Part shown: positions 1 to 35,688 of the stretch, in pieces | Layout: each line of letters starts with the position of its first letter | How positions within the stretch are numbered: position 1 is the first letter of the stretch | NCBI GenBank assembly: GCA_018816555.1 | Contig: JAHIVT010000082.1 | Coordinates: 1-35,688, forward strand | DNA: 35,688 nt | Reading direction: 5' to 3' | Source: Pseudomonadota bacterium | GTDB lineage: Bacteria; Desulfobacterota; Desulfobulbia; Desulfobulbales; SURF-16 | Program-made: the position numbers and the translations under genes | Notes under the pieces: model-generated | Database searches by the model: none | Told to the model about the DNA's origin: nothing | What the model saw: the letters and a program-made list of their open reading frames with translations, nothing else

Positions 1-122
1 TCTTTGGTATCAAGCAGTATTGTGTATGGGCTTTTTCTTGGGATATCGCACCTCCTTTGTTTTTAGGAAGTACGTTATCACGCTAAAAGTCAAACTGTCA
101 ACAGTAATACGTCATCGTATTT

Positions 123-698
123 ATGAATACAAGTACTAAGGATATCACCGAACGTAAAATAGCTGAACACAAGCTTGAACAGATGGCCCTGTATGATTTT
201 CTGACCGGCCTGCCCAACCGCCTGACCTTTCACGACAGGTTGCAGCATACCCTTAAGCAGGCACATCGGGAAAACCACCAGGCAGGACTGATGTTTGTTG
301 ATCTTGATCGCTTTAAGTCAATCAACGACACCCTTGGACATGCCTCTGGGGATGCCTTACTCAAAACCGTATCCAAGTGGCTCAGTGGTTGCGTGCGCGA
401 GTGCGACACCGTGGCGCGTATCGGTGGGGACGAATTCGCCGTCATTCTTGACAACATCAATCAACCCGGGGATGCCGTACATACGGCCAGGCGTATATTG
501 ACAGCCTTTGCTGAACCGGTCATATATGAAGGAAAGGAAATTTTCTCCTCAGCCAGCATCGGCATCGCCATCTACCCCTTGGACGCCCAGTCTACCGAAG
601 ACCTGCTCAAGAATGCCGACATTGCCATGTACCAGGCCAAAAAGGGTGGCGGTAACGGTTTTTGCCTTTTTTCCGGTGAAATCCGGAAAGCGGTGTAG
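123..698 (+). CDS. GGDEF diguanylate cyclase, apparently truncated at the N-terminus
   Basis: A 191-aa protein that is almost entirely a GGDEF domain, which makes cyclic-di-GMP from two GTP. GGDEF is intact at residues 101-105. An RxxD inhibitory site (RECD, 92-95) lies five residues upstream, so catalysis and product inhibition both look possible. The first 20 residues (TKDITERKIAEHKLEQ) are the linker that normally joins a PAS domain to GGDEF, yet no PAS domain is encoded upstream: the same frame has stop codons just before the start, and no clear Shine-Dalgarno sequence precedes the ATG. The gene therefore looks like the 3' part of a larger PAS-GGDEF gene, cut by recombination or frameshift. 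The domain call is secure; whether it is expressed is unclear. Confidence 0.85.
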   Translation: MNTSTKDITERKIAEHKLEQMALYDFLTGLPNRLTFHDRLQHTLKQAHRENHQAGLMFVDLDRFKSINDTLGHASGDALLKTVSKWLSGCVRECDTVARIGGDEFAVILDNINQPGDAVHTARRILTAFAEPVIYEGKEIFSSASIGIAIYPLDAQSTEDLLKNADIAMYQAKKGGGNGFCLFSGEIRKAV

Positions 699-1187
699 GG
701 AGTAATCTGGGCTGTGGATCGTACCGTGAAGAGAGGCAGCCATTAAACATGACTGCGCCCTGCCGAAACGGCTGCCAGCCTGGCAGGGGATGATAGCTAA
801 CCTTCTCCGGGCGCAGACAAAATTGATGCGCCTTGCTGAACTTTCCTTTTTCCCTCTTGATGGCGTTTCCCTTCAATATCAGTCCTTCTTGCTTGCTGCC
901 GCGGTCTGACTTAAAAAAGACGGCCGCTCTTTTTCGGGAAAAGCAGGGCCTTCCCCCCTCCCCCCCCAAAAAAATCTTTTGTTACGTGGTAGTATGGGCG
1001 ATTTCGCCATGGAATACCAGATGGTGATCCGTGCAAAATTATCCTTCCTCCACCGCCATTTTCAAAAAAAAATATCCTTTCAAAGTTTATTTCTATATAC
1101 TTTTTTCTATCAGACATGATGAGCGCATTGACAATTTCGTCAGTGATTCCTGGCAATTAAGAGGATCTTTATTGGGGGAAGAGTGAA
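699..1187. other. Intergenic region without a credible gene
   Basis: About 490 nt between the GGDEF gene and the CheW gene. Open frames here have no recognisable family or ribosome binding site. It holds a dyad (CCCTGCC at 758-764 with GGCAGGG at 782-788) and a homopolymer-rich stretch around 951-977, with two runs of C followed by a run of A. The promoter of the chemotaxis genes probably lies in the AT-rich 1060-1150 part, but I could not place it. Confidence 0.5.
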
Positions 1188-2687
1188 ATGGGAAAGGAAC
1201 AACTTTTTGCAACCTTCATCCTCAACGGCGAGATCGAGATTGCCATACCAGCCGACCGGGTTGTGGAGGCAATCAAGGCTGTTGACAAGATCCTGCCGGT
1301 CCCCGGCTGCGTTGATTATCTTGAGGGTCTGATGAATCTGCGCGGCCGGGTGATTCCCGTTATCAATCTGAAAAAGCGGCTTGCCATGGCTGACAATGGT
1401 TACGGCCCGGATCATAAAATAGCGTTTGTCCGCCTGGGAAGCACTCTATGCGGCATTCTCGTTGAAGACATCAAAGATGTCCTGCGGGTCCGGCCTGAGA
1501 TGATTGAGCCTATTCTGCCGAGTCTCCTGGGTGATGACCGGATTGTTTCCGGCATTATCAGGCTGGATGACGGCGACCGCCTGCTGGAAATTCTTGATCT
1601 TAACCTGCTGCTTGATCAGGCCGCTGAGGATGAGATCGTTGCGGGGCAGGAGATAGATGAAATACCGCAGGTGGCTGCCGGCATAACGGCGCAGCAGTGT
1701 CGGCAATACCTTGTTTTTACCAGTAACGGCATGGAATACGGGGTCGATGTCAATGATGTGCAGGAGATCACCACCCTCTCCGGGCTGAACGACACCTTTC
1801 AGAGCGGCAGCATTGAAGGTGCGGTTGAGCTGCGGGGCCGGATGATCCCGATTGTTGACAGCAATCTCCTGCTGACCGAAGCAAAGGAAAAGATCTCTCT
1901 CTCCGAGGAGGGCCGGGTGATCATTCTTCTGGTCAACGAAATATATTGCGGCGTTGTCGTCAACTCTATTGTGGAAATAAGGTCTGTTGCGGCAGCCGAA
2001 GTGGTACCCGTTCCCTGTTCGAAAGCAGGAAAGGGTGCCGGGGTGGCAGGCATGCTTCACCTCGCCTCCGGCCGTAATATCATGCTGCTGGATATGGAAA
2101 CCATGTTGGCCGACGAGCTCGAGGAGTTGGGGCGGGTGGCAAATATGTCTTGCGATTTAGCCGAAGATAAGAAAGAGCTGGAGAGCCATTCCCATCATCT
2201 GATTACTGAAAATAGCTATCTGATTTTCAAGGTGGAAAGGGATTTCGCCATTGCCCTCCACAATGTTCAGGAGATACTGGAGAACTGCAGAATCATGCCG
2301 GTGCCTGCTATGGGCGGTTTTTTAACGGGAATTATCGATCTGCGCGGTCAGATGGTGCCGGTGGTCAGTCTGCGTCTTTTTTTCGGTTATGACCTTAGAG
2401 TCGATGGCGGGGACGGTAACGATAAGTATGTCATCGCCCAATCGGCAGAAGGCAGGGTTGCCCTTGCCGTGGATGATATTGTCACCATCCAGAAACAGCA
2501 GAAATATTTTCAGACCCCTGCCTTAAATCCTAAACTCCGTCCCCGCCAGGATACCCTCGACCGGACCATTGAGTTGATCACTGATGACGATCTCAGCGAG
2601 AGCGTGCTGGTGATCAATATTGAGAATTTAATCGGGAAACATCTGGAATTTGGGAATGAAAAATCCTTTTACCAGAAACAGCCATAA
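1188..2687 (+). CDS. Chemotaxis coupling protein with three CheW domains
   Basis: CheW domains link chemoreceptors to the histidine kinase CheA in the cytoplasmic signalling array. This 499-aa protein has three of them, at about residues 1-150, 168-315 and 343-490. Each shows the usual pattern of a beta-strand opening (for example [15 protein letters not shown]), a GxxxLRGxxxPVxxL block ([42 protein letters not shown]) and a later hydrophobic strand. A normal CheW is about 150-170 aa, so this is a triplication and could bridge several receptors or kinases. The start is supported by GGGGAAGAG upstream of the ATG. It lies 26 nt before the receptor gene and is very likely co-transcribed with it. 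No CheA is visible in the window. Confidence 0.93.
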
Positions 2688-2713
2688 GAAAAACAAAGGA
2701 ACAGGAGACAGCA

Positions 2714-4735
2714 ATGTGCCCAGCAGCTTCAAAAAAAGAAAGGACCAGCGGCGAGCAAACAACCTATTTGAATGTGCTGCCTACCCCCGTGATGAGCGTT
2801 GATACGGAATTTAACATCACCTTTATGAATCCAGCCGGGGCCGCGGTTCTCGGTCTTGCGCCCGAAGCGGTGGTTGGTCGCAAATGCTATGACCTGTTTA
2901 AGACCGCCCACTGCCGCACGGATAAATGCGCGGTGGGGCGTGCCATGCGGGAGGACCGGGTGATCAGCGAGGAAACCATTGCCCGGCCGCGGGATGGGGT
3001 GATTATGCCGATCAAATACACCGGCGCGCCGATCAAGGATGCCAAGGGCAATATCGAAGGTGCCCTGGAGTTTGTCCTTGATATGACCGAGGAGGTGAAG
3101 CAGCGCACGGCGGCCCAGCAGAAAATCAACAACCTCAACGCCCTGCCCACGCCGGTGATGAGCGTTGACACGGAATTTAGCATCACCTTCATGAATCCAG
3201 CGGGAGCAATGGTCCTGGGACTTGCTCCCGAGGAGGCCATCGGTCGCAAGTGCTATGACCTGTTCAAGACCTCCCACTGCCGTACCGACAAATGCGCGGT
3301 GGGAAGGGCCATGCGGGAGGATCGGGTGGTTAACGAGGAAACCGTTGCCCGGCCGCGAGAGGGGGTGATCATCCCGATTAAATACACCGGTGCGCCGATC
3401 AAGGACGCCAAGGGTAATATTGAGGGCGCCCTTGAATTTGTCCTTGATATGACGGAGGAGGTGAAGCAGCGTACGGCGGCCCAGCAGAAGATCAACAACC
3501 TCAACGCCCTGCCCACGCCGGTGATGAGCGTTGATACCGCCTTTAACGTAACCTTCATGAATCCAGCCGGGGCTGCGGTCCTGGGATTCACCCCCGAGGA
3601 GGTAATAGGCCGCAAATGCTATGACCTGTTCAAGACCTCCCACTGCCGCACGGATAAATGCGCGGTGGGGCGGGCCATGCGGGAGGACCGGGTGGTCAAC
3701 GAGGAAACCGTTGCCCGGCCCAGGGAAGGGGTGGAGATTCCCATCAAATATACCGGCGCGCCGATCAAGGATGCCAAGGGCAATATCGAAGGCGCCCTGG
3801 AGTTTGTCCTTGATATTACAGCTGAAACCGCTGCCAGGCAGCGGGTGGCCAAGGCCAGTGATGAGGTTTTCAATCTTACCGGGATTGCCAATGAATCCAA
3901 GACGGAAATGCAGAATGTTTCCACCAATATCTCCTCCATGGATATATCCATTGGCAAAGAAGTGCAGCTGCTGGCCAATTCCAGTGGCACCATTGACGAG
4001 ATGATCAGCTGTGTCAAGCAGATGCTGCGGGCCACAGGTGAATCGGCGGAAATATCAGGTGGAGTGACCAATGATGCCAAGGTGGGTGGAGAGGCGGCGG
4101 GGAAGGCCATGCAGCGTCTGGCCAAGATCAATGAATCCATGCTGATCAACAACGCCAATGTCGGTGAACTGGCCAAGCAGTTAAGTCAGATTTCGGAATT
4201 TATCGACATTATCAAAGATATTGCTTCACAGACCAATCTGCTGGCTTTCAATGCTGCCATCGAGGCGGCCAGGGCCGGGGATGCCGGACGGGGTTTTGCC
4301 GTGGTGGCTGACGAAGTGCGGAAACTGGCGGAAAAGAGTTCAAGATCCGCCGTTGATATTGCCAAGATCGTTAATGGCATCCAGGATGATTCCAAAGAGA
4401 CGATCAGCTCCATGAAAGATGGGGTGAAGCAGTTGAGCGAAGGGGTTGATGTTATTAAAGAGGCTCTGGGGGCCATCGAGAAAATTACCGGCGGCATTAA
4501 CCGGATCTCGGCCTCGGTCACCGATGTTACCCATAAAGCCGAGCTGATCAGCGAAAACAGTGAAGTGGTGCGGAGCAATATCAAGGAGGTGGTCGCTTCC
4601 TCGGTGCATAATCAGGATCTGACCACCCATATTGCTTCGGCAGTAAAGGATGTGGTCCAAATTCTGGATCAGATCGTCAACTCTTCCCAGAAGTTGTCAG
4701 AGGCCACAAGGTCAGAAGACCATGATCGCAAATAA
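2714..4735 (+). CDS. Soluble methyl-accepting chemotaxis protein with three Cys-rich PAS repeats
   Basis: A 673-aa receptor with no signal peptide or membrane segment, so it should sense an intracellular cue. Residues 20-370 hold three nearly identical PAS-type units, each with the conserved cysteine block K-C-Y-D-L-F-K-T-x-H-C-R-T-D-K-C. Related Cys-rich PAS units occur in receptors and kinases of sulfate reducers; the cysteines may bind a metal or respond to redox state (inference). Residues about 385-665 form the coiled-coil signalling domain, with the hairpin sequence [20 protein letters not shown] near residue 511 followed by [10 protein letters not shown]. An AGGAGA ribosome site precedes the ATG. 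It follows the CheW gene by 26 nt, and the proposed acetyltransferase start overlaps its 3' end. Confidence 0.93.
2777..3822 (+). repeat. Three tandem 366-nt coding repeats (PAS units)
   Basis: The codon for the Leu of the [10 protein letters not shown] motif occurs at 2777, 3143 and 3509, exactly 366 nt (122 codons) apart. The three copies are close to identical in DNA as well as protein, including the connecting [12 protein letters not shown] segment between units, which indicates recent duplication or ongoing gene conversion. Confidence 0.95.
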
Positions 4736-5291
4736 CAACGAAAGTATTATGTCTGTCATCTATGCATCCAGGGTGGTGCTTAAAAAGTTTGAGCCGGATG
4801 ACATGGACTTCATCCTGAACTGCACGAACTGTCCGCAGGCTGCCGGCGGCTTCATGTCCCAGGAAAAGCTGACCCATGAAAAATATCAGCAGAGAATGGT
4901 CAGCCATTTTTACTGGAATGACAAGGCCAGGGCCTACACCATCGGCACCAGGGAAGGTGAACTGATCGGCCTCATCCGCTATTGGGAAAAGCCTGCGGAC
5001 AGCAGAACCGCTCTCATCGCCCTGCAGATATGTCTGCCCCAGTGGCGGCGGCAGGGCTATGGAACCGAAGCCCAGATTGTGCTGGTGAAGAGATTGTTTG
5101 ACTGTTGTCGCTACGGACAAGTGGAAGTGCATACCGACCAGAGGAATGTGGCCGAGCAGCGTTGTCTGGACAAGCTGGGCTTCACCTTCCTTGACAGCGA
5201 GGTCTACAATGACCTGGGGCAGGAACGCAGCGGTAAGCTATACCGGTTAACCAAGTCGGAATATGGCAGGCTGCATGGCTATATTTATTAG
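4722..5291 (+). CDS. GNAT-family N-acetyltransferase
   Basis: An acetyl-CoA-dependent acetyltransferase of about 189 aa. The acetyl-CoA-binding core reads [15 protein letters not shown] (Q/R-x-x-G-x-G loop), followed by [20 protein letters not shown], the typical last alpha-beta part of RimJ/RimL-type GNATs. The substrate cannot be deduced. I chose the ATG at 4722, which overlaps the receptor's 3' end by 14 nt and has AAGGTC upstream; the ATG at 4749 is an alternative. The frame stays open back to 4650 inside the receptor gene, but those residues look non-natural. Its place between a chemoreceptor and a deacetylase-fold gene suggests, without proof, a protein-acetylation pair. Confidence 0.85.
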
Positions 5292-5357
5292 ATATGGCGA
5301 GGGCCGGAGGGGCAATAGCCCTTTTTGCCATTACCCTTGACTGACTCAGGTTAGCAG

Positions 5358-6401
5358 ATGACAAAAAAGATCGGCATTATCGCGGATTCGCAGTTTTACG
5401 ATCATCGTGCGCTTATTCCGGTGGCGGAATGCCCTGAGCGTCTGCGGCGGATCTATTTCAATATCCGCAAACCGGAATTTCAGAATTTTCTTCGCTTTTA
5501 TCCGCCTCGTTCAGCAACCATGGAAGAGTTGCTGGCCATCCATTCGAGTTTTTACATGGAGCAGTTGCGAATTCACTGCGTGGGGAAGAGCCAGTTTGCC
5601 TATGACAAGGACACCTACCTGATGGAGGACTCTTTTTATACGGCAGGGCTTGCCGTTGGCGGATGTCTTACCCTGGCCGACGCCCTGCTGGCTGATGAGA
5701 TCGATTACGGCTTTGCCCTGGTGAGGCCGCCGGGGCACCACGCCGAAGCGGGGCGAGGTATGGGCTTTTGTATTTTTAACAATATCGCGGCAACGGCTGC
5801 CTATCTGCGCGATCATTACGGACTGGAAAGGATACTGGTCTTTGATTTCGATGCCCATCACTGCAACGGCACCCAGGAGATCTTTTATGGGGATGACCGG
5901 GTGCTGGTGTTCTCCATCCACCAGGCCAACCTTTTCCCCTCCTGGTCCGGACTGGTCGGCGAAGTGGGCGCCGGACGAGGAACGGGCTATAACATTAATA
6001 TCCCTGTCTATCCAGCCTTTGGCGACACGGAATACAACTGTCTTCTCGGTAAGGTGCTGCAGGAGGTTATCTGTCAGTACCGGCCGCAGATCATGCTGGT
6101 TTCAGCAGGCTTTGACGGGCATATCCATGATACCATCAGCCGGTTGTGTCTCTCGACGGAGTGGTACGCCTCCGTGACCCGCACCTTGAAGCATTACTGC
6201 CGGGAGTATTCCGCTAATAAGCTCATATATGTTCTGGAAGGGGGGTATAATCTGCAGTATCTGGAGGAGTCGGTCACGGCGGTTCTCAAAGCCATGGCGG
6301 AATCGGTCGATGATAAAATCGGTTATCCCTTCTCCCCCCGGGCTCATGAGCTGATCAGAAATGAGCTGGTCCCGGCATTAGGGTTCAAATGGGCTCTATG
6401 A
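5358..6401 (+). CDS. Histone-deacetylase-fold amidohydrolase (HDAC/acetoin-utilisation/acetylpolyamine type)
   Basis: A 347-aa zinc-dependent deacetylase. Visible active-site elements are GHH (126-128, catalytic His pair, in RPPGHHAE), the zinc ligands D165 and H167 (FDFDAHHCNGTQ), the third ligand D253 (SAGFDGH) and the catalytic Tyr297 (LEGGYN). All essential residues are present, so it should be active, probably in the cytoplasm. Bacterial relatives act on acetylpolyamines, acetylated metabolites or acetyl-lysine; sequence alone does not say which. It starts 66 nt after the GNAT gene on the same strand. It converges on pgpA with about 70 nt between them and no clear terminator. Confidence 0.92.
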   Translation: MTKKIGIIADSQFYDHRALIPVAECPERLRRIYFNIRKPEFQNFLRFYPPRSATMEELLAIHSSFYMEQLRIHCVGKSQFAYDKDTYLMEDSFYTAGLAVGGCLTLADALLADEIDYGFALVRPPGHHAEAGRGMGFCIFNNIAATAAYLRDHYGLERILVFDFDAHHCNGTQEIFYGDDRVLVFSIHQANLFPSWSGLVGEVGAGRGTGYNINIPVYPAFGDTEYNCLLGKVLQEVICQYRPQIMLVSAGFDGHIHDTISRLCLSTEWYASVTRTLKHYCREYSANKLIYVLEGGYNLQYLEESVTAVLKAMAESVDDKIGYPFSPRAHELIRNELVPALGFKWAL

Positions 6402-6471
6402 TGGGGGAGAGGGTGTTTTTTTTATGCAAGCTTTCAAGGCGGTACCTTACAGATAAAAAAGGCAGGCAGAG

Positions 6472-6927
6472 CTACCAGTTCAGCCAGGCCTTGAGCAGCT
6501 GCATGACAATAAGGGTATAGATGCCCGCAATCACATCATCAAGCACAATACCCAGCCCGCCGTGCAAATGGGAATCCGCCCAGTTGGCGGGAAAGGGTTT
6601 GACGATGTCGAAAAAACGGAACAGGAAGAAGGCAATGATCATCGGGAGCGCATGTAGCGGTGCACCGATCAGGCCGATGAGCATGCCGATGATTTCGTCG
6701 ATAACCACAATGCCGGGGTCTCCCCGGTCTAGTATCTTTTCCGCGCTGCCGGCAGTCAGCACTGCCACGACAAAAATGATGGCCAGGCCGGCATAATAGC
6801 CGGTCGGGGAAAGGCGGATGAGCAGCAGGTGCAGGGGGAAGGCGACCAGGGTGCCCCAGGTGCCGGGCGCGAAGGGCAGGTAGCCGGTGTATAGTCCCGA
6901 GGCGATGGCCATGATCAGCTTATCCAT
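6472..6927 (-). CDS. pgpA: Phosphatidylglycerophosphatase A
   Basis: An inner-membrane phosphatase that dephosphorylates phosphatidylglycerol phosphate to phosphatidylglycerol. The 151-aa length is normal for the family. Signature motifs are present in order: GTWGTLVAFP near the N-terminus, DRGDPGIVVIDEIIGM in the middle, then FRFFDIVKPFP and HGGLGIVLDDVIAG. The remainder is hydrophobic and compatible with several membrane helices. It is the last gene of the minus-strand run def-fmt-larC-pgpA, 89 nt after the larC stop, so it may have its own promoter. Confidence 0.93.
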   Translation of the reverse strand: MDKLIMAIASGLYTGYLPFAPGTWGTLVAFPLHLLLIRLSPTGYYAGLAIIFVVAVLTAGSAEKILDRGDPGIVVIDEIIGMLIGLIGAPLHALPMIIAFFLFRFFDIVKPFPANWADSHLHGGLGIVLDDVIAGIYTLIVMQLLKAWLNW

Positions 6928-6939
6928 TGAGAGTGCCTG

Positions 6940-6990
6940 AAAATCCTAAAGTGCGCTAAAATGCCTAAAGTTGAAACTGCCTGAACTTCT
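6940..6990. repeat. Short degenerate tandem repeat between pgpA and larC
   Basis: The gap contains a degenerate 8-11-nt unit read as GCCTGAAA, TCCTAAAG, TGCCTAAAGT, TGCCTGAAC. It has no coding potential and looks like intergenic microsatellite drift. Confidence 0.5.
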
Positions 6991-7016
6991 TATTCCACGT
7001 TGCATTCAGAAAAATT

Positions 7017-8222
7017 TTAAACACTTTCTTTCTCTGTATTGTTTCCTGCCGGCCTGAAATCCTCCAGGAGCGCCCGGCCGACTTCCCGGTATATATGTTG
7101 TAAGGGGATTTTCTTTTCCAGAGCCAGCCTGCGGCAATCTTCATATTCCGGATAGAGGATGTCCCCGGAGGGCGTTACCACCTTTTTTACCGCGACTTGC
7201 CCGAGACTTGTGGCAACGGTCCCTGTTTCCCGGGGCAGGGTCCAGCGTCCTTCCCGGCGAAAGCGCAGTCCGATGGCCGAACTCTCGGACAAAATGCAGC
7301 GTTTCAGTTCCCAGGCAAAGGCGGGATCGGCCACCACCCGCAGCAGAAAACCGGGACGGCCTTTTTTCATCTGCATGGGGATTATGGCAACGTCGAGGGC
7401 GCCTTTGGCAAAAAGCTGCTCGCTGAGAAAGGGAAAACCTTCCGGCTGCCAGTCGTCAAGATGGGTTTCGATAACCTCCACCTCCTGGGTTTCCTCGACC
7501 TGAGCGGCGGTGCCGATGATGAGCCGCAACAGGTTGGGGCGCTGGTCGGCCAGTTTGTGGCTGCCCGCCCCGTATCCGACCTTGTCTATTGCCATGGGCG
7601 GGAAGGGGCCGAAGGAGCGACAGCATGTTTTGAGGATGGCCGCCCCGGTGGGGGTGACAAGTTCCTGGGGCAGATCCGTGCCATAAACCGGCATGCCTTT
7701 GACCAGCTCGCAGACTGCGGGCGCCGGCAGGGGCAGTCTGCCGTGGGCGCATTCAACCCAACCACGGGACAGGGGCAGGGGAGAGGCGATGAGTTGCTCA
7801 ATGCCGAAGTAATGCAGGCCGATTGCCGCCCCGACAATATCGATGATTGCATCAACCGCTCCCACCTCATGGAAGTGCACTTCATCAGGCGGACAGCCGT
7901 GCACCTGGGCCTCTGCCTGGGCCAGGGCGCTGAAAATAGCCAGGGATTTTTCCTTTACCGCAGGGTGAAGAGTGCTTTTTCCAAGCAGCTCCTTGATGGT
8001 GCGGAAGGTGCGGTGATGGTGGTCGTGGTTGGTGGTGATGGTGATTTTGGTGGCGGCAAGGCCGCTTTGGGCGGTTTTGGAGATTTGCAGCTGAAAGCCG
8101 TGCAGGGCAAGTCCGGCCAGCTCTTTTTGCAGGGTCTCTTCGGGCAGTCCGGCGTCAAGCAGGGCTCCGAGGAACATGTCGCCGCTTATGCCGGAAAAGG
8201 CGTCTGCGTAAGCAACAATCAT
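7017..8222 (-). CDS. larC: Nickel-pincer cofactor nickel chelatase LarC
   Basis: LarC inserts nickel into pyridinium-3,5-bisthiocarboxylic acid mononucleotide, the last step in making the nickel-pincer cofactor of lactate racemase and related enzymes; the reaction uses CTP. The 401-aa protein starts with the family signature YADAFSGISGDMFLGALLDAG, has a histidine-rich stretch (TNHDHHHRT) and VHFHEVGAVDAIIDIVGA, and ends with YEDCRRLALEKKIPLQ. In Lactobacillus LarC needs a programmed frameshift; here it is one continuous frame. Its ATG overlaps the fmt stop by 4 nt (ATGA), indicating translational coupling. LarA, LarB and LarE are not in the window. Confidence 0.92.
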   Translation of the reverse strand: MIVAYADAFSGISGDMFLGALLDAGLPEETLQKELAGLALHGFQLQISKTAQSGLAATKITITTNHDHHHRTFRTIKELLGKSTLHPAVKEKSLAIFSALAQAEAQVHGCPPDEVHFHEVGAVDAIIDIVGAAIGLHYFGIEQLIASPLPLSRGWVECAHGRLPLPAPAVCELVKGMPVYGTDLPQELVTPTGAAILKTCCRSFGPFPPMAIDKVGYGAGSHKLADQRPNLLRLIIGTAAQVEETQEVEVIETHLDDWQPEGFPFLSEQLFAKGALDVAIIPMQMKKGRPGFLLRVVADPAFAWELKRCILSESSAIGLRFRREGRWTLPRETGTVATSLGQVAVKKVVTPSGDILYPEYEDCRRLALEKKIPLQHIYREVGRALLEDFRPAGNNTEKESV

Positions 8223-9169
8223 TTTACACCGAATCGTATGCCGGTCTTCAACGGCCTGCCCTGCAGAAAGGCATGCACAGGCATGCGGTTGGCTCCTTCC
8301 CGCTGCACCTCCCCCACCAGGAGATAATCATGGCCGGTGGCGATCATCATGCCGTCCCGGTCAATACGGCACAGTGTGCCGGGCGGTTCCATGGGTTCCC
8401 CGCTGATGACGGACGGACTGAAGAGGCGCAGCCGCAACCCCTCATGCTCAGTGTGGGCCAGTGGCCACGGATCTAGGCCGCGGATCCGGCAACTGATGGC
8501 AAAGGCTGATCTGGTCCAGTCGATTTCCGCCTCATCTTTATTGAGGGGAGGAGCCTCGGTGGCCATATGATTGTCCTGTTTGGTGGGTGGGAGTTCATCT
8601 CTGCGCAGCAGCTCCAGGGCCTCGATAAGCAGTCTGCCGCCGAGCCTGGCCATTTTTGCCGCCAGGGTTGCCGAGGTGTCATCCGCCTTGATGGGCAGAC
8701 TGTCCTGCAGGAGAATGTCGCCGGTGTCCATTCCCTCATCCATCTGCATGATGGTGATGCCTGTTTCTTTTTCGCCTTTCAGGATGGCCCGCTGGACAGG
8801 TGCGGCGCCGCGATATTTGGGCAGCAGGGAGCCATGCACGTTGATCGTGCCCAGGGGAGGCAGGTGCAGAAGCGGTCCGGGCAGAATCCTGCCGTAGGCC
8901 GTGACGATGATCAGATCGGGTTCGAATTCCCGGATGGTGTCAAGGTATTCTTCTGTTTTGATTTTGGTCGGCTGCAGAACAGGAATCCCGGTATTTTCGG
9001 CCAGGATTTTTACCGGAGGAGGGGTGAGTTTTCTTCCCCGGCCCTTGGGGCGGTCGGGCTGGGTCACCACGGCCACCACGTTTTCTTCGTGGTCGAGAAG
9101 GGCCTGCAGGCTGGGAACGGCAAAGTCGGGCGTACCCATGAAAATGATGCGATTGACTTTATTTATCAT
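8219..9169 (-). CDS. fmt: Methionyl-tRNA formyltransferase
   Basis: Transfers a formyl group from 10-formyl-tetrahydrofolate to initiator Met-tRNA. The 316-aa length is typical. Visible hallmarks are FMGTPDFAVPSLQAL at the N-terminus and TINVHGSLLPKYRGAAP, with the catalytic Asn110 and His112, then the MDEGMDTGDIL segment carrying the catalytic Asp. A C-terminal OB-like domain runs from about residue 210. The start lies inside the 3' end of def (11-nt overlap) and the stop overlaps larC, so def-fmt-larC forms one coupled operon. Confidence 0.97.
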   Translation of the reverse strand: MINKVNRIIFMGTPDFAVPSLQALLDHEENVVAVVTQPDRPKGRGRKLTPPPVKILAENTGIPVLQPTKIKTEEYLDTIREFEPDLIIVTAYGRILPGPLLHLPPLGTINVHGSLLPKYRGAAPVQRAILKGEKETGITIMQMDEGMDTGDILLQDSLPIKADDTSATLAAKMARLGGRLLIEALELLRRDELPPTKQDNHMATEAPPLNKDEAEIDWTRSAFAISCRIRGLDPWPLAHTEHEGLRLRLFSPSVISGEPMEPPGTLCRIDRDGMMIATGHDYLLVGEVQREGANRMPVHAFLQGRPLKTGIRFGVK

Positions 9170-9695
9170 TTGTCGCAGTCCGTTCCTGTTCCTCTCTGAT
9201 GAGTTGTTTCTTGCGTTTTTTCTTGTACAGGGCCCGTTTCAGTGAGCTGAGATGGTCGATAAAGAGCTTGCCTTCCAGATGATCAACCTCGTGTTGGATA
9301 ACCCTGGCAAACCAGCCATCCGCCTCAAACTCAACCTCCTTGCCGTCAAGATCCCTGGCGCGCACCTTAATACAGGTAAAGCGTTCCACATTGGCGGCAT
9401 AATCCACCACGCTCAGGCAGCCTTCCTCATCAATCACTGATCCTTCACCTTCCAGGATTTCCGGGTTTATCAGGGGGATCAGTCTGTTTTTTTCATCTTT
9501 GGGGCTGACATCAATCACCACAATCTGCTGCGGCACACCTATCTGGTTTGCCGCCAGACCAACCCCCGGAGCTGAATACATGGTCTCTGCCATGTCTGCC
9601 ACCAGTTGCTTGAGTTCGGCATTGAATTCGGTTATCGGGCTGGCCTTTTTGCGCAGCAGCGGATGTGGGTATTTTATAATCTCTCGTATAGCCAT
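9159..9695 (-). CDS. def: Peptide deformylase
   Basis: Removes the N-formyl group from nascent proteins, the partner reaction of Fmt. All three metal-site motifs are present in the 178-aa protein: GVGLAANQ (44-51), EGCLS (91-95, ligand Cys93) and QHEVDHLEG (ligands His135 and His139). The C-terminal tail is strongly basic (KKKRKKQ) and overlaps the start of fmt. It is the first gene of the operon; its promoter must lie in 9696-9900. Confidence 0.97.
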   Translation of the reverse strand: MAIREIIKYPHPLLRKKASPITEFNAELKQLVADMAETMYSAPGVGLAANQIGVPQQIVVIDVSPKDEKNRLIPLINPEILEGEGSVIDEEGCLSVVDYAANVERFTCIKVRARDLDGKEVEFEADGWFARVIQHEVDHLEGKLFIDHLSSLKRALYKKKRKKQLIREEQERTATNDK

Positions 9696-10216
9696 ATTCC
9701 CAGGAAGTTGCTGTTATTGATTTTAATTTCTGAGTGACACTCTATAGCAAATGTAACTTTTTTTTACCATGAGAACTATAAAAAAACAGGTGTTCGCTAA
9801 AATCAAGCACATTGCATGTAGCAATTTCGGGCAGGCACACTTAATGATATTGTGCCATTTCAACCAAATGTGCGGCGATTAGCACATGAGAAATAATTAT
9901 ACAGGTAATGTTGGATGGTTTTTCGAAAAATAATTCAAAATTGCCCAATTTGCCCTTGACGACATTGTGTGCGTGCAATATTATTAGGTACTTTTACCTA
10001 TAGCTTGCTTATTATTCAGTAATGATTACTATAAATAAGCATCAGGGTTGGTCAGGTCAAGCTATATGGGGTATTATATGCGTAGGCTTGGTCAAATGCA
10101 AATGGTGAAAATATCTGTGCATCAGGGGCAGTTGCAGTTGTTTTTCAGCAGTGACGGTTTGCAGCGGAGGGCTGCAAGCCGGGCATTATTAACATAATAT
10201 GAGAAAGGTGAAGACA
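9696..10216. other. Divergent intergenic region between def and the beta-barrel gene
   Basis: About 520 AT-rich nt separating two divergent genes. It contains the plus-strand promoter annotated at 9956-9984. A dyad ATGTGC-N8-GCACAT (9868-9887) sits about 70 nt upstream of that promoter and could be a regulator site. A long leader of roughly 200 nt follows, with an open frame 10078-10197 (39 codons) that ends just before the next gene; there is no independent support that it is translated. Confidence 0.55.
9956..9984 (+). promoter_or_regulatory. Sigma-70-type promoter for the outer-membrane protein gene
   Basis: A -35 box TTGACG (9956-9961), a 17-nt spacer and a -10 box TATTAT (9979-9984). 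Transcription would begin near 9991, leaving a leader of about 220 nt before the chosen start at 10217. Confidence 0.65.
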
Positions 10217-11176
10217 ATGAGGAAAAGATTGGCAGCAACGGCTTGCAGTGCAGCGACCCTGCTGTTTGTGGCGCTTTCCGTGCCGCAGACGGTGGCAGCG
10301 GATGATTTTGACCGTTTCCAGATGCCGGTGAGTAACCCGGTGTATAACGGCGATGCCCGAAATGTGACCATGGTGCGTCCCATTCTTTTAACCCAGTCGC
10401 TGCCGGACAAGATCAACGTGAATATCGGCGGCACCAAAACCAAGGTGGACCTGGGGGGCGAAGTCACAGGTGTCGCCCTGCAGTTCAGTTACGCCTTTAA
10501 TGAGCGCCTGTCGCTGGTGGCGGTAAAGGACGGTTATGTGGACTGCGAACCGGACAACACCCTGGATGATCACAGCGGCATGCTGGATATCGCCGCGGGC
10601 CTCCAGTATTCCTTTATATATAATCCTGCAGAGGATTTCATCATGAGCGCTCGCCTGGTCTACGAAAGCACCAGCGGCGACAGCGAGGTCTACCAGGGGA
10701 ACGGCAGCGGCAATCTGGCACCATCCATTCTCTTTCTCAAGGGCTGGGACAAGCTGCAGTTTTCCGGCACCGTGGGTTTGGTCCTTCCCTTTGACAGTGA
10801 TGAAGAAAACACCATGCTCTATGACTCATGGGATGTGAGCTATGCGGTGACCGACTGGTTCAGACCGCTGGTGGAACTCAATCACTTTCATGTGTTGAGC
10901 TCCGGTGACCGGAACTTGGCGGATTATACGGCCAGCGGCGACCAGGAGGATCTGGTGGCGGCGATTGCCACCTTCAATCCCTGTGATATCATCAATCTCG
11001 GCGGCGAAAACAACGGAGATAACAAGGATCTGGTAACCCTGGCCATCGGCGCCCGTTTCCGCATCACCCAGTGGTTTGACATCGGTGCGGCCTATGAGTT
11101 TCCGCTGACGGATAATGAAGATACATTGCTCGATGACCGGATCCTGGTCGATGCCATGCTGACCTTTAAGTTTTAA
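10217..11176 (+). CDS. Outer-membrane beta-barrel protein of unknown function
   Basis: A 319-aa exported protein. I chose the ATG at 10217 because AAGGTG lies at good spacing upstream and the product begins with a clean signal peptide (MRKRLAATACSAATLLFVAL, cleavage probably after VAA). The upstream ATG at 10199 has no ribosome site. The mature part alternates polar and hydrophobic residues and ends in LTFKF, the terminal aromatic expected of barrels inserted by Bam. The general look is that of small porin or transporter-type barrels, but I cannot name the family. It is monocistronic: own promoter upstream and a strong terminator 45 nt downstream. Confidence 0.8.
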   Translation: MRKRLAATACSAATLLFVALSVPQTVAADDFDRFQMPVSNPVYNGDARNVTMVRPILLTQSLPDKINVNIGGTKTKVDLGGEVTGVALQFSYAFNERLSLVAVKDGYVDCEPDNTLDDHSGMLDIAAGLQYSFIYNPAEDFIMSARLVYESTSGDSEVYQGNGSGNLAPSILFLKGWDKLQFSGTVGLVLPFDSDEENTMLYDSWDVSYAVTDWFRPLVELNHFHVLSSGDRNLADYTASGDQEDLVAAIATFNPCDIINLGGENNGDNKDLVTLAIGARFRITQWFDIGAAYEFPLTDNEDTLLDDRILVDAMLTFKF

Positions 11177-11220
11177 GAGCCTGTTTGCGAACAAGCTCTA
11201 AGTGTTCCTCCAAGAAAAAA

Positions 11221-11258
11221 AGCCCCTGCTATCCATTTGGATGCGGGGGCTTTTTTTT
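11221..11258 (+). terminator. Rho-independent terminator after the beta-barrel gene
   Basis: Arm 11221-11234 (AGCCCCTGCTATCC) pairs with 11239-11251 over a short ATTT loop, with one G-U pair and a small offset, followed by eight T (11251-11258). The A-rich stretch before it could let it also act on the converging rhodanese transcript. Confidence 0.9.
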
Positions 11259-11336
11259 GCCCGGAGGCTTTGGCTGTAGACACGGCCTGCCGCCCGAAAG
11301 AGGTCACCCACGAGGTGTGCCCCTGCCTTCTCTATT

Positions 11337-11801
11337 TCAATATTTCACCGGCAGCCCGGATTCCTTCCAGGCGACAAGTCCGCCGCTGACATTATACACT
11401 TCCTTGTAACCGTATTTTACCAGCATCTGTCCAGCCGCAAAACTTCGGCCCCCCACGGCGCAGACCAGCATGATCGGCGTCTTTTTCGGCAGGGTGAGTT
11501 TGTTCTGCATAATTGCCCAGAACGGCACCAGGGTGGACCCTTCTATGGCGCCTTCCCTGAGTTCCTGGGGGGTGCGGATGTCCAGGATCACGATGTCGGG
11601 CCGTTTCTCGATCATCTCCTTTGCCTCGGCAACCGTAATGGAGCGGAAGGGAGAGCTTGGTTCCTGGGCAAATAAGGGTTTTTCCGGAGTAGAAGAGGTT
11701 TGTCCGACCTCCATCTTGTCGTCAGAACAGCCGGCAATAAAAAGGACAATAAGGATCAGTGGAAAGAGTAAGCGTTGTGAGAGAGCAAAAGAGGCATGCA
11801 T
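11337..11801 (-). CDS. Rhodanese-domain lipoprotein
   Basis: A 154-aa protein with a lipoprotein signal (LILIVLFIAGC; lipidated Cys25) followed by one rhodanese domain (about 52-152). The active-site loop is CAVGGRS with catalytic Cys114, so persulfide or sulfur transfer at the membrane surface is possible. Outside the cytoplasm such proteins are thought to handle thiosulfate, sulfide or polysulfide, which would suit a sulfur-metabolising organism (inference). It is transcribed towards the beta-barrel gene and stands alone; 144 nt separate its start from priA. Confidence 0.9.
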   Translation of the reverse strand: MHASFALSQRLLFPLILIVLFIAGCSDDKMEVGQTSSTPEKPLFAQEPSSPFRSITVAEAKEMIEKRPDIVILDIRTPQELREGAIEGSTLVPFWAIMQNKLTLPKKTPIMLVCAVGGRSFAAGQMLVKYGYKEVYNVSGGLVAWKESGLPVKY

Positions 11802-11945
11802 GTTTATTGTTATCGTTTAGGTTTAAATGAAAGAATGGCTATGGCCCTTAAGTGACAGAAGTAATTTTTAGCAGAAAGTATCAGGGGCTTCAAGAAATAA
11901 TTGCATAACAGTCTGCGGATGGCAGGGAATCAAATTACTTGGCAT

Positions 11946-14402
11946 TTATAGCATGCTTTCGGGGTCTACGTCCACCACCATTGTGACTTTTGTGGCACGA
12001 ACAGCGGGAAGGGGTTGGCCGGCGAGACGGTCGCACAATGCGTGCAGGGAGTTGCTGTCCGGCCCTTTCGCCAGGAGCTGCCAGCGGTATTTGTCTCTGA
12101 TTCTGGCAAGAGGCGATGCTGCCGGCCCCAGCAGGGTGACCCGGAGAGTATCGGCCAGCTGCCGCGCCTGTTGGGCGGTAAGGGTTGCCGCGTTGCGGAC
12201 AAGCTCCTCATTGTCTCCGGCGAAACGCAGGTTGATAAGCCGTGAAAAAGGAGGGTATTGCAGGGCCTGCCGCAACTGCAGTTCTTTTTCGTAAAAACCG
12301 CGGTAATCGTGATTCTCGGCGTTGGTAATGGAGTAGTGGTCGGGTTGGTGGGTCTGGACGATGACGCGGCCTGGCTTGTCTCCCCGTCCCGCTCTGCCCG
12401 TTACCTGGGAGATGAGCTGAAAGGTGCGCTCCCCGGCCTTGAAGTCGGGCATTCCCAGGCCTGCATCGGCCCAGATGACACCTACCAGGGTGACATGGGG
12501 AAAATGATGTCCTTTGGTGATCATCTGGGTGCCCACCAGGATGTCGGTCTCCTGTTGGTGAACCGACTTGAGGATTTTGAGAAATTCTTTGCGGTTCGTT
12601 GACGTGTCACGATCGAGCCGGGCGATACGGGCCTGGGGGAAAAGTTCTCTGAGCGACTCCTCCACCCGTTCCGTGCCGAAGCCGATTTCCTTTACTCTGG
12701 CTGAGCGGCAGGAAGGGCAGATGATGGGGCTTTTGGCCTGAAAGCCGCAGTAATGGCAGGAGAGGATTTTTTCGCTCTTATGCAGGGTGAGGGAAATATC
12801 GCAGTGCGGGCATTTGACCGGGTCGCCACAATCGTCACAGATCATGAGGTTGGCGTAACCCCGCCGGTTTAAAAAAATGATGCTCTGGTCCCCCTGCTCG
12901 AGATTGTCCTTGATTGACTCAAGAAGCAGCCGTGAGAAAAAGGGGTGGCCGCCTGATTCTTTGCGGGCCAGGCGCAGGTCCACAATGGTTACTTGCGGCA
13001 GCGGCCTGTTTTCAATTCGCTTTGGCAACGTGAGAAGCTGATACTTGCCGGAGGAGGCGTGGTAAAAGGTGGTCAGCGAGGGGGTGGCCGAACCGAGCAG
13101 CACCGGGCACTGCTGCAGTTTTCCCCGCAGTACCGCCAGGTCCCTCGCCTGGTAGCGCAAGGTATCTTCCTGTTTGTAGGCGCTGTCATGTTCCTCATCG
13201 ACAATGATAAGCCCCGGATCGGTGAGCGGGGCAAAGATGGCGGAGCGGGCGCCGATGACAATCTTAGCCTCGCCCCCCATGATCTGGTGCCACTGATCAA
13301 AACGTTCACCCTGACTGAGTCCGCTGTGCAGCAGGGCCACGGTCTTGCCGAAGCGGGAGTAAAAGTGGGCTTCAAGCTGGCTTGCCAGGGCAATCTCCGG
13401 CACCAGCACCAGCACGCTGCGGTTTGCGGCAAGTGCCCTGCGGGCCGCCTGCAGATAGATTTCCGTTTTGCCGCTGCCCGTCACCCCGAAAAGCAGAAAG
13501 GGGGCAAATAATTTCCTGTCAATGGCCGGCAGCAGTTCCTCCAGCACCTTCTCCTGATCGGCGGAGAGCTGCTGCGGTTCCGGGAAAAAAGGCGGTTCTT
13601 CGCCAAAAGGATCACGGAGAACCTGTTGTTCCTGGAAAAAAACAAGACCCTTTTCCTCCAGGGATTTCAGAGCCTTGCCTGCCCCGCTGTATGTGTGGTT
13701 TAGTTCCTTTACCGGGACAACGGGGGGAAGACGATTGGCGAGCAGCTCCAGCAGCAGGGCCATTGCCTTTTTTTCGGATGTTTTCAACCGCATTTCGATA
13801 AGGGGTGGGGCATTCCGGGAGAGCCCTGCGCACATCTCGGTTTTGGCCCTGGTGCGGGCAGCGCTGACCGCCTCGCTGATGGTAACGGAGCCTTCACTGT
13901 GCCATGTTTCGAGGAGTTTGCGCCATTTGCGCGAGCTCCATATGAGGCGTACCCGGGCCGGGGAAAGGGTTTCTCTGGCGGTCAGTTCGGCCAGCCAGGG
14001 TGGGGCGTCCGGTCCTTGGGCGGCAAGAAAGTCTGCCACTATCTTTTTGCCTGCCTCGGTGAGGTTGATATGGCGTTCGCTCTGCTGGGTCAGGCCGCCT
14101 GGCAGAGCAATTTTAATGACTTCCCCAAGTGGATAGCGGTAATAGGCGGCAATCCAGCGGAAAAAGGGGATCATACCCGCCGGGAAAAGAGGTTGGCTGT
14201 CCAGGACATCTGTGGCCGGCTTGATGTGGAAAGGCGTGTCATCAGCAGGCCCTATGGCCAGCAGGTAGCCGGTGACCTGCCGTCGGCCCAGAGGGACAAG
14301 CAATCGCATCCCCGGTTGCAGTCGCGATGCCTCTGCAGCCGGAAACCCGTAGGTGAGCGTCTCAGTGACAGGGGCAGCCACCGCCACTTCCAGGTGGATC
14401 AT
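11946..14402 (-). CDS. priA: Primosomal protein N' (replication-restart helicase PriA)
   Basis: A 3'-5' DNA helicase that reloads the replisome at stalled forks. The 818-aa protein shows an N-terminal DNA-binding domain, Walker A GVTGSGKT (306-313), DEEH box (402-405) and the eight-cysteine double zinc site (C522, C525, C531, C534, C549, C552, C562, C565) inserted between helicase lobes. Motif VI region reads QVTGRAGRGDKPGRV. It is somewhat longer than E. coli PriA but complete. Its ATG overlaps the galU stop by 4 nt, so the two are translationally coupled. Confidence 0.97.
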   Translation of the reverse strand: MIHLEVAVAAPVTETLTYGFPAAEASRLQPGMRLLVPLGRRQVTGYLLAIGPADDTPFHIKPATDVLDSQPLFPAGMIPFFRWIAAYYRYPLGEVIKIALPGGLTQQSERHINLTEAGKKIVADFLAAQGPDAPPWLAELTARETLSPARVRLIWSSRKWRKLLETWHSEGSVTISEAVSAARTRAKTEMCAGLSRNAPPLIEMRLKTSEKKAMALLLELLANRLPPVVPVKELNHTYSGAGKALKSLEEKGLVFFQEQQVLRDPFGEEPPFFPEPQQLSADQEKVLEELLPAIDRKLFAPFLLFGVTGSGKTEIYLQAARRALAANRSVLVLVPEIALASQLEAHFYSRFGKTVALLHSGLSQGERFDQWHQIMGGEAKIVIGARSAIFAPLTDPGLIIVDEEHDSAYKQEDTLRYQARDLAVLRGKLQQCPVLLGSATPSLTTFYHASSGKYQLLTLPKRIENRPLPQVTIVDLRLARKESGGHPFFSRLLLESIKDNLEQGDQSIIFLNRRGYANLMICDDCGDPVKCPHCDISLTLHKSEKILSCHYCGFQAKSPIICPSCRSARVKEIGFGTERVEESLRELFPQARIARLDRDTSTNRKEFLKILKSVHQQETDILVGTQMITKGHHFPHVTLVGVIWADAGLGMPDFKAGERTFQLISQVTGRAGRGDKPGRVIVQTHQPDHYSITNAENHDYRGFYEKELQLRQALQYPPFSRLINLRFAGDNEELVRNAATLTAQQARQLADTLRVTLLGPAASPLARIRDKYRWQLLAKGPDSNSLHALCDRLAGQPLPAVRATKVTMVVDVDPESML

Positions 14403-15268
14403 AAGTGGGAAGCGACTTCCTTGATATGCTCGCTGAAATCTTCACAGAGATCCGGATGGCGCAGGGCAAAGGCGACGATCGCCTTGAGATAGCCCAGTTT
14501 GTCCCCGGCGTCAAAACGGGTGCCTTCAAACTCAAAGGCAAACATGCCTCTTTTGTTCGACAGGGCAAGCAGGGCGTCGGTGAGCTGGATTTCGCCGCCA
14601 TGCCCGGGAGTGGTCTTCTCCAGCAAGTCAAAGATGTCGGGCTGCAGGATATACCGGCCGATAATGGCCAGGTCCGACCGGGTGGTGCCGGGCGCCGGTT
14701 TTTCCATCATGCGGTCGACTTTGATGACTCGATTGCCTTCATGTCTGCCTTCGACGATGCCGTACTGGAATGTTTCCTCAAGGGGTACCCGCTGCACGGC
14801 CACCACCGATTCCTGCACATCATTGAACAGGTCGATCATCTGTTTGGTGCACGGCGGTTCACTGAGCACCAGGTCATCGCCCAGCAGAACGACAAACGGT
14901 TCATTGCCCACGACGTTTCTGGCGGTCCAGATGGCATGGCCCAGGCCCAAGGGCTTTTTCTGGCGGACGGAAACGATATCAATGAGATTTGACAGATGGC
15001 GCATCTCTTCAGCCAGTTTGGTTTTCTTCTTTTCGTCCAGGATCTTGTCGAGATGGAAATTGTAGTCAAAATGATTCTCAATGGCGGACTTGCCCTCACT
15101 GGTGATGAGGATGACCTCTTCGATGCCCGAGGCAACCGCCTCTTCGACGATGTACTGGATGGTGGGCCGGTCAACCACGGTGAGCATCTCTTTCGGGATG
15201 GCCTTGCTGGCCGGCAGAAAACGTGTACCAAGACCTGCAACAGGAATCACTGCTTTACGTACTCTCAT
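14399..15268 (-). CDS. galU: UTP-glucose-1-phosphate uridylyltransferase
   Basis: Makes UDP-glucose from UTP and glucose-1-phosphate for surface polysaccharide and osmolyte synthesis. The 289-aa length is typical. Signature GLGTRFLPASKAIPKEM (12-28) is the nucleotide-binding loop; later motifs include GLGHAIWTARNVVGNEPFVV and GRYILQPDIFDLLE with GHGGEIQLTDAL. It is the first gene of galU-priA. The start is the ATG at 15268, with only a weak ribosome site. Confidence 0.96.
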   Translation of the reverse strand: MRVRKAVIPVAGLGTRFLPASKAIPKEMLTVVDRPTIQYIVEEAVASGIEEVILITSEGKSAIENHFDYNFHLDKILDEKKKTKLAEEMRHLSNLIDIVSVRQKKPLGLGHAIWTARNVVGNEPFVVLLGDDLVLSEPPCTKQMIDLFNDVQESVVAVQRVPLEETFQYGIVEGRHEGNRVIKVDRMMEKPAPGTTRSDLAIIGRYILQPDIFDLLEKTTPGHGGEIQLTDALLALSNKRGMFAFEFEGTRFDAGDKLGYLKAIVAFALRHPDLCEDFSEHIKEVASHL

Positions 15269-15479
15269 ATTCTTGTCTCTTTGGATTTGATTTGCATGGT
15301 ATAGTTGGGCAATTGGATTGTGGAGTTCTGCGTCTCGAGTTTGGAGTTGTTCTTGCCTGTACAGTCAGCTTCTTGTAATTTCGCAAGAAAGAGTGTTGGT
15401 GAACAAGGCACAAAGGTGAAACGCGGAACTGAGGGACTAAAACTCGACACAGCAAATAAATTTATCCTGTAATTATCAA

Positions 15480-15492
15480 TTATCAATGATAA
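15480..15492. repeat. AT-rich palindrome upstream of tilS
   Basis: TTATCAATGATAA is a perfect 6-bp dyad around a central A, within an AT-rich run that repeats TCAATTAT and lies 16-28 nt before the tilS start. It may be an operator or simple low-complexity sequence. The rest of the galU-tilS gap (15269-15479) holds degenerate GGAGTT/GGAACT-type short repeats and no gene. Confidence 0.4.
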
Positions 15493-15508
15493 ATTGTCAA
15501 TTATAACC

Positions 15509-16555
15509 ATGCATCCATTGGAAAAAGAAATACTGGCGGTCATCAGAACAGCGGGCCTGGTTTCCCCGGGGGAGGGCGTTATTGTCGGTGTTTCCGGCGG
15601 TCCGGACTCCATGGCCCTGCTCCATGTGCTCGCGGCTCTGGCACCCACCTTGTCTATCAGGATCATCGCGGTGTACGTCAATCATCAATTGCGTCCGGAT
15701 GAGGCGGAGAAGGAAGGACATCTTGTAGAGCAACTGGCCTGTTCTCTGGGTGCGTCTTTTGCCACCTGTCGCATTGATGTAAAAGGAGAGGCGGGAAAAA
15801 GAAAAATTTCCATCGAACATGCCGCCCGGGAACTGCGCTATGATTTTTTTGGTCAGGCGGCGGAAAAGTTTCTGGCGGAAAAAATTGCCGTGGCACACAC
15901 GGCGGATGATCAGGCAGAAGAAGTGCTGCTGCGGCTGATTCGGGGCACGGGCAGAACCGGATTGTCCGGCATGAAAATGATGCGCGACGGCAAAATCATC
16001 CGTCCCTTTCTGACCACGGACAAAGAAGAGCTGCTGGCCTATCTCGCTGAAAAGAATATCTCTTTTCTCACTGACAGCTCAAATCTGCAGCGGGACTATC
16101 TGCGGAACCGGGTCCGGCTTGATCTCATCCCCTATCTGCGGGAATTTAATCCAAACATTTCGGAGACCCTGCGCCGGACGGCAGCGGTGCTGCAGGACGA
16201 AGAGGTGATCCTTGCGGCATTGACAGAAAACTATTGGGAACAGATCGTCACGGTATTGCCCGGTAATACCGGGGACGGACTGCCCGTTATCTCTGTGGAA
16301 CTGGCAGCGTTTCTTGCGCTTGACCGGGCCTTGCAGAGGCGGATTGCGGAAAAGGTATTTATCACGCTGCAGAGCAGGCCCCAGTTTAAGAAAATTGCGC
16401 AGATTCTGCAGGTGGCGGCAAGCGGGGAAACCGGGGCAAGGCTGCATTTCTCCCGGGGATTGCGCATGAAGAAGGGTCGGCAGCACCTTGTGTTCAGCTA
16501 TCCTGAGGGGAAAACTTCCAGCAGAGGGGATCTCGATGATATCCGGCAGGGATAA
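15509..16555 (+). CDS. tilS: tRNA(Ile)-lysidine synthetase
   Basis: Modifies C34 of tRNA-Ile(CAU) to lysidine, so that AUA is read as Ile. The PP-loop ATP site is SGGPDS (29-34), followed by YVNHQLRPDEAEKE and HTADDQAEEVLLRLIRGTGR, all family hallmarks. At 348 aa it has the catalytic domain and one C-terminal region, shorter than the E. coli enzyme (about 430 aa) but within bacterial variation. I chose the ATG at 15509; a TTG at 15494 is in frame. The gene is divergent from galU. Confidence 0.95.
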   Translation: MHPLEKEILAVIRTAGLVSPGEGVIVGVSGGPDSMALLHVLAALAPTLSIRIIAVYVNHQLRPDEAEKEGHLVEQLACSLGASFATCRIDVKGEAGKRKISIEHAARELRYDFFGQAAEKFLAEKIAVAHTADDQAEEVLLRLIRGTGRTGLSGMKMMRDGKIIRPFLTTDKEELLAYLAEKNISFLTDSSNLQRDYLRNRVRLDLIPYLREFNPNISETLRRTAAVLQDEEVILAALTENYWEQIVTVLPGNTGDGLPVISVELAAFLALDRALQRRIAEKVFITLQSRPQFKKIAQILQVAASGETGARLHFSRGLRMKKGRQHLVFSYPEGKTSSRGDLDDIRQG

Positions 16556-16582
16556 CCGGGAAGTAATTCTGCACCGGATATC
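16538..16582. repeat. Inverted repeat across the tilS stop
   Basis: GATATCCGG (16538-16546) pairs exactly with CCGGATATC (16574-16582). There is no T-tract, so it is at best a weak terminator or an mRNA-stabilising stem. Confidence 0.45.
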
Positions 16583-16614
16583 CCCCATTTTGCCTAAGGG
16601 TCAAGGGGGCGCCG

Positions 16615-17409
16615 TTATAAAGCCCTGCTGTCCAGAATATTTCTGACCTTGAGGGCGATTTCCCGCACTGAAAGAGGTTTGGTGATGAAATTCATACCGG
16701 CCGTGGCTGTTTGATTTTCACCAAGGTCGGAACTGATGTGGCCTGACATGTACAAGGTTCTCATAGCCCTGTGCGAGGGTTGCATGGCCCGGGCCAGCTC
16801 CTTGCCGCTCAGTCCCGGCATGACCATATCGGTCAGCAGCAGATCGATGGTTCTAATGCCTCCCGCATCATGATATTTGAGGGCCTCTTCGCCATTGGGT
16901 GCTTAAAGGATCTTGTATCCCAGCGGATCAAGAGCGTCCCGGATAAATTGCCGGATGGACGGGGTGTCGTCAACCACCAGGATTGTCTCGCTTCCCCTGG
17001 GCAGGATATCGCCGGAGATAATAGTCTCCAGGGCCGGCCTGGCATCTGAAAGGGGAAAGTAGATGTCAAAGGTGGTGCCCTGCCCCGGTGCGCTGGTCAC
17101 GGAAATAAATCCATTGTGCTGCTTGACGATGCCGTAAACCATGGCCGGTTCCTTTGCCCTGTTCCTTGGTGGTGAAAAACGGTTCAAAAAAATCAGCTTC
17201 TGCGTTTCCTCGGTCATTCCCTCGCCCGTGTCGCTGATCCGCAAAAGCACATAAGAACCAGACAGGATATCATCGAAACCTGTGTGTTTTTCCGCTGCAT
17301 TTGATTGATGCTTTGCCAGGATAGCTTGGCGATTGAGTTGAGATCGGAAGCTGGCAACGCAGTTATCAGGGACGACGGCATATACTATGCTGCGCGGGAA
17401 CTTTTCCAT
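16615..17409 (-). pseudogene. Decayed hybrid histidine kinase (ATPase domain plus receiver)
   Basis: The 3' part of a hybrid kinase. Read on the minus strand it has the ATP-binding G1 box (RISDTGEGMTEETQ), the F box/G2 region, VYGIVKQHNGFISVTSAPGQ, and then a receiver domain starting ETILVVDDTPS and continuing to LLLTDMVMPGLSGKEL and NFITKPLS. Three lesions break it: a frameshift at a run of seven A (plus strand, near 17186-17192), so that FEPFFTTKEQGKGTG is in another frame; a second near 17150 restoring the frame but losing the GLGL motif; and an in-frame TAA at 16903-16905 inside the receiver. The sensor and dimerisation parts are absent. It abuts the tRNA gene. Confidence 0.88.
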
Positions 17410-17484
17410 AGAGAGACGGTTGTTGGGTCAAAAAATCTTTACGGTCCAGGTGATTCATGGTAAAAGCAATTGGATATGATCTGT

Positions 17485-17561
17485 GGGCGGGTAGCTCAGC
17501 TGGATAGAGCGTTGGCCTCCGAAGCCAAAGGTCGTGAGTTCGAATCTCATCTCGCCCACCA
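17485..17561 (+). tRNA. tRNA-Arg (anticodon CCG)
   Basis: A 77-nt cloverleaf with CCA encoded. The acceptor stem GGGCGGG/CTCGCCC closes with one G-U pair; the D-arm is GCTC...GAGC; the anticodon stem is TTGGC/GCCAA with loop CTCCGAA (anticodon CCG, reading CGG); the T-loop is TTCGAAT. It marks the junction between ordinary chromosome and the AT-rich island and is a plausible integration target. Confidence 0.97.
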
Positions 17562-17571
17562 TAGAAAAATC

Positions 17572-17604
17572 AAAGGGTTACGGCAAGAAACCGTAACCCT
17601 TTTT
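17572..17604 (+). terminator. Rho-independent terminator of the tRNA-Arg gene
   Basis: A perfect 12-bp stem, AAAGGGTTACGG (17572-17583) with CCGTAACCCTTT (17591-17602), loop CAAGAAA, followed by T residues. Confidence 0.92.
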
Positions 17605-18705
17605 GCTGACCTCGAAAAAATTCCCACCCGTATTCCCACCCTTCAGGGGTATTTTCGCCCTATCACCGAAAAAAACATACAGTAGTTATGTTGCGCGATT
17701 AGTTATGTTGTGTATTTTATTGGTCTTTTTCTTTTAATTTTTAAAAAAAATATTGCAAATATTCCTTTTTATTCCTCTGATTCTTTATATTTAATTTTTA
17801 TACTTTTTTAGTGTTTACAAACTCAAAAATTCCTGTAACTGTTTATAGTGTAATTCCAGTACCACTAAAAAAGATTAAATTATTACGAGTGATATGAGCG
17901 ACTTAACGGCTGGATTTCTTTCCTTATTTAATTATTTCTCACTTAAGTAACCCTTAAGTGCCTATAGAAATTTTACCGTAGTAGTTTAATTAAAGTTAGT
18001 TAATTATGTTGCGAGTTTTTTAGCAACAATTCCCAAATACACTGTGAGTTCTTGATATCTATACAAATATAAGAGCCCTGAAAAATACCAGAAAAACCCT
18101 TTAATTTCAACCAGATAGGTCAACTCGCAACATAACAGGAAGAATCTAAAAATTTAGTTTCCCTGCCGATAATTCACCTTGCCACGGGTTTTCTCTTAAA
18201 ATGTTTTTCAGAATTACTGGTAATTATTTTTTATTGTGATTAAATGAATAGGTATTCATTCTTAGATCGGAAGAAGGAGTCAGGAATATGGTCCACCCTG
18301 CAGTTTTGCTTAAATAGTTAACCTTGTCAATGGCATCTTTTTAATTCTTTCCCCAAAATTCCTATTAAAAATATTCTCCTGTGATTGAATAAATCAATGT
18401 TCATTTTTATGACGATGAGGGAATTTCTAATGCAACTCGATGATATTTATATGAAATCTAATCAGATAAGAAGGCATTATTGTTGAACAAGTTCGATAGT
18501 ATGAATATGTTTAATGTATGCCATTATACTTTAAATTTTGATATCGCCAGTATGAGAATTTCTCGTTTGCTTTATCATTTTGGTTGCCGATTGGTATCAA
18601 TCGATTCTTTGAACATTCTTAAAAGCGAGAGATTTAAATGATAAAGATCCCAACGGAATGCAATCTATAATAAGTTGGCATTAGCATTAAAATAATAGGA
18701 TTATA
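17605..18705. other. AT-rich non-coding left flank of the island
   Basis: About 1.1 kb without a credible gene. It contains a tandem pair of ATTCCCACCC 2 nt apart (about 17619-17640); TTATGTTGCG-type boxes (17686, 17703, 18004 and inverted at 18126); a dyad CACTTAAG-N5-CTTAAGTG (17940-17960); and a nested stem, outer arms CTTTATCATTT (18570-18580) and AAATGATAAAG (18636-18646) around a perfect hairpin CGATTG-GTAT-CAATCG (18588-18603). Read on the minus strand, the 17605-17650 stretch could be the 3' remnant of an integrase gene, but this is weak. Confidence 0.6.
18004..18135. repeat. 14-bp inverted repeat and related TTATGTTGyG boxes
   Basis: TTATGTTGCGAGTT (18004-18017) recurs inverted at 18122-18135, with no mismatch. 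Direct relatives TTATGTTGCG (17686-17695) and TTATGTTGTG (17703-17712) lie about 125 nt past the tRNA. Spaced copies of a 10-14-nt box next to a tRNA are what arm-type integrase binding sites look like (inference). Confidence 0.75.
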
Positions 18706-19221
18706 ATGGGAAGTAATAGTTTAATTGATATTCTTTCGCTGTCCTTGAATTTTGTTTCATTTATAGTGTTGTCATTTATAGCCTTCCTAACATTAAAATT
18801 TACGTCAAAGCCAAAGTTGAAAATTAAAATGGAAAATGTCGAAAAGATCTGTGGAGCTTTTTGGCTGTTGTCAGAAAAAAAAATCGAGCAAAGATTCTCA
18901 TTGATTAATGTAGGTCATATTTATGCTAGCCCTGCTATTATCAATGCTAAATTATATATAAATTACGATTCAGAGTTTGAAATGTTTAATGCTAAATTTG
19001 GCAGTTCTTTAGAGCTAGAGTCTTCAAAAGTTAGACGTGGCAAAAATAATTGTAAATACATCACAGTATCAGGTATGAACTTATATCATAGTGAACCTGC
19101 AGAGCAGGTAGTAATTGAAATTAAAACTCCCGTAAAACCAGGTGTATACAAGTGCTGGATTTCAGCAAAGATGAACGAAACGGATCTTGGCGTACATAAG
19201 TTTAAAATAAAAATATTATGA
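18706..19221 (+). CDS. Membrane-anchored orphan protein
   Basis: A 171-aa protein not assignable to a family. Residues about 8-32 form one hydrophobic helix (FVSFIVLSFIAFLTL), followed by a basic stretch (KFTSKPKLKIK) that should sit on the cytoplasmic side. The remaining 130 residues are rich in beta-prone segments and end in LGVHKFKIKIL, like a small beta-sandwich. An AGGA precedes the ATG. It is AT-rich like the rest of the island and lies 53 nt before the kinase-like gene, so the two may be co-transcribed. Confidence 0.65.
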   Translation: MGSNSLIDILSLSLNFVSFIVLSFIAFLTLKFTSKPKLKIKMENVEKICGAFWLLSEKKIEQRFSLINVGHIYASPAIINAKLYINYDSEFEMFNAKFGSSLELESSKVRRGKNNCKYITVSGMNLYHSEPAEQVVIEIKTPVKPGVYKCWISAKMNETDLGVHKFKIKIL

Positions 19222-19274
19222 ATAGTTACTTTGAATATGATCGAATTTTTTTTTAAAACCTGTCGAATTAATAC

Positions 19275-19985
19275 ATGAAAAATATGAAAATTGGTAAATC
19301 TGGAGATTCAAAACTAAATTATCATGGGAATGTTTTTATATCAGGCCTTACTGCGAGCGGTAAAACTACACACAGTTACATTTTAGCTGGAACCTATGGG
19401 TTGACATATGTCTCAGGATCACAAATTCATTTAATGAATAATGGCATGAGCCCAATTCAAGTAAGAAAATTTTGGGTTACTGATGAAGGAAAACGATTAT
19501 TAACAGAAAACCAAATCGAGGATGTTGACAAAGAACTCTTACGAATAGAAAAGAATAACACTGGTTGCATTTTTGATACCTGGATAATGCCATGGATTAA
19601 ATCCTCTGACGGTATTTCAATTTACATTATGTCATCATTAGAGTCTCGTACTATTAAAGCGGCAGTCTCACGTAGAGAAAACGACTTCATAATTGATGAA
19701 TCTTATAAAAATGAAATTCGTTATAAGGATAGAATATCAATTAATTTGCATAAAAAATATTACGGAATAGATATTGAAAACGACTTGTCTGTTTTTGATG
19801 TTATTATTGATATCAGCGAATTTATTAAAACGCCAACATTTGAATCATCTCAATCAAGCATAGAAAAGGCAAACTCTATAATAATTGCGGTTGTTGGTTA
19901 TTATTTTACAGGTAAGAAAAGTTATAGAATGGAGTTAGAAAAACACGCCAACGAAAAATATATGCTACGAAATATTCTATTGTAG
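19275..19985 (+). CDS. Cytidylate-kinase-like P-loop protein
   Basis: A 236-aa P-loop NTPase. Walker A is GLTASGKT (24-31), preceded by the beta-strand NVFISG. The later part has the kinase lid arginines (AAVSRREND) and a segment DRISINLHKKYYGIDIEND followed by FDVIIDIS, the layout of cytidylate-kinase-like proteins (R...YG.D...D..IDT/S). The natural substrate is unknown; a nucleotide-monophosphate-kinase activity is expected from the fold. The start is not backed by a strong ribosome site; the ATG nine nt downstream is also possible. It converges on the glycosyltransferase gene. Confidence 0.7.
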   Translation: MKNMKIGKSGDSKLNYHGNVFISGLTASGKTTHSYILAGTYGLTYVSGSQIHLMNNGMSPIQVRKFWVTDEGKRLLTENQIEDVDKELLRIEKNNTGCIFDTWIMPWIKSSDGISIYIMSSLESRTIKAAVSRRENDFIIDESYKNEIRYKDRISINLHKKYYGIDIENDLSVFDVIIDISEFIKTPTFESSQSSIEKANSIIIAVVGYYFTGKKSYRMELEKHANEKYMLRNILL

Positions 19986-20029
19986 GTAGTATATAAAAAT
20001 TTGTATTAATATTTGAAGCAAGACGACTA

Positions 20030-21163
20030 TCAAACAACAATTTCTTCAATTATTTTTATGATTTTATCGACTATAATTGAAGGTTTATATCTCATCGCAA
20101 CTGAACGCTGTGCCTCAGAAATATTATTTCTAAAAACATAATCATCAATTGATTTTATGACCATTTCTACAAGATCATCTATGTCATGATAATTTCCAAT
20201 CCCCCCTGTTATCTCAGGATATGAAAGATCATCTGGAGTAAAACAGGCGTTACCAGTATACATGGCCTCAATTGTAGATACTCCAAAAGATTCATGTGAC
20301 GCAGTTGAAAATTGGATATCACAGTTCCATAAAAGATTATAGTAATCGTTTAATGTTAAGTTATTATGAAAAATTATCCTGCTTTTATATTTCTTGGAGA
20401 GGTTCTTGAGGTCTTTTTCAATCTGCGTTCCTTCTATAAAGGCTCTTGTGATTTCAAAGGAACAATTATCACGTGTACTCAGGATTTTCTCAATAACATA
20501 TAGTGCATTGCCAGGTTGCTTTGGGGGGCGTAGTGAATGATTAAATACAATTCGTACTTTATTTGAAGTGTTTAGTTTTTTGCTTCTCTTGTTTGATTTA
20601 TCAATACTTTCCACGTCTATTGGCAGGCCAACTACCCGTACAATTTCGTCAAATCTTTCTAGGATTACTGGACCTAAAACCATAAGTTCTTTGCGAAGTA
20701 ATACCCTATAATAATCACTTACAACAAATAATCTGTCATAAGTTAACATGTTGGCTAAGTCTTGGTACAAAAGCTTAGGGCTTGATTCCACCCTTATTGA
20801 ATCAGTCTTATCCCAATGGCTGCCATGAGTATATCCAATAATGGGACATCCCACTCTTGTATGGTGATTTACTAATCGCCTGACTTCACCAGGAAAATTT
20901 ATCAATGAATTAAAAATAAAAATGACATCATTTGGTTTAGGTTCGAGATTATTCAAATATTTGTAGCTATCATAGATCCAATCCATTTTGGATACGCTGT
21001 CTGATATATTTAGAGAGCATTCAACTAACGATAGATTTCTTTTTCTTAACCAAGATTTAATTGAATTTGCGCAAGAGATACCAAATCCAATTTCTGCGCT
21101 AGAAATTGATTTGAATGTTGGATCGGTATACGTGTCTAAGAATAAAAGACGATCGGGTTTCAT
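20030..21163 (-). CDS. GT4-like glycosyltransferase resembling the queuosine-tRNA mannosyltransferase group
   Basis: About 377 aa. The C-terminal half is a GT-B nucleotide-sugar domain with the EX7E motif (HESFGVSTIEAMYTG) followed by LSYPEI. Together with RIVFNHSLRPPKQPG this resembles the tRNA-queuosine mannosyltransferase (QTMAN/GTDC1) group more than common capsule enzymes; the acceptor here is unknown. The frame is open to 21205, but I prefer the ATG at 21163 (MKPDRLLFLDTYTD), which has AGGA upstream. This start lies inside a truncated molybdenum-carrier gene, so the gene was probably placed there by recombination. It stands alone on the minus strand. Confidence 0.75.
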   Translation of the reverse strand: MKPDRLLFLDTYTDPTFKSISSAEIGFGISCANSIKSWLRKRNLSLVECSLNISDSVSKMDWIYDSYKYLNNLEPKPNDVIFIFNSLINFPGEVRRLVNHHTRVGCPIIGYTHGSHWDKTDSIRVESSPKLLYQDLANMLTYDRLFVVSDYYRVLLRKELMVLGPVILERFDEIVRVVGLPIDVESIDKSNKRSKKLNTSNKVRIVFNHSLRPPKQPGNALYVIEKILSTRDNCSFEITRAFIEGTQIEKDLKNLSKKYKSRIIFHNNLTLNDYYNLLWNCDIQFSTASHESFGVSTIEAMYTGNACFTPDDLSYPEITGGIGNYHDIDDLVEMVIKSIDDYVFRNNISEAQRSVAMRYKPSIIVDKIIKIIEEIVV

Positions 21164-21323
21164 GATGCATTTCCTGGAGTTCATATTTTTCAGCAAGAGG
21201 GCCATCTTCTGTCAGTCTGCCTTTTGGTATCCAGCCTCCGTAGGGGATATTCAGCTTAATGGCAATATCAAGGGCAGCCTGATCTGCTCCAGTCTGGCCA
21301 CCAGAAATGATTTTCGTCAACAT
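21099..21323 (-). pseudogene. Truncated putative molybdenum-carrier protein
   Basis: The first about 50 residues (KIISGGQTGADQAALDIAIK, then PYGGWIPKGRLTEDGPLAEK) match the N-terminus of the putative molybdenum-carrier family, usually about 150 aa. After YELQEM, near 21165, similarity stops and the frame runs out of phase into the glycosyltransferase gene, ending at 21099. It is a 5' fragment joined to foreign DNA. Just upstream, minus-strand frames show another remnant with KCKTCG and LPIETELFQEISLP in a different frame, a second decayed gene of unknown type. Confidence 0.75.
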
Positions 21324-21811
21324 GTCTTTCTGGCAGTGATATTTCTTGAAACAACTCTGTTTCAATCGGTAAATTAAAGACATCAATCCCGCATGTTTTA
21401 CACTTTTTTCGGTGGAATTACCAAGTTTCTCCGTTGGGTTCCTGATTTGTGGCCATATTAAAAGCAGCAGAGAAATTTGTGGCTACTGTTCGTCGCACGA
21501 AGCATCAGGAAACATCTAAAATTCCTGATTCCATTCAAGGCAATAGATTACCAATCTAAATCTTTCGATTTGAGCATTTCATAAATGGCCGCGACAATTT
21601 GCCATATTTGCTTTTACTCCATCATTTTGTAAAGGTTGTCAGGATAGGTAATAATACTTAAACGGTGTGCGTGACATGGACACATGACAAGCATATGCAA
21701 ATAGGTCAGTTTTTGAAATGTGAATTTTAAGGGTCTTTACTCAGAAAACTTGCATTTCAAGACCTGTCCCCAAAGTTTTGTTTGAAATTCAGGACAGCGA
21801 GGGGAATATTC
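21324..21811. other. Gene-poor gap with gene remnants and a REP-like hairpin
   Basis: No intact gene. 21324-21480 carries minus-strand remnant peptides (see the molybdenum-carrier entry). 21600-21781 is AT-rich and ends in a hairpin and a sequence CAAGACCTGTCCCCAAAG of the kind seen near REP-associated elements. Confidence 0.5.
21703..21765. repeat. REP-like imperfect inverted repeat
   Basis: AGGTC (21703-21707) and TTGAAATG (21713-21720) are repeated in inverted order as CATTTCAA-GACCT (21753-21765). The left arm has a 5-nt insertion, giving 13 paired bases and a bulge. It sits directly before the three-gene operon. Confidence 0.6.
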
Positions 21812-22519
21812 ATGAAATCAATCAACATTCAGATTATCAAAATAAGTTACCCTACATTGACCAACAGTGAATACATATCACTTTCTAAGCAAATAGAATT
21901 TCTTAATGGTAAAGATACGCTAAATGGCCAAAATGTTGAACTTTTAAGTTATGACAAACTACATATCGATTTCTCTATATCATGGGCTGAACAACGTACT
22001 TTTAAAGGTATCGTAACGGGCGATAATGTTGAAGAAATAATCCTTGATATTCATAGAAAAGCTATTTGTCGATTTCGTTTTCAAGATAACACATTACTCA
22101 GTAATGGCTTGAACCGCCAGTACTCTAAAATGTTGCAAATAATCTGGCCGAACCACTCTCTGCGCCCTGCTTATTCAGAGTTTAAGTTTAACCTTAAAGA
22201 ACTCATCAACAACAGTCTTATCGAAAATTTTATCAAGCCCACCCTGTCTGATCTACTGATTGACGATTTACCTGTAGAATCAATTCCTGCAGCAACACTT
22301 CATATAAAACAATGTAATTTGAGTGAGTTGCGTAATCTTATATTTGGCACCAATGCAACAATAAGACGGTTCTCTTGCGTCCCAAAAAATAAAGAATTTG
22401 ATTTGGTTACCATTTCAGGCCGAGGGGGCGTAAAAGTTAGTGGTGAATTCCTCGATTGGGAACAGCCAGTCAATTTTGCAGAATTACTTTTAGAAAATAT
22501 TAATCTGTTAGGAGAATAA
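21812..22519 (+). CDS. Orphan protein, first gene of a three-gene operon
   Basis: A 235-aa protein I cannot assign. I chose the ATG at 21812 because GAGGGGA lies at ideal distance; the frame is open back to 21782. No signal peptide, membrane segment or catalytic signature is visible. The sequence alternates beta-prone stretches (NIQIIKISYPTL, KLHIDFSISW, FDLVTISGRGGVKVSG) with a central helical part, suggesting a recognition or adaptor domain. It ends 4 nt before the next start, so the operon is tightly coupled. Confidence 0.7.
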   Translation: MKSINIQIIKISYPTLTNSEYISLSKQIEFLNGKDTLNGQNVELLSYDKLHIDFSISWAEQRTFKGIVTGDNVEEIILDIHRKAICRFRFQDNTLLSNGLNRQYSKMLQIIWPNHSLRPAYSEFKFNLKELINNSLIENFIKPTLSDLLIDDLPVESIPAATLHIKQCNLSELRNLIFGTNATIRRFSCVPKNKEFDLVTISGRGGVKVSGEFLDWEQPVNFAELLLENINLLGE

Positions 22520-22523
22520 TTTA

Positions 22524-23429
22524 ATGCCAGGTGAACAAAGCAGAGAAGGTTGGGCCAACACTTCACTTTTTGCTTCTCTCGTGGAGAACTTCGATTGGGT
22601 GCTGAGAGGTCCAATTGATCAAAATATGGATTGTGAAAAATGTCAACCGTACGCAAATGGAAAGCCAAGGACTCATGGCGTTGATGCAATTTTTACTTTC
22701 ACATGCCCATATACCCGCAGAACAAGAGCAGTAATTGTCGATGGAAAAAGATATACCTTTAAATCTGTTGGTGGTCCGGCGACAATTAAATCATGGCTTA
22801 ATGATTCAACTAAAACAGCTTTACATGCACGCGATTCAATAAATTCTTTAAGCGCACAAAGAAATTTACCAAATGACACACTTATCGATACGGTAATGGT
22901 TGTATGGGATTGCCATGAGGGGTGGGATCAAGCAAAGTCAAAAGAGTGGATTAAAGGTATTCGATTAGGCCACACCCCAGTACCAGCACTGTCAGTTTTT
23001 TTATCAACAAAAGAACATTTAGGCCGTCTGCAAACATTATCTCAATTTAGACATACTGTTCATTCCTTAGAGTTTCTTTACTCTCCTGAAAAAATGCCTA
23101 TCTGGTCGAAAACTTTAACGCCTGAATTATTGCACTCATCAATTTTACTCATTAGATATCAAAAATCAGATTCTCAAAACAAGATTATGGGTGTTTTATA
23201 TTTTGATACTGAAACCCCAAGTCGTATCCGTTTTTTAGTCAAATACCTAGGTTACGCAGGTCTCTTAACCCATGATAACATTACAATTCATGTTCAGTGC
23301 CCGCAGAATGAACTTGAGCACTTTGAAAATTATTTTTCTACCGAGTTTGCGTCGATTGAAAACTTGCATGGGATTGGTATATCGAAATTTAAATTTGAAA
23401 AAATCGTTCGCGCCCCTTTTGAGTCGTAG
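22524..23429 (+). CDS. Putative PD-(D/E)XK-like nuclease, second gene of the operon
   Basis: A 301-aa protein without a named family. Its N-terminal third fits a restriction-like nuclease core: Glu21 (SLVENFDW), Asp54 in GVDAIFTF at the end of a strand, then Asp73-x-Lys75 in VIVDGKRYTFKS, a D-(18)-D-x-K spacing normal for PD-(D/E)XK enzymes. A possible metal-binding pair C37-x2-C40 precedes it. The rest (about 110-300) contains strands such as DTVMVVWDCHEGW and NKIMGVLYFDTETP. Nuclease activity is an inference from the motif only. The gene lies 4 nt after the first gene and 9 nt before the third. Confidence 0.65.
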   Translation: MPGEQSREGWANTSLFASLVENFDWVLRGPIDQNMDCEKCQPYANGKPRTHGVDAIFTFTCPYTRRTRAVIVDGKRYTFKSVGGPATIKSWLNDSTKTALHARDSINSLSAQRNLPNDTLIDTVMVVWDCHEGWDQAKSKEWIKGIRLGHTPVPALSVFLSTKEHLGRLQTLSQFRHTVHSLEFLYSPEKMPIWSKTLTPELLHSSILLIRYQKSDSQNKIMGVLYFDTETPSRIRFLVKYLGYAGLLTHDNITIHVQCPQNELEHFENYFSTEFASIENLHGIGISKFKFEKIVRAPFES

Positions 23430-23438
23430 GAGGTTTTT

Positions 23439-24557
23439 ATGTTGATTGAAAGTCACAATAATCCATTTCCAAGGCGCTCTGATGTAGAAACACTACTTGA
23501 GGATGGCAGTTACAAAGAAATAGTTTCAATTTTTGCAGAACAAGGAGTTTTCTTGCTTGGAAGAAAACAGATTATGCCAGATCTCATGACTCGTTTTGCC
23601 TTTGGAGAAGATTTTTATGAACGAGTATTTTCTACACTTTCTAAAGCTACATACGGCATATCTATTACCGGGCTTAGGGTGAGCATGCCGAGCGGCATAA
23701 ATTTGTTAACTTTTTTGCAGGAACAGATTGAATCACAACAACCAGAACACAAATATGAGCCCAAAATAACTCAAGTTTTTGAGCAGAGCAAAAATGTTTT
23801 AGCGAAAATTCAGTATACCAAACTGAACCCAAGATTTTCTGAATATAGACGCCGTGATATTTACCAAATAGAGGTCTCAGCAAGTAAAATTAATGAAGAT
23901 GAGGTCGAGTTTAGAACATACCCCAAAACATCCACTGATTCCTTAGTAGCAAGGGATGTAATCATAGCATCTCTCGATAAAATTAATTGCGTTCCTAACT
24001 CAATGGATTTAGAGGAACTACCTGTTCAATCTAGAGTTGATTTATTTGATCAAATTTTGAGAGGAACGCCCGGTGCTATTTGGCGAGTAGATGAAGTTTG
24101 TGGACTCACTGTACGTGCTGGCACGCCCTCTTCGGGTGCAGATAACGACTCTGATGTTGAACAAAGCCTTGATGAATCAGATGTGCGTATGCTGCAAAGT
24201 GCCATTTTAGAGGGAAAAAATCTCCGTGACCATAAAATCGTGCAAGAATTATTGAATGATGAATTTTATTTTTCGGCAGCAACTTTTTGGGCTTCGAAAC
24301 CGGGAGTTGGAGGTTCTCTTGATCAATACAAAGTTAGAATTGAATTTAAGAAAAAACCTCAAGTTTTGGTTGTCAATGTTTCAGACAGTCGTTCCCCAAA
24401 TGCCGATAATGAAAGTTGGGAGTTCCAGGATCTGTCTCCTAACATTGGGCGGGAAACGATTGAATACTTCTGGAATGAAGTTCATCTAAAATATACAGGT
24501 TGCAGGGAAAGAATTGCTGAAGGTGCCCGTCGTGTACGACGTCGTGAAACCCCGTAG
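23439..24557 (+). CDS. Orphan protein, third gene of the operon
   Basis: A 372-aa protein with no family I recognise. A strong ribosome site (GTAGGAGG) overlaps the end of the preceding gene. The N-terminal 130 residues look alpha-helical, the middle is mixed, with an acidic linker near residues 228-245 (SSGADNDSDVEQSLDESD), and the last residues are very basic (ARRVRRRETP), which could contact nucleic acid. No membrane segment. With its two upstream neighbours it forms a transferable-looking cassette bounded by a REP-like hairpin and a 208-nt gap. Confidence 0.7.
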   Translation: MLIESHNNPFPRRSDVETLLEDGSYKEIVSIFAEQGVFLLGRKQIMPDLMTRFAFGEDFYERVFSTLSKATYGISITGLRVSMPSGINLLTFLQEQIESQQPEHKYEPKITQVFEQSKNVLAKIQYTKLNPRFSEYRRRDIYQIEVSASKINEDEVEFRTYPKTSTDSLVARDVIIASLDKINCVPNSMDLEELPVQSRVDLFDQILRGTPGAIWRVDEVCGLTVRAGTPSSGADNDSDVEQSLDESDVRMLQSAILEGKNLRDHKIVQELLNDEFYFSAATFWASKPGVGGSLDQYKVRIEFKKKPQVLVVNVSDSRSPNADNESWEFQDLSPNIGRETIEYFWNEVHLKYTGCRERIAEGARRVRRRETP

Positions 24558-24765
24558 AAGCAGGCATCAATCAGGCAAAAACAGCCCTGAATAGGGTAAA
24601 GAAACAACATGAAAGCAACATAGACGAGCCAAAAAGCTGAATAGCTGAGATAGAAAGCTGGATCGAGGATATCCGGAGATTTTCAAAAATGAGACTCTCC
24701 TGGCCACGCAAGTTATCGCAAAAACGGCTTTTTCTGCATACTCGTTAGTTTCCTTGGTAAGCAGC

Positions 24766-26454
24766 ATGAATCTCCTGAACCCTGAAAAATTGATAGCTCT
24801 TTCGCAGGCCCCGGCCGACGCGGACGAATTTGAAGAGTGGTGTAGTCAGAACGATATCCTGCCCTTCCTTTCCGAAGAAGCGAATGATGAGAATGTTCTG
24901 ATTTATGCCAGCCTCGACCATGTCTATATCTACGCGCTGCTAGTGCCTGAGAACGTAAATCTCGAAGATCACGGTGATGATCTTCGAGGTTGGAGCTCAA
25001 ATCCTTTCTCCGGATGGAGTCTGGTCGCAAGCCAGGAGGATGTTTGGATTGAAAGGCCCTGTCAGTCCGAAGGGAGTGAAATTCTAAAGACTGCAACTCA
25101 AATAATTTTTGGCCGTTCATTCGAGGGACACACTGGCGACTCCAGCTACTTTGAAGTAAATCAGGAAATCACACAGGTTCTGGACCTTCACTACGTGACT
25201 GAAAGAAATGCATGGTGCAGGTTGGATCAGCACGGCGACATCGAGGATTGCATCAGTATACTTGACCTCGAAGGTGGCCGAGCTGTCTTAGTGAAGGCTG
25301 AGGTCTTGAATAAATATTGCGCAGTCTCTCGAACAAAGCTTCTAAGAATGTTCGATTTCACAAGGTATCGAAAAGGAAATTTCTCTGGATGGGGAGATGG
25401 TCGAGATGAACGACATCTTCCTGAGCACGACGGAATAGCCGTGTGGCTAACAGTCCAGCCTGGAGTTGGTAGCTACTCGCGCGGGATCCAGCTAATCGAG
25501 CCAAGAATATCACTGGCTTCAGTCCGTTCTGAAATCTGGGGAACTCATTACGACGACAGGGAATATGCTAGCTTTATTGCCCAAGATTGGAAGAATAAAC
25601 GAATAACAGAAATATCATGTGCGCCCGGCGCGACAGCCAACTACTTCACTGAATCAGATCTTCCTTTTGAACTTAGCCCTGCTTATTTTCGGCCCGAAGT
25701 GCTTTCTAAGTACAAAGCTGATCGTCAGAAATACACTTTGCAAGATCGCTCCATCACTTGCCGCGGGGCGTGGCATATAGAAACATACGACATCAACGAA
25801 GCGGGCCAAGTACATACTTATGTTGTGTACCTGCGCCGACTCCCCTATGAGGAGCAGTTGCATTGGAAACAGTTTAATGAGGCACCGAAATCAGGGCTGT
25901 CAAAAAGAGCCTTCACGACCGACTTTGAAGGTCAGTGGCACGACGAGTACGACGCTCTTCCTGCTTTGAAAACTAGGCTGCGTGGACTTGTTGAGAGCAA
26001 ATGTCCTTGGTGGAATTTGCCAAATCCTGATCAGATTGAAGAAGTTCACTATCCGGTGACTGCATCACGAGATGAATGGGCAAACGAAATCATGGCATTG
26101 GATCAATTGGTTGTCGAAGGGCTGGATCAAAAGTGGTTGAAGGCAAAAGCTATAGAGCTGGGCCAAACACCGTCAGCGACGATGCGTCAGTTAAAGTTGC
26201 TGGAGTCCTGCTTGGTCGGGCTAGGGTTTGAGGAGGAACATGCGCATGATCTCATGAGCCCCTTTCACGAACTCCACAACCTGAGATCTTTGGTTCGAGG
26301 TCATCGATGGGGCTCGGATGCTGCCAGTGAGAGCAAACGAGTTTTAAAAGAGTTTGGCGAGTACAAGGCCCATTTCAAATCCCTTTGCCAGCGTTGCGAT
26401 GAATCACTTGAGCTAATTATTGCTGGTTTCTCAGAGCATGAAGCCGGTGCGTAA
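24766..26454 (+). CDS. Large defence-type protein with C-terminal HEPN-like motif
   Basis: A 562-aa protein from the ATG at 24766 (an in-frame TTG lies at 24754). No named family for the N-terminal about 420 residues, which are Trp- and acid-rich and probably beta-rich. The last 110 residues are helical and contain FHELHNLRSLVRGHRWG: an R-x5-H (Arg507-His513) in the position and context of HEPN ribonucleases. The combination of a long sensing region and a C-terminal HEPN recalls ApeA-type abortive-infection proteins, but the similarity is architectural, not proven. Higher GC than the operon before it, suggesting a separate origin. No partner gene is adjacent. Confidence 0.7.
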   Translation: MNLLNPEKLIALSQAPADADEFEEWCSQNDILPFLSEEANDENVLIYASLDHVYIYALLVPENVNLEDHGDDLRGWSSNPFSGWSLVASQEDVWIERPCQSEGSEILKTATQIIFGRSFEGHTGDSSYFEVNQEITQVLDLHYVTERNAWCRLDQHGDIEDCISILDLEGGRAVLVKAEVLNKYCAVSRTKLLRMFDFTRYRKGNFSGWGDGRDERHLPEHDGIAVWLTVQPGVGSYSRGIQLIEPRISLASVRSEIWGTHYDDREYASFIAQDWKNKRITEISCAPGATANYFTESDLPFELSPAYFRPEVLSKYKADRQKYTLQDRSITCRGAWHIETYDINEAGQVHTYVVYLRRLPYEEQLHWKQFNEAPKSGLSKRAFTTDFEGQWHDEYDALPALKTRLRGLVESKCPWWNLPNPDQIEEVHYPVTASRDEWANEIMALDQLVVEGLDQKWLKAKAIELGQTPSATMRQLKLLESCLVGLGFEEEHAHDLMSPFHELHNLRSLVRGHRWGSDAASESKRVLKEFGEYKAHFKSLCQRCDESLELIIAGFSEHEAGA

Positions 26455-26817
26455 GGCGGAAACTAACAAATCGTCGCAGCGGACGTTTGACCCACCGCCT
26501 ATTTTTGCTGCCGCAAAAACCGCCGCTGCCAATACCGCAGATTCTCCTCAAAACTTGCCTGTAATACGGCAGGGACATGGAGCATTCGAAGTTCTCCATA
26601 AACTGATTATTCCTTCAGCCAGCATGATATACAGAAAAGTAATAATTCTTGTAAAATTGGCTTGTTAAGAAAAAAATATTGGAGTATTGCCGAAATACAG
26701 ATCATGCTCTATCCAAGGCCCGAAATTTTCGGTAAAGAGAAACAATTAGAGCATCCTCCATTTTGAGAAGATATACAGGTCTGCAGAATTACTTGTAGGC
26801 ATAGGAGATCAACAACG
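26455..26817. other. Intergenic gap, no gene seen
   Basis: 363 nt. A GC-rich stretch (26480-26545) follows the stop and begins AACTAACAAATCG, loosely like the left end of an integron attC site, but no matching right half was found. The rest is AT-rich and includes the ribosome site AGGAGA for the next gene. Confidence 0.45.
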
Positions 26818-27669
26818 ATGATAAGTCTGGTATCCCCTGAATACAATTTGGAAACGTTCTGCGATCACATGCGAGGGAAAGACCCTTCGGCTGTCATGGA
26901 GGGCGCTAGTGCGGAGATTAGCTATGCACGCCGTCTCCACCGTGAAGCCACGAAGGACTCTGATTTCCGCAAAGGATCGAGAGGCAGGAAATATTGTGAG
27001 AATCTCCAAAAACTTATCTCGTTGGTTATGAACGGTTCAGTTCCGGCTGGTAGCACCCCTGAATTTCTTACTGCTGTGAAACCGCTCATTCAGCAACTCC
27101 TTCAGAAATGGGAAATTGGAAATCTGCGACAAGTATTCTCTAATCTTCAGGCATCAGAAAGCCTTAGTCTGCCTAAGTCAGTTGATCCGCTTGTTCTCGT
27201 GATTTCGAGAGCTGAGGTTGACGCAATGGATACATCAGCAGCTTTACGTGTGTTGAAAAGACTCACCGAATCGCCAGACACAGCGAGAGAATTCATGGAA
27301 CGTGTTGACATTTCATTCCACGGCTATGATCACACTCAGCAGGAATTGTTTGAGATCCCAGAGGTCCGTAACTTCGTATATCAGCTCGACGAACAGTTCC
27401 CATTCTGGCTCTATTTCTTGTCAAAACGCCATCTCGGGCTTCAGCGTCTTCTTCTATGTTTTTTACCACCGTTCCTTACTGATGATGGGCGGCGAAAAAT
27501 CTTTCCAGAACGGATCAATGATTTACTTACGAAACGATGGTTCCCGGCGTTAAATCATATTTGTGTGTATGTAGGCTTCCCCGAAAACCAGATCGAAGGG
27601 CTTACAGAACGAGCGTTGGCTTATATTACTGATGGCAGGTTCCCTCTTGATGCAGAAGCATTCGCCTAA
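26818..27669 (+). CDS. Soluble orphan protein
   Basis: A 283-aa cytosolic protein. AGGAGA is well placed before the ATG. The N-terminal half is helical and basic; the C-terminal half has a distinctive conserved-looking block, DISFHGYDHTQQELFEIPEV followed by QFPFWLYFLSK. I have a weak impression that this block occurs in bacterial proteins annotated as chlororespiratory-reduction-6-like, with no known function. The stop codon lies within GCCTAAC, an R-box-like heptamer, as is common for integron cassette genes; a full attC site is not visible. Confidence 0.65.
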   Translation: MISLVSPEYNLETFCDHMRGKDPSAVMEGASAEISYARRLHREATKDSDFRKGSRGRKYCENLQKLISLVMNGSVPAGSTPEFLTAVKPLIQQLLQKWEIGNLRQVFSNLQASESLSLPKSVDPLVLVISRAEVDAMDTSAALRVLKRLTESPDTAREFMERVDISFHGYDHTQQELFEIPEVRNFVYQLDEQFPFWLYFLSKRHLGLQRLLLCFLPPFLTDDGRRKIFPERINDLLTKRWFPALNHICVYVGFPENQIEGLTERALAYITDGRFPLDAEAFA

Positions 27670-27800
27670 CAACGGCATCAAATCAGACTATGCGGAGGGT
27701 TAATATTGTCACATCGTATATTCGAGAATATCAATCTATCTTCAGGTTGAGATGCTTATTGTGCCATTCGAAGTCAAATTACTTCCTCTCCGCCCCCAAT

Positions 27801-27818
27801 TTGAAACAGAATAGCGGA
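27801..27818. repeat. 18-bp direct repeat, left copy
   Basis: TTGAAACAGAATAGCGGA, identical to 28613-28630. The two copies bracket the minus-strand membrane-protein gene. Confidence 0.9.
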
Positions 27819-27838
27819 TTTTTGGCATAAAAAGTTGG

Positions 27839-28513
27839 TCATTGGACATTCTGCATTCCCATAATAATAAGAGAACAGACAGGCACCTTTTTTTCGAGTT
27901 GTGGTGGCGACTCATGGAGGAGCCATTCGCTGAATGGACATCCAATTGCCCGCTCATAAAAAATACGAAAATATAAGCTGAGGGTTGGCAGAATTACCCA
28001 AAAAACACTCATCTGGAGAATGAAAAACTTCTTTACGTTGGCATATCGATAGCCGAGTTCATTATTTGTCTCCATGAAGTGTTTTTCGGTGGCAAGTAAT
28101 TCATAATTATTACTTTTGGAAATGGTATCGTCTAGGTTAGATGCAAATTCTCTGCATTGCTGAATAGCTGGTTTAAAATAATTAAATACGTTTTCACTCC
28201 AGTTAAAATCTATACCAATTAACAAAGACAATTCTAGGAAGTCCGTAGCTTTCTTCTCAAATTTCGATTTAGCATCCGTAAATTTTTGCCGGGCTTCTTT
28301 TGCTGGCGATCTTACTTGCAAAGGAAGGCCTAATAAAGCCTGTCCGGCCTTATGGGTTTCCACGAGACAATCAACCAAATCTTCATAGTACCGATTGAAT
28401 TTCAGCAAGGTTTTCCGTCTGTTGATGATTTTTTGTTGAGAAGCTGTTAGCACACCACCCAAAGTTGTACCAACGGCTGCGGAAAATAATATTTGTGCCC
28501 ACTGCAACTTCAT
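27839..28513 (-). CDS. Two-helix membrane protein of unknown function
   Basis: A 224-aa protein. AAGGAGA ends immediately before an ATG at 28519, so the second ATG at 28513 (MKLQWAQIL) has the proper spacing and was chosen. There is one hydrophobic segment at the N-terminus (ILFSAAVGTTLGGVLTA) and one near residue 170 (FFILQMSVFWVILPTLSLYF), separated by about 140 mostly helical, Lys-rich residues that should lie in the cytoplasm. This hairpin-like layout is shared with some membrane-acting defence effectors but is not diagnostic. It is the only gene between two exact 18-bp repeats. Confidence 0.65.
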   Translation of the reverse strand: MKLQWAQILFSAAVGTTLGGVLTASQQKIINRRKTLLKFNRYYEDLVDCLVETHKAGQALLGLPLQVRSPAKEARQKFTDAKSKFEKKATDFLELSLLIGIDFNWSENVFNYFKPAIQQCREFASNLDDTISKSNNYELLATEKHFMETNNELGYRYANVKKFFILQMSVFWVILPTLSLYFRIFYERAIGCPFSEWLLHESPPQLEKKVPVCSLIIMGMQNVQ

Positions 28514-28612
28514 ACCCATTCTCCTTTATCACCAAAACTCGTTTCAGAAAGGAATTATCCTATATCATTATGTTAATCAAGGATGGACATAAAAGATTTA
28601 AAATTCTTCCGC

Positions 28613-28630
28613 TTGAAACAGAATAGCGGA
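28613..28630. repeat. 18-bp direct repeat, right copy
   Basis: Identical to 27801-27818; see that entry. Confidence 0.9.
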
Positions 28631-28979
28631 AAATGCAATCACCTCCCCGGTGAACTGCAGCCCGAACTGCCCGGCGCTGGTCTCAAAGTCCGGAAATCTG
28701 ATTGCAGAAATCGAATGCCGGCAGCGACCTGGGCGAACTAAATGCAATCAAAAAGTCGATTGCCGGCAACCTGGCCAGCTGCAGACTGATTGCATGCGCT
28801 TCCTACCTACGTATACTCAAGCGAATTCTTTACTGCTTAATATTGGCAATTCTAATCTCCGATTGTATAACTGTCTGAATGATTCACACAGAAACAAATA
28901 TATTGTGCCGCAGATGGTCTTTCAGGGCCTGAATGTAGGTCAAAAGGCCGGTGAATGTGGCAAGGTTTACGTGAATTAC

Positions 28980-29013
28980 CGATTTCCCGGAATTAAAGAT
29001 ATAGAAAGTGAGG
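28980..29013 (+). repeat. 34-bp leader repeat, left copy (includes ribosome site)
   Basis: Matches 30215-30248 at 29 of 34 positions (starts CGATTTCCC, ends AGTGAGG). The left copy contains the ribosome site of the TPR-type gene; the right copy lies just after that gene's terminator. Confidence 0.8.
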
Positions 29014-29023
29014 TGGAATTACC

Positions 29024-30133
29024 ATGAAGAAAAATCTCTTGGTTTCAATGTTGATCGGTTTGATGCTTTGTGCGTCTCCTGTCTTTGCCGGGTTTCTCGG
29101 CAGCGGCGTTGTAGATAACGCCCAAAAACTGTTTGATAAAACCGACTATGAGATGACGATTAACGTCATTAATGGAGGCTTGAGAGACGGCAAGATTGAT
29201 GACAGTGAAATGGGTAAGGCCTATAAACTTTTAGGTCAGGCCTATGAGAAAATCGGCCACAATTCTGATGCCAAAAAGGCCTATCGCCAAGCAGTAGTTG
29301 CAGAGGGTACGAGTTATCGTTCCGGACAAACAATTTTGAATCTTGATACCAGAAATCTGGAAGAAATTTTCCCAAAACTGATGGAGATGGCGAAAAGCAA
29401 TAATCAGCTAAAAGCAAACTATGGCGCCGACATTGCCCAACTTGCTCAAAAAGAGCTGAACGCCGGAGATATTGATGATGCCGAAAAACTCTATAACTAT
29501 TCCTTGCGGATTGATCCAAATCCAGCAAGACAAAAAGAAACTTTTGACCGATTTTTTGAAATCGGAAAACAGAAAAAAGGCAAGGAAGCTGAAAAATACG
29601 CCGACAAGGCAATAAAGTTTGCTTCTACTCCGGAAGAGAATGAAAAAACCGGAAATCTTTATCTGCGGTCGGCCACGGAAATTTGGCCGGATGAAGATTA
29701 TGTGGCCGTCAAAAACAAGGCCATTCCGCTGGTCGGAATTAAACATACGAAGGAGGTTTTCCCAGATCCTGAGATTGTTACGGTTTTTGAAAAAACCTTT
29801 AAGTGGAGTGATTCATTCGATGAATTTGGATCATTTTACGCCTTTACATTTGGAAAGGATGACGTTAAGGTCGGCGACCTAGTTAAGGTGGTTGGAAAAA
29901 TTAAAAATCAAACCTCCTACTCAGGCAATGAAATAGGTGTTTACAATGGCAAAGATGTTTTTCCGGAATGGCATATGAGTAAAAATGGAATTATTTCTCA
30001 TGAGATATTAGTTGTACAACCTGGCATAAAATACTTAATCTGCACTAACAGCAGAAAAGACGTTGTTGTGACTGTAGAAGTAATTCGAAAAGTACTAACC
30101 CCACCAGTCACAAAAAAAAATTTATTTAAATAA
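29024..30133 (+). CDS. Exported protein with TPR-like helical repeats
   Basis: A 369-aa protein with a signal peptide (MKKNLLVSMLIGLMLCASPV, cleavage after VFA) and a strong ribosome site GAGGTGG. Residues about 30-210 form helical pairs of TPR/Sel1 type (MGKAYKLLGQAYEKIGHNSD, DDAEKLYNYSLRIDPNPAR, EKYADKAIKFASTPEENEK). The C-terminal 150 residues are beta-rich (DVKVGDLVKVVGKIKNQTSY) and end in a basic tail. It is probably periplasmic and mediates protein contacts; no enzyme motif. It has its own terminator, so it is a single-gene unit. Confidence 0.75.
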   Translation: MKKNLLVSMLIGLMLCASPVFAGFLGSGVVDNAQKLFDKTDYEMTINVINGGLRDGKIDDSEMGKAYKLLGQAYEKIGHNSDAKKAYRQAVVAEGTSYRSGQTILNLDTRNLEEIFPKLMEMAKSNNQLKANYGADIAQLAQKELNAGDIDDAEKLYNYSLRIDPNPARQKETFDRFFEIGKQKKGKEAEKYADKAIKFASTPEENEKTGNLYLRSATEIWPDEDYVAVKNKAIPLVGIKHTKEVFPDPEIVTVFEKTFKWSDSFDEFGSFYAFTFGKDDVKVGDLVKVVGKIKNQTSYSGNEIGVYNGKDVFPEWHMSKNGIISHEILVVQPGIKYLICTNSRKDVVVTVEVIRKVLTPPVTKKNLFK

Positions 30134-30184
30134 ATGATATTCCCCATCAGTTTGCGGGTGATTCATTTTTCAAAAATTTTAACC

Positions 30185-30212
30185 AGGGAATAGTTATGCA
30201 CTATTCCCTTTT
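30185..30212 (+). terminator. Rho-independent terminator after the TPR-type gene
   Basis: AGGGAATAG (30185-30193) pairs with CTATTCCCT (30201-30209) over loop TTATGCA, then T residues to 30212. Confidence 0.85.
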
Positions 30213-30214
30213 AT

Positions 30215-30248
30215 CGATTTCCCAGAATTGGAGTTATAGGAAGTGAGG
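30215..30248 (+). repeat. 34-bp leader repeat, right copy
   Basis: 29/34 match to 28980-29013. No start codon follows at the expected spacing, so this looks like the leader of a lost gene or a recombination scar. The gap to the antitoxin gene (30249-30436) shows no gene. Confidence 0.75.
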
Positions 30249-30436
30249 GTGTAACAATTATTAATAAACTTAAAATATCACATAACCAGCCGCTACTTAA
30301 CATGGATTGCGGGAACAGCACCGCAACCAGTGAGCTTATCGTTCAGGGTTTAAGATTGCCACATCGAATTTACTTGTTTTTCATCATTTCCAAATCTTTG
30401 GATGTCTACTGTCGACATCGCTCTTTTGAAACAACT

Positions 30437-30733
30437 TCAGGCGACAAGTTCTTCCACTCCATCTCGAAAAACGGCCCGCACTTCGAGATGACCACCAAGG
30501 GCCTCAACATAGCGCTGCAGCACGCTTAACGTTATATTAGGGCGCCGTTCAAGCTCAGAAAGAGCTGATTGTGACAGTCCCATTGAAGCGGCAAGCTCTT
30601 TCTGGGTGATATTATGGGCTTTACGCACCTGCTGCAGGCGGAGCGCGGCAACTTTTTCCTGTGCTTTCCGGCGTACTTCATCCCTTTGTTCTGGAGAAAA
30701 TTTTTCCTGCATGATTTGGTCGAGCGTTTTCAT
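30437..30733 (-). CDS. higA: HigA-type XRE antitoxin
   Basis: A 98-aa protein with a helix-turn-helix (ITQKELAASMGLSQSALSEL) at about residues 42-61, typical of Xre/HigA2 antitoxins that neutralise the toxin and repress the operon. The frame is open to 30787, but the ATG at 30733 has an ideal AAGGAGAT before it. It lies 10 nt after the toxin stop, in the toxin-first order typical of higBA. Confidence 0.9.
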   Translation of the reverse strand: MKTLDQIMQEKFSPEQRDEVRRKAQEKVAALRLQQVRKAHNITQKELAASMGLSQSALSELERRPNITLSVLQRYVEALGGHLEVRAVFRDGVEELVA

Positions 30734-30743
30734 GACGATCTCC

Positions 30744-31100
30744 TTATTTTTTCTCAATACTCTGAAGATACTCAGCAAAAAGCTCATCAGCTTCAGCGAC
30801 TAACCGTTTGTAGAATCTTGCTTGATCCTTCCCTTTTTTGTCGCCACCATTGAGGATCACGGCCTGGCGATGGATGTCGAAGACAAAAAGGCTCCTGTAG
30901 ACATGGCCGGAAACTTTGGTTCGCAATTCCTTCATATTGGAAAACCGTGAACCTTTCACCTGATCAACATAGGGACGGCCAAGTGATGGACCCATTTGGG
31001 CTAATACTTGAAGATCCGTAGCGATGGCTATTTTCTCCTTTTCAAGAAGGTGATCAAACCAGGCTTCATACGCATCAGTGAAAATAATGGTCCATTCCAT
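30744..31100 (-). CDS. higB: HigB/RelE-superfamily toxin (phage Gp49-like)
   Basis: A 118-aa RelE-fold protein, expected to cleave mRNA at the ribosome. Family markers are FSNMKELRTKVSGHVYRSLF, followed by VILNGGDKKGKDQARFYKRL and a helical tail (AEADELFAEYL), as in Gp49-like HigB toxins. It precedes the antitoxin gene. The region directly upstream (31101-31122) is very AT-rich, with GTATA and TATAC ends, a plausible promoter/operator for HigA autoregulation. Confidence 0.88.
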   Translation of the reverse strand: MEWTIIFTDAYEAWFDHLLEKEKIAIATDLQVLAQMGPSLGRPYVDQVKGSRFSNMKELRTKVSGHVYRSLFVFDIHRQAVILNGGDKKGKDQARFYKRLVAEADELFAEYLQSIEKK

Positions 31101-31245
31101 GTATAAAATATAACATATATACGATATTCAGGCAAGCCGGGAAACTACATCAAAGAAAAATCGGCTTCCTGAAAAGATAAAAAACTTCTTTTCAAAAGCA
31201 GCATGGGAGGAGGTCCCGCTATTTCCTCCTCCCTCTATTTGTCTC

Positions 31246-32083
31246 TTACCCATAAAGCGTTTCAATCCACCTGATTGCTTCTGAATCATTCACCTTGCCG
31301 AGATATCTCTGAGTCGTTGATAAATCCGCGTGCCGGAGAATTACTTTGCTGACAATTTCAATTGGGGTGCCGGATCTCGATGCATAAGTCGCAGCATGAC
31401 GTCTGAGATCATGAGGGCGCAATTCAATATCGACAAGTTTCCCTGCTTTCTTGACCATCGACCAGGCAGCAACATAAGAGATCGGGAAAATGCGATCAGT
31501 TAACACGATATTCTTGGCTTTAACGTAGTCGTTTAACCTTACCAATATTTTTCGCGGAACATAAACCGTCTCTCCAGTTCTGCCGCTTTTAGGGTTCTGG
31601 ATGGTCAGCGATCTTTCCTGAATATCACAGGGCTTGAGGTTCAAAACTTCCCCTATTCTCATCCCGCCCCTCGCCATGAGCTCCAGAATTAGTCTGTTCC
31701 GAGAGTTCATGGTGCGAAAGATAATTTCATCAACCGTCTCTTTATCAACGATTTGCCATTGGATGGCATGAGGTCGCTTGAATATTTTTTTGATAACCGA
31801 AGTATTACAGGGGTTGGTCAACGCCGGCATGGCGGTGTTGATGCTGAAATTGTAAAAAGATGCGAGAACCGAGTAACGATTTCTTTTGGTCGCCTGCTTA
31901 TTGTTCTTGGTGACTGATAAAAGGAATGCCAGGACTTCCTCATGAGAGATGCTGGCCAGATCACGTTTACCGAATTGGGCTGTGAAACGGTGGAGAACAA
32001 ACTCACAGGTCTTGACGGTATTTTTTTTTGGAATTGGACCGGTGATACTGCAAATGAAAATCGACCGCTTGAGAAACTTTCAT
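31246..32083 (-). pseudogene. Frameshifted tyrosine recombinase/integrase
   Basis: A 278-aa recombinase if one base is skipped. A strong AGGAGGT precedes ATG 32083 (MKVSQAVDFHLQYHRSNSKK). At a run of nine A (plus strand T9, 32021-32029) the frame breaks and ends at 32003; the other frame continues NTVKTCEFVLHRFTAQFGKR (core-binding domain) into the catalytic domain. Catalytic residues are all present: Arg in GGMRIGEVL, His-x-x-Arg in RPHDLRRHAATYA, His in LRHADLSTTQ and Tyr in QRYLG. It resembles short Xer-like or transposon recombinases, not IntI. Either a fresh pseudogene, a sequencing error, or expression by slippage at the A-run. Confidence 0.85.
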
Positions 32084-32458
32084 AGTACACCTCCTGAATT
32101 TATGGGAAAGCGGGAAACACCTTTACTTGATCATACCAAAAAAGAAAAATTTGGTGGTTGAAAGACGGCTGGCCATCTCAGGAAACACCTTCAGTTGCTT
32201 GCTAATTGGTGAATCTATGGTTGGCAGACCTAATCTCTGATTTTTCACTCCATCTTCCTCCGGACGATGCCTCGCGTAATTGCCCTTGCTTTCGGCTATT
32301 ATTTGTGCTCCTTCCTTACGAGAAGAACAGGGCTTACATGCAGGGGAACTTTACCCCATAAGATCATGCCTGTGCCAGGCGTACAATATCGTTTTTAGCC
32401 GACGATCGGACCTCGCTCGACTGAAGCAAAACGTTCGAAGGAGTATGTATTACATACC
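32084..32458. other. Intergenic gap with stem-forming sequence
   Basis: 375 nt between divergent genes and no credible gene. 32270-32400 has several short stems, for example GGGG-aacttta-CCCC near 32343 and GCCTG-TGC-CAGGC near 32369. The gap ends in a perfect dyad GTATGTA-T-TACATAC (32443-32457) that directly precedes the next start. Confidence 0.5.
32443..32457. promoter_or_regulatory. Palindrome at the start of the small HTH-like gene
   Basis: GTATGTATTACATAC, 7-bp arms around one T, touches the start codon at 32459. It also spells a five-codon ORF (MYYIP) whose stop overlaps that ATG as ATGA. It could be an operator for autoregulation or a coupling leader. Confidence 0.5.
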
Positions 32459-32740
32459 ATGATTAAGACGAACAAAAGGAATAAGGAAATAGCGATTGCT
32501 GTATTAAGGGGTGAGACTTACCAGGTGGTAGCCATCCGACACGATATTACGTGGGAGCGAGTTTTTCAGATAACGCGAAAGCTGTGTTTATATGTTGAGG
32601 ATACTGACCAACATGACATCAAGAAATTTAGAGCAAAAGCCAATGAAATTATTCCAAGGATCGAAGCTCTCCCTGAGACAAAAGGCCTTGAGCAGGCACA
32701 ATTTTTATGGAAACATGGAATGCGTATATACGACCAATAA
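32459..32740 (+). CDS. Small HTH-like protein
   Basis: A 93-aa basic protein. Residues 8-45 (KEIAIAVLRGETYQVVAIRH followed by ITWERVFQITRKLC) have the spacing of a helix-turn-helix like sigma-70 region 4 or resolvase tails; the C-terminal half is helical. AAGGAG lies upstream but about 15 nt from the ATG, longer than normal; an overlapping five-codon leader may assist initiation. It is probably a DNA-binding regulator, and the palindrome at its start suggests autoregulation. It faces away from the recombinase gene. Confidence 0.55.
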   Translation: MIKTNKRNKEIAIAVLRGETYQVVAIRHDITWERVFQITRKLCLYVEDTDQHDIKKFRAKANEIIPRIEALPETKGLEQAQFLWKHGMRIYDQ

Positions 32741-33180
32741 GGTGCTAATCATATATCGAGAATAATTTGAGATGCTGAAATTGGACATATTGGACCGCGC
32801 GAAGGTAAGCACTCACTTGGGAAGGTTTGTACCGACAAGGTTAAAGGTGTGCCCTTCGCGTCTTAGGTTCTTTTCTCTCCAAAATTGTGAGCAGAGCTGT
32901 CTGAGAATGCTCAGGAAACATCTTAAGTTCTGGGAAGCCTTCCAGATCTTAACCTTCCTATTCCACATCTCAATCATACTGTTTAGTAATTCAAAAAAAA
33001 CACGTCATATTTTCCTTGCAAAGTATTGCACCTGATAGAATAGTGGCATTGTTGGGGTTGGAAGTATTGACTTTTTTGTGCGGATAAAAGCCAAAAGAGG
33101 ACTTGACCCCTTTCTTCAGTTTTCTTTAGTCGACTTAAAATAGCTGATAACTCGTTAGGCTCTTATAGACAATAATCGTA
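32741..33180. other. Intergenic gap, no gene seen
   Basis: 440 nt. One open frame (32772-33035) lacks a ribosome site and family likeness. Near 33098 the sequence GGACTTGACCCCTTTC resembles the conserved tails seen near REP-type elements; otherwise no structure stands out. Confidence 0.45.
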
Positions 33181-33879
33181 ATGAGAAAAGATAACCTCAA
33201 TAGACCAGTCTGGCGTTATATGAACTTTGCCAAATTTGTTTGGACGATACAGAACAAGTGTCTATGGTTGTCCCGTTCTGATTTATTAGGTGATCCTTGG
33301 GAAATAAGTCTTACTGGTGAACAACTACAGCATGTAATCGATCGTCATCCAATTACTCCTATAGGTGAAATGTCCAAAGAAACTGCATACGAAAGGGCAA
33401 AAAGGATTATCAACCTATGGAGAAATAATACATTTATTAATTGTTGGAATATGTCTCGCCATGAATCAAATGCGTTATGGAAAATTTATTGTAAAGGTAC
33501 AGATGGCGTCGTACTTCAAACAACATATGAAAAATTAAATTTGATTAAGGGCCAGTATTCACTGCATGAGGTTACTTACCAGAAACCAGGTAGCAATAAG
33601 AAGACGCCTACTCACGCTGACCTTGCAACCAAAAAACGTCCAGTGTTTAGCTATGAGGAAGAGGTACGAATAATTTATTTCGATGAAAACAACGAAACTG
33701 GAGCAACAAATGGTGCTCGATTAAAGTTTGATTTTGATCATCTCATTGAGTCAGTAGTAGTTCATCCAGAAGCAGACATAGCTTTTTTTGATACTGTCAA
33801 AACTGTTGTAGACACTTATGCCCCAAATTTCACGGGTAGAGTTGAGTGGTCAGACATGAAGTTAAGTCCACCTTTTTAA
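33181..33879 (+). CDS. DUF2971-type protein
   Basis: A 232-aa protein with the layout of the DUF2971 family: an opening WRYMNFAKFVWTIQNKCLWL, then LGDPWEISL (the fnDPfE block), then NCWNMSRHESNALWKIYCKG followed by GVVLQTTYEKL, and a later KRPVFSYEEEVRI. The biochemical role of the family is unknown; members are frequent in defence islands and mobile elements. No ribosome site is obvious before the ATG. The stop is followed by GCCTAAC at 33892, again reminiscent of a cassette end. Confidence 0.75.
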   Translation: MRKDNLNRPVWRYMNFAKFVWTIQNKCLWLSRSDLLGDPWEISLTGEQLQHVIDRHPITPIGEMSKETAYERAKRIINLWRNNTFINCWNMSRHESNALWKIYCKGTDGVVLQTTYEKLNLIKGQYSLHEVTYQKPGSNKKTPTHADLATKKRPVFSYEEEVRIIYFDENNETGATNGARLKFDFDHLIESVVVHPEADIAFFDTVKTVVDTYAPNFTGRVEWSDMKLSPPF

Positions 33880-34168
33880 AATAAAATGTAGCCTAACCAA
33901 TAAGGATTGATGCGACATGTCGTTAGTCGCTTTCAATCCTTTGTTCAAGGAGCCGCATGCTCCTGGCGTGATTATTGCTATAAGGGTATTGCTTCGAAGG
34001 AGATCGTGGTGCAGGAAGTAAGTAAGTTAATTGCTACAATATTGGGTAGATAGTAGGCATTTGGTGAGCGAATAGTGAGCCATCATAAAAAGCACAATAA
34101 AGGGAAGGCGGCCGCAAAATCAAGGCTAAATTGAATGGAAGCCAGTTTTTCTGCCGCGAAGCGGCTTA
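33880..34168. other. Gap upstream of the attC-like hairpin
   Basis: A dyad AAGGATTGA (about 33902-33910) / TCAATCCTT (about 33943) follows the DUF2971 stop. Further on is a small GC stem GCCGC-gaa-GCGGC (34153-34165). No gene. Confidence 0.5.
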
Positions 34169-34262
34169 CTTGAACCAGCGGGTCAGCCTGACCGCGTGAA
34201 TGGCGGCGGCGCTTACGCGGCAAGTGCAGGTGGCGCGGTCAGGTTACCCGAAATCGTTAAAG
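34169..34262. repeat. attC-like imperfect hairpin upstream of the caspase gene
   Basis: Nested inverted arms: CTTGAAC (34169-34175) with GTTAAAG (34256-34262), 6 of 7 paired; CGGGT (34179-34183) with ACCCG (34246-34250); CCTGACCGCG (34187-34196) with CGCGGTCAGG (34234-34243); 37-nt loop. The bulges are unequal (CAG/AAATC and CAG/TT). Outer AAC/GTT boxes, short spacers and extrahelical bases are how integron attC sites are built, but the right box GTTAAAG misses the GTTRRRY consensus at the last base. Confidence 0.6.
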
Positions 34263-34295
34263 CTTTAGTCCTTATTGAGCGTGGAGATCTGAAAA

Positions 34296-35558
34296 TTGAA
34301 AGTAGCAATAATATTTGGAGTTAGTGAATACCAGAGCTATAGCTCACTCCGTGCGTGCAAGAATGATTCAGACCTGGTGCACAAGATATTTCAGAAGCTA
34401 GGTAAGTTTGATGACATATGCTTCATGGCAGGAAACATTAAAGGATTTGAGGCCAAACAAAAGATTACGGAGTTTGTCAAAAAGCATAAGGAAAATTCTG
34501 TCGAGGAACTCGTTTTTTATTATACGGGGCATGGAGCTCGATATGATGATGACTTTTTCTACGTTTTTTCAGATTTCAATGAGAAACGAAAAGAAATAAC
34601 AGCGTTACGAAACTCTGAACTTGATGGGTTAATTCGAAATCTCAACCCAAAGCTGACAGTAAAGGTTATTGATGCATGCTATTCTGGATCTACTTATATA
34701 AAATCTGATGACGACATCAAGCCTACCCTTGAAAAATCGGCCAAAGAAAATAGCCTTAACAACCTGTATTTTCTCCATTCGTCCAGTTCAGAAGAAACAT
34801 CTCTGGCCAATGATTTGTATAGCTTTTTTACTTTCAGCTTTTGCAAGTCAATAGCTGAACTAGATGGAGCTATTCGCTATAGAGATATTATGGCTTATGT
34901 GGCAGATGACATGTCTCAAAGAGGATACCCTAAACCCACATTTGTAGTTCAAGCTGATAACACCGAAGTATTTGGTGAGGTAGATGGAGAATTCAGGAAG
35001 TATGTCAGAGAAAGCCTGAATATTCACGTTGAGGATCAAGATTTACCAGAAAAAAATAAAACCAAGCTTAATGAAGATGAAAAAGAAGATCTGCTGCTAA
35101 AAACAATATCAAGAAAAAGCTCAGAGGAATTTTGCTCAGAAGAAGAAGCATCAAAGAACATAACGCTCATTAAGGAGTTGCTTGATCAGTCCCGTTGGCC
35201 TGACCAAATTTTGGGTGTTTTCGAAATTGAAATGGAAGATATTGACCATACTAGCACTATAAAAAATGGCGTGGAAATTGGTCGATGGCTGAATAAAAAC
35301 TCAGAGGAAAGTTATTTTTCGTACCCTACATACGGCACAGAGACATATTTTGAAGAAGAGTACAAGAAACTGCCTAAAAAGCCGAGCAAGGCGACGGATA
35401 TATTGGGCGGTTTGTATTCCTTAAGGCGGTCACTGGGGTTTGATGATGACCATGAATACAAATTAGAGAAAATTGAAAAAAAACGTAGGTTTGTTGATGG
35501 TTTTGAGTATTCAGCTGATTCACCATTTCGTGGCTTACAATTAATGTCTGGAGTTTAG
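34296..35558 (+). CDS. Caspase-fold (peptidase C14-like) protease
   Basis: A 420-aa protein starting with TTG at 34296, GGAGAT upstream. Residues 1-215 are a caspase-like domain: VAIIFGVSEYQSYSSL at the start, catalytic His79 in FYYTGHGARYDDDF and catalytic Cys128 in VIDACYSGS, so the dyad is intact. Residues 240-420 are charged and helical, with no recognised domain, and probably serve as sensor or partner-binding part. Bacterial caspase-like proteases are known effectors of cell suicide in anti-phage systems and signalling. The gene begins 34 nt after an attC-like hairpin; partner genes, if any, would be beyond 35688. 35559-35688 shows no gene. Confidence 0.88.
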   Translation: MKVAIIFGVSEYQSYSSLRACKNDSDLVHKIFQKLGKFDDICFMAGNIKGFEAKQKITEFVKKHKENSVEELVFYYTGHGARYDDDFFYVFSDFNEKRKEITALRNSELDGLIRNLNPKLTVKVIDACYSGSTYIKSDDDIKPTLEKSAKENSLNNLYFLHSSSSEETSLANDLYSFFTFSFCKSIAELDGAIRYRDIMAYVADDMSQRGYPKPTFVVQADNTEVFGEVDGEFRKYVRESLNIHVEDQDLPEKNKTKLNEDEKEDLLLKTISRKSSEEFCSEEEASKNITLIKELLDQSRWPDQILGVFEIEMEDIDHTSTIKNGVEIGRWLNKNSEESYFSYPTYGTETYFEEEYKKLPKKPSKATDILGGLYSLRRSLGFDDDHEYKLEKIEKKRRFVDGFEYSADSPFRGLQLMSGV

Positions 35559-35688
35559 AGTTTCGCAACACAATGCGCGGGAGGTGTAAAAAAAATCAAA
35601 TAATCGAAAAAAATTATTGACATAGCAGCGGAAATCGGAGCCGCGTCTTCCAAGGCAAAATTGCTCAGAGGTACTTTTCAACTCAGCA

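Follow-up and report, generated by a model that had tools for sequence, protein, structure and literature searches.

A probable gene-order-permuted 3HP cassette with a predicted PD-(D/E)XK nuclease and a predicted RdgC-like protein

The window, a stretch of bacterial DNA of 35,688 nucleotides, contains three genes (A, B and C, Table 1) that most probably form a divergent member of the 3HP system with a permuted gene order, Hp3-Hp1-Hp2, in which Hp1 would be a nuclease, Hp2 its partner and Hp3 an RdgC-like protein. The conservation of the trio and the homology to Hp1 and Hp2 are established by computation, and the copy in the window is presumably active. In the preliminary description the genes were taken for a self-contained three-gene cassette of the defence type, possibly undescribed; the first part stands, but the system has already been described as 3HP. 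A wholly new system was rejected because the record of a Vibrio phage labels the same three genes Rst_3HP Hp1, Hp2 and Hp3, and because the PADLOC models of Hp1, Hp2 and Hp3 match canonical proteins of these families, i.e. all three proteins of the Vibrio phage and of genome G193, and also the Hp1 of locus L024.

The trio, its setting and its relatives

Table 1. Position and assignment of the features discussed.
Feature	Position	Strand	Length	Assignment
Gene A	21812..22519	+	235 aa	Very probably a divergent Hp3, counterpart of phrog_5850 / PADLOC PDLC03006; predicted RdgC-like fold
Gene B	22524..23429	+	301 aa	Hp1, predicted PD-(D/E)XK nuclease, candidates D54/D73/K75; invariant E4, E201
Gene C	23439..24557	+	372 aa	Hp2, partner protein, remote relative of GapS4b
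tRNA-Arg (CCG)	17485..17561	+		Found by ARAGORN; at the border of the low-GC island with the trio

As first described, the three reading frames are co-directional, with 4 nt (22520-22523) between A and B and 9 nt (23430-23438) between B and C. Purine-rich tracts are seen by eye in front of all three ATGs. We took the ATG as the start of gene A, whereas the list of open reading frames opens earlier, at TTG 21782. Adjacent, co-oriented and tightly packed, the genes have the layout of 3HP. A gap of 208 nt lies between the stop of gene C and the ATG at 24766. The proposed island location is borne out by the tRNA-Arg and by a drop in GC content, from 47-59% across 1-17 kb to 30-39% across 18-24 kb (1-kb windows). 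No second copy of the 3' end of the tRNA was found within the window, allowing up to three mismatches. The REP-like hairpin once placed beside the genes was not recovered: no G+C-rich hairpin is reported in 21380-21830 or 24540-24800, where the inverted repeats are confined to one of 25 nt that is A+T-rich and imperfect (21704-21769, 76%) and to two short ones. A hairpin of 12 pairs at 24961-24988 lies within the gene after the trio. Neither promoter-like sites (7, against 10.5 in shuffles) nor terminator-like sites (3, against 2.7) exceed what is seen in shuffled sequence.

The trio recurs in other genomes. Besides the window, 87 scanned loci with 73 distinct Hp1 frames contain the complete set on one strand. 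Among the 95 loci scanned, 86 have the order Hp1-Hp2-Hp3 on one strand, and another seven are partial, each cut by the end of the record. Only two have the order Hp3-Hp1-Hp2, namely the window and L007, which lies in a Bacteroidales-type element. These two cluster in the Hp1 tree (98/96) and in the Hp2 tree (100/100), their branches being very long in both, with a long-branch warning on the Hp2 tree. At least one of the complete loci has an Hp3 frame that starts 1317 nt past the stop of Hp2.

With single sequences, the family was mostly missed in genome and viral contigs (B or C), in plasmids (B and C), in phages (B), in E. coli genomes (searched by DNA) and in the order's 257 genomes (C). The homologues of C in genomes G193 and G213 surfaced only with the phrog_6531 profile, so some of these absences are false. 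The same profile gave no matches in 297 genomes of the phylum, which is no evidence of absence since G000 itself was missed. Alignments of two sequences returned L007 again or nothing from viral contigs, and nothing when the C protein of G193 was used. The class-level and order-level searches both covered 257 genomes and found matches in the same four of them, one being that of the window.

A, B and C had been called unassigned. Indeed, they belong to no Pfam or PADLOC family, apart from sub-threshold Pfam matches of B; PDLC03004-PDLC03006 do not match any of them up to E=1, and the PADLOC models miss both permuted loci, which reflects the reach of the models and is no defining trait of the system.

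Hp1 and Hp2

To evaluate the homology, HMMs were built from dereplicated homologues with the window left out, and in a second round without L007 as well. B matches the Hp1 HMM with an E-value of 8.3e-20 (6.4e-14 in the second round) and phrog_7059 with 1.2e-7, and BLASTP aligns it to the Hp1 of L007 at 4e-8. For C, the corresponding values are 1.7e-19 (8e-14) against the Hp2 HMM, 1.2e-9 against phrog_6531 and 6e-14 against the Hp2 of L007.

According to the conserved motif and the predicted core, Hp1 is a PD-(D/E)XK nuclease, and it presumably cuts DNA. An alignment of 33 Hp1 proteins shows D54 and K75 in every sequence, and at position 73 an aspartate in 32 and a glutamate in one. D54 and D73-x-K75, proposed earlier in restriction-nuclease spacing, therefore hold with these counts, but Glu21, named together with them, is a glutamate in only 3 of the 33 and was rejected as catalytic because of this poor conservation. 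The other invariant acidic residues are E4 and E201. In the AlphaFold2 model of B (pLDDT 77.6), the elements follow the order helix 4-23, strands 33-36, 50-60 and 67-77, helix 85-104 and strand 120-129, i.e. the helix-strands-helix-strand core of the PD-(D/E)XK fold. D54 is located between strands 50-53 and 55-60, and D73-x-K75 on strand 67-77.

Known PD-(D/E)XK enzymes figure prominently among the structural matches of the N-terminal half of the model, which aligns to SduA, HamA, MspJI, TnsA and others with VIA Z 4.7-7.2, a range where chance arrangements are common; for the C-terminal half, chains of RNA polymerase and acetyl-CoA carboxylase score equally high. Foldseek alone finds no confident match to the B model in the PDB (best E 0.019). 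The sequence profiles of Hp1 and Hp2 are at chance level against PDB sequences, with best E-values of 0.77 and 0.6, respectively.

Hp2 shows scattered weak matches in Pfam scans, the widest being DUF4518 (7 of 36 proteins, 1.5e-5). The very basic C-terminal tail described for C has 8 K/R against 3 D/E in the last 25 residues and is the strongest of the 36 Hp2 proteins. However, only 8 of the 35 others have a net basic tail, and it is therefore no feature of the family.

Judged by profile matches, Hp1 and Hp2 are remote relatives of GapS4a and GapS4b. The GapS4a HMM matches 13 of the 33 Hp1 proteins at E<=0.01 (best 4.9e-12), and the GapS4b HMM 3 of the 36 Hp2 proteins at E<=0.1 (best 5.2e-6). 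B itself scores 15.8 bits against the NCBIfam GapS4a model, far below the cut-off of 270. A search of 395 genomes for GapS4a gave no matches, the control being silent too.

Gene A and the predicted RdgC-like fold

Gene A is very probably Hp3, an assignment based on a weak but best-ranked match, on position, on size and on the predicted fold. The E-value against the Hp3 HMM is 0.012, and 0.065 when L007 is left out as well. Ranked by this HMM among 676 reading frames, A is 88th, behind 87 frames, which is the number of Hp3 loci; it obtains 8.7 bits, compared with 2.2 for the next frame. None of the 897 shuffled or reversed copies scored reaches the 9.0 bits of the real sequence, the best shuffle having 8.1. 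The hhalign probability is 38.5%. BLASTP finds nothing between A and the A protein of L007, and the phrog_5850 profile has no match in G000. The L007 protein matches both phrog_5850 and the Hp3 HMM, and A is equal to it in size and place. The earlier label of an adaptor is wrong or incomplete.

RdgC is a toroidal DNA-binding protein, and A is predicted to share its fold, by structure only. In the model of A (pLDDT 82.2), the alignment rows include canonical Hp3 sequences, so the fold is not independent evidence on A alone. Foldseek links A to a single PDB protein at an E-value of 0.001 or below, E. coli RdgC (2.7e-5), and the two structures superimpose with VIA Z 9.7 and an rmsd of 6.2 over 209 residues, nearly the whole length of A. 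In a library of viral structures, a phage RdgC comes second (2.8e-4); none of the best 50 matches is named Hp3, and several of the top ones are unnamed or uncharacterised. The authors of phage 54-4 named its Hp3 an "RdgC-like exonuclease". At the level of sequence, the Pfam RdgC family (PF04381) has no match at E<=0.1 in 37 Hp3 members, hhalign finds no link between Hp3 and ten RdgC proteins (0.4%; eight recovered from 12 genome loci and two from phages), and the Hp3 profile against PDB sequences is at chance level (best E 0.57).

Possible function and comparison with known systems

No paper on the mechanism of 3HP was found in an open-library search. In the mechanism we propose, Hp3 would bind or encircle duplex DNA through its RdgC-like fold, and would load on or mark invading DNA, e.g. 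phage or plasmid DNA that has been injected or is recombining or replicating. It would dock or license there the Hp1-Hp2 nuclease, which would then cut the marked DNA. Hp2 would be the obligate partner of Hp1, as GapS4b presumably is for GapS4a. We infer a single complex of all three proteins, triggered in this way.

More broadly, and tentatively, 3HP and GAPS4 may form one superfamily of paired PD-(D/E)XK nucleases. 3HP would be its ring-guided branch, in which a captured RdgC-type clamp, Hp3, senses DNA ends or topology and delivers Hp1-Hp2. The permuted Hp3-Hp1-Hp2 clade, present in two distant bacterial groups, would be a second and so far undetected type.

An abortive-infection or toxin-antitoxin-like system is possible but rather doubtful. 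Here Hp1 would be a toxin damaging host DNA, restrained by Hp2 and/or Hp3 and freed on infection; PD-(D/E)XK effectors of this restrained kind exist, and the tight coupling of the three proteins is compatible with one. However, the cassette has no small antitoxin-like gene, and the predicted fold of A suits the handling of DNA better than the neutralisation of a toxin.

It is unlikely that gene A is an unrelated passenger beside a GAPS4-like two-gene nuclease formed by B and C. The remote kinship with GapS4a and GapS4b, the weak Hp3 match with its close best shuffle and the silence of BLASTP towards L007 agree with a passenger, but A ranks directly after the 87 frames and well clear of the next one, its L007 counterpart of equal size and place matches both Hp3 profiles, and its fairly confident model is RdgC-like.

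Phages, filamentous phages and plasmids carry the trio, and integrases are often close by; in two of the records examined it is placed between the portal and replication-endonuclease genes of P2-like phage, which is the P2 hotspot. Going by the name, we take Rst_3HP to be the domain-less anti-P1 trio of this hotspot. An E. coli P2-hotspot system of three genes that lack clear domains is reported in a 2022 paper (PMC9122126) to protect against P1. A module with which mobile elements recombine or maintain themselves, rather than a defence system, would fit these carriers and an RdgC-like protein next to a nuclease, RdgC being a recombination-associated protein, but is improbable given the P2-hotspot position, the protection against P1 described there and the presence of the trio as cargo in unrelated element types.

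New in this work are Hp1 as a predicted PD-(D/E)XK nuclease, the ties of Hp1 and Hp2 to GapS4a and GapS4b, and the predicted RdgC-like fold of Hp3. 3HP thereby becomes a system that can be tested with point mutations, and the permuted clade indicates a deep 3HP branch that escapes the 2023 PADLOC models.

Compared with E. coli RdgC (PDB 2owl, 2owy), the predicted fold of A is alike (the Z of 9.7 above), but RdgC has about 300 residues against 235, and the identity in the structural alignment is 6-11%. Shedu SduA and Hachiman HamA, PD-(D/E)XK nucleases with partners other than those of 3HP, are among the top structural matches of the N-terminal half of B (Z 7.2 and 6.3), but no sequence kinship to B was found. 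GAPS4 (NF047933, NF047934) is a two-gene system whose GapS4a and GapS4b are remote homologues of the Hp1 and Hp2 families, while 3HP has a third gene. The closest likeness is to 3HP / Rst_3HP. The order Hp3-Hp1-Hp2 differs from the usual Hp1-Hp2-Hp3 and the identity is about 11-21%, but the window shares with it the protein families (Hp3 at the detection limit), their sizes, the common strand, the tight packing and a location on mobile elements or islands.

Operon and families of the trio

The trio A, B and C, at first sight orphan genes, belongs to a known but mechanistically unexplained defence system, Rst_3HP (3HP; Hp1, Hp2 and Hp3), of which it is a deep branch with reshuffled gene order. 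The preliminary description is correct on the existence and placement of the three ORFs (see the table), spaced by 4 nt (A/B) and 9 nt (B/C). The REP hairpin it placed beside the trio is not upheld, nor is the basic tail of C as a family-wide trait. No PADLOC model matches A, B or C, Pfam gives no match above its cut-offs for them, and the sole NCBIfam match is a faint one of GapS4a to B (E 0.0062). The first lead came from PHROGs, where B matches the Hp1 family phrog_7059 (1.2e-7) and C the Hp2 family phrog_6531 (1.2e-9).

Using C of G193, a genome from the window's own order, as query, matches were found in eight phage and seven plasmid records. We examined four of the former and six of the latter; the others were taken as near-copies from match positions and identities. 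An annotated three-gene cassette is located at the match in nine of these ten records, and in the tenth, CP035920, which lacks annotation, all three genes are present by HMM. The cassette is carried by a P2-like Klebsiella phage, the filamentous Pseudomonas phages 54-4 and 99-2, a Vibrio phage, and plasmids of Pseudomonas, Aliarcobacter, Azospirillum, Vibrio and E. coli. The Vibrio phage record annotates its trio as Rst_3HP Hp1, Hp2 and Hp3, and the PADLOC models of these match all three proteins of this phage and of G193; the proteins of the window and of L007, a Bacteroidales-type element, are unmatched by them. Judging by the name, Rst_3HP is probably the three-gene P2-hotspot system reported to protect against phage P1 (PMC9122126); the figure legend expands HP as hypothetical protein. 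Rst_3HP is among the systems encoded mostly on prophages (PMC9090908, which cites PMC9122126 for Rousset's systems). The two filamentous phages are classed as Tubulavirales, with records of ~13 kb, and the authors of phage 54-4 named its Hp3 "RdgC-like exonuclease".

Features of the window and of related loci
Feature	Record	Position	Strand	Remark
Gene A	window	21812-22519	+	ORF, very probably Hp3
Gene B	window	22524-23429	+	ORF, Hp1
Gene C	window	23439-24557	+	ORF, Hp2
GC profile	window	17485-35688		~55% to ~31% directly past tRNA-Arg; back to 38-48% from 24 kb
(d)CMP-kinase-like stretch	window	19275-19985	+	236 aa, in island; TIGR02173 4.2e-16, 59.4 bits, below cut-off 102.1
Crr6-like stretch	window	26818-27669	+	283 aa; PF08847 26.9 bits, cut-off 25
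Two small overlapping genes	window	30437-31100	-	resemble a toxin-antitoxin pair of HigBA type (by eye)
Tyrosine recombinase-like ORF	window	31246-31830	-	194 aa; resembles catalytic C-terminal part (by eye)
Caspase-like protein	window	34296-35558	+	YTGHG and DACYSG motifs in N-terminal half (by eye)
Neighbours of the G193 trio	L016	1071-5959	-	two DNA-methylase-like genes, one 846-aa GIY-YIG/helicase-like gene (by eye)
3HP of phage 54-4	L020	485-3252		
3HP of phage 99-2	L021	4917-7814		

Conservation, gene order and genomic setting

A tblastn search with C identified MT836957, an unannotated faecal record whose ORFs make up three genes ordered as in the window. L007 is a longer copy, with the trio ~3 kb from a tRNA-Gly, flanked by integrase-like genes and adjoined by small ORFs; its integrase and Bacteroidales character are presumed by eye. 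Its proteins match phrog_5850 (the Hp3 family), phrog_7059 and phrog_6531. By BLASTP, homology between the window and L007 covers most of the length of B (4e-8) and C (6e-14), and the two A proteins have no detectable similarity. Hp1 was detected in four of the 257 genomes searched within the order, counting the one that contains the window: G193 and G213 contain all three families in the order B-C-A, and in G019 B is truncated at the contig end. The genes 3' of the G193 trio, on the same strand, are like a restriction-modification neighbour.

A viral-contig search with an alignment of ten Hp1 proteins added 80 contigs, the best 80 of 95 confirmed, and after removal of 14 repeats of the same places 95 loci, including the window, were scanned. 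The loci were collected by Hp1 or Hp2 similarity, so the counts describe companions of these genes, not their frequency: Hp1-Hp2-Hp3 is found in 86 of 95 loci, Hp3-Hp1-Hp2 in L007, Hp1 only in five and Hp1-Hp2 in two, these seven all reaching a record end. In the window, Hp1-Hp2 was detected at E<=1e-3. The trio is on one strand in each of the 87 complete loci (73 distinct Hp1 frames).

In the trees, the window and L007 cluster with support of 98/96 (Hp1, 44 rows) and 100/100 (Hp2, 47 rows), on very long branches where placement is unsure; the Hp2 tree flags the pair as a long-branch join. The permuted order common to both, which does not depend on the trees, indicates the same grouping.

The trio sits in a low-GC stretch starting just 3' of the tRNA-Arg. 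No duplicate of the 3' end of this tRNA was found within the window, hence the far end of the island may be beyond the contig. The recombinase-like ORF may be what is left of the island's integrase. The Crr6-like protein is also matched, below cut-off, by the NCBIfam NdhI maturation factor model; the Crr6 family is known from cyanobacteria and chloroplasts. The N-terminal half of the caspase-like protein resembles, by eye, a caspase-type peptidase, and such peptidases are frequent effectors in bacterial defence.

Predicted structures and the identity of gene A

Gene A is very probably Hp3, judging from its Hp3-HMM score, size, place and structural model. An HMM with L007 and without the window gives A E=0.012, one without either gives 0.065, and A is the top-scoring window ORF with both. 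The scanned loci yield 676 ORFs of 150-320 aa. In this set A ranks after 87 higher-scoring ORFs, a number equal to that of the Hp3 loci; it obtains 8.7 bits and the next ORF 2.2. Shuffling or reversing A gave 1,001 control sequences; the 897 that scored all stayed below the 9.0 bits of A itself, but with the best shuffle at 8.1, so the assignment needs size, place and model in addition to sequence.

The model of A (37 aligned proteins, pLDDT 82.2, pTM 0.78) matches a sole PDB chain at E<=0.001, E. coli RdgC (2.7e-5, probability 1.00). VIA aligns the two with Z of 9.7 and 9.1 (rmsd 6.2), followed by Iml3/CENP-L and TBP chains at 5.4-6.7, and among viral models a phage RdgC ranks second (2.8e-4). 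A search for sequence support of the kinship between A/Hp3 and RdgC found none.

The model of B (33 aligned proteins, pLDDT 77.6, pTM 0.76) consists of a helix, strands 33-36, 50-60 and 67-77, a helix and strand 120-129. D54 is on the second and D73-x-K75 on the third of the first three strands, as in PD-(D/E)XK enzymes; Glu21, also proposed earlier, does not stand. Foldseek gives no match to this model at E<=0.001. VIA-align of the N-terminal part retrieves SduA, an R2 retrotransposon protein, HamA, SSO0001 (a Cas4), AddAB, MspJI, MGME1, TnsA and PaqCI at Z 4.7-7.2, and the C-terminal half an ASFV RNA-polymerase chain (Z 7.2) and acetyl-CoA carboxylases (Z about 5). As the C-terminal rows score alike, the nuclease call for B is based on motif, fold and invariance, not on Z.

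Mechanism and relation to GAPS4

Most likely, Hp3 would bind or encircle duplex DNA and the Hp1-Hp2 nuclease would act on the Hp3-marked DNA; this presumes complex formation, DNA cutting, a trigger and activity of the window copy, whereas the protein families, their synteny, the nuclease motif and the predicted folds come directly from the analysis. The trio may instead act abortively.

Seven of the 36 Hp2 proteins give a DUF4518 (PF15008) match at E<=0.1, the strongest being 1.5e-5 (alignment A7). The NCBIfam profile GapS4a matches 13 of 33 Hp1 proteins (best 4.9e-12) and the Hp1 of G213 at 8.2e-18 over 226 positions, and GapS4b matches 3 of 36 Hp2 proteins (best 5.2e-6). The GapS4a scores of B and of the G213 Hp1 are far under the 270-bit cut-off. 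From these profile matches, 3HP appears to be distantly related to GAPS4, with a third gene in addition.
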